A DNA stretch of 55,317 nucleotides from Candidatus Poribacteria bacterium (lineage in GTDB: Bacteria; Poribacteria; WGA-4E; WGA-3G), in assembly GCA_026706025.1 (NCBI GenBank), contig JAPOZO010000103.1, positions 1 to 55,317 of the forward strand, written 5' to 3'. Shown here one piece after another: positions 1 to 55,317 of the stretch. Made by a program: the position numbers and the translations under genes. The notes below the pieces were generated by a model. It was not told the origin of the DNA. It saw only the letters and a program-made list of their open reading frames with translations, and searched no databases. Positions within the stretch are counted from its first letter, which is position 1. Each line of letters begins with the position of its first letter.

Positions 1-114
1 TTGGCAAGCTCTTCAACTCATGAAAAAAGTACATTATGAAAACTGAATGGCTCTGGACAAATTCTGGAATGTATGGAATTATAATAGCATATCTATTAAG
101 AATTCGTATCCATA

Positions 115-975
115 ATGCAAATTCCAGACTACTATCAAATCTTAGAGATCAAGCGGAACGCCACCGCCCACGAAATAAAGAGTGCCTATCGGAAACTCGC
201 AAAACGCTACCATCCTGATAAAAATCCGGAGCAGACCGCTTTTGCAGAAAAGATGTTTCGCGAAGTCTGTAATGCCTATAACACGCTCCACGATGAGAAA
301 CAGAAATCTGATTACGACCGGACGCTACAGACGATTGAACGGCAGCAGAAATCAAACGGCGCGTATTTCGACAGACTGAGTAGACTTGACCAGAACTATG
401 CCAAGTTAGAATTGCTGTTGCATGCGCTGCTCCATCAAAATTATGAAACCGGTGTTTCTATGTATGAGCAGCTACGCCATCACTCCCAAGAAATCGGGGA
501 AGAGTGGTGTATTGACGAATTCCTCAGTTACGAAGAGAGCCGTGATTGCGAGTTTCTCATCGCCGAAGCCTATCAGAAACTTGGATTTTCCAATGGAGAC
601 GCGTCTTCCACCCTTGAGCGGCACCGAAAAATTGAGCAAGCAATGCTAATGTTTGAGTCTCTGTTGTCTGCTGAATCAAGACGTCCGTGTTTCAAGCACT
701 TCATTCGAGAAGTTAAAGAACGCCTCAAATTCATTTATCTTTATCATTTTAGTGTTAAAGGTTACGAGGAAACGAGTCACATTCCGTTGACGAAAATTCG
801 CGCCCTAAAACTTCCCAAACGAGAAACTGCATGGATGTACAAAAAAATAGCCGAATTTTATGTTGAGATCGACCAATTTCCAGAAGCGCGAACTGTTCTG
901 AAAATGGCATTTGAACTGCAACCCCGCCTTACCGGTGCCAAAAAAATCTGTAAAACCTTGAATATGGTATATTAG
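115..975 (+). CDS. J-domain (DnaJ-like) protein with C-terminal helical region
   Basis: 286 residues. Residues 3-70 form a J domain with the HPD tripeptide at 33-35, the motif that stimulates DnaK/Hsp70 ATPase. There is no Gly/Phe region and there are no CxxCxGxG zinc repeats, so this is not canonical DnaJ but a J-domain-only co-chaperone of the type often fused to other helical domains. The remainder is helical, and the last 50 residues (AWMYKKIAEFYVEIDQFPEA) look like one TPR-type hairpin. The ATG at 115 places the J domain at the N-terminus as expected, although no clear ribosome binding site precedes it. The TAG stop abuts a dispersed repeat. The partner Hsp70 and any specific client are unknown. 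Confidence 0.85.
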   Translation: MQIPDYYQILEIKRNATAHEIKSAYRKLAKRYHPDKNPEQTAFAEKMFREVCNAYNTLHDEKQKSDYDRTLQTIERQQKSNGAYFDRLSRLDQNYAKLELLLHALLHQNYETGVSMYEQLRHHSQEIGEEWCIDEFLSYEESRDCEFLIAEAYQKLGFSNGDASSTLERHRKIEQAMLMFESLLSAESRRPCFKHFIREVKERLKFIYLYHFSVKGYEETSHIPLTKIRALKLPKRETAWMYKKIAEFYVEIDQFPEARTVLKMAFELQPRLTGAKKICKTLNMVY

Positions 976-1082
976 TCATCAGTTGTCAGTTGCCAGTAAG
1001 AGATGATTTTCAAACGAAAGCCATCATCCTTTAACCGAAACCTTTTTAACTGATAACTGGAAACTATTGATAACTGACAACC
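974..1082. repeat. Dispersed GTTATCAG/GTTGTCAG inverted repeat, copy 1
   Basis: The left arm (ATCAGTTGTCAGTTGCCAGT) and right arm (AACTGATAACTGGAAACTAT, then TTGATAACTGACAACC) are complementary around a roughly 35-nt core. It starts at the stop codon of the J-domain gene and ends just before the creatininase ribosome binding site. The same words recur at 6.2, 12.4, 21.7, 27.8, 53.2 and 54.7 kb. It probably forms a long imperfect hairpin in RNA. Confidence 0.8.
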
Positions 1083-1100
1083 ACTCAAAAGGGAATCTGT

Positions 1101-1988
1101 ATGCGAAAAGAGGTACGCTGGGAACGGATGTTCCCTGACGAATTAGAAGCCGCGTTCAACGAATGTCCCGCCGTCTATTTCACCTATGGACTCTGCGAAC
1201 CGCATGGACCACAAAATACGGTCGGACTGGATGCGCTGAAAGCACACGCGATTGCTTGCCGTGCGGCACATACGCACGGTGGTATCGTCGCGCCGCCTGA
1301 CTATTGGCACATCCACGAACACGGCATGTATGCGAATTGGGCACATCAGAATGTCGGCGAAGCACGGAGCTGGCTCACTGCCATGCCAACGTGGCAACAC
1401 TTCAAAAATGTGTGTTATCACGCCCGCGCTGCTGATGCACTCGGATTCCACGCTGCTATCTTTCTCACCGGACACTACGGACCGAATTGGCAGGACCTCA
1501 AGACCCTTTTATCTTTAATCCAACCGTACTTCGCTATGCGACTTTATGGACTGCCTGACTTCGAGGCGAATACACCCGGGTTTGATCGTCAGGGTAACGG
1601 TGGCGATCACGCTGGCAGAGTTGAAACTTCGCTCCTCTGGGCATTGGAACCGGAATGCGTTGATATGTCGCGGATGCCTGCTGCGGATGCAGAAGGACCA
1701 CACTTTGCGATGGGAGCAAACGCTCCTGACTCAGATCGGCGCATTGGAGAACGTATGGTGAACGATGAAGTCAAATGGCTTGGCGAAAAGATGAAAGCGT
1801 TGCTGGCTGATTACGCAGAACTGGATATTTCTGAACGCTGCCCTGTAACCTTTCAGGAAGTCGAACAGATATGGACAGAGACAGTATCACCTGCCTTGAA
1901 GACCTTTGAGACGATGAAAAATCCGAATGAATCACCACCGGAAGATTCACAATGGTTTCGACAGTGCGAACTTCCGAAACTCCCTTAA
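1101..1988 (+). CDS. Creatininase-family amidohydrolase
   Basis: 295 residues, somewhat longer than creatininase (about 260). Metal-binding motifs of the family are visible: E33-P-H35-G, D44 in GLDALKA, H125 in LTGHYGPN, and H170-AGRVE174. The family comprises metal-dependent hydrolases acting on cyclic or linear amides (creatinine, formamidopyrimidines, mycofactocin precursor). The substrate cannot be told from sequence. The start is supported by AAAGGG seven bases upstream. Fourteen bases separate it from the next gene, a phytanoyl-CoA dioxygenase-family protein, so the two are probably cotranscribed. Together with the sarcosine-oxidase-like gene further on, a role in degrading methylated nitrogen compounds is a reasonable but unproven inference. 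Confidence 0.85.
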   Translation: MRKEVRWERMFPDELEAAFNECPAVYFTYGLCEPHGPQNTVGLDALKAHAIACRAAHTHGGIVAPPDYWHIHEHGMYANWAHQNVGEARSWLTAMPTWQHFKNVCYHARAADALGFHAAIFLTGHYGPNWQDLKTLLSLIQPYFAMRLYGLPDFEANTPGFDRQGNGGDHAGRVETSLLWALEPECVDMSRMPAADAEGPHFAMGANAPDSDRRIGERMVNDEVKWLGEKMKALLADYAELDISERCPVTFQEVEQIWTETVSPALKTFETMKNPNESPPEDSQWFRQCELPKLP

Positions 1989-2001
1989 AAGAGGATATCT
2001 C

Positions 2002-2763
2002 ATGGAAACGACAAACGGACAACTCCTCGAAAACTACCAAAAAGACGGATTCTTGACCGGTATCCACATTGCCGACGAAACTGAAGCAACACGCTACCAG
2101 GGTGCTTACAATGCATTAGAAGCAGAAGTTGGCAAAGAAAAATGCGAAATCGGTCTCATTGACTGGCATTTCGACTATCAATTTATCTGGGAACTCGCCA
2201 CACACCCGAAGATCGTAGATGTCATTGAGGCACTCATCGGTCCCGACGTGATGTTGTTAGCGACGCATTTTTTCTGTAAATACGGACCTCGTGAGAAGTT
2301 CGTCGCATGGCATCAAGATGTAACGTATTGGGGACTTGAACCCCCAGATGCGATTACCGCTTGGTACGCCATAGACGACAGCGACACAGGCAACGGCTGC
2401 ATGCAGGTGATCCCCGGCAGCCATCAGCGTGGCATACAAGAACACGGAAAATCTGAACAAGAAGGCAACCTACTGAGTATCAATCAGGAAGTACCTGTTA
2501 CCGAAGCGGAAGCAGAAACCGCATTTGATTTGGTGTTGAAAGCGGGTGAAATGTCCATCCACCACGGGCAAATGATACACGGCAGTCTCCCGAATCACTC
2601 GACCCGCAGGCGATGCGGTTTAACCGTTCGCTACATAGACCCGTCAGTGAGGCAGGCAGAGGATAATTCATTGAAACGTCCTTGGAAACCGATTCTGCTG
2701 CGCGGTGAAGATCGCTACCAGAATTTCACGACTGTGCCAAATCCTTTTCCACTTCATGGGTAG
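2002..2763 (+). CDS. Phytanoyl-CoA dioxygenase (PhyH) family Fe(II)/2-oxoglutarate oxygenase
   Basis: 253 residues from the ATG at 2002, which follows GAGG at 1991-1994. An open frame extends 25 codons further upstream but overlaps the creatininase gene and lacks a ribosome binding site. The Fe(II)-binding HxD is H104-D106 in WHQDVTYW, and the distal His and 2-oxoglutarate-binding Arg lie in HHGQMIHGSLPNHSTRRR. The CMQVIPGSH segment is typical of the family. Such proteins hydroxylate diverse small molecules, and the substrate here is unknown. PhyH proteins are strongly expanded in Poribacteria-like genomes (established knowledge), and pairing with creatininase suggests one catabolic transcript. 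Confidence 0.88.
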   Translation: METTNGQLLENYQKDGFLTGIHIADETEATRYQGAYNALEAEVGKEKCEIGLIDWHFDYQFIWELATHPKIVDVIEALIGPDVMLLATHFFCKYGPREKFVAWHQDVTYWGLEPPDAITAWYAIDDSDTGNGCMQVIPGSHQRGIQEHGKSEQEGNLLSINQEVPVTEAEAETAFDLVLKAGEMSIHHGQMIHGSLPNHSTRRRCGLTVRYIDPSVRQAEDNSLKRPWKPILLRGEDRYQNFTTVPNPFPLHG

Positions 2764-2768
2764 TACAC

Positions 2769-3014
2769 CCGTAGGTTGGGTAGAACGGTGTTAAGAGAGC
2801 AGATGTTGGTGTTTCAAACACACTTCAAATCCAATAGTCGGGATATGGACGCAAGAACATAGTGAAACCCAACTTCATACCGTCAGAGTTCCCAGCAGCT
2901 CACAACAAAGCGTTGGGTTTCACTCGATCTCTGGTTGATGGACGTGTATGAAGAAAACTCCGTTTTTCTATGACCTTCACGGCTTTGGTGGCATCCGTTC
3001 AACCTAACCTACGG
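2769..3014. mobile_element. MITE-like element with 20-nt terminal inverted repeats
   Basis: The left end CCGTAGGTTGGGTAGAACGG (2769-2788) and right end 2995-3014 are inverted copies matching at 18 of 20 positions. Nested inside is a perfect 13-nt inverted pair, AGTGAAACCCAAC (2861-2873) and GTTGGGTTTCACT (2912-2924). The 246-bp interior has no open reading frame of note. It fills almost the whole gap between the PhyH gene and the flavoenzyme. This is the classic layout of a non-autonomous transposable element. No target-site duplication was identified with confidence. Confidence 0.7.
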
Positions 3015-3056
3015 AAATTTTACGGGTACCCAAAGCAAGAGTAAACAAGGAATAAC

Positions 3057-4214
3057 ATGAACGCTCACATCTACGATGTAATCGTCATCGGTGCTGGCGG
3101 GATGGGCAGCGCGACCGCATATCATCTCGCTAAATCGGGTGCCAATGTGCTCGTTTTAGAACAGTTTCAACGCGGACACACATTCGGTAGTTCGCATGGC
3201 CCAACCCGCATTATCCGTTTCTTCTATGATAAAGTTTTCTACACTGAATTGATGAAAACCGCCTACGCTGAATGGCGTGATCTTGAATCCGTATCGGGGA
3301 AACCGCTGCTGTTCATCACAGGGAGCGTGTGTCTCGGTGTCAGCGGGAATCCGTACGGACGCGCTGCGCGGCAGAGTTTAGATACCGCTGGCGTTGAATC
3401 CGAGTGGTGGAGTGCGGCGCAATTGAGGGAACGTTTTCCGCAATTCCGAGTGTCGAAGGATATGGACATCCTCTATCAGAAAGACACCGGTTTCCTTCAT
3501 GCTTCCGAGTGTGTCGCTATGCACTTGCAATTGGCTGAACAGCACGGTGCAACAGTCCGAGAAGATACCACCGTAACCGACATTAATTGGCAGACAGATG
3601 TCCCAACCGTCCGTACCGAAAATGAACAATTTCACGGTAGAAAGGTCGTTGTAACCGCAGGTGCGTGGACAGGGAAACTCTTCTCAGAACTGAATCTTCC
3701 TTTCACCGTTACAAAACAGCAGGTGTGCTACTACCAACCGACAGACATGAACCGTTTCCAAGCAGACAGGTTTCCAGTCTTCACAGAAGCAACCGAAGAC
3801 GGCGAATTCCTCTACGGCATCCCCGCATTTGGCTCTGGCGTAAAGATGGCACGTCACGGAAGGGGGCCAGTCGTTTCTCCGGATACATGCGAACGCACAC
3901 CGGACACGGACTACATTGCCCATATAGATGCATACATACAGGAACGCATTCCGGAACTTGGAAAAACCACGCACGCCGAGGTCTGCCTCTATACTGAAAC
4001 CCCCGATGAGGACTTTATTATCGACACACATCCCGACTGTCCAGATTTACTGATTGCGGCAGGTTTTTCAGGCCACGGCTTTAAGTTCTGTTCTCTTGTC
4101 GGACGCATTATGAGCGAACTTGCCTTGGACAGCGAAACCGTTTTCGACATTCACCCGTTTCGTATTGATCGGAAACCAGAAACCCCAAGTGGTATTCCAA
4201 GGTTACAGTCATGA
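3057..4214 (+). CDS. N-methyl amino acid oxidase (monomeric sarcosine oxidase / MTOX type)
   Basis: 385 residues, the usual length of monomeric sarcosine oxidase and N-methyltryptophan oxidase. The N-terminal dinucleotide fold has GAGGMG at 12-17 and the ribose-binding acidic residue E35. C310 in the segment EVCLYTETPDEDF lines up with the Cys that covalently binds FAD in this family, and GFSGHGFKF follows as expected. It should oxidatively demethylate a secondary amine such as sarcosine, giving formaldehyde, the free amino acid and H2O2. AAGGAATAAC before the ATG supports the start. It lies downstream of creatininase and PhyH genes but is separated by a MITE, so cotranscription is uncertain. 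Confidence 0.88.
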   Translation: MNAHIYDVIVIGAGGMGSATAYHLAKSGANVLVLEQFQRGHTFGSSHGPTRIIRFFYDKVFYTELMKTAYAEWRDLESVSGKPLLFITGSVCLGVSGNPYGRAARQSLDTAGVESEWWSAAQLRERFPQFRVSKDMDILYQKDTGFLHASECVAMHLQLAEQHGATVREDTTVTDINWQTDVPTVRTENEQFHGRKVVVTAGAWTGKLFSELNLPFTVTKQQVCYYQPTDMNRFQADRFPVFTEATEDGEFLYGIPAFGSGVKMARHGRGPVVSPDTCERTPDTDYIAHIDAYIQERIPELGKTTHAEVCLYTETPDEDFIIDTHPDCPDLLIAAGFSGHGFKFCSLVGRIMSELALDSETVFDIHPFRIDRKPETPSGIPRLQS

Positions 4215-4411
4215 CGGAACGAAAAAAATAATTGTTGGTGCGGTTCCAGTTGGCTGAGATAAGTCTTAATTCCTCACAAGTTTCGCATTAAGGAGAGTAA
4301 CCCAATCAAGAACACCAAAAACCAAGCCTGAAACGAAGTGGAGGGCGATTCAAACACGGAAAATGTTAAAGCCTCAGATTCCGTTGTTTATCCGCAAGGA
4401 AAGTTAAAAAA

Positions 4412-5761
4412 ATGCAAACAACTCTTAAAGCAGGGAGCGCGACCGCGAATATCACACCGTCGCTCGGTACAAGGATACCCGGAGGTTTCCGACCGAGATA
4501 CGCCGAAAATGTTGATGATGAACTCTTTGCAAAAGCCGTTGTCATCGATAACGGGGCAACGCGTATCGCAATCGTCACATGCGATCTCATCGCTATACCG
4601 GAGAAGGTAGCAAACGCAGCTAAAGCACGTATTGCTGACAGGTGTGGCATCCCGGCAGCGCACGTTATGGTGAACGCGACGCATACCCATACCGCCGTCG
4701 CTGTTGCCGATCTGCTCGGCGTTGATGAGGATACAGGTTACACCGAATGGGTGCCACTGAAAATCGCCGATGCGGTTGAACTCGCAGTGTGGCGACTCAA
4801 ACCTGCCCGCATAGGATTCGCCAGTGTCAATGAAGAACGTATCACCTTTAATCGACGGTGGCACATGAAAGATGGTACCGTCCGTTTTAACCCTGGTGTC
4901 AATAACCCAGATCTTGTGGAACCTACCGGCACAATTGATCCAGAGTTAGCGATGATGTTCGTTGAAGCTGATGACGGCACGCCTATCTCCGCCGTCGCTA
5001 ACTTTTCACTCCACTACATCGGTACGGATAACGGCAATGCCCTCTCCGCCGACTATTTTGGGCATTTCGACCGGCTCATGCAACACTATTTGGGGGATAC
5101 ATGCATCTCACTTCTCTGGAACGCCGCATCGGGACAGATTAACAATACCGACTTCAGTGGGCAGACGAAATGGACAGCGAGCGGACATCGACAAGCAGTG
5201 AAAATGGCGAACGTCCTTGCGGGGCATTTTATCACTGAAATGCAGTTTATGGAGATGCACGACACGCTCAACCTCAGTGGCAACCTTGCCACGCTGACAT
5301 TTCAACCCAAACAGATTACCACTGGAGATCTTGAAGTTGCCGAGCAGGTGCTGTCCGTGCCGCAAGGAACTTACGATGCCTACGAGACAGGTCCATTTAG
5401 TTGGGTCGTTGGGCAGCCGATACCGCAGGCACTGGTTGATGTCTATGCGCGTGAATGCCAACGTCTGGCGAAGTTACCAGCGCAGATGAGCGCGCCTGTT
5501 CAGGTGATACGTCTCGGTGAAGCGGCGATTGTCGCACTGCCCGGAGAGGTATTCGTTGAGACGGGAATGAACATCAAATCGGTATCTAATGCGAATCCGA
5601 CGTTCCTCGTCAGCCTGGCGAACGGGTATATCGGTTATATTTGCACAGACAAGGCGTTGACAGAGGAAGGTGGTTATGAAACTTGGGCGGCAATGTCATC
5701 CCTACCGGCTGTCGGAACAGTAGCAGCAATGGAAACGCTCGTGGCTTCGTTATTGGATTAG
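4412..5761 (+). CDS. Neutral/alkaline non-lysosomal ceramidase N-terminal-domain-like protein
   Basis: 449 residues. The N-terminus (GSATANITPSLGTRIPGGF) and the HTHT motif at 91-94 (NATHTHTAVAVADLL) match the zinc-binding N-terminal domain of neutral ceramidases, here without the C-terminal domain of the full enzyme (about 650 residues). Later segments ALPGEVFVETG and SLANGYIGYICT are also characteristic. There is no signal peptide, so it is probably cytoplasmic, unlike secreted ceramidases. The family is common as hypothetical proteins in planctomycete- and poribacteria-like genomes, where the substrate is unknown. AAGGAAAG precedes the ATG. A true ceramide-hydrolysing role is not established. 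Confidence 0.8.
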   Translation: MQTTLKAGSATANITPSLGTRIPGGFRPRYAENVDDELFAKAVVIDNGATRIAIVTCDLIAIPEKVANAAKARIADRCGIPAAHVMVNATHTHTAVAVADLLGVDEDTGYTEWVPLKIADAVELAVWRLKPARIGFASVNEERITFNRRWHMKDGTVRFNPGVNNPDLVEPTGTIDPELAMMFVEADDGTPISAVANFSLHYIGTDNGNALSADYFGHFDRLMQHYLGDTCISLLWNAASGQINNTDFSGQTKWTASGHRQAVKMANVLAGHFITEMQFMEMHDTLNLSGNLATLTFQPKQITTGDLEVAEQVLSVPQGTYDAYETGPFSWVVGQPIPQALVDVYARECQRLAKLPAQMSAPVQVIRLGEAAIVALPGEVFVETGMNIKSVSNANPTFLVSLANGYIGYICTDKALTEEGGYETWAAMSSLPAVGTVAAMETLVASLLD

Positions 5762-5780
5762 TGCGCAGCGGGAGTATGCC

Positions 5781-5814
5781 TTAAAAAATAAAGAGACGGG
5801 CATGGGGACCCGCC
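5781..5814 (-). terminator. Rho-independent terminator of glnB
   Basis: Read on the minus strand, GGCGGG and CCCGTC pair around an 8-nt loop (5795-5814, one G-T pair), followed by a T-rich run (TCTTTATTTTTTAA). It lies 25 bases beyond the glnB stop codon. Confidence 0.7.
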
Positions 5815-5838
5815 TCCAGGGGAAAATAGAATAGAGAG

Positions 5839-6312
<474 letters not shown>

Positions 6313-6366
6313 CTTCTTAATCAGGGCTTACAATCTTTGCCCTCAAGGTTATAATACAAGTAGGAT

Positions 6367-6387
6367 GGGCGGATACGCGATCCGCCC
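6367..6387. other. Perfect 8-bp hairpin downstream of glnA
   Basis: GGGCGGAT, loop ACGCG, ATCCGCCC. It sits 34 bases beyond the glnA stop on the minus strand. No T-run follows, so it may act as an RNA 3-prime stabiliser or be a fragment of a genomic repeat rather than an intrinsic terminator. Confidence 0.55.
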
Positions 6388-6420
6388 TATAGAGCGTTCT
6401 CAAAACCTCGTTCACACGAT

Positions 6421-7836
6421 CTAAATATCGTGATAGAGGAAGAATTCATACGGATGGGGCCGCATGTTTATTGCATCGACCTCATTTTCACGTTTATAAT
6501 CAATCCAAACATCCAAAACATCTTGGGTGAACACGTCGCCCTTGAGGAGATATTCGTGGTCTTCCTCTAAGGCATCCAAGGAATCGCCGAGGGAGACTGG
6601 CGTGGACTCAATGTCTGCCAACTCTTCCGGCTCGAGGTCATAAAGGTCTTTATCAAGCGGATCACCCGGATGGATGCGGTTCTGTATACCGTCAAGCCCT
6701 GCCATGAGCAGTGCGCTGAAAGCGAGGTAAGGATTACAAGATGGATCCGGTGTCCGGAACTCAACCCGTTTCGCCTTCTCACTCTTTGAGTAGACAGGAA
6801 TACGGACACATGCGCTACGGTTCCGTTGCGAGTAAGCGATGTTCACAGGTGCTTCATACCCTGGGACCAACCGTTTGTAAGAGTTCGTTGTTGGCGCGAT
6901 GATTGCACAGAGCGAGCGGGCATGCGTCAGCAAGCCACCGATGTAATAGAGAGCGTCTTCACTGAGAAGCGAATATCCCTGTGGATCGTAGAAGATATTC
7001 TTTCCATCTTTCCAGAGACTCTGGTGGACGTGCATCCCGGAACCGTTGTCTTGGAAAAGCGGTTTCGGCATAAAGGTGGCGACCAAATTGTTCGCACGCG
7101 CCATATTTTTGATGATGTACTTATATAGGGCAAGCTTATCGCCTGTGTCCGTGAGGGTACCAAAGCGAATATCAATCTCACCTTGACCTGCGGTTCCCAC
7201 TTCGTGGTGGTGAACTTCTACATCAACGCCAGCTTCCATGAGCTTAAGGCAGATCTCCGAACGGAGGTCTTGAAGCGTATCTGAAGGCGGCACTGGGAAG
7301 TAACCCTCTTTATAGCGCGGTTTATAACCGAGGTTCGGATTCTCTTCGCGGCCCGAATTCCAACTGCCTTCAACGGAATCAACATGATAGAAACCAGAAT
7401 TCTGGTTCTGTCCATAGCGGATATCATTCAGGAGATAGAATTCTGCTTCAGGTCCCCAGAAACTCGTATCAGCAATCCCTGTGGACTGTAGATAGGCTTC
7501 CGCCTTCTGTGCGATATGCCGTACGTCGCGTGTGTAATTTTCCAATGTGATTGGGTCTTTAATGTTACACGTGATACTGAGCGTCGGCACCTTGCAGACT
7601 GGATCAATCAGCGCAGTTGTTGGATCCGGAAAGAGCAACATGTCGCTCTCGTTAATCGCCTGGAAACCACGGATACTCGAACCATCAAAACCTGCTCCTT
7701 CTTCAAACAGGTCTTCGGTCAACTCCTCTGCCATCATGGAAAAGTGTTGCCACATGCCCGGCAGATCCATGAATTTGAGATCGACGATCTTTATATCATT
7801 CTCTTTTGCAAGTGCAACCACCTCACTTGGTGTCAT
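6421..7836 (-). CDS. glnA: Type I glutamine synthetase
   Basis: 471 residues, close to E. coli GlnA (469). It catalyses ATP-dependent amidation of glutamate with ammonium. Recognisable elements are [12 protein letters not shown] near residue 50, the PEAEFYL metal-site segment, the central GSGMHVHQS segment, the [12 protein letters not shown] region and Y399 in [11 protein letters not shown]399 matches the tyrosine adenylylated by GlnE in the GS-I-beta class. The protein therefore looks to be of the covalently regulated type, consistent with the neighbouring PII gene. A sigma-54-type promoter lies about 230 bases upstream of its start codon, implying nitrogen-regulated expression. Confidence 0.96.
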
Positions 7837-8068
7837 TCACATATCCTCCTATTTCGGCATAACTTGGGAGCCGAAATTTGCTATCAAAACTCAAAACTCC
7901 TCGATCCAGAGACCGAGACTACAATCTGATGAAACGGCACAGGAAAACGAGGCATAAAAGTCCAGAGGCTTCCCTGAAATCCCGCTTCAATAACTCAGAA
8001 AAATGTCCTTGATTCGTCAATTGAATGCGCAACTCATACCATTTGACGAGTGTCTTACCGAATAGGTA

Positions 8069-8084
8069 AGCAAAATTTATGCCA
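8069..8084 (-). promoter_or_regulatory. Sigma-54 (RpoN) -24/-12 promoter for glnA
   Basis: The minus strand reads TGGCATAAATTTTGCT: GG and GC dinucleotides separated by exactly 10 bases, matching the consensus TGGCAY-N5-TTGCW at every defined position. The predicted transcript start is about 12 bases downstream, leaving a leader of roughly 220 nt before the glnA ATG. Confidence 0.75.
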
Positions 8085-8120
8085 ATCAACAGTGATTAAA
8101 CATAGGACAGCATTAATTGA

Positions 8121-8140
8121 CGAAAATAGACAAATTTTCG
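8121..8140. other. Hairpin upstream of the glnA promoter
   Basis: CGAAAAT, loop AGACAA, ATTTTCG: a perfect 7-bp dyad between the dcd 3-prime end and the sigma-54 promoter. It could mark the end of the dcd transcript or be an operator. There is no T-run. Confidence 0.4.
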
Positions 8141-8264
8141 TGTAAACCTACGAATTACAGCGACCTAAGACGGAAAGGTGGCGTGAAATGGTCTGCTGTT
8201 ACGATGTTTTGTCACGCCGTATATCAAAAATTCCGAAATCTTGCTAAATTATTAGGCATAGCAT

Positions 8265-8281
8265 TGCACATTTTTTGCGCA
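8265..8281. promoter_or_regulatory. Possible NtrC-type enhancer dyad
   Basis: TGCACATTTTTTGCGCA is a 17-nt imperfect palindrome (TGCACA / TGCGCA arms) matching 10 of 13 defined positions of the NtrC consensus TGCACY-N4-TGGTGCA. It lies about 180 bp upstream of the sigma-54 -24 element, a workable enhancer distance. A second site was not found, so this is tentative. Confidence 0.35.
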
Positions 8282-8317
8282 TAGCCCCCTACATCCATCA
8301 AAACCGCGACTTTGGAG

Positions 8318-8902
8318 CTATTCCTCCGAGAATTCAATATCTCTGGCGAATCGGCTCGTTTCAGGACCGTCCTGCCCGGCATATTTGTTCGCCGGTTTGA
8401 GTTGATACGGTACACGTGCAGGTGAAGAAAGCCGCGCAAAGGTAAACGCACAGATCCGCATACCTGGGTATAATTTGACCGGCATACGCCCAAGATTTCC
8501 TAACTCCAAAGTGGGAATACCAATCCAGCCTGGGTCAAAGAGACCGGCAGTACTATGGACAATAATGCCGAGCCTCCCCAAACTACTTCTGCCTTCAAGC
8601 CGTGCCATCACATCATCTGCCAACTCAAGTTTCTCCTGCGTTGCTGCCAAGACAAACTCACCCGGTTGCATTGTGAAAGCATCACCATCAGGAACATCAA
8701 CCTTCCGCATCAAATCGTCGGTATCAATCTCTGTGCCGAGATCAATATACGGGTACTTGCTATGTTCAAACACACGGAAAGTATTGCTCAATCTGAAATC
8801 AATGGAACAACTACCGAGTTGTGTTTCCAAATCAGGCGCGGGGGAGATTTTAATCTTCCCTTTGTCCATATAATCAATAATATCTTTATCTGATAAAAAC
8901 AT
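8318..8902 (-). CDS. dcd: dCTP deaminase
   Basis: 194 residues, the size of E. coli Dcd (193). It deaminates dCTP to dUTP, feeding thymidylate synthesis. The core signature GRSSLGRLGIIVHSTAG (104-120) contains the nucleotide-binding Ser/Arg residues, and E133 in TLELGN aligns with the catalytic Glu of E. coli Dcd. The LYPGMRICAFTF segment is also typical. Some family members also hydrolyse dUTP to dUMP (bifunctional archaeal-type), and that activity cannot be excluded here. It appears to be monocistronic and is followed by the long glnA regulatory region. Confidence 0.92.
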   Translation of the reverse strand: MFLSDKDIIDYMDKGKIKISPAPDLETQLGSCSIDFRLSNTFRVFEHSKYPYIDLGTEIDTDDLMRKVDVPDGDAFTMQPGEFVLAATQEKLELADDVMARLEGRSSLGRLGIIVHSTAGLFDPGWIGIPTLELGNLGRMPVKLYPGMRICAFTFARLSSPARVPYQLKPANKYAGQDGPETSRFARDIEFSEE

Positions 8903-9065
8903 TCTTTTTAAATTACTTTGCAGTTCGGTCAGATGAATTTGAAGCGTCTCTTCCGTATATCCGCCCGCGCCTGCTTCGCAGTGAGAATGCAGGCTACGTT
9001 TTCGCGGCTAATTTTAACACAAAACAACTTATATTGACGTTCTCTCACATAGAACACTTCTTTCA

Positions 9066-10400
9066 CTACTGCTCAGGCAAAAAATCCTCCGGGGCGATAC
9101 CACGATAGGCATAGTCTAAGAGATTCACAGGATGCATCGCCTTCATAGACAATCCATGTTTCTGAATACCGAGTTGAATCTGGAGCAAGCAGCCTGGGTT
9201 CCCCGTTGCAACGATATCCGCATCGGTTTCAGCGATGTGCGCCATCTTACGTTCCAAAATCTCTTGCGAAAGTTCCGGTTGTGTGATGTTATAGATCCCT
9301 GCACTTCCACAGCACCATTCGGATTCGGTTAACTCAATTAACTCAAGCCCCGGTATCGACGCAAGGACTTTACGAGGCTGGACCTTCACACTTTGTCCGT
9401 GAAGGAGATGACACGGTTCATCATAAGTAACACGCTTTTCGATTTTTCCTGTCGGTGGTATCATCTCAATTTCGGCTAAGAATTCACTGATGTCACGCAT
9501 TTTATGACTGAAACGTTCCGCTTTCGCCGCGTAGGCGGTATCGTTTTCTAAGAGTGCGTCATATTCTTTAAGGGTTGCCCCACAACCGGCAGAGTTAATA
9601 ATAATCGCGTCTAAATTCTCCTCTTCAAATGCATCAATGTTCTGTTTAGCGAGAGCTGAAGCGACATCTCGCACGCCGTTATGAAGGTGTAGCGCGCCAC
9701 AACAGGTCTGCTCTCGTGGCGTAACGACCTCGCAACCGTTCTGTGCTAAGACCCGAATAGTTGCGAGATTCGTCTCCGTGAAAACCTGATTCATAATACA
9801 CCCCGGTATGAATCCGACACGATACCGGGTTTCACCTTCGGCGGGTGTAATGTCCCGTATTGTATATTTTAGGTGCGGCGGTGGGATCTTCGGCAGTAAC
9901 GATTCCATTTGTCCGAGTTGTCCCATCAGTTTCAGGATACCTGTTTTCTGGACAAGCCATCGGATACCGAGCCGCTGATAGAGCCACATCAACTCAAAGA
10001 TTAGGTCCAATCGTTCTTTATTGGGCAGAAGTTGTTTGAAGACGAGGTTCGTCCAGAAGCGATAAACCGCTGAGCGGGGGGCATTCTGTTCATAGATGGC
10101 ACGCGCCTGTTCAAGAAGTTCGCCGAAATGGACCCCGGAAGGACAAGCGGTTTCGCATGCGCGACAATCTAAACACCGGTAGATGTATTCTGACCATTCT
10201 TCGCTGAGTGGAGTGGCATCCTCATCTTTGAAGGCACTCCCCATGAGGTATAGCCGACCTCGTGGTGAATCCGTTTCTAAACCTAATTCTCGATACGTTG
10301 GACAGGTGGGTAGACAAAGCCCGCAGTGCGTGCAGGCATCCCATTTCTTCCAACTGAAGGAATCTACGCCGATAAGTTGTTGTGTTTGTTGGTTGGACAT
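9066..10400 (-). CDS. glcF: Glycolate-oxidase-type iron-sulfur subunit (GlcF-like)
   Basis: 444 residues. Two 4Fe-4S motifs sit near the N-terminus: C23-x2-C26-x2-C29-x3-C33 and C76-x2-C79-x2-C82-x3-C86. Two CCG domains follow (ETCCGALHLH after GFIPGCIMNQV, and SEWCCGSAGIYN after YDEPCHLLHGQ), the layout of GlcF, LutA and GlpC heterodisulfide-reductase-like proteins. In GlcDEF it passes electrons from the flavoprotein oxidising glycolate. No glcD or glcE is in the window, so the electron donor is unknown and the glcF label rests on overall architecture. It lies 30 bases downstream of the small membrane protein gene on the same strand. Confidence 0.8.
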   Translation of the reverse strand: MSNQQTQQLIGVDSFSWKKWDACTHCGLCLPTCPTYRELGLETDSPRGRLYLMGSAFKDEDATPLSEEWSEYIYRCLDCRACETACPSGVHFGELLEQARAIYEQNAPRSAVYRFWTNLVFKQLLPNKERLDLIFELMWLYQRLGIRWLVQKTGILKLMGQLGQMESLLPKIPPPHLKYTIRDITPAEGETRYRVGFIPGCIMNQVFTETNLATIRVLAQNGCEVVTPREQTCCGALHLHNGVRDVASALAKQNIDAFEEENLDAIIINSAGCGATLKEYDALLENDTAYAAKAERFSHKMRDISEFLAEIEMIPPTGKIEKRVTYDEPCHLLHGQSVKVQPRKVLASIPGLELIELTESEWCCGSAGIYNITQPELSQEILERKMAHIAETDADIVATGNPGCLLQIQLGIQKHGLSMKAMHPVNLLDYAYRGIAPEDFLPEQ

Positions 10401-10430
10401 GTTAAATTTTTTACGGTTTATGAGTTTTCT

Positions 10431-10763
10431 TTACAGCTTGGGCAGCACCCAAAAAACTCCAAGAAAGAAGATCAAAATCAAACAGATCATAACTAATGTT
10501 ACGTAAACAGGATTTGCTTTGCCTGCAAAACTTTTCTTCAGGCTTTCGGTACCACTGTCCCGAATTTTTCCTGTTAGGACTGCTTTTTCGCTTTGTGTTA
10601 ACCCTTTCTTTCCAAAGAGGGGTTCAGTCGAAATCAGAGGTTGCTTACGCTGCCGCCGCCATCTTGGTAGAACAAGACCAAGAAGTAAAATAGAACCCAC
10701 AAAACTCATTATATGGACCGGATATGCCACTATAACCGCTATAACACCTTTCAGGTCGTACAT
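10431..10763 (-). CDS. Small two-helix membrane protein of unknown function
   Basis: 110 residues. Hydrophobic segments near 8-30 (VIAVIVAYPVHIMSFVGSIL) and 86-106 (VYVTLVMICLILIFFLGVFW) flank a basic, polar middle, so both termini probably face the same side. No family was recognised. GGAGG nine to ten bases upstream of the ATG supports translation. It sits between larE and glcF on the same strand with short spacing and could be part of that transcript. Confidence 0.6.
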   Translation of the reverse strand: MYDLKGVIAVIVAYPVHIMSFVGSILLLGLVLPRWRRQRKQPLISTEPLFGKKGLTQSEKAVLTGKIRDSGTESLKKSFAGKANPVYVTLVMICLILIFFLGVFWVLPKL

Positions 10764-10813
10764 TTCTGTGCCTCCGATGTTTTAGTTAGTCCACTGCTTG
10801 CAGGTTTCTGATA

Positions 10814-11647
10814 TTACGAAGTCGTGACTCCCTCGTTGAGGCTTCCAGAACGATACCCCTGCAAGTCAAGCGTGATATGAGAATATCCGAGTGTTTTAAA
10901 GTGTGTACTGATGTCGTGGCGTACGGTTTTTGAAAGCAATCTCGAAATTTCCTGCGCCTCCAACTCAATTCGGGCGAGGTCACCGTGGTGTCGGACACGG
11001 AATTGTCGAATCCCCAAATCGTAGAGAAATTGCTCGGCGGCATCTACCTGTCGTAGCAACTCACGAGTGATACGCATGCCGTAAGGAAACCGAGATGAGA
11101 GGCAGGCAAACGCCGGTTTATCCCATGTCGGGAGCTCCCACGCCTTTGAAATCTCGCGAATCTCTGCTTTCGCCAAGTTGACATCAATCAATGGGGCTTG
11201 GATACCCATCCTCTTTGCGGCATCCATTCCGGGGCGATGGTCGCCGACATCGTCTGGGATCGCGCCGTAGACGATCGTTCCGACATCATATTTTTCAGCG
11301 ATGGGACGCAGCTTATCGAACAACTCCGTCTTACAGAAAAAGCAGCGATTGGTCGGGTTGCTTGCGTACCCCTCAAGGTCTAATTCTTGCGTGTGAACGG
11401 TCTCGAAGCGGATCCCGATCTGTTTGGCAATATCTTGCGCGGCTCTCATTTCCCGGATCGGATACGAGTCAGAAATGGCGGTCACAGCGAGTGCATTATC
11501 CGCTAAGGCATGCTGTGCTGCCTCCGCGAGAAATGTACTATCAACGCCACCAGAGAAAGCGACGATAACCTTTTCATAACCACGCAGACATGCATAAAGT
11601 CGGTCAAGTTTCGCCTGTAGGGTAGGTTCAAGTTTCTGTTTTAACAT
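10814..11647 (-). CDS. larE: ATP-dependent sacrificial sulfur transferase LarE
   Basis: 277 residues. The PP-loop is SGGVDST at 32-38. C182 in KPAFACLSSRFPYG aligns with the Cys of Lactobacillus LarE that is converted to dehydroalanine when its sulfur is given to the pyridinium cofactor. NRCFFCK (100-106) is also conserved. LarE works with LarB and LarC to build the nickel-pincer nucleotide of lactate racemase and related LarA enzymes (established). No larA, larB or larC is in the window, so it may serve a cofactor pathway elsewhere in the genome. The start is supported by GGAGG just upstream. It follows def with 36 bases between them. Confidence 0.9.
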   Translation of the reverse strand: MLKQKLEPTLQAKLDRLYACLRGYEKVIVAFSGGVDSTFLAEAAQHALADNALAVTAISDSYPIREMRAAQDIAKQIGIRFETVHTQELDLEGYASNPTNRCFFCKTELFDKLRPIAEKYDVGTIVYGAIPDDVGDHRPGMDAAKRMGIQAPLIDVNLAKAEIREISKAWELPTWDKPAFACLSSRFPYGMRITRELLRQVDAAEQFLYDLGIRQFRVRHHGDLARIELEAQEISRLLSKTVRHDISTHFKTLGYSHITLDLQGYRSGSLNEGVTTS

Positions 11648-11683
11648 AAATTTACCTCCGCAGACAGTGCGCAGGTTTTAGCA

Positions 11684-12283
11684 TTAAGTGGGGCGTTCAG
11701 CTTGTTGTATTCTCAGCAATTCGTCTTTCAGCAATTGCCGTTTTAATCCACTAATCCGGTCAATAAAAAGCACACCGTTAAGATGATCAACTTCGTGTTG
11801 CAGCACACGCGCCAACAAGCCATTGGCTTCAATGCGAACTGCTTTGCTCTGGACATCAATTCCCTCAATGACAATCTTCTCGGGACGTTTCACCTCCGCC
11901 GTCACATCAGGAATACTGAGACATCCTTCGTCAGCGACGATTTCTCCCTCAGAACTCAGAATTTCCGGGTTAAATAGCACTAAAGGCTCGTATGCCTCAT
12001 CGTCTTCTTCACCTATGTCAACAATGATAAGCCTTCTCAAAACGCCGACTTGTGTTGCCGCAAGTCCGATACCGTTGCCTGTCGCGTATAACGTCTCTAA
12101 CATCTGTACAGCGAGTTGGCGTTCTGCCTCTGCGATCTCGGGGACCGGTTCGGCTCTTTTGCGGAGGACCGGGTCACCATAATAACGCAGCTGCAAAGGT
12201 GTTGTTTCGCGCAGCACAATATCATCTTCGTTGCTCACGTCCGAGGTAGGTATGTTCTTGGGCTTTCTTTTCCGTTTTGGCAT
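11684..12283 (-). CDS. def: Peptide deformylase
   Basis: 199 residues. All three motifs are intact: GIGLAATQVG (metal-site motif 1), EGCLSIP with the metal-binding Cys, and QHEVDHLNG with the HExxH-type His ligands and catalytic Glu. It removes the N-formyl group from nascent proteins. A 25-30-residue Lys/Arg- and acid-rich extension precedes the usual start (near LQLRYYGDPVLR). It could be real, or a start nearer the domain could be used. The first gene of a probable def-larE-membrane protein-glcF run. Confidence 0.93.
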   Translation of the reverse strand: MPKRKRKPKNIPTSDVSNEDDIVLRETTPLQLRYYGDPVLRKRAEPVPEIAEAERQLAVQMLETLYATGNGIGLAATQVGVLRRLIIVDIGEEDDEAYEPLVLFNPEILSSEGEIVADEGCLSIPDVTAEVKRPEKIVIEGIDVQSKAVRIEANGLLARVLQHEVDHLNGVLFIDRISGLKRQLLKDELLRIQQAERPT

Positions 12284-12373
12284 GTATCAGGAACTTCTCC
12301 GATTTCTAAGAAAATAACCTTTAATAGGTTAACACTTATTGCAAATTCTGTCAAGAAAAAGTTTTGCGCGTAG

Positions 12374-12445
12374 AGGCATTCAGTTGTCAGTTCCATCAGC
12401 GGTCAGTAATCAGCGGTCAGCAAAGCACCGAGTATTATGACTCGG
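12374..12445. repeat. Partial dispersed repeat (copy 3) plus short hairpin
   Basis: TTCAGTTGTCAGTTCCATCA and AGCGGTCAGTAATCAGCGGTCAG resemble one arm of the dispersed repeat, with direct AGCGGTCAG doubling. Just beyond it, CCGAGT-ATTATG-ACTCGG (12428-12445) is a perfect 6-bp hairpin 26 bases past the stop of the downstream membrane protein gene. Confidence 0.55.
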
Positions 12446-12470
12446 CAAGTGTGCACGCCAAGCATTAGTA

Positions 12471-14024
12471 TCAAGGAGATGGCATTAAATAGAGATAGAA
12501 ACCTTCGTCTCTAACGGTTGAACCGGTAAATTTAACTAAGAACGTGAGATTGTGCTGTTCACGCCGTTTAGCACTTAAAGAGCGATTCAAAATAATTAGC
12601 ACGTCCTGAGTATTCTGACGACTCAACTTCAGTGCTTCTTCAACGATAAGTTTACTGGGCGCACTGTGGGAGCGCGCTTTGTCCCATCTGACAAAAGAGC
12701 CAAGTCGACTCCCGCGTGGATAGTAGACCTGCCGTTTCGGTAGATAGCCGACAACAGTGCTCGCAGCGGAATCCTTGTCAGCAACTATCGGATGGTCCTG
12801 CATGCCTTGCGACTTGATATATTCGGCTGTGAGTTTGCCGTACGAGAAAATATGGCGGTGCTCCATTCTGACGGCTGTAATACCACCAAGCGCATGGCAG
12901 ATAAGCAGCACCGTCACAAACACCGTCCCTGCCTTATTGAAAACCCGATCTATCAGAGAATCCGTATCCTGTTGCTCAGCCTTACCGAGATTGACCGCAG
13001 AACTGTTTCGGTAAATCCAACAGCACATCAGAAACGTAAGGAACAGAAAACCGTGATGTCGGATACTGCCGTGATACTTGACATAGAAAAACGTCAAAAG
13101 CCCAAATGTCGAGATGAGATAGGTAAGCAACGCAGTCGGTCGTTTAAAAAATAATAGCATACTGAAGAGCATCAGGAAATAGCAAAGCAGCACTTGAATT
13201 GCTTGGAAAAAGGGATCGGTTATTAATATGTTTGAACCCCAAAAACTGCGTGTGGGTATGGTAACTGGGAAATACGCACCGGAAATCAATTTGACAATAT
13301 TATTCACACGTTTCACTTCAAAGTTAAAATTCCACGCAACGGCGAAACCTGTATCCGAGGGCGGATTGAGTTGTAAAACCGCTGTAATAATGCCGACACC
13401 GATCAGTGCGAACCCGATCCAGATGGGTCTTTTATTCTCTATAGCCTCAATCTCTTGGTTAAGAGGTTGAAAGAATCGACCGCCAAAGAAGTATTCGCAA
13501 CAGAGGGCGATGCCTATCGCTATGGCAACGATCAACGCATGGACACTTGTATGCGCAAGCAGAAATAGCACACAACCCACCGAAATAAAGCGTTTGTAAC
13601 GTTCCCTGAAAAGCACACAAAAGACGGTTATCAGCAGCAGCCCAAGGGCGTAGTTTCGGGCGACAATCGCGTATTCATAGATGACAAAATATCCGAAACA
13701 GAAGAGAAGTTTCTGGAACCAGTTGAAAGGCGCGTAGCGAACGAAAAGGTAGACGGTAACACCCGTAATCAGGAGATGGAACATCTGCATAATAACAGGT
13801 GAGTGTGTTATACGACTCAGCGGCATGAGGCAGAGATGCCATAAACCGGGATGGCCTTCATATTTGAGATTCGCGAAGAGATTAAAGATTGAAGTGCTGT
13901 CTCGTGCCAGAAGCCACGCCTGAATCTCATCGCGCCACATCTCATGGTGGCTTGCAGTAAACGCACCAACTGTGAGAAAAAGGAATGTTAAAACAAGAGC
14001 GTAGCGTTTATCCTTTCTGTCCAT
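12471..14024 (-). CDS. Polytopic membrane glycosyltransferase-like protein, paralog B
   Basis: 517 residues with about ten hydrophobic segments and a C-terminal soluble portion. The first loop carries HHEMWRDEIQAWLLAR (26-41), with the D-E pair typical of the GT-C fold (GT39/ArnT/PMT), where the first extracytoplasmic loop acidic residue is catalytic. This suggests transfer of a sugar from a polyprenyl carrier, but family assignment is by architecture only. It is a near-copy of the adjacent upstream gene and starts at the equivalent position. The C-terminal domain (after IKSQGMQD) is where the two differ most. Confidence 0.7.
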   Translation of the reverse strand: MDRKDKRYALVLTFLFLTVGAFTASHHEMWRDEIQAWLLARDSTSIFNLFANLKYEGHPGLWHLCLMPLSRITHSPVIMQMFHLLITGVTVYLFVRYAPFNWFQKLLFCFGYFVIYEYAIVARNYALGLLLITVFCVLFRERYKRFISVGCVLFLLAHTSVHALIVAIAIGIALCCEYFFGGRFFQPLNQEIEAIENKRPIWIGFALIGVGIITAVLQLNPPSDTGFAVAWNFNFEVKRVNNIVKLISGAYFPVTIPTRSFWGSNILITDPFFQAIQVLLCYFLMLFSMLLFFKRPTALLTYLISTFGLLTFFYVKYHGSIRHHGFLFLTFLMCCWIYRNSSAVNLGKAEQQDTDSLIDRVFNKAGTVFVTVLLICHALGGITAVRMEHRHIFSYGKLTAEYIKSQGMQDHPIVADKDSAASTVVGYLPKRQVYYPRGSRLGSFVRWDKARSHSAPSKLIVEEALKLSRQNTQDVLIILNRSLSAKRREQHNLTFLVKFTGSTVRDEGFYLYLMPSP

Positions 14025-14052
14025 CGTTTACATCGCAACCTTATGAACTGTG

Positions 14053-15609
14053 TCACGGTGGAGGCATTAGATAGAGATAGAAACCCTCATCACCAACAAC
14101 TGAACCGGTAAATTTGGCTACGGAAGTAAGATTATGCTGCTGACCCAGTTCATCACCCAAAGCGCGGTTCAAGATGATTAGCACCTGTTTATTTCTCTCG
14201 GCACCCAATGTTTTCGCTGCTTCAATAACGAGGGCATTGGAAGCATCGTGCGTGCGTGCCTTATCCCATCTGATAAAAGAACCGAGTCGGCTGCCGCGTG
14301 GATAGTAAACTTGCCGAGGTTTTTCTAAGTACCCGACAACTGTACTGGCAGCATAATCAATTTCGCCAACCATCGGGAGGTCTTGCATACCTTGCGACCT
14401 GATATATTCGGCTGTCAGTTTGCCATAAGAGAAAACATGGCGGTACTCCATCCTGACGGCTATAATACCACCGATCGCATGACAGATCAGGAGCAATGTT
14501 ACAAGCACCGTCCCTACTATACTTAAAACCCGATCTATTGCTGAACCTGTCTCCTGCTGCTCAGCCTTACCAAGATTGATCGCCGGACAGTCTCGGTAAA
14601 TCCAACAGCACATCAGAAATGCGAGGAACAGAAAGCCGTGATGCCGGATGCTGCCGTGATACTTGACATAGAAAAACGCCAAAAGCCCAAATGTTGAGAT
14701 GAGATAGGTAAGCAACGCAATCGGTCGTTTGAAAAATAACAGCACGCTGAAGAGCATCAGGAAATAGCAAAGCAGCACTTGAATTGCTTGGAAGAAGGGG
14801 TAAGTTGTTAATATGTTTGAACCCCAAAAACCGAGTCCAGGTCTCGTAACTGGGAGATACGCCCGGGAAATTAGCTTGGCAATATCGTTCACACGTTTCA
14901 CTTCAAAGTTAAAATTCCACGCAACGGCGAAACCTGTATCCGAGGGTGGATTGAGTTGCAAAACTGCTGTAATAATGCCGACACCGATCAGTGCGAACCC
15001 GATCCAGATGGATCTCTTATTCTCTATAGTTTCAATCTCTTCGTTGAGAGGTCTAAGAAACCGACCACCAAAGAGGTATTCGCAACAGAGGGCAATGCCT
15101 ATCGCTATGACAACGATCAACGCATGGACACTCGTATGCGCAAGCAGAAATAGCACACAACCCACCGAGATAAAACGTTTGTAACGTGCCTTGAAAAGCA
15201 CACAAAAGACGGTTATCAGCAGCAATCCAAGGGCGTAGTTTCGGGCGACAATCGCGTATTCATAGATGACAAAATATCCGAAACAGAAGAGAAGTTTCTG
15301 GAACCAGTTGAAAGGCGCGTAGCGAACGAAAAGGTAGACGGTAACACCCGTAATCAGGAGATGGAGCATCTGCATCATGACTGGGGAATGTGTGATTCGA
15401 CTCAGCGGCATGAGGCAGAGGTGCCACAAGCCTGGATGCCCCTCATACTTCAGATTCGCGAAGAGATTAAAGATCGAGGTGCTGTCTCGCGCCAGAAGCC
15501 ATGCCTGAATTTCATCGCGCCACATCTCGTGATGGCTCGCAGTAAACGCGCCGACTGCGAGAAAAAGGACCGTTAAACCGAGAGCGTAGTGTTTATCCTT
15601 TTTCCCCAT
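14053..15609 (-). CDS. Polytopic membrane glycosyltransferase-like protein, paralog A
   Basis: 518 residues from the ATG at 15609, chosen because it aligns with the start of paralog B (MGKKDKHYAL against MDRKDKRYAL) and avoids overlap with the VWA gene. A longer in-frame ATG exists at 15684. Same features as paralog B: the HHEMWRDEIQAWLLAR loop, about ten membrane segments and a soluble C-terminus. Long stretches are identical to paralog B at protein level, so this is a recent tandem duplication with 28 bases between the copies. It follows the VWA gene closely (41 bases), suggesting one transcript of VWA, A and B. Confidence 0.7.
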   Translation of the reverse strand: MGKKDKHYALGLTVLFLAVGAFTASHHEMWRDEIQAWLLARDSTSIFNLFANLKYEGHPGLWHLCLMPLSRITHSPVMMQMLHLLITGVTVYLFVRYAPFNWFQKLLFCFGYFVIYEYAIVARNYALGLLLITVFCVLFKARYKRFISVGCVLFLLAHTSVHALIVVIAIGIALCCEYLFGGRFLRPLNEEIETIENKRSIWIGFALIGVGIITAVLQLNPPSDTGFAVAWNFNFEVKRVNDIAKLISRAYLPVTRPGLGFWGSNILTTYPFFQAIQVLLCYFLMLFSVLLFFKRPIALLTYLISTFGLLAFFYVKYHGSIRHHGFLFLAFLMCCWIYRDCPAINLGKAEQQETGSAIDRVLSIVGTVLVTLLLICHAIGGIIAVRMEYRHVFSYGKLTAEYIRSQGMQDLPMVGEIDYAASTVVGYLEKPRQVYYPRGSRLGSFIRWDKARTHDASNALVIEAAKTLGAERNKQVLIILNRALGDELGQQHNLTSVAKFTGSVVGDEGFYLYLMPPP

Positions 15610-15650
15610 CGTCTGTAGCCGCAATCTTTCGATCAAGACTCTCCATTGGG

Positions 15651-16733
15651 TTACTGGACCGTGAGACTTGAAATCGGCAGCCATAAACCACCGGTACTTT
15701 TCGCTATGAATTTCTGGAAGGGTTCATCACGACCGATAACATCTACTTTGATTCTGGAAGTCTTCATCTTCATCACCACATCCATAGAGGAATACGCGCC
15801 ACTTACATACTCATCTGTGACAAAAATAAAGTGGACTTCAGCGGCGCGTCGGAATTTCACCTCATCAGCGGCGCGAATCAGAGCGTCCAACCCATTCTCA
15901 TCGCCCCGGAATTTCAATTGCGACAAGACTTTTTTAACTTCAGAAATAGAGCGCGTCTGCGGAATTACCTCAAAGTCCAACCCGAGAAGACCGTACCCGG
16001 TACCGGCGCGAAAGGCAACGACCCCAATAGTGAAGTCCATCCCGGCATTATCAAAGAGACCCGTCATATTATTGAGATGTTCTCGTACAGCATCAATATC
16101 GTTTTTCATACTGCCACTACCATCAACAACAAAAACGATATCAACGAGATCAGTGCTACGGTTTGCGACGATATGTTTGCCAACCTTGGTCAGGGCTAAG
16201 TCCGGGAGCGTAAGTCCTTCAAGATTGGACTGAGGTTCACCGCCTGTTCCGTCTAAGAACCCGCGCCCAACACCTCCGAGCCTCCCATTCCCGGAGACGC
16301 GTGAACTTAATCCAGCACCAGTGCCACCGGTGCCTGATCCACCCACAGGTTTAGCCTGTAAGCCTGTCTCATAGGCACCTTCGTCTGAAGGGACGGGTGA
16401 GGAAAGTTCCGGTGTCTGCAATTCGACCGTCGCATCTGGATACGATACAAGTGTTGCCGATGTCTTAAGCGATGGGGGTTCAACCTTAACAGTCTTCATC
16501 TGCTGCACATTCTCCGCGGATGCCGAGGGTTGAAAGGAAAAACGGGGGAGTCTTCTGTCTATATGCAGGGACTTTCGTGAGTGGATCTTGAGGATCTCAA
16601 TCTCAGTAACCGGCTTAGCATCCCAGTCAGTTCTGTGTCGATACAAGGTCCCAAGCAGAAGAAATAGGAAGATATGAAGCCCAAGAGAAATAATTAGAGC
16701 ATTTGGGATATTCTTCTTAAAGAGAGTTTTCAT
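15651..16733 (-). CDS. Membrane-anchored von Willebrand factor A domain protein
   Basis: 360 residues. A single membrane segment at about 9-29 near the N-terminus gives a TonB-like or biopolymer-transport-like topology with the rest in the periplasm. Residues 35-190 are Pro/Ser-rich and then Gly-rich linker (GGSGTGGTGAG). The VWA domain starts about 195 with the metal-ion-dependent adhesion motif D204-G-S206-G-S208, a later conserved Thr and a VTDE segment (FIFVTDEYVSGA). VWA domains bind protein ligands through a metal ion. The role is unknown. It is the first gene in a run with the two duplicated glycosyltransferase-like proteins. Confidence 0.8.
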   Translation of the reverse strand: MKTLFKKNIPNALIISLGLHIFLFLLLGTLYRHRTDWDAKPVTEIEILKIHSRKSLHIDRRLPRFSFQPSASAENVQQMKTVKVEPPSLKTSATLVSYPDATVELQTPELSSPVPSDEGAYETGLQAKPVGGSGTGGTGAGLSSRVSGNGRLGGVGRGFLDGTGGEPQSNLEGLTLPDLALTKVGKHIVANRSTDLVDIVFVVDGSGSMKNDIDAVREHLNNMTGLFDNAGMDFTIGVVAFRAGTGYGLLGLDFEVIPQTRSISEVKKVLSQLKFRGDENGLDALIRAADEVKFRRAAEVHFIFVTDEYVSGAYSSMDVVMKMKTSRIKVDVIGRDEPFQKFIAKSTGGLWLPISSLTVQ

Positions 16734-16884
16734 TTCTACATGTTCCCCAACTCAATAATGCACTAACACATCACCTGTAAGTCCGTAGTGAGAATTATTA
16801 TACCACTACGTCTATGTTCATTTCAAGTATAGAAAAAAAGTTGACGAAAATGTAAAAATCTGGTATCCTATAGAATTAGGATGG

Positions 16885-17349
16885 ATGGAGGCTAATTTAA
16901 AAAATCGCTCCATTCAAACAAGCATAATGTTTTGTTATGATTATCCACGTCCCGCCGTTACTGTTGACATCGTTGTTTTCAGTGGCGATGCCTCGGATGT
17001 GCTATTGATCCAACGTAAGCATCCACCCTTTGAAGGGCACTGGGCACTACCGGGCGGTTTTATTGAGATGGAGGAATCTCTTGAGACCTCGGCACGTCGC
17101 GAGTTAGCAGAGGAAACAGGGGTTACCGATGTAACACTCACTGAGGTGGGTGCTTTCGGGGCAACGTTCCGCGATCCACGTGGACGGGTGATTACCATCG
17201 CCTACGCTACGGTCATTGAAAAGTCCACAGTAAACGTTAAAGCCGGTTCTGATGCATCAGCAGCCGCATGGTTTCCAAATACGGACCTACCGAAACTCGC
17301 GTTTGATCACGATGAAATCATCCGAAAAGCACTGGAAAAAGTAAAATGA
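16885..17349 (+). CDS. Nudix hydrolase
   Basis: 154 residues. A perfect Nudix box GX5EX7REUXEEXGU is present (GFIEMEESLETSARRELAEE, then TGV). The family hydrolyses nucleoside diphosphates linked to another moiety, and the architecture is close to ADP-ribose or ADP-sugar pyrophosphatase-like short Nudix proteins. The ATG at 16885 has AGGATGG directly before it; a second ATG at 16927 lacks a ribosome binding site. Its stop overlaps the next start (ATGA), showing translational coupling with a rhamnose-mutarotase-like gene, so the substrate may be a sugar nucleotide. Confidence 0.88.
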   Translation: MEANLKNRSIQTSIMFCYDYPRPAVTVDIVVFSGDASDVLLIQRKHPPFEGHWALPGGFIEMEESLETSARRELAEETGVTDVTLTEVGAFGATFRDPRGRVITIAYATVIEKSTVNVKAGSDASAAAWFPNTDLPKLAFDHDEIIRKALEKVK

Positions 17350-17681
17350 AACACTACGGTCTAACATTGAACCTAAAAAACGATCCGTCCGTTATAGAAA
17401 AATACAAAGCATATCACCGAGATGCCTGGCCTGAGGTCCTCGCTGCGTTGAAATCTGTCGGTATCACAAAGATGAATATTTATCTGCTCGGGTGCCGTCT
17501 GTTTATGGCGATGGAGACTGTTGACACATTTGATATAGAGCGCGACTTTCCACGCTATCTTGAAGAAAATCCAAAGTGTAAAGCCTGGGATGAATTGATG
17601 CGCACTTTCCAAGAACCGGTGGCAGAAGCACAACCAGACGAATGGTGGGCACACATGGAACCCGTTTTTGAATTATACTAA
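17346..17681 (+). CDS. rhaM: L-rhamnose mutarotase family protein
   Basis: 111 residues, close to RhaM/YiiL (104). Family hallmarks are visible: an N-terminal strand (GLTLNLK), YKAYHRDAWPEVLAALKSVGI with the conserved His, an aromatic pair, and the C-terminal WWAHMEPVFEL. RhaM interconverts the alpha and beta anomers of L-rhamnose. Homologs also act on L-fucose-like sugars, so the exact sugar is uncertain. The gene is coupled to the Nudix gene upstream, and the kinase start follows one base after its stop, giving a tight three-gene operon. Confidence 0.82.
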   Translation: MKHYGLTLNLKNDPSVIEKYKAYHRDAWPEVLAALKSVGITKMNIYLLGCRLFMAMETVDTFDIERDFPRYLEENPKCKAWDELMRTFQEPVAEAQPDEWWAHMEPVFELY

Positions 17682-17682
17682 A

Positions 17683-18534
17683 ATGAATACATCCCCCCAA
17701 AAGTCCACAACCTTTCTGTCAATTGGTCACTTCTGTTACGATGTCTCGCCAAAGGGTTACATTCTTGGTGGATCCGCCTCATACTCAACATTGACTGCGC
17801 GGAACCTTGGTCACCGTGCCCGCGCGGTTACGGCTGTCGGTGCCAACTTTGACCGGCGAAATTCGTTGTTAGACGGAATAGAAACGGTTTATCATGAATC
17901 CCCTGACACAACGATTTTTGACAACCAATACGACGAAAAGGGACATAGACAACAATTTATCTTAGGAATCGCGCAGCAACTCAAAGGGAACGATGTCCCT
18001 GCTGAATGGCGTAGAAGCAATATCGCGTACTTGTGTCCGATCGCAGATGAAGTTTCTGCTGAAGTCGTTCACTGTTTTAGCGCGGACACATTAATAGGTG
18101 CAACACCACAAGGTTGGCTTCGGCAATGGGATGCCAACGGTAGAGTCACAGCAAAGCGGTGGGAAACAGCGAAAGAGATTTTACCTTATATTGATGTACT
18201 AATCCTCAGCGATGAAGACCTTCGGAGCTATCCCGATGAATTAGAGAAATATATTGGCTTAGCACCTATTGTTGTGCTAACGCAGGGCGCACGAGGGGCA
18301 ACACTTTTTCAAAACGGCACACAGTTTGAATCCGAGGCATACCCTGTTACGGAGGTAGACCCGACGGGGGCAGGTGATGTTTTCGCCGCCGCTTTTTTAA
18401 TTAACTATTATCAAAACCGCTCAGTAGAGGCAGCCCTTAACTTCGCACACTGTGTCGCATCCTTCGCCGTAGAAGGTGCTGGCACCTCTTGTATTCCAAA
18501 GTTCGTAGAAGTTATGTCAAGACTACAAATATAG
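17683..18534 (+). CDS. PfkB-family carbohydrate kinase
   Basis: 283 residues from the ATG at 17683, one base past the preceding stop. A TTG-initiated form would start 15 bases earlier. The PfkB signature DPTGAGDVFAAAF with the catalytic Asp is near residue 232, and a glycine-rich GGSASY motif is near residue 25. It phosphorylates a sugar or nucleoside. The N-terminal lid region is short, as in adenosine/inositol/sugar kinases of the ribokinase superfamily. Operon with Nudix and rhamnose-mutarotase genes suggests a role in the same sugar pathway. Confidence 0.87.
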   Translation: MNTSPQKSTTFLSIGHFCYDVSPKGYILGGSASYSTLTARNLGHRARAVTAVGANFDRRNSLLDGIETVYHESPDTTIFDNQYDEKGHRQQFILGIAQQLKGNDVPAEWRRSNIAYLCPIADEVSAEVVHCFSADTLIGATPQGWLRQWDANGRVTAKRWETAKEILPYIDVLILSDEDLRSYPDELEKYIGLAPIVVLTQGARGATLFQNGTQFESEAYPVTEVDPTGAGDVFAAAFLINYYQNRSVEAALNFAHCVASFAVEGAGTSCIPKFVEVMSRLQI

Positions 18535-18601
18535 TGCGTCAGAGCCTTTCAACTTCGGTTTTCCGGTGCTTTTGTCAAGGAAGTCGCTATTCGGAGCGTG
18601 C

Positions 18602-18623
18602 TTCTACAGTGAAGAATGTAGAA
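18602..18623. other. Hairpin after the PfkB kinase gene
   Basis: TTCTACA, loop GTGAAGAA, TGTAGAA: a perfect 7-bp dyad 68 bases beyond the kinase stop codon. It has no T-run, so it is at best a weak terminator or processing site. Confidence 0.4.
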
Positions 18624-18723
18624 CCGACAGTCTAAAATTTCGGAAAACTAAATGGCCCTGCATAGTTCGTGAAAATTAGAGAGGATCGCTCTTAAAGAAA
18701 AAACACATTCGTGGGAAAAATTT

Positions 18724-19605
18724 ATGGCAATTAACTACGACTTCATTGCATACTGCAGTAAAACATCACCGACGCATTGGATCATCGGGATGAAAACTAT
18801 TCAGGGAGAAGTGCCCCTGGATATCGTGATACCTGACGAACAGGCACCTCCGGAAGATCCTGACAACCCCGAAATCATCGGTGTGTTGACGGCGGAGGGA
18901 TTAGAACGAGAGAGCACCGATGGATTTGAACTCTACCGATACCTTCGACAGTTAAACCCGAAAAAAAGTGACGCATTTGGCTACAACGAGGTCGTAATTC
19001 GGAATATACATAGTCGTCTAAGAGCCCTGCGGGTTGGTGAAGAACTCCAAGCGCAAGTCACATACACCGAGCGGAAAGAACCGTATAGATCGTTTTCGTA
19101 CCATATTAAATTAATAGGCACCTTTGCAACCTCAGATGCGGAGTCGCCTAATCTCGCCGGAACTGAACTTGGTACGTCACACACTCCAGACGAAGATACG
19201 CAGCCTCCAGAACAAATAAGTCCGGATAACCGTTCAGAGCAGCAGGTTCATAATTCAGAGCAGCAGGTTTATAAAACGACCAACACCTTAGAGAAACTCA
19301 TCGCCTTCACGCAAAACCTACAACAAGAATTGAAACAGACAAAAAGAGATCTCGAGTCAACGGTAGATAAGGTTGAACAATTAGAGAACGAGTACCAAAA
19401 TTTTCGTGAAATGCAAGAACTGATTCAAGAGGTACTTGATCGGCTGACCCGCTTAGAAACTATGGATTCGCGAATTCAATATCTTGAGGCGGATCGACAG
19501 CGACTCCAAGACCTGCAACAACTCTTACGGAAATTCTTTGTAGCCTTGAATCAACAGACCAAGACCCTGCTTCAAGAACATGAGGATCAGACTCCAATTC
19601 AGTAA
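18724..19605 (+). CDS. Unknown protein with C-terminal coiled coil
   Basis: 293 residues, no family recognised. Residues 1-135 look like a compact alpha/beta domain (MAINYDFIAYCSKTSPTHWI at the N-terminus). Residues 140-190 are polar and probably disordered, containing an imperfect direct repeat (SEQQVHN / SEQQVYK). Residues 190-285 are strongly heptad-like (LEKLIAFTQNLQQELKQTKR and onward), a long coiled coil. No signal peptide or membrane segment is visible. It lies 189 bases after the kinase and 67 before the isomerase. It may be a scaffold or structural protein, but no function is claimed. Confidence 0.7.
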   Translation: MAINYDFIAYCSKTSPTHWIIGMKTIQGEVPLDIVIPDEQAPPEDPDNPEIIGVLTAEGLERESTDGFELYRYLRQLNPKKSDAFGYNEVVIRNIHSRLRALRVGEELQAQVTYTERKEPYRSFSYHIKLIGTFATSDAESPNLAGTELGTSHTPDEDTQPPEQISPDNRSEQQVHNSEQQVYKTTNTLEKLIAFTQNLQQELKQTKRDLESTVDKVEQLENEYQNFREMQELIQEVLDRLTRLETMDSRIQYLEADRQRLQDLQQLLRKFFVALNQQTKTLLQEHEDQTPIQ

Positions 19606-19672
19606 ATAACCAGACTTGAAAAACGCCAGTAGATGATTTCGTACGCCACTCGGCGAAAAGGAGAAAATTTTC

Positions 19673-20473
19673 ATGATGAAATTGGGGACCATGTCTCTGA
19701 ATGTGAGAAATACGACTGCGACTGCTTTCGCACAAATAGTCTACGATCTCGGTTTTGACGTTATCGAACTGCATTCAAGCGCGTTTGAATCCACCGACGC
19801 TGACTACCTACGAAACCTAAAAATGAATCTCATGCGGAAAGGGCTGCCGTTAGGTTACATCGGTGTTAGCAATAACTTTGGGAAGCCTGTTGCTGAACAT
19901 CCGGAACAAATTGCACTCATCAAGCAGTGGATCGACGTTGCGGCTTTTATGAGCTGCCCGATCGTCCGAGTGTTTGCCGCCTATGTGCCGGAAGATTGTG
20001 AAGATGAGGAAACTTTGTGGCCACCTATGATTGAAGCTTTCAAGGAGGTCGCTGAGTACGGTTATGAATCCGGGATTCTCGTTGGACTTCAGAACCACAA
20101 CCACAACAATGTTACACGCGACGGTGAGGCCGTCCTGCGTGCTTTGAATGGAACGGATCATCCTTACTTCACACACATTTTGGATACCGGTCAGTATGCA
20201 GGGTCTCCTGGCGCGAGTGGACACCGCGGGTCTTCACATCCGGGCTACGACTGCTATGCCAGCATTGAACAGACAGCACCGCATGCTGTTTATGTCCGAA
20301 CCAAGTTTTATGAAATAGATAGCGGTGTTGAGGAATGGCTGGATTACCCGCGCGTCTTGGACATCCTGCGGGGTGTCGGCTATAACGGCTGCCTCTCAGT
20401 CGTATATGAAGGTCAGTCTGATCCGATTGAATCAATGCGTAAAGCGAGAAGTTATCTGGAGTCTTTGTTGTAG
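19673..20473 (+). CDS. Sugar phosphate isomerase/epimerase (xylose-isomerase-like TIM barrel)
   Basis: 266 residues. A TIM-barrel pattern with GTMSLNVR at strand 1, FDVIELHSS at strand 2, metal-site residues in GLQNHNHN and THILDTGQY, and YEGQSDPIES near the C-terminus is typical of the AP endonuclease 2 / IolE-IolI-like family. Such enzymes isomerise or epimerise ketoses and inosose-type sugars. The start could be the ATG at 19673 or 19676; AAAAGGAG lies 9-12 bases upstream. It is 18 bases ahead of a zinc alcohol dehydrogenase, so the two likely act in one sugar or polyol pathway. Confidence 0.83.
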   Translation: MMKLGTMSLNVRNTTATAFAQIVYDLGFDVIELHSSAFESTDADYLRNLKMNLMRKGLPLGYIGVSNNFGKPVAEHPEQIALIKQWIDVAAFMSCPIVRVFAAYVPEDCEDEETLWPPMIEAFKEVAEYGYESGILVGLQNHNHNNVTRDGEAVLRALNGTDHPYFTHILDTGQYAGSPGASGHRGSSHPGYDCYASIEQTAPHAVYVRTKFYEIDSGVEEWLDYPRVLDILRGVGYNGCLSVVYEGQSDPIESMRKARSYLESLL

Positions 20474-20491
20474 ACGTGAAGGGAGCGAAAA

Positions 20492-21595
20492 ATGAAAACG
20501 CTTGCCGCTGTTATGTATGAACATAACGAACCGGTCGTCGTTGAGGAACTTGAATTAGATGAACCGAAGGCAAACGAAGTCCTCGTCCGCACTGCTGCGA
20601 GTGGGGTCTGCCACTCAGACCTGTCAGTCGTCACGGGTGCTATCTATTACGATGCCGCTGTCGCCCTTGGACATGAAGGTGCGGGGATTATTGAACGGGT
20701 TGGCGCGGATGTAACAGATTTTCAGCCGGGCGACCATGTAATCTTGTCTTTCGTCAGCTATTGCGGCGGTTGTCGCATGTGTCAGATGGAAAAAGTCTGT
20801 CTGTGCGAAAGTTACGATGTCCCGCGCGGGTTCCAATTGGACGGCACGTATCGTCTGCATAACGGATCGGGAGACGGTATCCTCCAGATGGCACGAATTG
20901 CGACGATGGCGGAATACATGGTTGTACCACAACAAAACCTCGTGAAAATCGACAAGGATTACGCGTTAGAAAAAGCAGCACTCGTGGGTTGTGGCGTAAC
21001 AACAGGCGTTGGAGCAGTACTCAATACCGCGAAGGTAGAACCCGGCAGCTCCGTAGCGGTTATCGGGACAGGGGGCGTGGGTCTGAACGCTATCCAAGGC
21101 GCGGTACTCGCACAAGCGGAACAGATTATTGCCGTCGATATTGCTGAGAAGAAACTTAACTTTGCGAAAAGTTTTGGGGCAACGGCTGTCGTCAACGCGG
21201 CAACGTCTGACCCAGTCGAAGCGGTTCGCGAATTGACCGATGGTCTTGGGGTAGACTACGCCTTTGAAGTCATCGGAAATCCGAAGACCATCGTGCAAGC
21301 GTATAAGATGGTGCGGGCGGCTGGCACTGCTGTTATCGTCGGCATGGCACACCACGAGATGGATGTTAGTATTCCGGCACAGCACCTCGTCTCAACGGAG
21401 CGGCAACTGATCGGTTCGTTTTACGGTTCGTGCCACCCACGGGTGGATATGCCAAAACTTTTGAGATTGTACACGGAAGGCAAACTGAAATTAGACGAAC
21501 TCATTACACGGCACTATCGGCTTGAACAGATTAACGAGGCGTTCGCCGATATGGAAGCCGGCGAAAATGCGCGCGGTGTTATTGTTTTCAATTAA
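20492..21595 (+). CDS. Zinc-dependent alcohol dehydrogenase (class III-like)
   Basis: 367 residues. Catalytic zinc ligands are the C of GVCHSDL (near 40) and the HE of LGHEGAG (near 61). Structural zinc Cys residues are CGGCRMCQMEKVCLC (near 92-106). The NAD-binding GTGGVG is near 190. Overall form resembles class III / mycothiol- or glutathione-dependent formaldehyde dehydrogenases. It should oxidise an alcohol with NAD. A formaldehyde role would fit the demethylating flavoenzyme elsewhere in the window, but proximity to the isomerase instead suggests a sugar alcohol. GAAGGGAG precedes the ATG. Confidence 0.88.
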   Translation: MKTLAAVMYEHNEPVVVEELELDEPKANEVLVRTAASGVCHSDLSVVTGAIYYDAAVALGHEGAGIIERVGADVTDFQPGDHVILSFVSYCGGCRMCQMEKVCLCESYDVPRGFQLDGTYRLHNGSGDGILQMARIATMAEYMVVPQQNLVKIDKDYALEKAALVGCGVTTGVGAVLNTAKVEPGSSVAVIGTGGVGLNAIQGAVLAQAEQIIAVDIAEKKLNFAKSFGATAVVNAATSDPVEAVRELTDGLGVDYAFEVIGNPKTIVQAYKMVRAAGTAVIVGMAHHEMDVSIPAQHLVSTERQLIGSFYGSCHPRVDMPKLLRLYTEGKLKLDELITRHYRLEQINEAFADMEAGENARGVIVFN

Positions 21596-21701
21596 CCCTT
21601 CCTATAGTCCTACAGGCCGGTTTGAAAGCAGCGAAACTCAACACATCGCATTTCGGAGACAGGTTATAACTCTCAACAATTGGTTTTTAGAAAGAAATCG
21701 T

Positions 21702-21740
21702 CTTAACTGACAACTGATAACCGACAACCGAAAACCAACT
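21702..21740. repeat. Dispersed repeat right arm, copy 4
   Basis: CTTAACTGACAACTGATAAC followed by CGACAACCGAAAACC matches the right arm of the other copies. The left arm, if present, is degenerate (near GGTTATAACTCTCAACAATT at 21662). It ends four bases before the methyltransferase ATG. Confidence 0.65.
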
Positions 21741-21743
21741 AAC

Positions 21744-22520
21744 ATGAAGTCCATCCACACAGCCGTTCGAGAACAGTTTAGCCAGCACGCAGACTATTAC
21801 GCACAGAGCAGCGCGCATGCGAAAGGGGATACGTTAGATGTCATCCTCGACTTTGCGGAGCCGACAGGGACAGAGCGGACGTTAGATGTTGCGACAGGTA
21901 CAGGTTTCACAGCGTTCGCGCTTGCACCGAAGGTTGCATACGTAGTCGCCACGGATCTGACCCCAGAAATGGTGGCAAAGGCAGCTGAATTGGCGGAGGC
22001 ACAAGCAATAGAGAACATTACGTTTTCTGTCGCTGCTGCGGAGTCTCTGCCGTTTGCGGCTGCCTCGTTAGATTTGGTGACCTGTCGGCTTGCCCCCCAC
22101 CATTTTCAAGATGTCCCGAAATTTTTGAGCGAGGTCCATCGGGTGCTACGAACAGATGGACTTTTTTGCCTCGCAGATTCCGTTTCCCCTGAATCAGAAA
22201 AGTTAATAGCGTGGCAGAACCGTGTAGAGGCACTTCGGGATGATTCGCACGTTTATGGCCGTCCACCCTCGCAATGGGATACGATGATTACGGATGCTGG
22301 GTTCTCACTTGAAAAGACAGCACACGTCCGCAACGCCCAGATGTCGTTTCTGTGGTGGGTACGTCCAGAGCAAAACCCACCGGAGGTCGTGCAGGGGATC
22401 CGTGATGCATTTGCACAGCTCTCACCTGATGAGGCACGAGAGCATTACACATTTGAACCTGCCGGTGATGATTTCTATTTCTCCTGGCCCATGTACGCCG
22501 TTAAAGCGAGGCGTGTGTAA
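21744..22520 (+). CDS. Class I SAM-dependent methyltransferase (UbiE/YcgJ type)
   Basis: 258 residues. SAM-binding motif I is DVATGTGFTAFAL near residue 48-60, motif II acidic DLTPEM follows, and a later FDxV-like segment SLDLVTCRLAPHHF is the post-motif. The HHF triplet is typical of UbiE- and YcgJ-like methyltransferases. The small-molecule substrate is unknown. No good ribosome binding site is seen; the sequence immediately upstream is a dispersed repeat, which may affect translation. Confidence 0.88.
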   Translation: MKSIHTAVREQFSQHADYYAQSSAHAKGDTLDVILDFAEPTGTERTLDVATGTGFTAFALAPKVAYVVATDLTPEMVAKAAELAEAQAIENITFSVAAAESLPFAAASLDLVTCRLAPHHFQDVPKFLSEVHRVLRTDGLFCLADSVSPESEKLIAWQNRVEALRDDSHVYGRPPSQWDTMITDAGFSLEKTAHVRNAQMSFLWWVRPEQNPPEVVQGIRDAFAQLSPDEAREHYTFEPAGDDFYFSWPMYAVKARRV

Positions 22521-22637
22521 AATCTGTCAGCGGTAGACGTTATTGCGGTCTATTTTTGACACCTTCATAACGGACCATCAGTTGGCCTCCAATTATTCTC
22601 CCGGGACCCATAGACCAACTTAAATCACATTATAATC

Positions 22638-22726
22638 AGGACCTATGCAAACTTCTTCGCTGGCAAGGTTTGTAGCCTCGCCAGCAGCCGTAATATGTAA
22701 GTCTCATGGAAAAATTGCGTAAGTCC
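22638..22726. mobile_element. Short MITE-like remnant with degenerate GGACTTACGCA ends
   Basis: Left end AGGACCTATGCAAA (22638-22651) and right end AATTGCGTAAGTCCT (22712-22726) are inverted versions of the same terminus with two mismatches. Inside is a strong hairpin: GCTGGCAAGG (22659-22668), 7-nt loop, CCTCGCCAGC (22676-22685), which could also terminate the convergent transcripts. The same terminus occurs at 48.4-48.5 kb. Confidence 0.6.
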
Positions 22727-22754
22727 TTGTCTAAACTTCTTTACGCTATAGTGT

Positions 22755-25577
22755 TTAAAAAGCCTGGGTCAGACGTACCATTGACAAACGTCCAATTTCT
22801 GGAGATCCGATAAATTGCTGGTGCTTACGGTTCAGAAGATTTTGCACAGTGAATGAAAGCCGTGGTCTGGGACCGATCGGTATTTCATAACCGGCATTTA
22901 AATCAATCGTATAATACGATTCAATATCACCGACGTAAACCCCTGATCTCACAGGGAAGCCTGCCACAAAACGCGTCCGCAGTCCTACCCCGAATCCAAG
23001 ATCGGTATTAAGGTACTGAACGTTTGCCCCAAATTTATTTTTAGGCGCGTTGAGCGCGATATCGCCGAGTCCATCAACATCTTCAAAAAGATCTTTACTG
23101 ACAAACGAATAATTTGCACCGAAACTCAAACTCGGATTGAGGTAATAGGTAAATGTCAGATCTAACCCGTTGAGCGAAATATCGCCATAGTTTCGATAGG
23201 TCAGCATAATCGCATTTGGATCTGCTGCCTGTTCGGGTGTGACCGTGCCAAAGGGTATGAAAGCAGAACCGTTGTTTTCAGTGCCCGCTACAAACAATTT
23301 GACCAACTCATCAACAGGCGAACCATTGCCGTTACCACCTTGAGCAGGCGCGTCAAACGCAAGCAGTGCTTGCTTAAGCCCTGCATTTACTGGATCCGCT
23401 AACGCCACTATCATCTGTTCACCTAAGGAGGCACCTAATGTTACTGGATCCAAAAAAACATTTGGGGTTTCGACGACCAACGGACCGACGAAATCGTTAA
23501 TTCTTGAATGGTAGACATCGGCGGAAAACGCCAACTTATTCATGAGAATCCCTTTGTAGCCGATCTCATACGTCTGCGTAATCGTCGGCTTAAGCGGGTT
23601 AACATCATTTACACCTTCAACGTCAATAAAGTCTCCTGCCTGCGGATCAAGCGAGCGTAAAACATTTTTCACACCCGTCACCTGTTTTGGAATGAGATTA
23701 TCAAATCCATCGGCGAGGGCTGCGATTACGGGGTCTTGGAACCCTCCTGCGGTTAAACCTGCTTTAAAAGTTGGGAGTGCTGCACTCATGACAGCACTTC
23801 TCCCGACGTTCCACATAACGTTAGTAAAAACTGGATCATCAAGTGGAATGTAAGCCTCTGCTGGCAAATCCGCTAACGGTGAGAAGGGAGAACGAAACTC
23901 CGGGCGACCATCCGTACTTCTTTTGAAGGTGAACCCTGTTTCGGAGCGGACCCCTTGTGCCCGTATATCAATATTCGGACTGAAGCCTAACGCTGGTTGA
24001 AAGTTAGCACCTAACTGAAATGGGTCTTTTGCCGATAAAATATCAAGAAATAGGTCGGAGGTTCTCGGCGTATTGAAGGCACGGTTATAGGTTATTCTAA
24101 AGTTATGGTCGTCATTGGGTTGCAACGCAAGTGCGACGCGCGGGGAAAGGACGTAGTCTTCAAGTTGATTGTGGTCATCAATCCGTCCGGCAGCAATGAA
24201 CTTTAATTGTGGAAGGAGTTTGGTCTCTGACTGCAAATAGGCACCTATCTCGTTAATGTTGTCGTCCTCCTCATTGATACCATTAATTGTCATTTCCGTA
24301 TCGGGACGGGTCAACAACACATCCAGCCCATAAGTAAAGCGTTGCCGATTGCCAAAACTATAGCCGTGCTGAATCTGCCCGACATACAGGTCAGAATTGT
24401 CAATAGTCGGATCACCGCTCCGCACGACATAAGTATCCCCAGCGTTGCTCCGATTCCAAAAGGCTTGCGCAAAGAGATCTTTATGAACGAACCGTCCTTG
24501 GAGGTAACCGTATGTCCAATTTTGGGCTTGACCGGCACCGATCCCTGTCAGTTCAATACCGGTGGCTTGCGTGAAACCGCTGGCAATAATGGCAGTTGTG
24601 TCAGCGTTTGGACTATAATCAACCCGAAATTCGCCACTCGCTTTGTAAGTGTCAAATATCAGTCCACCTGCCCCTTCAATATCCTCTTTTGCGCGTCCCT
24701 CTTCCCAATCGCTTCCCCGAAAATAATTGCCCGAAAACTTATAGCCGATCGTCTCGTTGATAACGCCCGCATGTCGAAGCGATCCCATAAGTATACGCCG
24801 TTCACCACCGCCAATACTAACGGTTGTACCTTGGGATGTAAATGGTGAGCGAGTGATGATGTGCATGACCCCGTTGGCACTATTTGGACCGTAGAGTGCC
24901 GCACCAGGCCCCGAGACGACTTCAATCTGTTCAATATCTTCGCTTGTAGTAGGAATGAAACTGTAACTATTGACCCGCAGTGAAGGCACACTTGCAATCC
25001 GATTATCCACAAGTGACAGGAGTGACCCCGAAAAGACATTGTTGAAACCACGGACAACAACATACGATGCCCCGAGTCCGGCACTAACAACATCCACCGC
25101 ACGCACTGATTTTAAGTGCTCGGTAACACTCGGTGCGACTCGATCCTTTATCTCCGAATCTCCTACAAGGGCAACTGATGCGGGTGCCTCAAGTACCTTT
25201 TCTTGACGGCGCGATGCCGTAACGGAGACCTGCTCAAGTTGGATAACCTTTGAAGAGAGCGCAATTTCTATAGACTTCGTTTCGTCGGCGGCAAGCGCGA
25301 TATTTGTCACAACTGCATCGGCATAACCCGGTGAAGATGTTGTAATTGTGTAGACACCTGCAGCTAAATCTGTAATTTCAAGCGTGCCTTTTGTCCCGCT
25401 CACGCCTGTAGTGGCATCACCAGTCTTGGGTGTGACGGTAACGGCAACACCGTTCAGTCTATTACCCGTTTGGGTATCTCCTACAGTGATGTTCAAGGTA
25501 GCGGCTTCCACCGATCCCACAGCGACCAAAAAAATAATGCATAAGGATAAGACAACAAATAGGCTTAATGATTTCAC
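22755..25577 (-). CDS. TonB-dependent outer-membrane receptor with carboxypeptidase-regulatory-like N-terminal domain
   Basis: 940 residues from a GTG at 25577, which follows AAAGGAGATCATATC; the in-frame ATG upstream at 25607 would place that ribosome binding site inside the gene. A Sec signal (LSLFVVLSLCIIFLVAVG) is followed by a beta-sandwich CarboxypepD_reg-like domain at about 27-115, a plug domain at about 125-235 (VTASRRQEKVLEAPASVALV, SGPGAALYGPNSANGVM), then a barrel ending in aromatic F as outer-membrane proteins usually do. It imports an unidentified large ligand using TonB. Next genes on the strand are sugar-related, suggesting a carbohydrate, but there is no SusD partner. Confidence 0.9.
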   Translation of the reverse strand: MKSLSLFVVLSLCIIFLVAVGSVEAATLNITVGDTQTGNRLNGVAVTVTPKTGDATTGVSGTKGTLEITDLAAGVYTITTSSPGYADAVVTNIALAADETKSIEIALSSKVIQLEQVSVTASRRQEKVLEAPASVALVGDSEIKDRVAPSVTEHLKSVRAVDVVSAGLGASYVVVRGFNNVFSGSLLSLVDNRIASVPSLRVNSYSFIPTTSEDIEQIEVVSGPGAALYGPNSANGVMHIITRSPFTSQGTTVSIGGGERRILMGSLRHAGVINETIGYKFSGNYFRGSDWEEGRAKEDIEGAGGLIFDTYKASGEFRVDYSPNADTTAIIASGFTQATGIELTGIGAGQAQNWTYGYLQGRFVHKDLFAQAFWNRSNAGDTYVVRSGDPTIDNSDLYVGQIQHGYSFGNRQRFTYGLDVLLTRPDTEMTINGINEEDDNINEIGAYLQSETKLLPQLKFIAAGRIDDHNQLEDYVLSPRVALALQPNDDHNFRITYNRAFNTPRTSDLFLDILSAKDPFQLGANFQPALGFSPNIDIRAQGVRSETGFTFKRSTDGRPEFRSPFSPLADLPAEAYIPLDDPVFTNVMWNVGRSAVMSAALPTFKAGLTAGGFQDPVIAALADGFDNLIPKQVTGVKNVLRSLDPQAGDFIDVEGVNDVNPLKPTITQTYEIGYKGILMNKLAFSADVYHSRINDFVGPLVVETPNVFLDPVTLGASLGEQMIVALADPVNAGLKQALLAFDAPAQGGNGNGSPVDELVKLFVAGTENNGSAFIPFGTVTPEQAADPNAIMLTYRNYGDISLNGLDLTFTYYLNPSLSFGANYSFVSKDLFEDVDGLGDIALNAPKNKFGANVQYLNTDLGFGVGLRTRFVAGFPVRSGVYVGDIESYYTIDLNAGYEIPIGPRPRLSFTVQNLLNRKHQQFIGSPEIGRLSMVRLTQAF

Positions 25578-25660
25578 GATATGATCTCCTTTATATATAA
25601 ATAGCATTTACTTTTTACATGCGCCAAACAATATTGTTTAAAGGTAGCGACTTCGGTTAC

Positions 25661-26611
25661 TTATAGGAAATTTTCAATCTCAGAATGCGTTGGCAGCGAA
25701 GGAATCACGCCGACTTTCTGGATCGCTAATGCGCCAGCAGTGTTCGCATATCGCATGATAGGATCCAACTGATCTTTTTCAAGCGCAGTAAGGTCCATAT
25801 ACTGCCTTAATTGTGTGAGCATGGCAGCGACGAAGGCATCCCCCGCCCCAAGTGTATCCACCACGTTAACTGTAAAGCCGTCGACAAAACCGTCAGCAAA
25901 ACCGTTTGTGTAATAACATCCGCGTTCACCCAATGTAACAACGAGCAACTTCACACCGAGTCTAAGGATACGTTTAATGCCTCGTTCCAAATCTGCATCA
26001 CCTGTAACAAATTCCCACTCCTCATCTGAAATTTTGACGACATCGGCGTAGGGCATCACCTCCCAGATCCAACGTTTGGCATCTTTGGCATTGTCCCAAA
26101 GCATCAATCGCAAGTTCGGGTCATAGGAGAGGCGTGCGCCGCCCGCTTTTGCTGACCGGATCGCATGGAGCGTTGCTTCTCGGCTCGGTGAATGACTGAG
26201 GCTAACAGAGCCGTAATGGAACAGTTTTGCAGATTGAACATAACCGGTATCAATTTCATCGGGAGAGAGTTGAATATCGGCACCCGGGTGCCGATAGAAG
26301 GTTATGTCCTTCATACCGTCGGAACGCGTGGCAACGAAGGCTAAAGTCGTCCGAGAGGTTTCGCCTGCGATGAGATGAGCGGTATCAACACTGTTCTGTT
26401 GGAGGGTTTCACGTAGAAAATCACCGAACGCATCCGCGCCGACTTTGCCGATGAACCCAGCATCCACGCCAAGTTTGGCTAAACCGACGGCAACATTGGC
26501 GGGCGCGCCACCGGGGGCTTTGACGAATCCAGGTGCTTCGGCGAGTGTTACATCAGGTGTTGTAGAAACAAAATCGATAAGAAGTTCACCAATACATAAA
26601 GCTTCTGGCAT
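25661..26611 (-). CDS. PfkB-family sugar kinase, fructokinase-like
   Basis: 316 residues from the ATG at 26611, preceded by GAAGGAATATAACC. A TTG-initiated extension of six codons is less likely. PfkB signature 1 is GGAPANVAVGLAKLG near residue 34 and signature 2 is DTLGAGDAFVAAML near residue 250 with the catalytic Asp. Overall similarity in layout is to bacterial fructokinases (ScrK-like: CIGELLIDFVS at the N-terminus). It converts fructose or a related ketose to the 6-phosphate. It lies downstream of a Gfo/Idh/MocA dehydrogenase and upstream of the TonB-dependent receptor. Confidence 0.85.
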   Translation of the reverse strand: MPEALCIGELLIDFVSTTPDVTLAEAPGFVKAPGGAPANVAVGLAKLGVDAGFIGKVGADAFGDFLRETLQQNSVDTAHLIAGETSRTTLAFVATRSDGMKDITFYRHPGADIQLSPDEIDTGYVQSAKLFHYGSVSLSHSPSREATLHAIRSAKAGGARLSYDPNLRLMLWDNAKDAKRWIWEVMPYADVVKISDEEWEFVTGDADLERGIKRILRLGVKLLVVTLGERGCYYTNGFADGFVDGFTVNVVDTLGAGDAFVAAMLTQLRQYMDLTALEKDQLDPIMRYANTAGALAIQKVGVIPSLPTHSEIENFL

Positions 26612-26694
26612 AAGGTTATATTCCTTCAAAATACGTGTCTGGGTACCGCTGGCGAGGTTTCCAACCTCACTACTTTTGCCCGCGTTCTAACAGT

Positions 26695-27777
26695 TTAAAA
26701 TGTAGTGCGCAAGTCTTGTGCTTGCCCTGCTTCTGCTGACCGGTAGCCAGCATCAAAAATCTCTATGACATGCCGGGCATGCTCTGCAGTGACAATTGTC
26801 GGTTTATCCTCGCGTATCCAGTCTACGAGCTGCATAATATCCTCATAGACGTGTGATTCCTGAATGTTACGATGCGGTCCCACGACGTGCGGTAGCTCCC
26901 TTTTTGGAGCATCAATTGGTTCTCCATTAAGGGCACTGCCTTCAATTGCTCCGGCTGTTCCATGAATCGCTAACCCGCCTTTGATAGCGTGTCCTGCTGC
27001 GGCACCGTAGATAAAACCGAAGAAGGCATCGCCGAAATCAAGGAGAATAAAGGTGTTATCGTCCATATCGCAGGGAAGCATCTCACCTCGGAATTCACGT
27101 TCCTTGACGCGAACGCCAGAGAACGCGGTTACACGCTTGGCAGGTCCGAGGATACCCGTCATCGTGTGCAGACCGTAGACAGTCATATCGTAGAGCGGAC
27201 CGCCGCCCGGTTTGCGGAAATACCATGCTGGATTGATATTAGAAAGCATGTCGTCGCCGTGTCTAACGGATTCGTTTTCGTGGTATCGTCCGAAAGAGGA
27301 GCCCGTGGCGGCCCATGTCAATGTTCCGATGGCACCCTCGTTAATGAGTCTGCGAATTTCTTGATGGATTGGACGGAGCATCTGCCCAGGGGAAGCGACT
27401 AACTTCACGCCTTTACGTGCTGCTGATTCAATCAGGTCGTCCGCTTCATCGACGGTAGTTGTCATCGTCTTGTTGAAATGCGCGTGCAGCCCGTGTTCAA
27501 TTGCGAGTTTGCCCTGTTCGTAATGCAAACCGATGGGTGAAGCAATCGTAACGGCATCTACATGTCCATCCGCTAAGAGTGCTTCGTAGGTTTCATACGC
27601 GTATGGGACATTGAATTTTTCAGAGGCGGCTTGTGCCCGACCCGGAACAGGGTCACAGACAGCGGTTACCTGTAATCTATCTTGCACATCGTCTTGTGTG
27701 AGATGCGGAAGGATGCCACGCACCGAGATACTTCCTACACCGATGACACCGATGCGTACTCTGTCACTATTTGACAT
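26695..27777 (-). CDS. Gfo/Idh/MocA family oxidoreductase
   Basis: 360 residues. The N-terminal Rossmann fold has GVIGVGSISVRG (8-19) and the conserved KxxT-type catalytic-lysine segment (HFNKTMTTT, near 100). The C-terminal alpha/beta domain follows (GGGPLYDMTVYGLH with the conserved His). These enzymes oxidise or reduce sugars and inositols with NAD(P). The exact substrate is unknown. GGAGG seven to eleven bases before the ATG supports the start. A dispersed repeat lies between this gene and the epimerase upstream. Confidence 0.88.
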   Translation of the reverse strand: MSNSDRVRIGVIGVGSISVRGILPHLTQDDVQDRLQVTAVCDPVPGRAQAASEKFNVPYAYETYEALLADGHVDAVTIASPIGLHYEQGKLAIEHGLHAHFNKTMTTTVDEADDLIESAARKGVKLVASPGQMLRPIHQEIRRLINEGAIGTLTWAATGSSFGRYHENESVRHGDDMLSNINPAWYFRKPGGGPLYDMTVYGLHTMTGILGPAKRVTAFSGVRVKEREFRGEMLPCDMDDNTFILLDFGDAFFGFIYGAAAGHAIKGGLAIHGTAGAIEGSALNGEPIDAPKRELPHVVGPHRNIQESHVYEDIMQLVDWIREDKPTIVTAEHARHVIEIFDAGYRSAEAGQAQDLRTTF

Positions 27778-27795
27778 AATATTTCCTCCAATTTT

Positions 27796-27920
27796 GGCTT
27801 TCGGCTGTCAGCAATCGGATTTCAGCAATTAGCCATTGGCTATCAGCCTTCAGCCTTCAGTAAAAGAGGTTTCTGATTAAATCAAACACTTCTTTGCTGT
27901 CTGCTGATGGCTGACTGCTA
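27796..27920. repeat. Variant dispersed repeat, copy 5
   Basis: Words GGCTTTCGGCTGTCAGCAAT and GGCTATCAGCCTTCAGCCTT face GCTGTCTGCTGATGGCTGAC at the far end. The composition is GCTGTCAGC rather than GTTGTCAG, so it is a sub-family. It begins two bases past the epimerase stop codon on the minus strand. Confidence 0.6.
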
Positions 27921-27921
27921 T

Positions 27922-28803
27922 TTACCGCCATGATGTTTCGTGTTGCCATCCTACAGCATTTTTGAGTTTGTCGCAATTGATAAACGATTGATGCCCCTGA
28001 AGCGCTCTCACTTTTGGAAGGAATTCGGGTTTAAAACGCGCAACGAGTTCTTGAGAAGGTTCCAATGCCGAAGTATCATCTGCGTTTAGAAAATAGACAT
28101 CGTGCGGCGACAGCATGTCTGCCTTTTCCATAATCAGGCGGTGCGCGCTGGCAACATCTTCACTGCCTACCCAACACCAGAGCCACGGTGTCCAAGCAGT
28201 TGTCGGTTTGGCATTTTCAGCCATCTGCTTTCGCCGTTCCTCTGGACTGATACCTGCCGGACGTGTAATATATGTTCGGATACCGTACGCACGGGTATAA
28301 CTCGCCAACAAATCCTCGCCGCAGCGTTTAGAGAAACTATAAGAATCTTCAGGGTAACACGGATGGTCTTCATCTATCGGCAGATAGTCTATGGGAATGT
28401 GGGTTTTGCTGATCCGAAACCCGTGTCCTAATGCGCAATTGCTGCCGGACATCACGACCGTTTGGACATCTGCCTCAATCGCGGCTTGCATGAGGTAGTA
28501 GGTGCCGAGCATGTTCGTTTTGAAGGTTGCATCGAAGGGGATACCCCTCTCTTCAGCACTTGCCCGTAAATCTGGGTGGTCTACGGGGCCCGGTTGTGCC
28601 CCGAGGTGTTGGATAGCGTCCACACCTTCAACGGCACGCTGACAGTCCTCAAAGTTGTTCAGATCGCCTTGAATAAAGGGCAGATGTGAGAATTCGTCGG
28701 GTGGCGTTCTGCGCGACATTAGTACCAGCGAGTGTTCTGTTGCCAATTCTCGGATCACATACTCGCCGAGTCTACCGCTTGCACCAGTTATCAATACTTT
28801 CAT
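27922..28803 (-). CDS. NAD-dependent epimerase/dehydratase (extended SDR)
   Basis: 293 residues from the ATG at 28803, which has AAAGGA upstream. The dinucleotide motif is TGASGRLGEY (6-15). The SDR active site YxxxK appears as Y-S-F-S-K in PEDSYSFSKRCGEDLL, and the serine of the triad is in VVMSGSNCALG. It acts on nucleotide sugars or related aldoses. An open frame runs 1.4 kb further upstream, but that stretch is the out-of-frame reading of the WD40 gene and is not a real fusion. The gap to the WD40 lipoprotein gene is 19 bases, so they may be cotranscribed. Confidence 0.85.
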   Translation of the reverse strand: MKVLITGASGRLGEYVIRELATEHSLVLMSRRTPPDEFSHLPFIQGDLNNFEDCQRAVEGVDAIQHLGAQPGPVDHPDLRASAEERGIPFDATFKTNMLGTYYLMQAAIEADVQTVVMSGSNCALGHGFRISKTHIPIDYLPIDEDHPCYPEDSYSFSKRCGEDLLASYTRAYGIRTYITRPAGISPEERRKQMAENAKPTTAWTPWLWCWVGSEDVASAHRLIMEKADMLSPHDVYFLNADDTSALEPSQELVARFKPEFLPKVRALQGHQSFINCDKLKNAVGWQHETSWR

Positions 28804-28822
28804 AAAACATCCTTTCATTATC

Positions 28823-30907
28823 TTATTTCGGTGTGATGTCCCACAATAACACTGTGCCGTCCCAACCCCCGCTGGCAAGCGTCTGTTCATCTGGACTAAA
28901 CGATACGCTATTGACCTGACTGGTATGCCCGGTGAGCGTTCGCAGGACATAACCAGTTTCGACATCCCACAAACGGATCGTGTCGTCAAAACTCCCACTG
29001 GCAAGCGTCTGTCCGTTCGGACTAAACGATACGCTTTTAACATCATCCGTATGCCCGGTGAGCGTTCGCAGCAGCCCGCCACTTCTAACATCCCATAAAC
29101 GGATCGTATCGTCATCGCTCCCGCTGGCGAGCACTTCACCATCAGGACTAAACGATACGCTACTGACACAATTCGTATGCTCCGCGACGGTACGCAGAAG
29201 ATTCCCAGTCCCAACATCCCATAAACGGACAGTTTCGTCCTTACCCCCGCTGGCGAGCACTTCACCATCAGGACTAAACGATACACTAATGACATAATCT
29301 GTATGTCCGGTGAGCGTCCGCAGGAGATCGCCAGTCCCAACATCCCACAGACGAATAGTTTTGTCAAAACTCCCGCTGGCAAGCGTCTGACCATCCGGAC
29401 TAAACGATACGCTATTGACATGATCGGTATGCCCGGTGAGCGTCCGCAGGCGGGTACCAGTCCCAACATCCCATAAACAGACAGTTTCGTCCCAACCCCC
29501 ACTGGCGAGCATTTGATTATCAGGACTAAATGACACACTAATAAGACTACTCGTATGTCCGATGAGGGTCCGCAGGAGGGTACCAGTCCCGGCATCCCAT
29601 AAACGGATAATTTTGTGATAATTCCCGCTATCTGCGAGCATCTGGCCATCCGGACTAAACGATACACTACTGACATGATACATATGTCCGGTGAGCGTCC
29701 GCAAGAGATTACCAGTCCCGACATCCCATAAACGAATAGCTTGGTCACCACTCCCACCGGTGAGCAACCACTTGTGTTTGCTGACAAGCGTCTCACCATC
29801 CGGACTAAACAAAACTCTAACGACACTTCCTGTCTGCTCCGTGAGCGTCCGCAGGAGGGTGCCAGTCCCAACATTCCATAAACGAATAGTTTTGTCAAAA
29901 CTCCCGCTGGCAAGCGTCTGACCATCCGGACTAAACGACACACACCTGACCTGACCGGTATGCCCGGTGAGCGTCCGCAGAAGATCGCCAGTCTCCACGT
30001 CCCATAAACGGATAGTTTTGTCTTTATTTCCAGCACTGGCAAGCACCTCACCATCAGGACTAAACGATACGTTTCTGACCCAATCTTTATGCCCCGCGAG
30101 GGTGTGCAGAAGGTCCCCGGTGCCGACATTCCATAAACAGACAGTTCCATCTTTACTCCAACTCGCAAGCACCTCACCATCAGGACTAAACAACATGCTT
30201 ATGATTGAATCTGTATGCCCTGTGATTGTCCGCTGGAGGCCGCGCCTTTTTACATTCCATAAATGGATAGTTTCCGCACTATTACTGGCGAGCATCTGCC
30301 CATCCGAACTAAACGAGAGACTAACGATACTACGTAACGAATACTCAGTGAGCGTTCGCAAGGGACCACCATTCTTTACATCCCATAAACGGATAGTTCT
30401 GTCCTCACTCCAGCTGGCAAGCACCTCACCATCCGGACTAAATGATACACTTCTGACCCAATCCTTATGCCCCGTGAGCGTGTGCAGGAGATGCCCACTC
30501 TGGACATCCCATAAACGGACAGTTTCGTCAAGACCACAACTGGCAAGCATCTGACTATCCGGACTAAACGAGATGCTATTGACATAATCTGTATGACCTG
30601 TAAGCAGGTTGCGTTCTTCACCGGTGTGTGCATCATATAGCCAAATACCAATGGTCCCCGATACCGCAAGGAGCGTGCCGTCCGGAGAATACTCGACATC
30701 AATTATTGAGCCTTTATTGAGGCGCGCTTTGACCCCTTCGGGTAGACCCCACGTCGTATGGGAAGCGCGAGCTTTCATAACACCCTTCTGTTCCTTGTGG
30801 ACCGAAACGGGACCCACACAACCCACAAAGTGAAACAGTATGAACAAAAGGGGTAATAACGCAACTAACAACCTGCTTGATTTCAGATAGCGTGCTCGGA
30901 TTTTCAT
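28823..30907 (-). CDS. WD40-repeat lipoprotein, 15 blades
   Basis: 694 residues. Basic N-terminus, hydrophobic stretch (LLVALLPLLFILFHFVGC) and a Cys at the end of it suggest lipoprotein export. From about residue 65 I count 15 WD40 units of roughly 42 residues with the usual FSPDG...RLWDV...LxGH pattern; 15 is two seven-bladed propellers plus one, or a variant arrangement. WD40 propellers are protein-interaction platforms. The first repeat has IWLYD in place of RLWD, exactly as in the three big WD40 proteins at 39.8-48.4 kb. A tnpB fragment ends only 10 bases upstream of its start codon. Confidence 0.85.
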   Translation of the reverse strand: MKIRARYLKSSRLLVALLPLLFILFHFVGCVGPVSVHKEQKGVMKARASHTTWGLPEGVKARLNKGSIIDVEYSPDGTLLAVSGTIGIWLYDAHTGEERNLLTGHTDYVNSISFSPDSQMLASCGLDETVRLWDVQSGHLLHTLTGHKDWVRSVSFSPDGEVLASWSEDRTIRLWDVKNGGPLRTLTEYSLRSIVSLSFSSDGQMLASNSAETIHLWNVKRRGLQRTITGHTDSIISMLFSPDGEVLASWSKDGTVCLWNVGTGDLLHTLAGHKDWVRNVSFSPDGEVLASAGNKDKTIRLWDVETGDLLRTLTGHTGQVRCVSFSPDGQTLASGSFDKTIRLWNVGTGTLLRTLTEQTGSVVRVLFSPDGETLVSKHKWLLTGGSGDQAIRLWDVGTGNLLRTLTGHMYHVSSVSFSPDGQMLADSGNYHKIIRLWDAGTGTLLRTLIGHTSSLISVSFSPDNQMLASGGWDETVCLWDVGTGTRLRTLTGHTDHVNSVSFSPDGQTLASGSFDKTIRLWDVGTGDLLRTLTGHTDYVISVSFSPDGEVLASGGKDETVRLWDVGTGNLLRTVAEHTNCVSSVSFSPDGEVLASGSDDDTIRLWDVRSGGLLRTLTGHTDDVKSVSFSPNGQTLASGSFDDTIRLWDVETGYVLRTLTGHTSQVNSVSFSPDEQTLASGGWDGTVLLWDITPK

Positions 30908-31341
30908 AAAATTTCCTTTAATGTTTTTTGGTGCGTTTGAGCAACTTCGTCAACTCCAGTTGCGAATGATACCAATCTGCGTATTTACCGTAGATGCGGT
31001 AGTATCGCTGCTCCAATGCGATAAAGCGGTTACGAACATCGCCAAGTTCATCAAACAGGTTACCCAAACGTTTGTTTTTCGGATAGATATGTATCTTATA
31101 CTTGTTGGTTCGTATACTATCAGTATATCATATTATCGACTGAATCACAAGTCATAAACACAATGGCAACGCGCTTTTCTTCGCCTGTTAAAGCAGAGAC
31201 TCCAGTCCAAAGAAGCTGATGAGTCGTTTGTGTTTTTTGCAGAACGGTTTTGCGAATTGAATTGACAAGGATAAGAGTGTCGTCTATGATTGTGGCATTA
31301 CAGCAACATTGCAAATATTATCAATCGGATTGAAATTTTTT
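30908..31341. other. Gap between divergent WD40 and hydrolase genes, holding a tnpB remnant
   Basis: The left half (30918-31112) carries a recognisable tnpB N-terminal fragment, listed separately. The right half (31113-31341) contains a 64-residue minus-strand open frame without a recognisable family. This could be further IS-derived sequence, but no function is claimed. Confidence 0.55.
30918..31112 (-). pseudogene. Truncated tnpB (IS200/IS605 OrfB) N-terminal remnant
   Basis: The minus strand reads an open stretch of about 64 codons ending in TAA at 30918-30920. It includes TNKYKIHIYPKNKRL, then DELGDVRNRFIALEQRYY and HSQLELTKLLK. This matches the N-terminal TnpB pattern (K-x-R/H-x-YP near the start, then an R/N-rich helix) but breaks off before the RuvC-like nuclease domain. 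No start codon remains in frame: a TGA lies at 31128-31130 and the codons between are not ATG, GTG or TTG. The remnant is therefore a dead relic, and it directly precedes the WD40 lipoprotein gene. No left/right IS ends or guide RNA were identified. Confidence 0.6.
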
Positions 31342-32391
31342 ATGGGGGACCAAACAGTGTACAACGCTGAAACACATTTCAAGAACCTATATGACACCGT
31401 TCCGAGGCAGTATGAATTTCAGGCGACTACACAAGAAGAGTTGGTGGCATGGCAAGCCAACTTTCGTCCAGAATTGAAGAAGATCCTCGGTTTAGATAAT
31501 ATGGAATCCGATTTAGCAGGGTATGTCCCGAAAGCCGAACAACTCGAAGTCTTGGATATGGACAACCACTTCCGCGAAAGCTGGTATCTGTGGGTAGAAC
31601 CGACGGTCCCGCTGCCGTTTTATCTGCTTCGTCCGAAAACGATTGAAGGCAAACTGCCGTTGATTCTTGCACCACATGGACATAATCATCCGCATATTTA
31701 TGCAGGTATCGCTGGCACAGAAGCAGAAGAAAAACATATGCTGGAAGGTGAGCGCGACATTGCACGGCAGGCGGTTGTTGAGGAAGGTTATATTGCCATT
31801 GCACCGACAACGCGGGCGTTTGGTGAAACACGCACTGATGCCGATAAACAAGCCGATAATACGCACTCCTGCCGACACCAGTTGGTTCATAGCATACTTG
31901 TTGGGCGCACCCCAATCGGTGAACGGGTGTGGGACATGTCGCGCCTCATTGATTGGGCAATCAAAGACCTGCCGGTAGATGCCGAACGGATCGCGATTAC
32001 CGGTAATTCTGGTGGCGGGACAGTCTCGCTTTTCGCGGCGGCATGCGAGACGCGCATCTCAGTTGCCGTGCCGAGTTGCTATTTCTGCACATTTGAAGGG
32101 AGCATCGGCATGATCCGCCATTGCGAATGTAACTATGTGCCGGGAGTCATGCGGCTTGGAGAGATGTATGATGTCGCAGGTTTAATCGCGCCGCGTCCAT
32201 TTTGCGCGGTTGCAGGACGCGATGACGGAATCTTCCCAATAGACCACGTTGAATTCGCTTATGAACGGTTAAAAGAAATCTATACAGTGGCAGGTGTCGA
32301 GGATAGGTGTGAACTTTTTATTGGGGACGGTGGACACCGCTATTACAAAGCGGGTGCATGGCCCTTTGTGCGTCGGTACTTCGAGAAATAA
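31342..32391 (+). CDS. Alpha/beta hydrolase, acetylxylan-esterase-like (Abhydrolase_7/AXE1 type)
   Basis: 349 residues from the ATG at 31342. A TTG 33 bases earlier is in frame but unlikely. The nucleophile elbow is GNSGGG (catalytic Ser), with a probable Asp in GRDDGIFPI and the His in GDGGHRYY, the expected order Ser-Asp-His. HGHNHPHIYAG forms the oxyanion-side loop. It should hydrolyse an ester, plausibly an acetylated sugar. There is no signal peptide. It is divergent from the WD40 lipoprotein and convergent with the sugar transferase gene. Confidence 0.82.
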   Translation: MGDQTVYNAETHFKNLYDTVPRQYEFQATTQEELVAWQANFRPELKKILGLDNMESDLAGYVPKAEQLEVLDMDNHFRESWYLWVEPTVPLPFYLLRPKTIEGKLPLILAPHGHNHPHIYAGIAGTEAEEKHMLEGERDIARQAVVEEGYIAIAPTTRAFGETRTDADKQADNTHSCRHQLVHSILVGRTPIGERVWDMSRLIDWAIKDLPVDAERIAITGNSGGGTVSLFAAACETRISVAVPSCYFCTFEGSIGMIRHCECNYVPGVMRLGEMYDVAGLIAPRPFCAVAGRDDGIFPIDHVEFAYERLKEIYTVAGVEDRCELFIGDGGHRYYKAGAWPFVRRYFEK

Positions 32392-32404
32392 ACAGAAGCT
32401 ATCG

Positions 32405-33835
32405 CTAACCTTTTTTGATTGCCCATAACGTTTTCAAAATGATCTTGATATCCAAGGCGAGCGACCAATTTTCGATGTAGTACCGGTCATAAGAGATCCG
32501 CTCTTCAAGAGAGGTGTTGCCCCGCAAACCGTTGACTTGTGCCCAACCGGTCATACCCGATTTGACGCGCTGCCGTGCGAGATAATGCGGAATCGATTCA
32601 CTGAACGTGTCAATCAGACCCGACATCTCTGGTCTCGGTCCAACGAGACTCATATCGCCCTTGAGGACATTGAAAAATTGAGGCAATTCATCTAAACTCC
32701 AGCGTCTGAGAAATTTGCCGAGCGAGGTCTGTCTCGGATCGTCGGTTTCTGCCCAGACATGCCCCACTTTGTACTCGGCATCGGCGCGCATAGAACGGAA
32801 TTTGTAGATATTGAAAGGCTTTCCGGCTCTGCCGACCCGTTCCTGCCGAAAAATCGCTTTGCCGGGCGATGTCAGGCGTATAATAACCGCGATTGCTAAC
32901 ATGAGCGGACTTAACACTATCAAGGCAAACAGACTGAAAACGATGTCTATCAGACGTTTGACGATACCGCTCACGCCCTGCATCGGTGTCTCCCGCAATT
33001 GTAGCACCGGTATACCCTCAAAAAGAGTGATAGCGTTACCGCCGATGATAAATTCGGAGAGTTCCGGTAGAACATTAATTTGGATAGGGACGCCTTCGCA
33101 GACGTGGAGGATTTGGAGGATAGCGTCATTCGGCACCGCAGGCGATAAAATAAAGAGTGTGTCAAGCCTATGTTTTTGCACGATTTCAAGTATATTCTGA
33201 CCTTCAAGGTACTGGACACCCAAATCGTCAGCGTCTGCTGTTTCGGTGACGATCCCTACCAATTCGTATCCACTATTCGGTTTCGTCTGCAAAGTATTGA
33301 TAAACTGCTCAGATCGTGCGTCATAACCGATGAGTGCTACACGACTCACACCGACACCTTGTGCATGAATTGCCTGACGAAAACGATGGAGAACGAGTCG
33401 CCCGAAAAACAACCAAACGAGACTGAAACCAGCGGCGAGCAGCATGACCCAACGTGAGTAGGCATCATGGTGATAGATGAAAAAGAGGGCGGCTAACGTG
33501 GCAATGAGCGCGATACCAGAGGCTTTGCAAAGTGTCCAGAACGCTGAAACGGTCGCGTTGCTTTCGAGTCGATAGAGTCTTAATGCCTTCAGCGTCGTCA
33601 ACCAGATAATCGCCATCAACGGAATGAGTCGGAAATAGTCATCAAGTGGCGGGGTGCCGCCTTTATGTAACGCGAGGGTTTCAGGTATCCAACCGGATTC
33701 AAACCGAACCCAATACGCGACAACAATTGCGGTGGCAACGAAACAGAGATCAAATAAAACTGTAAGCGCGATTAGCAAATGATCGAGCGTTTTCTTGTTC
33801 ATTGACGGAATATAGGTTGGAATTTGCAAACCCAT
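32405..33835 (-). CDS. Undecaprenyl-phosphate sugar phosphotransferase (WcaJ/WbaP type)
   Basis: 476 residues. The N-terminal half has four to five membrane segments and a CoA-binding-like domain (VALIGYDARSEQFIN near 170). The C-terminal bacterial sugar transferase domain has KRLIDIVFSLFALIVLSPLM, FRQERVGRAGKPFNIYKFRS, WSLDELPQFFNVLKGDMS, and LVGPRPE. It transfers a sugar-1-phosphate to undecaprenyl phosphate, the first step of exopolysaccharide or capsule assembly. A nearer start at 33802 is possible (465 residues); neither has a strong ribosome binding site. No other capsule genes are adjacent. Confidence 0.87.
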   Translation of the reverse strand: MGLQIPTYIPSMNKKTLDHLLIALTVLFDLCFVATAIVVAYWVRFESGWIPETLALHKGGTPPLDDYFRLIPLMAIIWLTTLKALRLYRLESNATVSAFWTLCKASGIALIATLAALFFIYHHDAYSRWVMLLAAGFSLVWLFFGRLVLHRFRQAIHAQGVGVSRVALIGYDARSEQFINTLQTKPNSGYELVGIVTETADADDLGVQYLEGQNILEIVQKHRLDTLFILSPAVPNDAILQILHVCEGVPIQINVLPELSEFIIGGNAITLFEGIPVLQLRETPMQGVSGIVKRLIDIVFSLFALIVLSPLMLAIAVIIRLTSPGKAIFRQERVGRAGKPFNIYKFRSMRADAEYKVGHVWAETDDPRQTSLGKFLRRWSLDELPQFFNVLKGDMSLVGPRPEMSGLIDTFSESIPHYLARQRVKSGMTGWAQVNGLRGNTSLEERISYDRYYIENWSLALDIKIILKTLWAIKKG

Positions 33836-34110
33836 GTTGAAGTATGGGCTGCCTCAAGTTACCTCTCATATCTATTGGGCATTGACTCTCTGAAAACTGG
33901 TTGAAGTCCGCAACAGTGGTGCGCTTGCAGACGGGTTAAAGTATAGCAGATTTGTGCTGCGTTGGCAAATTAAAATAGGCACTATCAAGGATTGAGACAA
34001 CATCAAAGTTGATGATAAATTATACATAACGTGCTATGCTATCATTATAGACTTTGGGAGCGCAAGTTTTGGAAGTTCGGAAGTTACGCCGAAATCGGAG
34101 GAGATACACA

Positions 34111-35199
34111 ATGGCGAATCAACTGAAAGTGGGGATTGTTGGTGCACATCGCGGCAGTTCTTATGTCGCGCCTTTTAAAGCGATCGCAGAAACCGAGGTG
34201 ACGGCGTTCTGTGACCTCAATGAAGACACGCTTCAGGGCGTCACTGAACGGTTTGATGTCCCGCAGCAGTTTACAGATTATGGAGCAATGCTGGACGCGG
34301 TGGATCTTGTCGTGCTTGCAACACCGGAAAATCTGCACGTACCGCAGTCGATCGAAGCGTTGGAAGCCGGAAAACACGTCATCAGCGAAGTAACTGCCGC
34401 TGTCAACTTAGAGGAATGCTACGATTTAGTGCGGGCGGTTCGGAAGGCATCTGCGAAGTATACGATGGCTGAAAATACGTGTTATTCTAAGTCCAATGTG
34501 CTGATCCGCAGCATGGTAGAGGCGGGTATGTTCGGGGATGTCTATTTCGGAGAAGGCGAATACCTCCACAACATTAAGTCGCTCCATCACGATGCAGAAG
34601 GCAATCCAACATGGCGTTATTACTGGCAAGTCGGTATTAATCGGTGTAATTATGCAACGCATAGCCTCGGTCCAGTACTCCAATGGTTTGGCAGTCGTGT
34701 TGCGAGTGTTTCTTGTCTCGGTACTGGCGTTAACACTGACCCTGAGCATGCGATGGAAGATACGGTGATGATGCTGTGTAAAACGGACTGTGGTGGGTTA
34801 ATTAAGATTCGGATTGATATGCTCTCGAATCGCCCAGCAAATTCCTATTTCAGTTTACAAGGGACAGACGGGTGTTATGAGAGTTCGCGTGGACTCGGTG
34901 CAGCGCCGAAACTCTGGTTAAGCGAGTTCGGCATAAGTGAACAGTGGCGACCACTCTCCCAATTTGAAGACTGCCTACCCGAACGGTGGAAAAATCCGCC
35001 TGCTGAGGCTGAAAATGCTGGCGACCTCGGCGAGTATTTCAAGGTGCGGGACTTCGTTGATAGTATCCTGACTGATACAAATCCGCCGCTGGATGTTTAT
35101 ACGGCGATGGATTTCACGGTGCCGGGCTTGGTCTCAGAGCAATCTATTGCGAACGGTGGTACGCCGATAGAGGTTCCAAATTTCCGAGAGATTGAATGA
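34111..35199 (+). CDS. Gfo/Idh/MocA family oxidoreductase, GH109-like
   Basis: 362 residues from the ATG at 34111 with GGAGGAG nine bases upstream; an in-frame upstream codon at 34054 is rejected. The Rossmann motif is GIVGAHRGSSY (8-18), with the substrate-orienting segment HVISEVTAAV near residue 90. The THSLGPVLQWFG segment resembles NAD-dependent glycosidases of family GH109 and related subfamilies. It either oxidises a sugar or cleaves a glycoside through a keto intermediate. It stands apart from the sugar clusters and faces away from the sugar transferase gene. Confidence 0.83.
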   Translation: MANQLKVGIVGAHRGSSYVAPFKAIAETEVTAFCDLNEDTLQGVTERFDVPQQFTDYGAMLDAVDLVVLATPENLHVPQSIEALEAGKHVISEVTAAVNLEECYDLVRAVRKASAKYTMAENTCYSKSNVLIRSMVEAGMFGDVYFGEGEYLHNIKSLHHDAEGNPTWRYYWQVGINRCNYATHSLGPVLQWFGSRVASVSCLGTGVNTDPEHAMEDTVMMLCKTDCGGLIKIRIDMLSNRPANSYFSLQGTDGCYESSRGLGAAPKLWLSEFGISEQWRPLSQFEDCLPERWKNPPAEAENAGDLGEYFKVRDFVDSILTDTNPPLDVYTAMDFTVPGLVSEQSIANGGTPIEVPNFREIE

Positions 35200-35283
35200 T
35201 AAATGGCAATTGATCAGCGTGCATCGTCTGCATCACGTCTGCGCCGAAGAGGTAGTATTGCAAAAGATGCACTATGATTATTT

Positions 35284-36348
35284 TCACTGGTGTGGCAATT
35301 TTTTCAAGATGGCTTCAGCGGATTGAATATAATTTTTATTTTTCCCTTGTTCAGCGACCCGCTGTAGATACATTTGTGCCAGTCCCGCTTCACCACGATA
35401 ATAGAATGTTAAGCCTATGTAGAATTCATAGGTCTCAACATGGATGTCGAATGCTCCATATTTTTCTCCTTGAATCAGTTTATCGCGCCACTTTAACCTA
35501 CTTCTTTCATACAGCAGATGACGATTATACAGCCGCAATAACTGAATGAGGAACTCGTCATTGTCGACATAGAATTTTGCGTTATTCAAGACATACGCGA
35601 TGCCATCCCAGGCATAGCAATTTATCCATGTCGGACGCTCCAATGTAGTGTCCAGATAAATTCCGTGGGGAATTTTGATTTCGTAAATGCCGTCGTTATC
35701 CAAGTCAACGTAGCCTTTAGCCAGATCTCCATGATACCCGTAGCGGCTGAAGACTACCCGGAACTCGCCTTTCTGAAACGAAATCACAGCAACGGCATTA
35801 CCGGCAAATTTAACCCATAAGTCTAAAGTGCCATCACCTGTCAAATCCACAACTTCAAAGGAGGCACCCCTATGTCCGTGACTATCTTTCGGCGGTTCTC
35901 TGAAAGTGAATGCGGGACTATGAAGTTCAATGGCTTTCGTTGGCACCTCAAAATCATGCTTACTCGTCTCAAAAAATGTAAAAAAATCTTTTTTCTTCGG
36001 AATCCCGCCCGTCCCAGTTTCATCAGCAATCAGCAGAAAGGCTTGGCCCCAGTCGTCCGTGTCTCCGCTCGTTCCTGTCTCAGCAAGGATTAGAACAATG
36101 GTTTCTTTTTCGGGGGTGTCATCAATATTCGCGGTGGCTTTCATCCAGGTATTGTAAAAGTGTCCTTTTGGTGCTGGGGTCGGAAAAAAGCGGTGATACT
36201 CTCGACCTTCAGAAAAATTCCATCGCGGATATCGTTGATACTCGACATCAGAGGTTTCGGGCGTTGAGGGGGCAGCACTGACTGCCCAACCGCTCAGCAT
36301 CAACGCGATAGAAAGCACCCAAAGGCAGCTTTGAGTATGTTTCTTCAT
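35284..36348 (-). CDS. Exported protein of tandem paralog array, copy 4
   Basis: 354 residues from the ATG at 36348, which has GGGAG upstream; an ATG at 36372 overlaps the stop of the preceding copy (ATGA). A signal peptide (LWVLSIALMLSGWAVSA) is followed by ANIDDTPEKE, VDLTGDGTLDLW and VDLDNDGIYEIKIP, three Asp-rich loops that resemble calcium-binding VCBS/FG-GAP propeller turns. The C-terminal 80 residues (FYIGLTFYYRGEAGLAQMYL) look like a TPR-type helical pair. Last in transcription order of four tandem paralogs. No family is recognised; the label VCBS-like is by motif only. Confidence 0.75.
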   Translation of the reverse strand: MKKHTQSCLWVLSIALMLSGWAVSAAPSTPETSDVEYQRYPRWNFSEGREYHRFFPTPAPKGHFYNTWMKATANIDDTPEKETIVLILAETGTSGDTDDWGQAFLLIADETGTGGIPKKKDFFTFFETSKHDFEVPTKAIELHSPAFTFREPPKDSHGHRGASFEVVDLTGDGTLDLWVKFAGNAVAVISFQKGEFRVVFSRYGYHGDLAKGYVDLDNDGIYEIKIPHGIYLDTTLERPTWINCYAWDGIAYVLNNAKFYVDNDEFLIQLLRLYNRHLLYERSRLKWRDKLIQGEKYGAFDIHVETYEFYIGLTFYYRGEAGLAQMYLQRVAEQGKNKNYIQSAEAILKKLPHQ

Positions 36349-36368
36349 AATTATTGGCTCCCATATTT

Positions 36369-37442
36369 TCATTTTGGTGGTGACGGCAATTTTTTCAAGA
36401 TAGACTCAGCGGCTTGAATATAATTTTCATTCTTGCCTCGTTCAGTGACATGCCATAGGTACGCGCGCGCCCTTGCCTCATTGCCACCATAATAGTGCGC
36501 TAAGCCCATGTAGAATTCACACGTCTCAGCATAGAAGGCAAATTTTCCAGACTTAATGAGTTCAATCCGTTGAGGCGTCCACTTTGAGATCTCTCTTTCT
36601 CGCCTCAGCCAAGCGTTATAGTGTATCATGAGTTGAATCAAGATGTCATTACCACGTGTATAGAATTTGGCGTTATTCAAGACATACATGTTTCCATTCC
36701 ACTCATAGAGGTTTATCCATGTGGGACGTTCCGTTTTAGGATCGCGCGGGTAAACACTGTAGGGCATCTTGATTTCATAGATGCCATCATTATCCAAGTC
36801 AACGTATGTCTTAGCCAGATCTCCATGATCCCCGTAGCTGCCGAAAATTTGCCTGAACTCGCCGTTCTGAAACGAAATCACAGCAACAGCATAGCCAAAT
36901 TCAACCCATAAATCTAAGGTGCCATCGTCCGTCAAATCAATGAGTTCAAAGGAGACACTCTGAGCTTTATGAGAATCTTTCGGTGGTACCCAGAAGACGA
37001 ACGGAGGGTTCTGAAGTTCAATGGCTTTCGCGGCTGGCACCTCCAACGCATGCGTCCCCGAATCAAAAAGTTTGAAAAAGGCCTTTTGATTCGGCAGACC
37101 TTCCTCGGTCTCAGCTTCAGTAATCAGGAGAAACATTTGTACCCAGTTGCTGGAGAACACGTCCCTGCTTGTAGCAGCAACCACTATAACAACGCTCTCT
37201 TTTTCAGGCGTATCATCAATATTTGCAGACGCTTGGATCCGGGTATCGTAAAAGAGTCCCTCTGGTGCCGGGGCAGGCAAAAAACTGTGATACTTTTGAC
37301 CATCAGGATCATTTGGGGACTCGTAATAATAATACTCGACTGCAGAATTTGTCGTCTTAGAGGTATCCGCATTTACAGCAAAAGAACTGAGTAGCAGCGA
37401 AATACAAAGTGCTAAAAGTGTGGTTTGAAGATGCGACTTCAT
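36369..37442 (-). CDS. Exported protein of tandem paralog array, copy 3
   Basis: 357 residues from the ATG at 37442, which shares the leader ATCGGAGACAAAAACC with copy 2. An ATG at 37487 overlaps the stop of copy 2 and would add 15 residues before the signal peptide. Signal peptide LLALCISLLLSSFAVNA. Asp-rich loops at ANIDDTPEKE, IDLTDDGTLDLW and VDLDNDGIYEIKMP. A conserved core WINLYEWNGNMYVLNNAKFY is followed by a C-terminal helical tail ending in YIQAAESILKKLP. Same family as its three neighbours; function unknown. Confidence 0.75.
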   Translation of the reverse strand: MKSHLQTTLLALCISLLLSSFAVNADTSKTTNSAVEYYYYESPNDPDGQKYHSFLPAPAPEGLFYDTRIQASANIDDTPEKESVVIVVAATSRDVFSSNWVQMFLLITEAETEEGLPNQKAFFKLFDSGTHALEVPAAKAIELQNPPFVFWVPPKDSHKAQSVSFELIDLTDDGTLDLWVEFGYAVAVISFQNGEFRQIFGSYGDHGDLAKTYVDLDNDGIYEIKMPYSVYPRDPKTERPTWINLYEWNGNMYVLNNAKFYTRGNDILIQLMIHYNAWLRREREISKWTPQRIELIKSGKFAFYAETCEFYMGLAHYYGGNEARARAYLWHVTERGKNENYIQAAESILKKLPSPPK

Positions 37443-37483
37443 GGTTTTTGTCTCCGATTCGGTTGTCTGATGTCGGTTTATTT

Positions 37484-38563
37484 TCATCTTTGCGGCGGTG
37501 GTGATTTCCAGATAGATTTTATGGCTTGAATGTAATCTTGATTCTGTCCATGTTCAAGGATCCACTGTAATTCCGATGGCATTCCGTCCAGATCATGGTA
37601 GCGTATCAACTCGTTTGCCACGCTTGAGAAACTTATTTTGCTCTGACGATAGTAGTGTACCAGCCCTAAGTAGAATTTGTATGTCTCGCACAAGTTGATA
37701 ATACTTCCATGTCGCAGCAGCGTATAATTATATTCGTTCAATAGGCGAATGAGGAACTCGTTATTATCGGCATAGAATTTTCGGTTATTCAAGACATAAT
37801 CGGTGCCATCCCACTCGTAAAGGCTCACCCACGGCAGGTTAGGCGCGCCAGGAACCTCGTCAACAGGTATGCTATAAGGTATCTTGATTTCGCAGGTGCC
37901 ATCATTATTCAAGTCAACGTACTCAGCATTAGGCAAAAGCCCGGAAACCGTGTAGCAGCTGAAGATTACCTTGAACTCGCCATCCTGAAACGAAATCACA
38001 GCAACAGCATAGCCGAATTCAACCCAGATATCTAAAGTGCCATCGCCCGTCAAATCAACGAGTTTAAAGGTTGCAGCATTGCGAGACTTCAGAGAATCTT
38101 TCGGCGGCTCAGTGAAGACGAACGCCGGACTCTGAAGTTCAATAGGTTTTGCGGCTGGTACCTCCAACGCATGCGTCCCCGAATCAAAAAGCTTGAAAAA
38201 GGCTTTTTTCTTCAACACGCCTGCCTCGGTTTCATCAGCGATCAAGAGAAATGCTTGGACCCACTTGCCTGCGAATGGGTAGTACTCCGTTGTAGGAACA
38301 TCAAGCAGCATTAAAACAACGGACTCTCTTTCGGGGGTGTCATCAATATTAGCGGCGGCTTTCAGCCGAGTGTTGTAAGAGAGTTCTTTCGGTGCAGTGA
38401 CCGGAAAAAAACGGTGATACTTTTGACCCTCACGCCAAGAATACCGTTGATACCGGATATCAGAATTTGTCGTTTTAGAGGTATCCGCATTCACGATAGA
38501 AAAAGAACTGAGTAGCAGCAAAATATAAAATGCTAAAAGTGTGGTTTGAAGATATGGCTTCAT
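37484..38563 (-). CDS. Exported protein of tandem paralog array, copy 2
   Basis: 359 residues. The ATG at 38563 has TCGGAGACAAAAACC directly before it, the same leader as copy 3, direct evidence for duplication of gene plus leader. Signal peptide LLAFYILLLLSSFSIVNA. Asp-rich loops: ANIDDTPERE, VDLTGDGTLDIW and VDLNNDGTCEIKIP. The last loop has Asn-for-Asp and carries a Cys absent from the other copies. The C-terminal helical part is altered (FSSVANELIRYHDLDGMPSE) relative to the family, so this copy diverges most there. Function unknown. Confidence 0.75.
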   Translation of the reverse strand: MKPYLQTTLLAFYILLLLSSFSIVNADTSKTTNSDIRYQRYSWREGQKYHRFFPVTAPKELSYNTRLKAAANIDDTPERESVVLMLLDVPTTEYYPFAGKWVQAFLLIADETEAGVLKKKAFFKLFDSGTHALEVPAAKPIELQSPAFVFTEPPKDSLKSRNAATFKLVDLTGDGTLDIWVEFGYAVAVISFQDGEFKVIFSCYTVSGLLPNAEYVDLNNDGTCEIKIPYSIPVDEVPGAPNLPWVSLYEWDGTDYVLNNRKFYADNNEFLIRLLNEYNYTLLRHGSIINLCETYKFYLGLVHYYRQSKISFSSVANELIRYHDLDGMPSELQWILEHGQNQDYIQAIKSIWKSPPPQR

Positions 38564-38628
38564 GGTTTTTGTCTCCGATTTGACCGGTCTGATGTTAAAC
38601 GCGGGCAGTTAATTTTTTCAAACCCAAT

Positions 38629-39657
38629 CTATCTTCGTGGTTTCGCCAGTTTTTTCAAGAGGAACTCAGCGGCTTGAATATAATCTTGTGCTTTATCCAT
38701 TTGGGTATACTTTCGCTTCTCAGCATGTTCGACGACCCATTGTAGGTGCTTTCTCGCCATTACTGCATTGCCGCGATAATAGAATACCAATCCTAAGTAG
38801 AAACTGTATGGCTCATATCTTCCATATCGAACCAACAGATCATTGTACTGGTCCAATAATGCAATGAGAAACTCGTCATTCTCGGCATAGAATCTTTCGT
38901 TATTCAAGACGTAAGTGTTTCCATCCCACTCGTAGAGGCTTATCCATCGCACATATCGCACCCCCGGAAGATCGACCATATGTATGCTGTATGGAAGCTT
39001 GATTTCGTAGACACCATCATTATCCAAGTCAACATATTCTGGACTCTGATGCCTAGGGTTCATATAGTAGCTGAAGACTACTTTGAACTCGCCATTCTGA
39101 AACGAAATTACAGCAATAGCCTCACCAAGGTCAAACCATACGTCTAAAATGCCATCGCCTGTCAAATCTACGAGGCTAAAGGGGACACCGTGCCCCGGAT
39201 AACTCCCTGAGGCAAAGACGAAGGGTGGCTTCTGAAATTCAATGGCTTTCGCTGGATCATTGAGATCAGAAGTGGCTGAACCCAAAAATTTAAAAAATGC
39301 TTTTTTCTTCGGCACACCTGTCTCGGTTTCATCAAGAACCAGCAGAAACGCGTGTGACCAGTTGCCCGCGAATGCATCATGTCCTGAATCAGCAACTATT
39401 GAAACAATGGTCTCTTTTTCCGGGGTGTTATCAATATTTGCAATGACTCTCTGCCGAGTATCGTAAAAGAGTCCTTCTGGTGCCGGACCAGAAAAAAAAC
39501 GGTGATACCTTTGCCCTTCGGGATCACTTGGAAAATCGTAATAGTGAGACTTGACCTCAGAAGTTTTAGGGGTTGCGGTATCAGCACTGACTGTCCAACT
39601 GTTGAGTATCAACCAGATAGAAAGCCCGAAAAGAAGGGGTTGGATGTATTTTGCCAC
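38629..39657 (-). CDS. Exported protein of tandem paralog array, copy 1
   Basis: 342 residues. The start codon is GTG at 39657 with AGGAG eight bases upstream. Signal peptide LLFGLSIWLILNSWTVSA. The family core is present: ANIDNTPEKE, VDLTGDGILDVW, VDLDNDGVYEIKLP, then WISLYEWDGNTYVLNNERFY and a C-terminal helical tail ending in YIQAAEFLLKKL. First in transcription order of the four and preceded by the WD40 gene cluster on the same strand. Short spacing throughout (41-65 bases or overlaps) suggests one operon. Confidence 0.75.
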   Translation of the reverse strand: MAKYIQPLLFGLSIWLILNSWTVSADTATPKTSEVKSHYYDFPSDPEGQRYHRFFSGPAPEGLFYDTRQRVIANIDNTPEKETIVSIVADSGHDAFAGNWSHAFLLVLDETETGVPKKKAFFKFLGSATSDLNDPAKAIEFQKPPFVFASGSYPGHGVPFSLVDLTGDGILDVWFDLGEAIAVISFQNGEFKVVFSYYMNPRHQSPEYVDLDNDGVYEIKLPYSIHMVDLPGVRYVRWISLYEWDGNTYVLNNERFYAENDEFLIALLDQYNDLLVRYGRYEPYSFYLGLVFYYRGNAVMARKHLQWVVEHAEKRKYTQMDKAQDYIQAAEFLLKKLAKPRR

Positions 39658-39776
39658 AATTTTTTCTCCTATACATTGTTAGATTTCAATCCGTGTGATG
39701 TCAGACAAAGTAGGTGTCGGTAAACTATTGACGTGAGTTCGGTATAAAATACACAAAAACTCGGATTTCATGAAAT

Positions 39777-42554
39777 TCAGTCAAAAACGGATTCCGGTGT
39801 GAGTCCCCACAACAGCACTGTGCCGTCCGGACTGCCAGTAATGAGCGTCTCTCCATCCGGCGAAAACGCAACGCTATTGATGCCCCCTGTATGCCCTGTG
39901 AATATGCGGACGCGGAGACGGTTGGCGGTGTTCGCATCCCATAAACGCACTGTACGATCCTGGCTGCCAGTCGCGAAAATCTCTCCATCCGGCGAAAACG
40001 CAACGCTATTGACCCAATCAGCATGCCCTGTGAGTGTGCGGATCGGATTGCCCGTGTTGGCATTCCACAAACGCACCGTATTGTCACGACTCCCGCTAAC
40101 GAGAGTCTCCCCATCCGGCGAAAGTGCCACACTATTGACCCAATCCGTATGCCCTGTGAGTGTGCGGAGGAGGGTGACAGTGTCCGCTTCCCATAACCGG
40201 AGTGTCTTGTCCCAACCGCTGCTAACGATAGTCTCCCCATCCGGCGAAAACGCAATGCTACGGATCCTACTTGTATGCCCCGTGAATGTTCGGAGGAGTT
40301 TTCCGGTGTTCGTCTCCCATAACCGGAGCGTACTGTCCCGACTTCCGCTAACGATAATCTCCCCATCTGGTGAAAACGATACACTACCAACTCCATCCGT
40401 ATGCCCTGTGAATGTTCGGACGAGGTCACCCGTGTTCGCATCCCATAAACGCACCGTATTGTCACGATCCCCGCTAACGATGGTCTCGCCATTGGGTGAA
40501 AACGCAACACTATTGCCACCATCCATATGCTCTATGAGTGTGTAGAGAAGGGCACCGGTACTTGCATCCCATAAACGCACTGTATTACTCACACTAATGA
40601 TCGTTCGTCCATTGGGCGAAAACGCTACGCTCTCGACCCAAGAATGTCCATACCTCCCGAATGCTCGGAGGCGTTCGCCCGTGTTCACATCCCATAAACG
40701 AAGCGTATCGTCCTGAGTCCCACTAACGATGGTCTCTCCATCCGGTGAAAACGATAAGCTCTTGACCGAACTGTTATCCTTTGTGAATGTTCGGACGAGA
40801 TCGCCGGTATTCACATCCCATAAACGGATATTGTAATGACTCGCGCTAGCGAACGTCTGTCCATCCGGCGAAAACGCTATACTCTCGACTGAATTTGTAT
40901 ACTTTGTGAGTGTTTGAATGAGGTTGCCAGTGTCTACATCCCATAAACGGATTGTATCGTCACTACTACCGCTAACGATTGTTCGTCCATCGGGTGAAAG
41001 GGCTACACTATTGACCCCATCTGTATGCCCCGTAAATGTTCGGACGATGTGACCGGTGTTCACATCCCATAAACGCACCGTACTGTCCCAACTCGTGCCA
41101 AGGATTGTTTGTCCATCGGGAGAAAACAATACATTATCAATCGAACTCCTATACCCCTCGCGTGTGTGAATGGGGTTACCGGTGTTCGCATCCCATAAAC
41201 GGAGGGTGCCGTCCCACCCCCCGCTAACGAGTGCCTGTCCATCCGGCGAAAACGCTATGCTCTCAATCGAACTCGGATATCCCGAGCGTGTTCGGAGGAG
41301 GTTGCCTGTGTCCACATCCCATAACCGGAGCGTATCGTTCCGACTGGCACTAACGATCGTTTTTCCATCGGGTGAAAACGATACATTCTCGACCCAATCT
41401 ACATGCCCTATCAGTGTTCGGAGAAGTTTGCCCGTGTTCGCATCCCGTAACTGGACTGTCTTGTCCTTGCTACCAATAGCGATCGTTCGTCCATCAGGTG
41501 AAAATGCTACGCTAAGGACCGGACGCATATCCTCTCTGAATGTTCGGAGGAGGTTGCCCGTGATTGCATCCCATAAACGCACCGTACGGTCCTGACTCCG
41601 AGTAGCGATCGTTCGTCCATTAGGCGAAAACGCTACGCTAAGGATCCAACCTGTATGCTCTGTGATTGTGTCGATGACGGCGCGGGTATTTACATTCCAT
41701 AACCGGACCGTTTTATCGCTACTGCCACTAACTATCGTTCGTCCATCCGGCGAAAACGCTACACTATTCACTGAATCTACATGCCCTGCGAATGTGTGGA
41801 GGAGATCGCCGGTCTCAACAGCCCATAAACACATCGTCCTGTCCCGACTCGCACTAATAACTGTCTTACCATCAGGCGAAAACACTACGCTCTTAACCGA
41901 ATACGTATGCTCCATGAGTGTGTGGAGGAGTTTGCCAGTATCAACATCCCATAAACGCACCATCCTATCACTACTGCCGCTAACGAGCGTCTCACTATCC
42001 GGGCTAAAGCCTACGCTACTGACCGAAGCCCTATGCCCTGTGAATATACGGACGAGGTCGCCCGTGCTGGTATCCCATAACCGGACCGTCTTGTCACTAC
42101 TGCCGCTAATGATAGTCCCTCCGTCTGGACTAAACGCTACGCTATTGATGCCCCCCGTATGCCCTGTGAATGTCCGGACGGGATTGCCAGTGTTTGTGTC
42201 CCATAAACGGACCGACTTGTCCCGACTCCCGCTAATGATAGTCTCGCCATCCGGACTAAACGCTACGCTATTGACCACATCCGTATGCCCTACGAGCAGA
42301 TCGAGTTCTTCACCTGTCTCCACGTCATAAAGCCAAATACCGACACTACTCGCCACAGCAAGGCGCGCACCATCGGGGGCGTAGGCAAGCGCGGAATAAG
42401 CGGTTTCGCTTATCCAGCCTTTACCGAGACGCGCTTTCGCACCCTCAGGTAGACGTAGTTGCATATAACCCTCATACTCGGCGAAGGTTTCCGATAAGGA
42501 CAGCGTTGAAATCAAAATAAATGCCAAAAAAATCGAAAACAACTTTGCTTTCAT
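39777..42554 (-). CDS. Exported 21-blade WD40 protein, copy 3
   Basis: 925 residues. A signal peptide (KLFSIFLAFILISTLSLSET) ends near FAEYEG. A short linker (LPEGAKARLGKGW) is followed by 21 WD40 units of about 42 residues; the first has a degenerate IWLYD strand as in every homolog here. Twenty-one blades would form three stacked seven-bladed propellers (inference from the count). The N-terminal seven or so blades are almost identical to copy 2, whereas blades 8-17 diverge. GGAGACTTTCC precedes the ATG, a leader shared with the other two. WD40 propellers bind proteins; the ligand and cell-surface location are unproven. Confidence 0.85.
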   Translation of the reverse strand: MKAKLFSIFLAFILISTLSLSETFAEYEGYMQLRLPEGAKARLGKGWISETAYSALAYAPDGARLAVASSVGIWLYDVETGEELDLLVGHTDVVNSVAFSPDGETIISGSRDKSVRLWDTNTGNPVRTFTGHTGGINSVAFSPDGGTIISGSSDKTVRLWDTSTGDLVRIFTGHRASVSSVGFSPDSETLVSGSSDRMVRLWDVDTGKLLHTLMEHTYSVKSVVFSPDGKTVISASRDRTMCLWAVETGDLLHTFAGHVDSVNSVAFSPDGRTIVSGSSDKTVRLWNVNTRAVIDTITEHTGWILSVAFSPNGRTIATRSQDRTVRLWDAITGNLLRTFREDMRPVLSVAFSPDGRTIAIGSKDKTVQLRDANTGKLLRTLIGHVDWVENVSFSPDGKTIVSASRNDTLRLWDVDTGNLLRTRSGYPSSIESIAFSPDGQALVSGGWDGTLRLWDANTGNPIHTREGYRSSIDNVLFSPDGQTILGTSWDSTVRLWDVNTGHIVRTFTGHTDGVNSVALSPDGRTIVSGSSDDTIRLWDVDTGNLIQTLTKYTNSVESIAFSPDGQTFASASHYNIRLWDVNTGDLVRTFTKDNSSVKSLSFSPDGETIVSGTQDDTLRLWDVNTGERLRAFGRYGHSWVESVAFSPNGRTIISVSNTVRLWDASTGALLYTLIEHMDGGNSVAFSPNGETIVSGDRDNTVRLWDANTGDLVRTFTGHTDGVGSVSFSPDGEIIVSGSRDSTLRLWETNTGKLLRTFTGHTSRIRSIAFSPDGETIVSSGWDKTLRLWEADTVTLLRTLTGHTDWVNSVALSPDGETLVSGSRDNTVRLWNANTGNPIRTLTGHADWVNSVAFSPDGEIFATGSQDRTVRLWDANTANRLRVRIFTGHTGGINSVAFSPDGETLITGSPDGTVLLWGLTPESVFD
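41798..42452. repeat. Long near-identical tract shared with 44681-45335 (first copy)
   Basis: 655 bp that I read as identical, base by base, to 44681-45335. It covers the first five blades and linker of the WD40 gene. Immediately outside, the two genes show scattered substitutions. This marks recent duplication or gene conversion. Confidence 0.8.
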
Positions 42555-42653
42555 GGAAAGTCTCCTCTTTTTAACGATGGACGAATTGATTGAATCGGTA
42601 AACTATTGACGTGAGTTCGGCATAAAATACACAAGGCTCAGATCTCATGAAAT

Positions 42654-45437
42654 TCATTCAAAAACGGAGCCCGGTATGAGTTCCCACAACAAGACTGTGC
42701 CGTCTGAACTCCCGGTAACGAGCGTCTCTCCATCCGGCGAAAACGCAATGCTATTCACTTCACGCGTATGCCCCGTGAATATGCGGACACGGAGGCGGTT
42801 GGCGGTGTTCGCATCCCACAAACGCACCGTACGGTCCTGACTGCCAGTCGCGAAAATCTCTCCATTCGGCGAAAACGATACGCTATTAACCCAATCAGCA
42901 TGTCCTGTGAGTGTACGGATCGGGTTACCCGTGTTTGCATCCCACAAACGGACTGTATTGTCTCGACTCCCGCTAACAAGCGTTTGTCCATCCGGCGAAA
43001 ACGATACGCTCTCGACGGAACTCGTATGATCCGTGAGTGTCCGAATGAGGGTGACGGTATCTGCTTCCCATAACCGAAGTGTCTTGTCCCAACCGCTGCT
43101 AACGATAGTCTCGCCATCAGGTGAAAACACAACGCCACGGATCCTACTCGTATGCCCCGTGAATGTTCGGATGAGTTTTCCGGTGTTCACATCCCATAAA
43201 CGGATCGCCTTGTCCCAACTGCTACTAATGATCGTTTGTCCATCCGGCGAAAACGATACGTTATTGACACCATTCGCAAGTTCTGTAAATGTTCGGATGC
43301 GTTTGCCCGTATTCGCGTCCCATAAACGAATCTTATTGTCTCCACCACCGCTAACGAATGTCTCTCCATCCGGCGAAAACGATACGCTATTGACACCATT
43401 GGTATGTCCCATGAGTATGTGGAGGAGGTCGCCGGTAGTCGCATCCCATAAACGGACCGACTTGTCTGGACTCCCACTAACGATCGTTCGTCCATCCGGT
43501 GAAAACGATACGCTATCGACCGAATGCCAATGCGCTGTGATTGTTCGGATGAGTTTTCCGGTGCTCACATCCCATAAACGGAGGATGCCGTATCTGGATC
43601 CATCCTCCCCGGTAACGAGAGTCTCTCCATCCGGCGAAAACGATACGCTTCTGACCGAAGACGTATTTTTTACAAGCGTTTGATTGCCCGTATTCACATC
43701 CCATAAACGGATCGTACCCTCCCTACCGCCGCTAACGATTGTTCGTCCATCCGGCGAAAACGCTACGCTATCGACTGCCTTCTTATGCCCCGTGAGCGTT
43801 CGGAAGAGGTTGCCGGTGTCTGCATCCCATAAGCGGATCGTACCGTCCCTACTGCCGCTAACGATTGTTCGTCCATTCGGCGAAAATGCTACGCCACTGA
43901 CCCCATCCGTATGTCCTATGAATGTTCGGATAATGTTGCCCGTGTTCGCGTCCCATAAACGGATACTGTTCCAACTCGCGCCAAGGATCGTTTTTCCATT
44001 CGGCGAAAACGATACATTATCAATCCAACTCCTATACCCCTCGCGTGTGTGAATGGGGTTACCAGTGTTCGCATCCCATAAACGGAGGGTGCTATCCCAA
44101 CCCCCGCTAACGAGTGCCTGTCCATCCGGCGAAAACGCTACACTCTCAACCGAACTCGGGTATCCGGAGCGTGTTCGGATGAGTTTTCCGGTGTTCGCAT
44201 CCCATAAACGGAGCGCATTGTTCCGACTCGCGCTAACGATCGTTTTTCCATCCGGCGAAAACGCTACACTATCGACCCCATCCGTATGCCCTATGAGTGT
44301 TCGGAAGAGTTTGCCAGTGTTCGCCTCCCATAACTGGACTATCTTGTCCTGGTTGCCAATAGCGATCGTTCGTCCATCCGGAGAGAACGCAACGCTAAGC
44401 ACCGGACTCGTGTGCTTCGTGAGTGTTCGGATGAGTTTTCCGGTGTTCGCATCCCATAAACGGAGTGTATTATTCTGACTGCCAGTCGCGATGGTTTTTC
44501 CATCGGGCGAAAACGCTACGCTAAGGACCCAACCTGTATGCTCTGTGAGTGTGTCGATGACAGCGCGAGTGTTCACATTCCATAACCGGACTGTTTTGTC
44601 GCTACTGCCGCTAACTATCGTTCGTCCATCCGGCGAAAACGCTATGCTATTCACTGAATCCACATGCCCTGCGAATGTATGGAGGAGATCGCCGGTCTCA
44701 ACAGCCCATAAACACATCGTCCTGTCCCGACTCGCACTAATAACTGTCTTACCATCAGGCGAAAACACTACGCTCTTAACCGAATACGTATGCTCCATGA
44801 GTGTGTGGAGGAGTTTGCCAGTATCAACATCCCATAAACGCACCATCCTATCACTACTGCCGCTAACGAGCGTCTCACTATCCGGGCTAAAGCCTACGCT
44901 ACTGACCGAAGCCCTATGCCCTGTGAATATACGGACGAGGTCGCCCGTGCTGGTATCCCATAACCGGACCGTCTTGTCACTACTGCCGCTAATGATAGTC
45001 CCTCCGTCTGGACTAAACGCTACGCTATTGATGCCCCCCGTATGCCCTGTGAATGTCCGGACGGGATTGCCAGTGTTTGTGTCCCATAAACGGACCGACT
45101 TGTCCCGACTCCCGCTAATGATAGTCTCGCCATCCGGACTAAACGCTACGCTATTGACCACATCCGTATGCCCTACGAGCAGATCGAGTTCTTCACCTGT
45201 CTCCACGTCATAAAGCCAAATACCGACACTACTCGCCACAGCAAGGCGCGCACCATCGGGGGCGTAGGCAAGCGCGGAATAAGCGGTTTCGCTTATCCAG
45301 CCTTTACCGAGACGCGCTTTCGCACCCTCAGGTAGGCCTAATTGCGTATAGCTTTCATATTCAGCGAAGGTTTTGGGTAAGGACAGCATTGAAATCACAA
45401 TAAGTGCCAAAAAAACCGAAAACAACTTTACTTTCAT
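42654..45437 (-). CDS. Exported 21-blade WD40 protein, copy 2
   Basis: 927 residues from the ATG at 45437, with GGAGACTTCCC upstream. A ten-codon extension to 45467 is in frame but has no ribosome binding site. Signal peptide KLFSVFLALIVISMLSLPKT. Again 21 WD40 units, with the same variant first blade. Blades 1-6 match copy 3 nearly perfectly; the terminal four blades also match it closely, while the middle has diverged, including a unique loop GEDGSRYG in blade 14 and a truncated blade 13. The 3-prime flank (42595-42620) repeats 39717-39742 exactly, so the duplicated unit included downstream DNA. Confidence 0.85.
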   Translation of the reverse strand: MKVKLFSVFLALIVISMLSLPKTFAEYESYTQLGLPEGAKARLGKGWISETAYSALAYAPDGARLAVASSVGIWLYDVETGEELDLLVGHTDVVNSVAFSPDGETIISGSRDKSVRLWDTNTGNPVRTFTGHTGGINSVAFSPDGGTIISGSSDKTVRLWDTSTGDLVRIFTGHRASVSSVGFSPDSETLVSGSSDRMVRLWDVDTGKLLHTLMEHTYSVKSVVFSPDGKTVISASRDRTMCLWAVETGDLLHTFAGHVDSVNSIAFSPDGRTIVSGSSDKTVRLWNVNTRAVIDTLTEHTGWVLSVAFSPDGKTIATGSQNNTLRLWDANTGKLIRTLTKHTSPVLSVAFSPDGRTIAIGNQDKIVQLWEANTGKLFRTLIGHTDGVDSVAFSPDGKTIVSASRNNALRLWDANTGKLIRTRSGYPSSVESVAFSPDGQALVSGGWDSTLRLWDANTGNPIHTREGYRSWIDNVSFSPNGKTILGASWNSIRLWDANTGNIIRTFIGHTDGVSGVAFSPNGRTIVSGSRDGTIRLWDADTGNLFRTLTGHKKAVDSVAFSPDGRTIVSGGREGTIRLWDVNTGNQTLVKNTSSVRSVSFSPDGETLVTGEDGSRYGILRLWDVSTGKLIRTITAHWHSVDSVSFSPDGRTIVSGSPDKSVRLWDATTGDLLHILMGHTNGVNSVSFSPDGETFVSGGGDNKIRLWDANTGKRIRTFTELANGVNNVSFSPDGQTIISSSWDKAIRLWDVNTGKLIRTFTGHTSRIRGVVFSPDGETIVSSGWDKTLRLWEADTVTLIRTLTDHTSSVESVSFSPDGQTLVSGSRDNTVRLWDANTGNPIRTLTGHADWVNSVSFSPNGEIFATGSQDRTVRLWDANTANRLRVRIFTGHTREVNSIAFSPDGETLVTGSSDGTVLLWELIPGSVFE
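44681..45335. repeat. Long near-identical tract shared with 41798-42452 (second copy)
   Basis: Second copy of the 655-bp tract described at 41798. Offset between copies is 2883 bp, the length of one WD40 gene plus spacer. Confidence 0.8.
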
Positions 45438-45485
45438 GGGAAGTCTCCATTTTTTAAGGTTACCCAAGATAGGTCACTGATATTT

Positions 45486-48380
45486 TTATTGAGGTGTTTG
45501 TTCCGAACCGTCAAAGGCCCGTGCTGGTGTGAGTTCCCACAACAGCACTGTACCGTCATGACTCCCGCTAATGACAGTCTCGCCATCAGACGAAAACGCC
45601 ACGCTATAAACCAAACTCGTATGTCCTGTGAATGTGCGGATGATGTCGCCAGTGTTCGTATCCCATAAACGCACCGTATTGTCAGCACTCCCGCTAACGA
45701 GCGTCTCGCCATCCGGACTAAACGCTACGCTAAGGACCGGTCCCGTGTGCTCCGTGAATGTACGCACGAGGGTGCCCGTCTTCGCATCCCATAACCGGAG
45801 CGTATTGTCATGACTCCCGCTAACGATAGTCTCGCCATCCGGAGAAAATGATACGCTACGGACCGAATATGTATGTCCCTTGAGTGTGCGAATAAAGTTG
45901 AGGGTGTTTGCATCCCATAATATGATCGTCCTGTCATCACTTCCGCTAACGAGTGTCCCGCCATCCGGACTAAACGCGACGCTAAGGACCGAACCGGCAT
46001 GCCCTGTGATTGTACGGATGAGGGTGCCCGTGCTCGTATCCCATAAATGAAACATCGTGTCGCGATGCCCACTGCTAACGAGTGTCTCGCCATCGGGAGA
46101 AAACGATACACTATCAACCCCATAGGCATGCCCTCTGAACGTGCGAATAGAGTTGCCGGTGTTCGCATCCCATAACCGGAGCGTCTTGTCAGCACTCCCA
46201 CTTACAATAGTCTGTCCATCGGGTAAAAACAATACGCTCTTGACTGAATCCGTATGCCCCTCGAATGTGTGGAGGAGGTTCCCCGTGTCTGCATCCCATA
46301 ACCGGAGCGTCTTGTCAGCACTCCCACTAACGAGCCTCTCTCCATTGGAAGAAAACCCAACACTCTTGACTGAATCCGTATGCCCTGTGATTGTTCGAAT
46401 GAGGGTGCCCGTGTCTGTATCCCATAACCGGAGCGTTTTGTCATCGCTCCCACTAACGACAGTCTGTCCATCCGGTGAAAACCCAACGCTCTTGACATGA
46501 TCCGTATGCCCCTTGAATGTGCGGAGGAGCTCGCCCGTGCTTGCATCCCATAAATAGATTGTATGGTCCCAACTATTGCTAACGATCGTCTGTCCATCGG
46601 GAGAAAACGCTACATTCTCAACCCAACTCTTATGTACGAATGTGCGGAGGAGCTCGCCCGTGCTCGCATCCCATAAACGCGCCGTATTATCCTCACTCCC
46701 GCTAACAATTCTCTCTCCATCCGAACTAAACCTCACACACTTGATTGAACCCATATGTCCCATGGATGATACACCCCTGATTGGACCCATATGTCGCTTG
46801 AATTTGCGTATGAGATTGCCCGTATTCGCATCCCATAAATAGAGTCTCTTGTCATAACCGCCGCCAACGATAATCCGTCCATCAGGTGAAAACGCCACAC
46901 TATTAATCCAGCTCGTATACCCGGTGCGTGTTCGGATGAGGTCGCCTGTGTCCGCATCCCATAAACGGATCCTACCGTCCGAACCGCCGCTAACGAGCGT
47001 CTTTCCATTCGGAGAAAACGCTACGCTACTGACCAAATACGCATGCTCTGGAGGTGTGCGGACGAGGCTGCCCGTGTTCGCATCCCATAAACGAATCATA
47101 CTATTACTTTCGCTAACGATAGTTTTTCCATCTGGCGAAAACGCTACGCTATTGACCTGATTCGTGTGTTCTGTGAGTGTTCGGATGAGGTCGCCCGTGC
47201 TCGCATCCCATAAACGCATCGTATTGTCCGAGTTTCCGCTAACGAGCGTCTTTCCATCCGGAGAAAACGCTACGCTATAGACCGAACTCGTATACCCTGT
47301 GAATGTGTGGATGATGTTGCCCGTGTTCGCATCTCGTAAACGTACTGTATCCTTCAGAACGCCAGGATAGGTAGTTCGTCCCATCTTTGAATTTAATAAA
47401 AGGAGCGTATCGTCCTGACTGTGAGTAGCGATAGTGCGTCCATCGGGTGAAAACGTCACACTATAGACCGAACGCATCTCCTCCGTGAATGTGCGGATGA
47501 GGTTGCCCGTATTCGCATCCCATAAACGCACCGCGTCGTCCCCACCTCCACTAACAATACGCTCTCCATCGGGTGAAAACGCCACGCTATTGACCGAACT
47601 CAGATGCCCCTTGAGTGTGCGGATGAGGTTGCCCGTATTCGCATCCCATAAATGGACCGTTGAAGGGTTCCAACCTCCGCTAACAATAGTTTCTCCATCG
47701 GGAGAAAACACTACGCTATAGATCGAACCTTTATGGCCTGTGAGTGTGCGGATGAGGTTGCCCGTGCTCGCATCCCATAACCGGACCGTCATGTCCTCAC
47801 TCCCACTGACAATAGTTTCTCCATCTGGCGAAAACGCTACGCTACGGATCCAACTTTTATGGCCTGTGAGTGTGCGGATGAGGTCACCCGTGTTCTCATT
47901 CCATAACCGTACCGTCATGTCCTCACTCCCGCTCACAATACGCTCCCCATCTGGACTAAGGGCTACGCTCTTGACCTCCCCCGCATGCCCTGTAAATGTT
48001 CGGATGGGATCGCCCGTGTTCGCATTCCATAACCGTACCGTCTTGTCCCCACTTCCGCTCACTATATGCTCGCCATCTGGACTAAAGGTCACGCTATTGA
48101 CCACATCCGTATGCCCTACGAGCAGGTCAAGTGCTTTACCAGTCTCCACGTCATAAAGCCAAATACCGACACTACTCGCCACAGCAAGGCGGGTGCCATC
48201 GGGGGCGTAGGCAAGCACGACATCTGCGATATCGTTTATCCAGCCTTTACCGAGACGCGCTTTCGCACCCTCAGGTAGACCTAATTGCATATAACTCTCA
48301 TACTCAGCGAAAGTCTTGGATAAGGACAGCGTTGAAATCACAATAAGTGCCAAAAAAATCGAAAACAACTTTGCTTTCAT
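45486..48380 (-). CDS. Exported 21-blade WD40 protein, copy 1
   Basis: 964 residues, first of the three in transcription order. Signal peptide KLFSIFLALIVISTLSLSKT. It shares the leader GGAGACTTCCC, the EYESYMQLGLPEGAKARLGK linker and the same degenerate first blade with its paralogs, but most blades differ from them in sequence. I count 21 blades again. Blades 7 and 12 carry insertions (TTYPGVLKD and VSSMGHMGS) that lengthen them, and a Gln/Thr-rich tail DGSEQTPQ ends the protein. The fixed count of 21 across three divergent genes argues for structural constraint. Function unknown. Confidence 0.85.
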   Translation of the reverse strand: MKAKLFSIFLALIVISTLSLSKTFAEYESYMQLGLPEGAKARLGKGWINDIADVVLAYAPDGTRLAVASSVGIWLYDVETGKALDLLVGHTDVVNSVTFSPDGEHIVSGSGDKTVRLWNANTGDPIRTFTGHAGEVKSVALSPDGERIVSGSEDMTVRLWNENTGDLIRTLTGHKSWIRSVAFSPDGETIVSGSEDMTVRLWDASTGNLIRTLTGHKGSIYSVVFSPDGETIVSGGWNPSTVHLWDANTGNLIRTLKGHLSSVNSVAFSPDGERIVSGGGDDAVRLWDANTGNLIRTFTEEMRSVYSVTFSPDGRTIATHSQDDTLLLLNSKMGRTTYPGVLKDTVRLRDANTGNIIHTFTGYTSSVYSVAFSPDGKTLVSGNSDNTMRLWDASTGDLIRTLTEHTNQVNSVAFSPDGKTIVSESNSMIRLWDANTGSLVRTPPEHAYLVSSVAFSPNGKTLVSGGSDGRIRLWDADTGDLIRTRTGYTSWINSVAFSPDGRIIVGGGYDKRLYLWDANTGNLIRKFKRHMGPIRGVSSMGHMGSIKCVRFSSDGERIVSGSEDNTARLWDASTGELLRTFVHKSWVENVAFSPDGQTIVSNSWDHTIYLWDASTGELLRTFKGHTDHVKSVGFSPDGQTVVSGSDDKTLRLWDTDTGTLIRTITGHTDSVKSVGFSSNGERLVSGSADKTLRLWDADTGNLLHTFEGHTDSVKSVLFLPDGQTIVSGSADKTLRLWDANTGNSIRTFRGHAYGVDSVSFSPDGETLVSSGHRDTMFHLWDTSTGTLIRTITGHAGSVLSVAFSPDGGTLVSGSDDRTIILWDANTLNFIRTLKGHTYSVRSVSFSPDGETIVSGSHDNTLRLWDAKTGTLVRTFTEHTGPVLSVAFSPDGETLVSGSADNTVRLWDTNTGDIIRTFTGHTSLVYSVAFSSDGETVISGSHDGTVLLWELTPARAFDGSEQTPQ

Positions 48381-48887
48381 GGGAAGTCTCCACTTTTTAA
48401 GGATGGACGTATCAAAAATAGAACTTACGCATTCCGTCTTAAAGTCCCCCTGATAAGGGGGATTTAGGGGATTTAAAGGACGAAAATTCCTGCTTTTTAC
48501 GTCTAAATGTCCGATATTTGCGCAATTTGCGTAAGTCCTAAAGAAAAGAAATTTTCTCTGAATCTACACAATTCTCAGGAGAAAGGTGGTAACTTAACGC
48601 AAATATTATAAAAATAATAAGCAAGAATCATACCAACGCAGAAATGCGAATAAAATGGACAGATAATTTGGGAAAATGTGTGTTATTCAACACAATAGGG
48701 AAGGGATATTCAGGGAACTGTATCAAATTGAAAACACATTGATACGGTTCATCAGCGGCATATTTGCTTTGTTAGAAAGGTTTAGTCAAACATCGCAGGG
48801 ATACTCGGTGGTACGGGATGTTTCAACAGGTTCGCGGTATTCTAACAGATCACGGACTTCTGTTTCGACGCTTTGGCGACGATACGT
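48381..48887. other. AT-rich gap upstream of the WD40 cluster
   Basis: About 500 bases. A MITE-like element occupies 48421-48538. The rest is AT-rich without a credible gene; the 167-codon plus-strand open frame starting at 48676 runs antisense through the zinc-ribbon gene and resembles no protein. Confidence 0.6.
48421..48538. mobile_element. MITE-like element with GGACTTACGCA-type ends
   Basis: Left end GAACTTACGCA and right end TGCGTAAGTCC are inverted copies with one mismatch. The interior has the hairpin TCCCCCT-GATA-AGGGGGA (7 bp) followed by a G-rich TTTAGGGGATTT, a pattern seen in many small bacterial MITEs. The element lies 40 bases upstream of the first WD40 gene and could carry its promoter. 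Confidence 0.7.
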
Positions 48888-49064
48888 TTACTCATCTTCT
48901 TCGACAGGCGTAAAGACGAGTCCACAACTGCTGCATCGATATCCGCTCTCTGGTTTCGATTCCACAACAGGGAAAAGCATACCACAACAGATAGGGCACG
49001 GTTCGTCAATTTCCATTTCGGCTTGTTCCATTTCGCCTGAGCGATTTTCAAATTCAACGATCAC
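48888..49064 (-). CDS. Small zinc-ribbon protein
   Basis: 58 residues from a GTG at 49064. AAAGGAGG sits six to seven bases before the GTG, so the earlier in-frame ATG at 49112 is rejected. Two CxxC-type knuckles, CPICCG near 24-29 and YRCSSCG near 44-50, make a classic zinc ribbon; the N-terminus is Glu-rich. Such proteins often serve as DNA- or RNA-associated accessory factors, but function is not known. It follows the rhodanese gene at the tail of the SUF-associated cluster, separated by about 190 bases. Confidence 0.7.
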   Translation of the reverse strand: MIVEFENRSGEMEQAEMEIDEPCPICCGMLFPVVESKPESGYRCSSCGLVFTPVEEDE

Positions 49065-49252
49065 GGGTATCCTCCTTTTAATGAACAACACCAACGCGCC
49101 TATAGATGTCATTCAAGGACATCTTAGGGGTGAAGAGGGTTTGTGCTGGAAGAGATGCCATACGTATTTCCTTGAATAGCAATCATGTTAGCAATATAAT
49201 ACCGCATTTTTAGGCAAAAGTCAATCTTTTTCGCTATGCTGTTCAGGAAGAT

Positions 49253-49582
49253 TTAGTATCTCGGTAGGTTTGGATCAATCTCGGCTGCCCACTGGTCGAT
49301 CCCGCCGATGAGGTTCTTTGCGTCCGTGAACCCATTTTGCTGTAGATAGGCGACAGCGTAAAGGCTACGTTGTCCATGATGGCAGTAAACGACGATCTCT
49401 TGGTCTGATGGGAGACTGTCTATATGGTGTGGCAGTGTGTTAAGGGGGATTAAACGAGCGTCTTCAAGATGCACGATGTCGTATTCGCTCGGCTCGCGAA
49501 CATCTAACAACAAAACAGATTCATTTTCATCGAGTTTTTGTTTCAATTCTTGTGGTGAAATTTCGGGGAATTCGGTTTGCAT
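49253..49582 (-). CDS. Single-domain rhodanese-like sulfurtransferase
   Basis: 109 residues, one rhodanese domain. DVREPSEYDIVHLEDARLIP is the CDC25/rhodanese N-terminal signature and C67 in CHHGQRS is the persulfide-forming active-site Cys. It moves sulfane sulfur, and clustering with SUF genes suggests supply or trafficking of sulfur for Fe-S or thiocofactor assembly (inference). The 3-base spacing from the DUF971 gene implies cotranscription. Confidence 0.88.
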   Translation of the reverse strand: MQTEFPEISPQELKQKLDENESVLLLDVREPSEYDIVHLEDARLIPLNTLPHHIDSLPSDQEIVVYCHHGQRSLYAVAYLQQNGFTDAKNLIGGIDQWAAEIDPNLPRY

Positions 49583-49585
49583 CGC

Positions 49586-49969
49586 TTAGTTTTCTTTCTC
49601 CAGTTGGATAGGCGGTAGCGGTGCGCATTCTGGACAGGGACACGTCTCACGCAGGACTTCAAACGGGTAGATGCCGGTGTCGTGTCCATCGTTCCAACTG
49701 AATTGGAGCGCGTAGCGACCGACTAACTGAACATCAAGGGGTTGAATATCGTCCGGGACCTCAATCAGTGTTACATCTCCGTCGCCTTGCGGTGCAAAGA
49801 GGGAATGGATATCCCTACCTTTATGCCGGATGATGGAACATTCAGCACACGGACACATCTGCCGGAGATAGGTGTATGGATACCAACTCGCATGCCCATC
49901 CTTCCATTCTACCTGAAAGGCGGTGTCATGTTTTTTGAGGAGTTTCGGACTTTTGCTAACTACATGCAT
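49586..49969 (-). CDS. DUF971 / gamma-butyrobetaine hydroxylase N-terminal-like protein
   Basis: 127 residues. Two copies of a similar unit can be seen: VEWKDGHASWYPYTYLRQMC followed by PCAEC, and FSWNDGHDTGIYPFEVLRET followed by CPCPEC. Each ends in a Cys cluster. The family (DUF971) is frequent near Fe-S or molybdenum cofactor genes; the fold is shared with the N-terminus of eukaryotic gamma-butyrobetaine hydroxylase, where it binds zinc. Its place with the SUF genes suggests a metal or Fe-S-related role, not proven. Confidence 0.82.
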   Translation of the reverse strand: MHVVSKSPKLLKKHDTAFQVEWKDGHASWYPYTYLRQMCPCAECSIIRHKGRDIHSLFAPQGDGDVTLIEVPDDIQPLDVQLVGRYALQFSWNDGHDTGIYPFEVLRETCPCPECAPLPPIQLEKEN

Positions 49970-50092
49970 GTTACTAATCGTGGTAATTCGGTGAGGTTAG
50001 AAAATCTTGCCAGCAGAAACTACGCCCATAGGGAGCTTTCTCTGCATTGTAACGTACTTCGCGTAAACCCGGCCCCGATTTCATCAGAAACC

Positions 50093-50117
50093 CGTTTTCG
50101 GACAACGGACGAAAACG
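50093..50117. other. Hairpin after the SufT-like gene
   Basis: CGTTTTCG, 9-nt loop, CGAAAACG: a perfect 8-bp stem 25 bases past the stop of the SufT-like gene. Possible attenuator or RNA-processing site. No T-run follows on the minus strand. Confidence 0.45.
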
Positions 50118-50141
50118 AGCAGAAGCCCCATAGTTTAAAAA

Positions 50142-50444
50142 TTAAAAAATACCGAGTTCGTCCCTTGCGTCCTCAGTCATCATTTCAGGGGTCCAACGTG
50201 GATCCCACACAACATTGATGTTAACTTCGTCAACACCGTCGAGTTGCTGTGTAACGTGCTGTGCGCCATTGACAATCTGTCCACCAGCGGGACATCCCGG
50301 ACTCGTTAAAGTCATCGTAATATCAACAGTGGTTTCATCGATATCCACGCCGTAGATCAGTCCCATATCAACGATGTTAATACCGAGTTCTGGGTCGATA
50401 ATGTTTTCTTTGATAGTTTCCAATACAGATTCTTCAGATACCAT
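50142..50444 (-). CDS. sufT: SufT/MIP18-family Fe-S assembly factor
   Basis: 100 residues, the size of the DUF59/MIP18 domain. IIDPELGINIVDMGLIYGVD is the family N-terminal signature and C51 in SPGCPAG aligns with the reactive Cys of SufT/PaaD-type proteins. These help Fe-S cluster delivery to target proteins. It follows the Rieske gene by 31 bases; AGGAGG precedes the ATG. Label rests on the SUF neighbourhood; paaD-like homologs exist in other contexts. Confidence 0.85.
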   Translation of the reverse strand: MVSEESVLETIKENIIDPELGINIVDMGLIYGVDIDETTVDITMTLTSPGCPAGGQIVNGAQHVTQQLDGVDEVNINVVWDPRWTPEMMTEDARDELGIF

Positions 50445-50475
50445 TGGGATTTCCTCCTATAAGATAGATAACCAA

Positions 50476-50787
50476 TCAGTCAACGGTAATTAAAATATCA
50501 TCATCCTCAATTTTGACGGTGTAACATTCAATGGCTTCAACAGCAGGCATACAGAGCGGTTCTCCGGTTCTGACGCAAAAACGTGCGCCGTGTCGTGGGC
50601 ATTCTATCTCATCGCCGTTGAGAAAACCTTCAGCCAAAGGACCGCCATCATGCGTGCAAACGTCCTCCATCGCATAAAATTCACCATCAACATTGAAGAG
50701 TAGCACGGGGACAAAATCAACTTCAACTAACTGTTTCGTGCCGGGTGGCACTTCACTAACCTTCGCAACTTTATAGAATTCTGGCAT
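50476..50787 (-). CDS. Rieske [2Fe-2S] ferredoxin
   Basis: 103 residues. The two motifs are C44-T-H46 (VCTHDGGPLAEG) and C63-P-R-H66-G (CPRHGARF), the canonical Rieske pair. It resembles the small soluble Rieske proteins of the NirD/BphF type, frequently placed in SUF operons of many phyla, where it may shuttle electrons for cluster assembly or be a client. Spacing of 18 bases to the upstream gene fits an operon. Confidence 0.9.
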   Translation of the reverse strand: MPEFYKVAKVSEVPPGTKQLVEVDFVPVLLFNVDGEFYAMEDVCTHDGGPLAEGFLNGDEIECPRHGARFCVRTGEPLCMPAVEAIECYTVKIEDDDILITVD

Positions 50788-50805
50788 ATTCGTGTTCTTT
50801 TCCTC

Positions 50806-51042
50806 TCATTCATTCCAAATCTCTTCGTGAGTGTGAAACTTCAATTGCCCGGTTTCTTTACGTTCAAGAATATCCTTCATATCCTCATAAAGTGGAGATT
50901 CTTTATCAAGATGGAAAATCCCGAGTTCTTGCGCTGCAAACTCCTCCAATTCTTCACGCACTACCTTACGAATCAGGCTTTCTAACTGCTGAACACTCAG
51001 TGTAACTTTAGTTTCTTGTGTTGCCGTTACATTGTCACTCAT
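50806..51042 (-). CDS. Small unknown helical protein in the SUF cluster
   Basis: 78 residues from the ATG at 51042, with AGGAGG nine bases upstream; a longer frame to 51132 overlaps sufU and is rejected. The sequence is acidic and helical (LSVQQLESLIRKVVREELEE, then LYEDMKDILERKETGQLKFH). No family is recognised with confidence, although the C-terminal KFHTHEEIWNE recalls short antitoxin-like tails. It starts 13 bases downstream of the sufU stop, so it is probably translated with the SUF operon. Confidence 0.55.
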   Translation of the reverse strand: MSDNVTATQETKVTLSVQQLESLIRKVVREELEEFAAQELGIFHLDKESPLYEDMKDILERKETGQLKFHTHEEIWNE

Positions 51043-51055
51043 TGTATTGTACCTC

Positions 51056-51445
51056 CTATTCATCTTCCTCACCGGGCCAGCAGTTGATGCCGTAGGCACC
51101 GGCTTTGAGGACTTTGAGAGCCAATAACGCACATTTGAGGCGAACAGGCCCCAAAGGGATACCGATCATATCCAAAATGTCGTCTTTCGAGAGTTTCTTA
51201 ACTTCGTCAAGGCTTTTGCCTTCAATTCTCTCAGTCAACATAGAGGCAGACGCGAGACTAATCGTACAACCGTGACCACAAAAACGCACCTCTGTAATCG
51301 TGTTGTTTTCAATAAGTAGGTCAATGCGAATCTGATCACCACATAACGGATTGTCTTCCTCGTGCGAAATATCAGGATTCGGCAACGTCCCGTAGTTGCT
51401 CGGATTTTCGTAATGGTCAAGCAGTTCTTCCTGATATATGTTCAT
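51056..51445 (-). CDS. sufU: SUF iron-sulfur scaffold/sulfurtransfer protein SufU
   Basis: 129 residues. The three Cys ligands C35 (LCGDQ), C60 (GHGCTIS) and C105 (RLKCALL) with D37 match IscU/SufU. In Bacillus-type SUF systems SufU accepts sulfur from SufS through a zinc-bound Cys (established for that lineage). The ATG at 51445 overlaps the sufS stop by one base (TAATG), so translation is coupled. Confidence 0.92.
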   Translation of the reverse strand: MNIYQEELLDHYENPSNYGTLPNPDISHEEDNPLCGDQIRIDLLIENNTITEVRFCGHGCTISLASASMLTERIEGKSLDEVKKLSKDDILDMIGIPLGPVRLKCALLALKVLKAGAYGINCWPGEEDE

Positions 51446-52689
51446 TATTTTCTCCGAGCCATGAGTTTTTGTGTTCTACATAGCCCTTCGGACAATCGGT
51501 CTACGTCTTCAACTGTATTATAGAGGTAAAAACTGGCGCGGGCAGTGGCAATAACATCTAACCGCTTCATGAGCGGTTGTGCACAGTGGTGTCCTGCGCG
51601 GATAGCGACACCGTGCGTATCCAAAATTCCTGCCACATCATGCGGATGGATGCCCTCCAAATTAAAGGAAATAACACCCGTTTTTTGATGCGGTGCAGAC
51701 GGTCCGTAGAGGGTAATGCCTTCGATTTCTTTTAAGCGTTGATGTGCATATTTTAAGAGTTCTTGTTCATGAACGTGAATTGCTGCTAAATTTGCCTGCG
51801 TGATGTAGTCCACGGCGTGTCCAAGTCCGATAGCCTCAGCGATACTGGGGGTGCCTGCCTCAAACTTAGCTGGGAGTTCTGCATAACTTGATACGTCACG
51901 CTCAACACTCCGAATCATCGAGCCACCACCGAGGAACGGAGGCATCTCTTCAAGCAGTTCCATTTTACCGTATAACACACCGATGCCGGTTGGTCCACAC
52001 ATTTTGTGTCCTGAGAATGCGAGAAAATCACAATCGAGTTGTTGGACATCGACCTGAAAATGTGGCACCGATTGTGCTGCATCAACGACGACTTTCGCGC
52101 CAACAGCGTGCGCAGCGTCAATGACAGACTGAATCGGATTGATGGTCCCAAGTACATTAGAAACGTGTCCCATAGCAACAAGTTTCGTCTTTTCAGTGAG
52201 ACAATCGCGGAGTTGCGTGAAGTCAAGCAACCCTTCATCGGTGATCTCAAGGAACCGTAGCACCGCACCTGTCCGCTGTGCAAGCAGCTGCCAAGGCACG
52301 AGGTTGCTATGGTGTTCCATAACGGTGAGGACAATTTCATCACCTTCCTGAATATTTGCAGTTCCCCAACTATAAGCGATGAGATTAATGGATTCTGTTG
52401 TATTCCGCGTGAAGATGACTTGGCGCGAGCGGGGTGCGTTAATCAGTTCTGCCACCTTTTCTCTCGCGCGCTCGTACTGCTCCGTCGCTTCCTCTGAGAT
52501 ACGATAGATACCGCGATGGATATTGGAACGATAGGTATCGTAATAGGCATCCATCGCCTCAACGACTGGACGTGGTGTCTGCGTCGAAGCGGCGTTATCA
52601 AGGAAAGCCAACGGCGGTTCTGTCGCGAAGATCGGGAAATCTTTGCGGATGCCTTCCACATCAAGCGGACGAAAGTGCGCAGTATGCAT
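51445..52689 (-). CDS. sufS: SUF cysteine desulfurase SufS
   Basis: 414 residues from the ATG at 52689; an in-frame codon ten residues earlier at 52719 is less likely. K229 in SGHKMCG is the PLP Schiff-base lysine and C369 in GHHCAQPL is the persulfide Cys, matching E. coli SufS K226 and C364. It converts L-cysteine to alanine and hands sulfur to SufU. The ATG has AGGGTG upstream. It lies 72 bases downstream of the glutaredoxin-like gene. Confidence 0.95.
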   Translation of the reverse strand: MHTAHFRPLDVEGIRKDFPIFATEPPLAFLDNAASTQTPRPVVEAMDAYYDTYRSNIHRGIYRISEEATEQYERAREKVAELINAPRSRQVIFTRNTTESINLIAYSWGTANIQEGDEIVLTVMEHHSNLVPWQLLAQRTGAVLRFLEITDEGLLDFTQLRDCLTEKTKLVAMGHVSNVLGTINPIQSVIDAAHAVGAKVVVDAAQSVPHFQVDVQQLDCDFLAFSGHKMCGPTGIGVLYGKMELLEEMPPFLGGGSMIRSVERDVSSYAELPAKFEAGTPSIAEAIGLGHAVDYITQANLAAIHVHEQELLKYAHQRLKEIEGITLYGPSAPHQKTGVISFNLEGIHPHDVAGILDTHGVAIRAGHHCAQPLMKRLDVIATARASFYLYNTVEDVDRLSEGLCRTQKLMARRK

Positions 52690-52761
52690 TATGTTTATCA
52701 CCCTATGTAGGGCAAGCACACTCTTTTGAGCGTGCCCGCCATTGGAGATCCATTCAATACA

Positions 52762-53103
52762 CTATCGGCTCGGGAAACCAATATTAACAGCAGATGGTCC
52801 GTGGTCCTCACACGCCTGATCCGTTGGTACATCGGTTTCAGCATCGCTGGATTTGACGATCCCTTCCGAAACCAAATAGTGTTCCACTTCATCGCCACTG
52901 ACATCGGCAAGCATCACGTCGTCAATTTGGACGCATGGCTGATAGGGTTGCCGCGTCTTCTGAACCATTTCACGATAGTTGTTTTCGTTGTTAATGATGT
53001 CTCTATCTTCATAGTCTAAACCGTATTTGGCGAAGATCGCACGGACACCATTGCTCCATCCGCAGACGGGCTTCATGTAAGCGATAATTTTCGGTTGACT
53101 CAT
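52762..53103 (-). CDS. Monothiol glutaredoxin-like protein (CGWS)
   Basis: 113 residues. Thioredoxin-fold N-terminus with active site C14-G-W-S17, in place of the usual CPYC or the CGFS of Fe-S-binding monothiol glutaredoxins, followed by YEDRDIINNE and YQPCVQIDDVMLADVSGDEV for the glutathione-binding loop. The C-terminal 30 residues are acidic and probably flexible. CGFS glutaredoxins bind and shuttle Fe-S clusters; a similar job is likely here given its place between sufD and sufS. GGAGAAAC precedes the start. Confidence 0.82.
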   Translation of the reverse strand: MSQPKIIAYMKPVCGWSNGVRAIFAKYGLDYEDRDIINNENNYREMVQKTRQPYQPCVQIDDVMLADVSGDEVEHYLVSEGIVKSSDAETDVPTDQACEDHGPSAVNIGFPSR

Positions 53104-53131
53104 GATGAGTTTCTCCTTTTTTTATGGTTTT

Positions 53132-53297
53132 CAGTTGTCAGTCTTCAGTTATCAGTCAATTTCTCGTGGATGGTTGGTTTGATGTACCTGCCACAACACA
53201 CTTCTTGTAACTGAGCACTGATAACTATTCGCCGAAAAGTGTTAGGTAAACCCAACGCCTCTTTAACTGAAAACTGATAACCGTTAACTGGTAACTA
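53132..53297. repeat. Dispersed repeat copy 6, invading the sufD 3-prime end
   Basis: Left arm TTTTCAGTTGTCAGTCTTCA and GTTATCAGTC, right arm TTAACTGAAAACTGATAACC and GTTAACTGGTAAC. It covers the last 5 codons of sufD: the terminal residues L-V-T-S and the stop are read from the repeat word on the minus strand (TTAGTTACCAGTTAA). Confidence 0.75.
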
Positions 53298-54648
53298 ATT
53301 TGCGCGTAATAGATGTACCCAATTCTTCGCGCACAGATTCTAACGGGATACGTTCCATGACAGGTTCAAAGAACCCTTCAACAATTAGTTTTTCTGCTTC
53401 TGTATAAGGCAAACCACGACTCATTAGGTAAAAGACCTGCTCGGCATCAATTTTTCCGGCAGTTGCGCCGTGTGTACAACGCACCTCATGCGCCTGAATC
53501 TCTAATCCGGGCAAAGTATCGGCATGCGCACGTTCACTGAGCAGGAGATTATCGTTTTTCTGATAGGCATCGGTATGGTTCGCTGACGGATAGACGTATA
53601 TATTTCCACCCCATGCAGCCTGCGCTCTGTCTTTGAGGACAGTCCGATATAATAGATCGCTGGAGGTATGCGGTGAAACATGCTCCTGTGCGGTGCTAAC
53701 ATCTAAGTGTTGACGGGCATCCGTAAAAGCGAGTCCTAACATTTTTGCGTTACACCCGTCACCCTCCAAAACAACGGCTTGATTTATCTTGTTGAGCCTA
53801 CCACCAAAGGTAGCGGTCACCCAGCAGAGATGTGCGTCTCTGGCAACCATCGCGCGGTGCGAGGCGAAATTCCAGACGTGCCGGTTCCAACGTTGTGCCT
53901 GTACGTATGTCACGTTCGCATTCTGCCCAGCGAAAATTTCGACAGCTCCGCTATGTAATCCGCTTGCCGCTGCGTTCGTAGATAAATTGTCCTCCAAAAC
54001 GACGACCTGACTGCCCTCTTCAGCAATAATGAGTGTATGTGACAAGTCAGCTTGCTCCGCTTCGGACATCCTGATATAGACGCGCAGGGGTGCTTCAACC
54101 CTTACACCTTTAGAAACGTGTAAGAGATAACCGCCCTGCCAAAATGCGCCGTGAAGTGCATCAAACTTATTATGTTGCGCGATATTCCCACTTTTTAACG
54201 CCGTCTCTAAGGTCACTGCCCTGTTCATGAAGTAAGAACGGAGAAGTTCCGGCTGCTCTCGTAATGCTGTGTGGAGATCCGCAAAGTATACGCCTTTTTC
54301 TTTCAGTATTTCAGTATCGGAGATATGTTGGCGTTGTCCATCAATTTGTACAAGCACACCCGCGGTTTCCGATTCACTGTCGTCAACACATTCGGAGGAT
54401 ACTGTGCCGTTAGGGACACTCGGATGATACTTTTCAACAGCGAAACCGCGGAGATACCGCCGCGTGCGTCGCCAATAATCTTGGGTACGCATATCAACGG
54501 TACGTCGCCAGACATCATCTTTGGTCGTATGCGGCATCGGTAAAGACTCGTAATGTGCGTAAGCCTCTAACCGTTTATCACGCATCCACTGTGGTTCAGT
54601 TGCTGCTATTTTTTGAAGAAATTCTTTTGAAAAATCACCTTTTTGCAA
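53284..54648 (-). CDS. sufD: SUF scaffold subunit SufD
   Basis: 454 residues. The start is TTG at 54648, chosen because AAAGGATC sits 7-10 bases upstream. It carries the SufBD core fold: LRVYIRMSEAEQADLSHTLI, GNIYVYPSANHTDAYQKNDN, and LLLSERAHADTLPGLEIQAH, EVRCTHGATAGKIDAEQVFY, MSRGLPYTEAEKLIVEGF. SufD pairs with SufB and SufC as the Fe-S scaffold complex. Its final residues (KLVTS) and stop codon lie inside a dispersed repeat, so the native C-terminus may have been replaced. Confidence 0.9.
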   Translation of the reverse strand: MQKGDFSKEFLQKIAATEPQWMRDKRLEAYAHYESLPMPHTTKDDVWRRTVDMRTQDYWRRTRRYLRGFAVEKYHPSVPNGTVSSECVDDSESETAGVLVQIDGQRQHISDTEILKEKGVYFADLHTALREQPELLRSYFMNRAVTLETALKSGNIAQHNKFDALHGAFWQGGYLLHVSKGVRVEAPLRVYIRMSEAEQADLSHTLIIAEEGSQVVVLEDNLSTNAAASGLHSGAVEIFAGQNANVTYVQAQRWNRHVWNFASHRAMVARDAHLCWVTATFGGRLNKINQAVVLEGDGCNAKMLGLAFTDARQHLDVSTAQEHVSPHTSSDLLYRTVLKDRAQAAWGGNIYVYPSANHTDAYQKNDNLLLSERAHADTLPGLEIQAHEVRCTHGATAGKIDAEQVFYLMSRGLPYTEAEKLIVEGFFEPVMERIPLESVREELGTSITRKLVTS

Positions 54649-54661
54649 TTTGTTTGATCCT

Positions 54662-54797
54662 TTATTAGTTATCAGTTGTCGGTTATCGGTTAAGAAACGA
54701 TCTGTAAAAGTTTATTGAGTCTGATATACGCCAAAGGTGCCTGAACTGCTACGAGAAACGCTTTTAACCGATAACTGAAGACCGAAAACTGACAACC
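54662..54797. repeat. Dispersed repeat copy 7, between sufB and sufD
   Basis: Left arm TTAGTTATCAGTTGTCGGTT and ATCGGTTAA, right arm TTAACCGATAACTGAAGACC and GAAAACTGACAACC. The inner arms (GTTATCGGTTAA / TTAACCGATAAC) pair perfectly over 12 bp. It fills nearly the entire sufB-sufD gap and starts about four bases past the sufB stop codon. Confidence 0.8.
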
Positions 54798-54800
54798 ATT

Positions 54801-55317
54801 TTAACCCACTGAACCTTCCATTTGAAGTTGAATGAGACGGTTCATTTCCACAGCATATTCCATTGGAAGTTCCTTAACAAGAGGCTCAATAAACCCGTTG
54901 ACAATCATTGTAGAGGCTTCCTCTTCCGAAAGCCCACGACTCATCAAGTAGAAGAGTTGTTCCTCGCCAATTTTGCTGACGCGTGCCTCGTGTTCAATAT
55001 TGGTATCGTTCTCACCAATCTCAATAACTGGATAGGTGTCCGAACGGGAGTCCTTGTCAAGGATAAGGGCATCACAAACGACGTGCGATTTGCACCCTTT
55101 TGCCCCCTTTGCAACATCCACCCACCCGCGATAACTCGATCGACCACCATCTTTACTGATGCTCTTAGAGGTTATCTGGGAAGTGGTGTGCGGTGCGCAA
55201 TGATAGACTTTCGCGCCTGCGTCTTGGTGCTGTCCCTTGCTGGCGAATGCGATAGAGAGGATGTCGCCACGTGCACCCGGTTCCATCATATAGACACTCG
55301 GATACTTCATCGTTAAC
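54801..55317 (-). CDS. sufB: SUF scaffold subunit SufB, C-terminal portion (cut by window edge)
   Basis: The C-terminal 171 or so codons; the 5-prime end lies beyond the window. The frame reads open to the edge and the residues match the SufB C-terminal half: [77 protein letters not shown]. The last-named segment is shared with SufD (YLMSRGL). SufB is the scaffold that builds the nascent cluster, with SufC as the ATPase. sufC probably lies just outside the window upstream. Confidence 0.93.

Follow-up and report, generated by a model that had tools for sequence, protein, structure and literature searches.

Four tandem genes on the minus strand of a 55,317-nucleotide stretch of DNA from a sponge-associated Candidatus Poribacteria bacterium (hereafter the window; contig C103 in a genome of 6.27 Mb) code for exported proteins. 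These constitute a divergent, lineage-restricted subfamily of the VCBS/FG-GAP β-propeller superfamily. Homology, the predicted fold, the conservation pattern, purifying selection and the apparent joint gain or loss of one DNA block with WD40 genes came from the tools used in this analysis. On this basis we favour, with moderate confidence, a role for the family as Sec-exported, Poribacteria-specific VCBS/FG-GAP propellers that serve as calcium-stabilised binding scaffolds together with WD40 partners.

The four paralogous ORFs (35284–36372, 36369–37487, 37484–38563 and 38629–39657, minus strand) lie at 35284–39657, where the first-pass annotation had placed them, and copies 2–4 are 51–55% identical to copy 1. 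In a whole-genome search the paralogs match at E 1e-86 or better, which excludes chance. The ORF calls of copies 1 and 2 are overlong; their starts were trimmed to 36348 and 37442 because of Shine-Dalgarno sites (GGAG and GGGAG) and the family alignment. Two additional copies are located on contig C10 of the same genome. The features of the window are as follows.

35284..36348, minus strand: family copy 1 (P0001); the ORF call extends to 36372, likely start 36348
36369..37442, minus strand: family copy 2 (P0002); the ORF call extends to 37487, likely start 37442
37484..38563, minus strand: family copy 3 (P0003), as the ORF
38629..39657, minus strand: family copy 4 (P0004); GTG start with GGAG upstream
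36103..36129, minus strand: first acidic loop (NIDDTPEKE) in copy 1, at the A-B turn of blade 1 (located from residue numbers)
35821..35847, minus strand: second acidic loop (DLTGDGTLD) in copy 1, at the A-B turn of blade 2 (model and alignment)
35680..35706, minus strand: third acidic loop (DLDNDGIYE, a canonical DxDxDG) in copy 1, at the A-B turn of blade 3 (model and alignment)
35299..35559, minus strand: predicted helical TPR-like tail of copy 1, residues 272–358 (model; the tail of a long-form relative matches the YbgF TPR domain)
39777..42554, minus strand: first secreted WD40-repeat protein, immediately upstream of the array
42654..45467, minus strand: second secreted WD40-repeat protein
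45486..48380, minus strand: third secreted WD40-repeat protein
about 35214..48894, no strand assigned: 13.7-kb block with four family and three WD40 genes, missing at the same site in six congeners

All four copies carry signal peptides, as had been proposed. These are of the Sec type, end in AxA-like sites (VSA/A, VNA/D) and contain no lipobox cysteine. Copies 2 and 3 have almost identical leaders: aatcggagacaaaaaccATG.

The AlphaFold model of copy 1 (mean pLDDT 73.8, pTM 0.71) consists of a signal helix, three four-stranded antiparallel blades in a propeller arrangement (strands 71–135, 171–208 and 220–262) and helices (272–358). Structural matches over residues ∼ 45–268 (VIA-align) are mainly propellers, such as DDB1, integrin αV (Z 7.8, 193 residues aligned) and integrin αIIb. 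Although the Z-scores are middling (best 8.5), the listed folds are consistent, and the FG-GAP_3 sequence match described below independently points the same way. The periplasmic lysozyme inhibitor PliI is also listed, at Z 7.2, a score within the common range. No Foldseek match of the short form reached E 0.001. A sequence search of the family profile against solved structures gave nothing significant; its best match (acyl carrier protein, E 0.03) was judged to be chance, and a fungal integrin-like lectin appeared at E 1.4. Profile comparison without overlap detected a weak relation between blades 2 and 3 only (probability 43%) and did not show internal repetition of blade 1 with the other blades, which are too unlike. 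The TPR-like character suggested for the C-terminal tail is supported by the helices of the model and, weakly, by sub-threshold matches in relatives: in the long forms TPR_2 and TPR_6 score 14–17 bits versus Pfam cut-offs of 26–27. The long-form tail aligns with the YbgF TPR domain over 82 residues at Z 7.9, which is middling for helical folds.

The four window copies score 22.2 bits or less against Pfam FG-GAP_3, under the cut-off of 26.9 that eight of ten long forms exceed (34 bits; up to 35.3). Across the family, 28 of 40 members match this model at E < 0.01; the NCBIfam search gave no significant match. The acidic loops had been likened to FG-GAP/VCBS calcium loops, and indeed all three fall at A-B turns of predicted propeller blades, the position at which VCBS and integrin propellers bind calcium (PMC8023676, PMC3192720) and at which DxDxDG is their signature (PMC8023676). 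The motif is canonical in loop 3 (DLDNDG), near-canonical in loop 2 (DLTGDG) and degenerate in loop 1 (NIDDTP). No FG...GAP/Cage motif as defined in PMC3192720 was seen in the family alignment, nor FG...GAP residues beside the loops. The proteins had been described as an unrecognised family, and no curated family does span their full length; the superfamily, however, is a known one, given the long forms that pass FG-GAP_3 and the loops at the A-B turns.

The long form comprises ∼ 520 residues. Its model (pLDDT 66, pTM 0.50) has about five sets of strands, with four clear blades and a fifth that is poorly defined. The first halves of the long forms (the first two blades) fall into a clade of their own (20 of 20, 98%) apart from the second halves, and the second parts belong to a separate clade shared with some short forms (97%). 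Judged by these sequence relationships, the long form is a fusion to which one paralog lineage contributed its first two blades and another a complete member. Intragenic duplication was considered as its origin and ruled out by the separate clade of the first halves.

We tentatively raise the possibility that the short proteins, with three blades being too few for ring closure, are natural sub-propellers and that two chains, possibly different tandem paralogs, assemble 3+3 into a six-bladed ring, an arrangement that we regard as rather doubtful. If true, it would give combinatorial binding surfaces, and the five-blade fused form would be a step toward a single-chain ring. Among β-propellers, natural oligomers are reported to make up only a minute share (PMC9218822).

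A profile of 40 relatives places the family in 21 of 84 genomes of the phylum, all of one Poribacteria family and two genera. A scan of 84,980 species with a single protein, which is sensitive to close relatives only, found it in Poribacteria only, and phages, plasmids and viral contigs yielded no relatives. The relatives form tandem arrays, several with split or interrupted members. Each of the four window copies has its own orthologs in sister species (99–100% bootstrap support), with dN/dS between orthologs of 0.17–0.33, compared with 0.05–0.12 for the flanking enzyme genes and 0.25–0.27 for the WD40 neighbour. The array is therefore old and maintained. The window paralogs are under purifying selection; the family evolves faster than its housekeeping neighbours, and positive selection is not detectable, being ruled out by dN/dS. 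The local duplication suggested by the first-pass annotation is borne out by the tandem arrangement, but the copies are not recent: one-to-one orthology rules out recent duplication.

These data also bear on the idea that this is a neutral, decaying multigene family, maintained by tandem duplication alone and lacking a specific function in common with WD40 proteins. Its patchy occurrence, a copy number that differs among genomes and, in several relatives, split or interrupted copies would be expected on that account, but the intact window copies, each with one-to-one orthologs and low dN/dS, make it unlikely. At synonymous sites, the family and WD40 genes of the window (35284–42554) have diverged from those of L081 and L086 about 0.4–0.6 times as much as the flanking genes, a possible sign of transfer, of gene conversion or of a constraint on codons.

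The tandem secreted WD40 proteins (39777–48380) are 925–964 residues long. Over their first 100 residues, the second and third are 85–90% identical to the first, and this N-terminal stretch of the first has 49 matches in the genome. At a strict E-value the Pfam WD40 model returned 0 genes, a result that is uninformative as a WD40 gene count. Both kinds of gene occupy the window site in five genomes (that of the window, L081, L086, L088 and L090); neither does so in six congeners, where the flanking genes are joined without WD40 or family genes (in L106 the flanks are only ∼ 32 bases apart). Given the relatedness of these genomes, and because five of the six block-free ones were chosen for lacking the family altogether (G005 carries it elsewhere), the distribution of 5/5 versus 0/6 is suggestive, rather than a clean test, of WD40 and family genes having been gained or lost together as one DNA block. 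Inspection of the block's large ORFs revealed neither an integrase nor a transposase. The WD40-to-family order recurs in L081, L084, L086, L087, L088, L090 and L099; in L093 a family copy is flanked by WD40 genes, and in L049 a WD40 gene lies three genes away. Several other family arrays have no WD40 gene nearby, thus the pairing is not obligatory.

Other ORFs recur beside the arrays or in the window. On contig C10 (L049:11782–14682), a 966-residue ORF appears by eye to combine an ECF-type sigma factor, a hydrophobic stretch and leucine-rich repeats; ORFs with similar N-termini occur at L084:4095–6995, L087:13771–16737, L095:13783–15981 and L083:15143–17383, and sigma-factor/leucine-rich-repeat-like ORFs adjoin several family arrays. 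A tandem family of ∼ 220 residues starting MEPRFTRGEY is found at L049:7091–9290 and 17249–18718 and at L083:12446–14650, with five copies close to the C10 family pair. In the window (27922–30907), two long ORFs on the minus strand overlap each other out of frame. An epimerase domain occupies only the C-terminal part of one, and the WD40 N-terminal stretch has a match in the other; the long epimerase ORF has therefore probably been extended too far.

The three acidic loops and the invariant YVLNN core that had been noticed in the paralogs were upheld. Among 40 relatives the invariant residues are N82, T86, P87 and E90 in loop 1, D176-L177-T178, D180-G181 and D184 in loop 2, and D223 and E231 in loop 3, together with W249, W255, G257, L262, N264 and Y268. 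The A-B loops are the best-conserved loops (mean entropy 0.28, 0.21 and 0.67 bits) and the B-C loops are variable (2.73, 1.33 and 1.96 bits); variability is highest in the B-C loops and the blade 2–3 connection, with length ranges up to 6–16 residues. In propellers, A-B and B-C loops lie on opposite faces, which suggests a calcium face with a structural role and, on the other side, a face diversified for recognition.

In the proposed mechanism, the acidic A-B loops of the three blades, all on one face, probably bind calcium. The opposite face, with its B-C loops and one blade-to-blade loop of variable length and sequence, is a candidate ligand-recognition surface. VCBS propellers are typically linked to carbohydrate recognition (PMC9218822). 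The C-terminal TPR-like unit may make contact with a partner protein; the secreted WD40 propellers, whose genes lie immediately upstream, are plausible candidates. The tandem copies would then provide a small set of binding scaffolds beyond the inner membrane, at the symbiont surface or matrix, for a putative carbohydrate or protein ligand; we infer calcium binding, this localisation, ligand and partner alike.

Propeller scaffolds also include lyases and glycosidases. The proteins could accordingly be periplasmic calcium-stabilised enzymes or enzyme accessories with invariant polar residues lining an active site, and both the invariant polar and aromatic set (W249, W255, N264, Y268, D223 and E231) and some glycan-acting propellers among the Foldseek matches, at weak E-values, point that way. 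Most invariant residues, however, sit in the A-B calcium loops or look structural, and no enzyme family matched in Pfam or NCBIfam; we consider an enzymatic role quite improbable. That the DxDxDG loops are EF-hand or dockerin-like and dock cohesin-like partners instead of closing propeller blades is very improbable, since predicted strands rather than helices flank them and FG-GAP_3 scores much higher than the sub-threshold EF-hand matches, even though dockerin-like C-termini were read by eye in other proteins of the genome.

We retain the binding-scaffold interpretation as the best supported. In poribacterial single-cell genomes VCBS (pfam13517), WD40 and TPR proteins are unusually abundant, and host interaction has been speculated (PMC3909097). 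These eukaryote-like repeat proteins are among the closest known systems to the present family, but counts of that type would largely miss it because its short form is mostly below the Pfam cut-off. The literature searched contained no description of this family; the protein class is already known, and the three-blade-plus-tail layout, the five-blade fusion and the block-wise linkage are new. Three-blade and fused five-blade relatives would allow blade-number change and short-propeller assembly to be tested. For sponge symbiosis, the data point to two linked kinds of secreted scaffold, apparently gained or lost together, as a defined target.

The secreted WD40-repeat proteins of Poribacteria resemble the family in being exported, propeller-type, adjacent, co-directional and expanded in the same genomes, but they belong to a different blade family, lack calcium loops and are present in many more copies. 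Also among the closest known systems are the VCBS/FG-GAP β-propellers (PF13517 FG-GAP_3, PF01839 FG-GAP; integrin α head, PVL-type lectins). The family shares with them the DxDxDG-like loop between strands A and B, predicted four-stranded blades, long forms above the Pfam cut-off and a structural match to integrin propellers. It differs in its low number of blades, three for the short form and about five for the long, in its TPR-like tail and in a blade 1 loop altered to N-x-D-x-T-P-x-x-E.

Follow-up and report, generated by a model that had tools for sequence, protein, structure and literature searches.

In the genome of a Candidatus Poribacteria bacterium, three tandem genes encode exported proteins, each of which comprises an array of 21 WD40 blades. 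We consider it fairly probable that these are three Sec-exported proteins of a 7 + 7 + 7 architecture, in which length is maintained by ring closure, and that they serve as extracytoplasmic binding scaffolds together with FG-GAP-like partners. The genes lie in a stretch of 55,317 nucleotides (hereinafter the window), which is contig C103 of a 6.27-Mb MAG in 103 contigs. All the relatives recovered by the protein search likewise come from Candidatus Poribacteria.

Architecture of the 21-blade proteins

The three genes are arranged head to tail, 48 and 99 bp apart, and similar Shine-Dalgarno-like sequences precede them (Table 1). The reading frame of the 927-aa protein encodes 927 aa from an ATG, with an alternative TTG start located 30 bases upstream. 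Scans of the DNA yielded 27 promoter candidates versus 19 in shuffled sequences, and 4 terminator candidates versus 14; neither scan was informative. All three products display the same layout, namely, a signal peptide (MKAKLFSIFLALIVISTLSLSKTFA-E) followed by the motif LPEGAKARLGKG and then by the blades, with the chain ending right after the last of these; the Sec-type signal peptide postulated earlier is thereby recognized, by eye, in each of them. Anchor, dockerin, or sorting domains are absent from the three proteins, unlike in many of the 14-blade paralogs. The Por-type sorting domain (TIGR04183) itself has 74 hits in the genome and 0 on the window contig.

Table 1. Coordinates of the features discussed in the text (positions in the window)
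Feature	Position	Strand	Basis or remark
964-aa exported protein with 21 WD40 blades (type a)	45486..48380	-	Motif split, HMM, model strands
927-aa exported protein with 21 WD40 blades (type b)	42654..45437	-	Motif split, HMM
925-aa exported protein with 21 WD40 blades (type b)	39777..42554	-	Motif split, HMM
656-bp stretch identical to 41797-42452	44680..45335	-	Within type-b gene
656-bp stretch identical to 44680-45335	41797..42452	-	Within type-b gene
Partner protein 1, 342 aa (secreted, FG-GAP-like)	38629..39657	-	119 bp downstream of last 21-blade gene
Secreted partner paralog 2, 359 aa	37484..38563	-	
Secreted partner paralog 3, 372 aa	36369..37487	-	4-bp overlap with partner paralog 2
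Secreted partner paralog 4, 362 aa	35284..36372	-	4-bp overlap with partner paralog 3
15-blade WD40 relative, 694 aa	28823..30907	-	Motif split, HMM, model strands; ortholog also has 15 blades

The initial annotation counted 21 WD40 units in each gene. This number was recovered for all three (21, 21, and 21) both by splitting the sequences at the repeat motif and, after merging, with a home-made repeat HMM built from 72 repeats of four window proteins. The AlphaFold model of the 964-aa protein gives the same count: it has 83 strands, that is, 4 x 21 - 1, with four in each of blades 1 to 20 and three in blade 21. The HMM returns 23 hits in this protein, which reduce to 21 once split blades are merged, because two of its blades carry inserts, one of 20 aa within blade 7 and the other of 12 aa ahead of blade 12. 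The proposed check with PF00400 falls slightly short of the other counts, with 20, 20, and 19 repeats at E<=0.001 (and 13 in the 15-blade relative); we take the blades that it misses to be the degenerate first blade and a blade with an insert.

The large divergence reported among the three genes is a property of only one of them. While the gene for the 964-aa protein is 61 to 62% identical to the two type-b genes, the latter are 81% identical to each other and share a stretch of 656 identical bp, as a consequence of either a recent duplication or gene conversion. Hence, the blade counts of the two type-b genes are not independent.

Predicted structure and ring closure

Residues 50 to 362 of the 964-aa model, corresponding to blades 1 to 7, match solved seven-bladed propellers with Z scores of 40 to 46 and an rmsd of 0.9 to 1.9 A, and in the prediction these blades close as a seven-bladed ring. 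The model as a whole, built from eight sequences, has a pLDDT of 72 and a pTM of 0.44, with the N-terminus unplaced. Its structural matches cover mainly residues 49 to 353; the remainder is modeled as blades, the arrangement of which is unreliable at this pTM. Thus, of the three seven-bladed propellers that had been suggested, the first closes in the model, whereas the arrangement of blades 8 to 21 is weak there. By extension, rings 2 and 3 would also be closed, with ring membership being read throughout from alignment ranges rather than from coordinates. With three strands, the last blade is one short, a gap that the N-terminal strand probably fills, as in a velcro closure.

The relative encoded elsewhere in the window indeed has the 15 blades ascribed to it. 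Its model (pLDDT 82, pTM 0.65) has 60 strands, including one N-terminal strand ahead of blade 1. The best match of this model spans residues 58 to 692 but aligns no more than 286 of them (Z 50.5, rmsd 0.9 A); these we read as the N-terminal strand (residue 58 onward) together with roughly residues 408 to 693, i.e., a predicted last seven-bladed ring. If the last ring comprises seven blades, blades 1 to 8 would, by subtraction, form an eight-bladed ring; hence, judging from the model, the protein looks like an 8 + 7 array with the N-terminal strand closing the last ring. The lipobox attributed to it is present as FVGC, but it is atypical, and the L123 ortholog has no cysteine at that place.

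The wider exported WD40 family

A search with the N-terminal 90 residues revealed about 60 exported WD40 paralogs in the genome, which have the N-terminus LPEGAKARLGKG in common; matches are found in 47 of 60 genomes. The three 21-blade proteins display all the marks of this family: the N-terminal motif, a GIWLYD first blade, and a signal peptide (by eye). The surroundings of the paralogs were taken as 39 stretches of the genome, and counts for relatives were obtained from 40 further stretches.

Among the 49 arrays without long gaps to which the counts in the same genome were limited, 24 have 14 blades, 10 have 7, and 3 have 21; the rest consist of three 15-blade arrays, one 13-blade array, and eight fragments or short arrays of 4 to 6 blades. 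The relatives present a similar picture, with 14 blades in 20 arrays, 7 in seven, and 21 in five, alongside 13, 15, and 16. Accordingly, multiples of seven account for 37/49 arrays in the genome and 32/47 in the relatives against a chance expectation of 1 in 7 (binomial p of about 1e-21 and 1e-16, respectively, values that overstate the evidence because the counted genes are related). Multiples of seven are the dominant tendency and not a strict law: the conserved 15- and 16-blade forms, along with genes with 13 blades, indicate that seven is preferred but not obligatory.

Several further variants were encountered. The 16-blade group is represented in several species (L107:3523-5853, L112:3394-5766, L143:3528-5861, L144:2973-5201, L145:10588-12945, and L156:5044-7437). 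A 1458-aa relative from genome G039 (L116:89-4462) has 28 blades in two groups of 14, with an extra stretch of ~130 residues between them. By eye, many of the 14-blade WD40 proteins of this genome (G000) end in dockerin-like repeats and a Por-type sorting domain, and a few have cohesin-like, trypsin-like, or metalloprotease-like tails. On contig C63 of G000, near 137 to 144 kb, a 2217-aa ORF (L158:6049-12702, minus strand) matches the T9SS translocon protein SprA/Sov (TIGR04189, 162 bits, E 1.2e-47, below the curated cutoff of 200); such a match is present in 60/60 genomes searched. A single-cell study from 2014 reported sorting domains but no Por structural genes (PMC3909097).

Conservation of 21 and evolution of the arrays

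The fixed size noted for the three proteins extends beyond this genome: five intact homologs from three other Poribacteria (two each in L120 and L121 and one in L122) all have 21 blades, so that intact 21-blade frames are found in 8/9 copies. The exception (L123:1043-2494, equivalent to L126:5378-6829) has nine blades, corresponding to blades 1 to 8 and 21, as a result of either a real in-frame deletion or a collapse of repeats in assembly. The 21-blade orthologs belong to one genus, and the form is absent from most relatives. They fall into two types with about 60% identity between them: type a, which has the two inserts, comprises the 964-aa protein and the first copies of L120 and L121, and type b comprises the rest. 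Within a type, the blade of the same index is the best match for 11 to 19 of 19 blades, whereas between types it is so for only 1 to 4 of 19, although offset 0 is still the best (p = 0.004). We read these sequence comparisons as suggesting that both types descend from a single ancestor with 21 blades, after which the blades were extensively exchanged.

Inside the 21-blade proteins, neighboring blades are the most similar (0.577), while those seven apart are unremarkable (0.531). Since similarity does not stand out between blades 7 or 14 positions apart, we rejected the duplication of whole propellers as the source of 21. We also attempted to map the extra seven blades onto the 14-blade paralogs but found no correspondence except for blades 1, 2, and the last. 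Across 253 pairs of 14-blade paralogs, an average of 1.08/12 internal blades have their best match at the same index (chance, about 0.86); the first, second, and last blades retain positional homology, whereas the internal ones do so only in one tandem cluster. The internal blades have therefore been re-amplified or homogenized separately in each gene. As the counts are still mostly multiples of seven despite this, ring closure offers the best explanation for them.

The 21-blade genes have a dN/dS of 0.26 to 0.43. By region, the d-a loops of the top face (0.48 to 0.61) exceed strands a to c (about 0.12 to 0.26). Positive selection on the top face finds no support, since the values for the top loops (0.25 to 0.61) lie below 1.

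Linked secreted partners

The 21-blade genes head a cluster with four genes for secreted proteins of ~350 aa, in what appears to be an operon-like arrangement. Members of this partner family possess signal peptides (by eye) and DxDxDG-like motifs. All 12 of the 12 members match PF13517 (FG-GAP/VCBS), if weakly, with a best E of 4.2e-5; partner protein 1 scores 16.8, below the curated cutoff of 26.9. Sequence searches with the family against solved structures gave no significant hit. It is present in 18/38 genomes of the genus.

As far as the fetched stretches reach, the loci L120 to L123 preserve a common order: SUF and rhodanese genes, the 21-blade genes, the 350-aa secreted proteins, a GFO/IDH/MocA oxidoreductase, and a sugar transferase. 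In 5/5 species, partner genes lie directly downstream of the 21-blade gene (nine-blade in L123) on the same strand, with one to four partner genes and one to three 21-blade copies per locus. The family is also found directly downstream of other exported WD40 genes (L144, L145, L152, L156, and L157), and several other genomes have it without an adjoining WD40 gene. An apparent association with short “five-blade” genes (L148, L149, L153, and L155) was discarded, as those encode TPR/TolB-like lipoproteins. Taken together, we infer a physical partnership between the 21-blade and FG-GAP-like proteins.

Two other tandem arrangements were observed. On contig C10 of the same genome (L147:4620-7477), a 15-blade WD40 gene is separated from two partner genes by three related ORFs in tandem, each of ~224 aa (SMEPRFTRGEY...). 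At positions 12471 to 15684, the window encodes a tandem pair of proteins (517 and 543 aa) that closely resemble each other, are probably membrane proteins, and both contain VGAFTASHHEMWRDEIQAWLLARDSTS.

Relationship to known WD40 propellers

The best structural and sequence match to the 21-blade proteins is WRAP (Npun_R6612 of Nostoc punctiforme; PDB 2YMU), which forms two seven-bladed propellers from 14 near-identical WD40 blades. The two would share tandem propellers without linkers and amplification of single blades (PMC6805158, PMC9218822). However, WRAP makes up the C-terminal portion of a STAND ATPase, whereas the 21-blade proteins are exported and have no other domain; their blades, moreover, are about 55% mutually identical (0.52 to 0.58 by offset), under the WRAP-type criterion of >60%. 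The 15-blade model also matches the two-ring WD40 proteins AIP1 and the doublet-microtubule double propellers (1NR0; 9CPC chain 1S) with target-normalized TM scores of 0.75 to 0.82, but these are eukaryotic, cytoplasmic, and only about 20% identical. Its apparent partition resembles that predicted (7 + 8) for a protein of the fungus Gymnopus androsaceus with 15 blades (KAE9403162.1; PMC9218822), which differs in having 83% identical blades and is not of the 21-blade form.

The suggestion that these proteins represent an undescribed system needs to be narrowed. An abundance of eukaryote-like, exported multi-blade WD40 proteins, some with the Por sorting domain, was already reported from this phylum by Kamke et al. 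in 2014 (PMC3909097); the parts of that paper that we saw give domain counts, with no mention of blade number, multi-ring architecture, a shared N-terminus, or partner genes. Likewise, the formation of tandem seven-bladed rings by single-blade amplification is known (PMC6805158), and such amplification has been argued to proceed without a counting system, with arrays converging on a preferred blade number (PMC9218822). In the open-access literature, we came across no account of exported proteins with 21 blades, nor of the clustering of counts at multiples of seven or the partner genes. The wealth of WD40 genes in Poribacteria and the amplification of single blades are thus on record, and what appears to be new is an exported form of fixed size, probably three-ringed, together with its partner.

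Interpretation and alternatives

We propose that each chain of 21 blades would fold into three propellers of seven blades. No other form of the exported family is as large in this genome, where most of its ~60 members have 7 or 14. The arrays would change by the copying, loss, and homogenization of single internal blades, with both end blades and the N-terminal strand held constant; folding would then retain those arrays that close into whole rings, with sevens being the easiest. Could the number instead be inherited, one ancestor having been 21-bladed by chance with its copies retaining that number? The type-b genes are recent copies, the orthologs come from a single genus, and the weak positional homology between types a and b would allow the shared 21 to go back to a single inheritance; yet, this account leaves the family's pile-up on 7 and 14 unexplained, where internal positional homology has been lost, and we regard it as unlikely. 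A little less unlikely is a different partition of the 21 blades, such as 8 + 7 + 6, or a nested ring using blades from two parts of the chain. The 8 + 7 fit of the 15-blade relative and its published fungal counterpart (PMC9218822) would be precedents for this, and the two rings of 2YMU align to model residues 51 to 738, i.e., past blade 14, with a poor rmsd. On the other hand, blades 1 to 7 close by themselves in the model and the family counts favor multiples of seven. Dispensable repeats with fast turnover have been proposed for some propellers of recent amplification, but we find it hard to believe that the present arrays are of this kind and that their counts persist only until decay: although the locus holds anywhere from 1 to 3 copies, one homolog has nine blades, and several WD40 ORFs of the genome are broken or short, the dN/dS values, the intact frames in all but one of the copies, and the synteny across five species speak against it.

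As for function, a secreted multivalent binding scaffold is the most likely role in view of the propeller fold, the signal for export, the divergence of the top loops, and the secreted partners encoded nearby, acting outside the cytoplasm alongside the FG-GAP-like proteins encoded directly downstream. We give rather little credence to the view that these proteins, like the TolB or BamB propellers, assist assembly or quality control in the periplasm instead of binding on the host-facing side. Their having just a Sec-type signal peptide and no sorting, dockerin, or anchor domain would fit such factors, and on the same grounds a role at the cell surface would be tentative; but the very many paralogs with divergent loops suggest many ligands, and the absence of the 21-blade form from most relatives implies that it is not essential. 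Returning to the scaffold, contact with the host is plausible given the sponge-associated nature of the phylum, and surface molecules of sponges or corals would be our guess for the ligand. A later survey of reef sponges, in which WD40 repeats were not enriched in the symbionts (PMC8163846), calls for caution regarding a sponge-specific role.

More tentatively, and with considerable doubt, these proteins might typify an exported multi-ring WD40 recognition system with an operon-linked partner, in which re-amplified blades have repeatedly and independently reached the whole-ring lengths of 7, 14, 21, and 28. In any event, dozens of exported arrays per genome, clustered at multiples of seven without internal positional homology, constitute a natural data set for the idea of convergence on a preferred blade number. 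They also provide sponge-symbiont biology, where so far only counts of eukaryote-like repeats were found, with a testable two-gene module.
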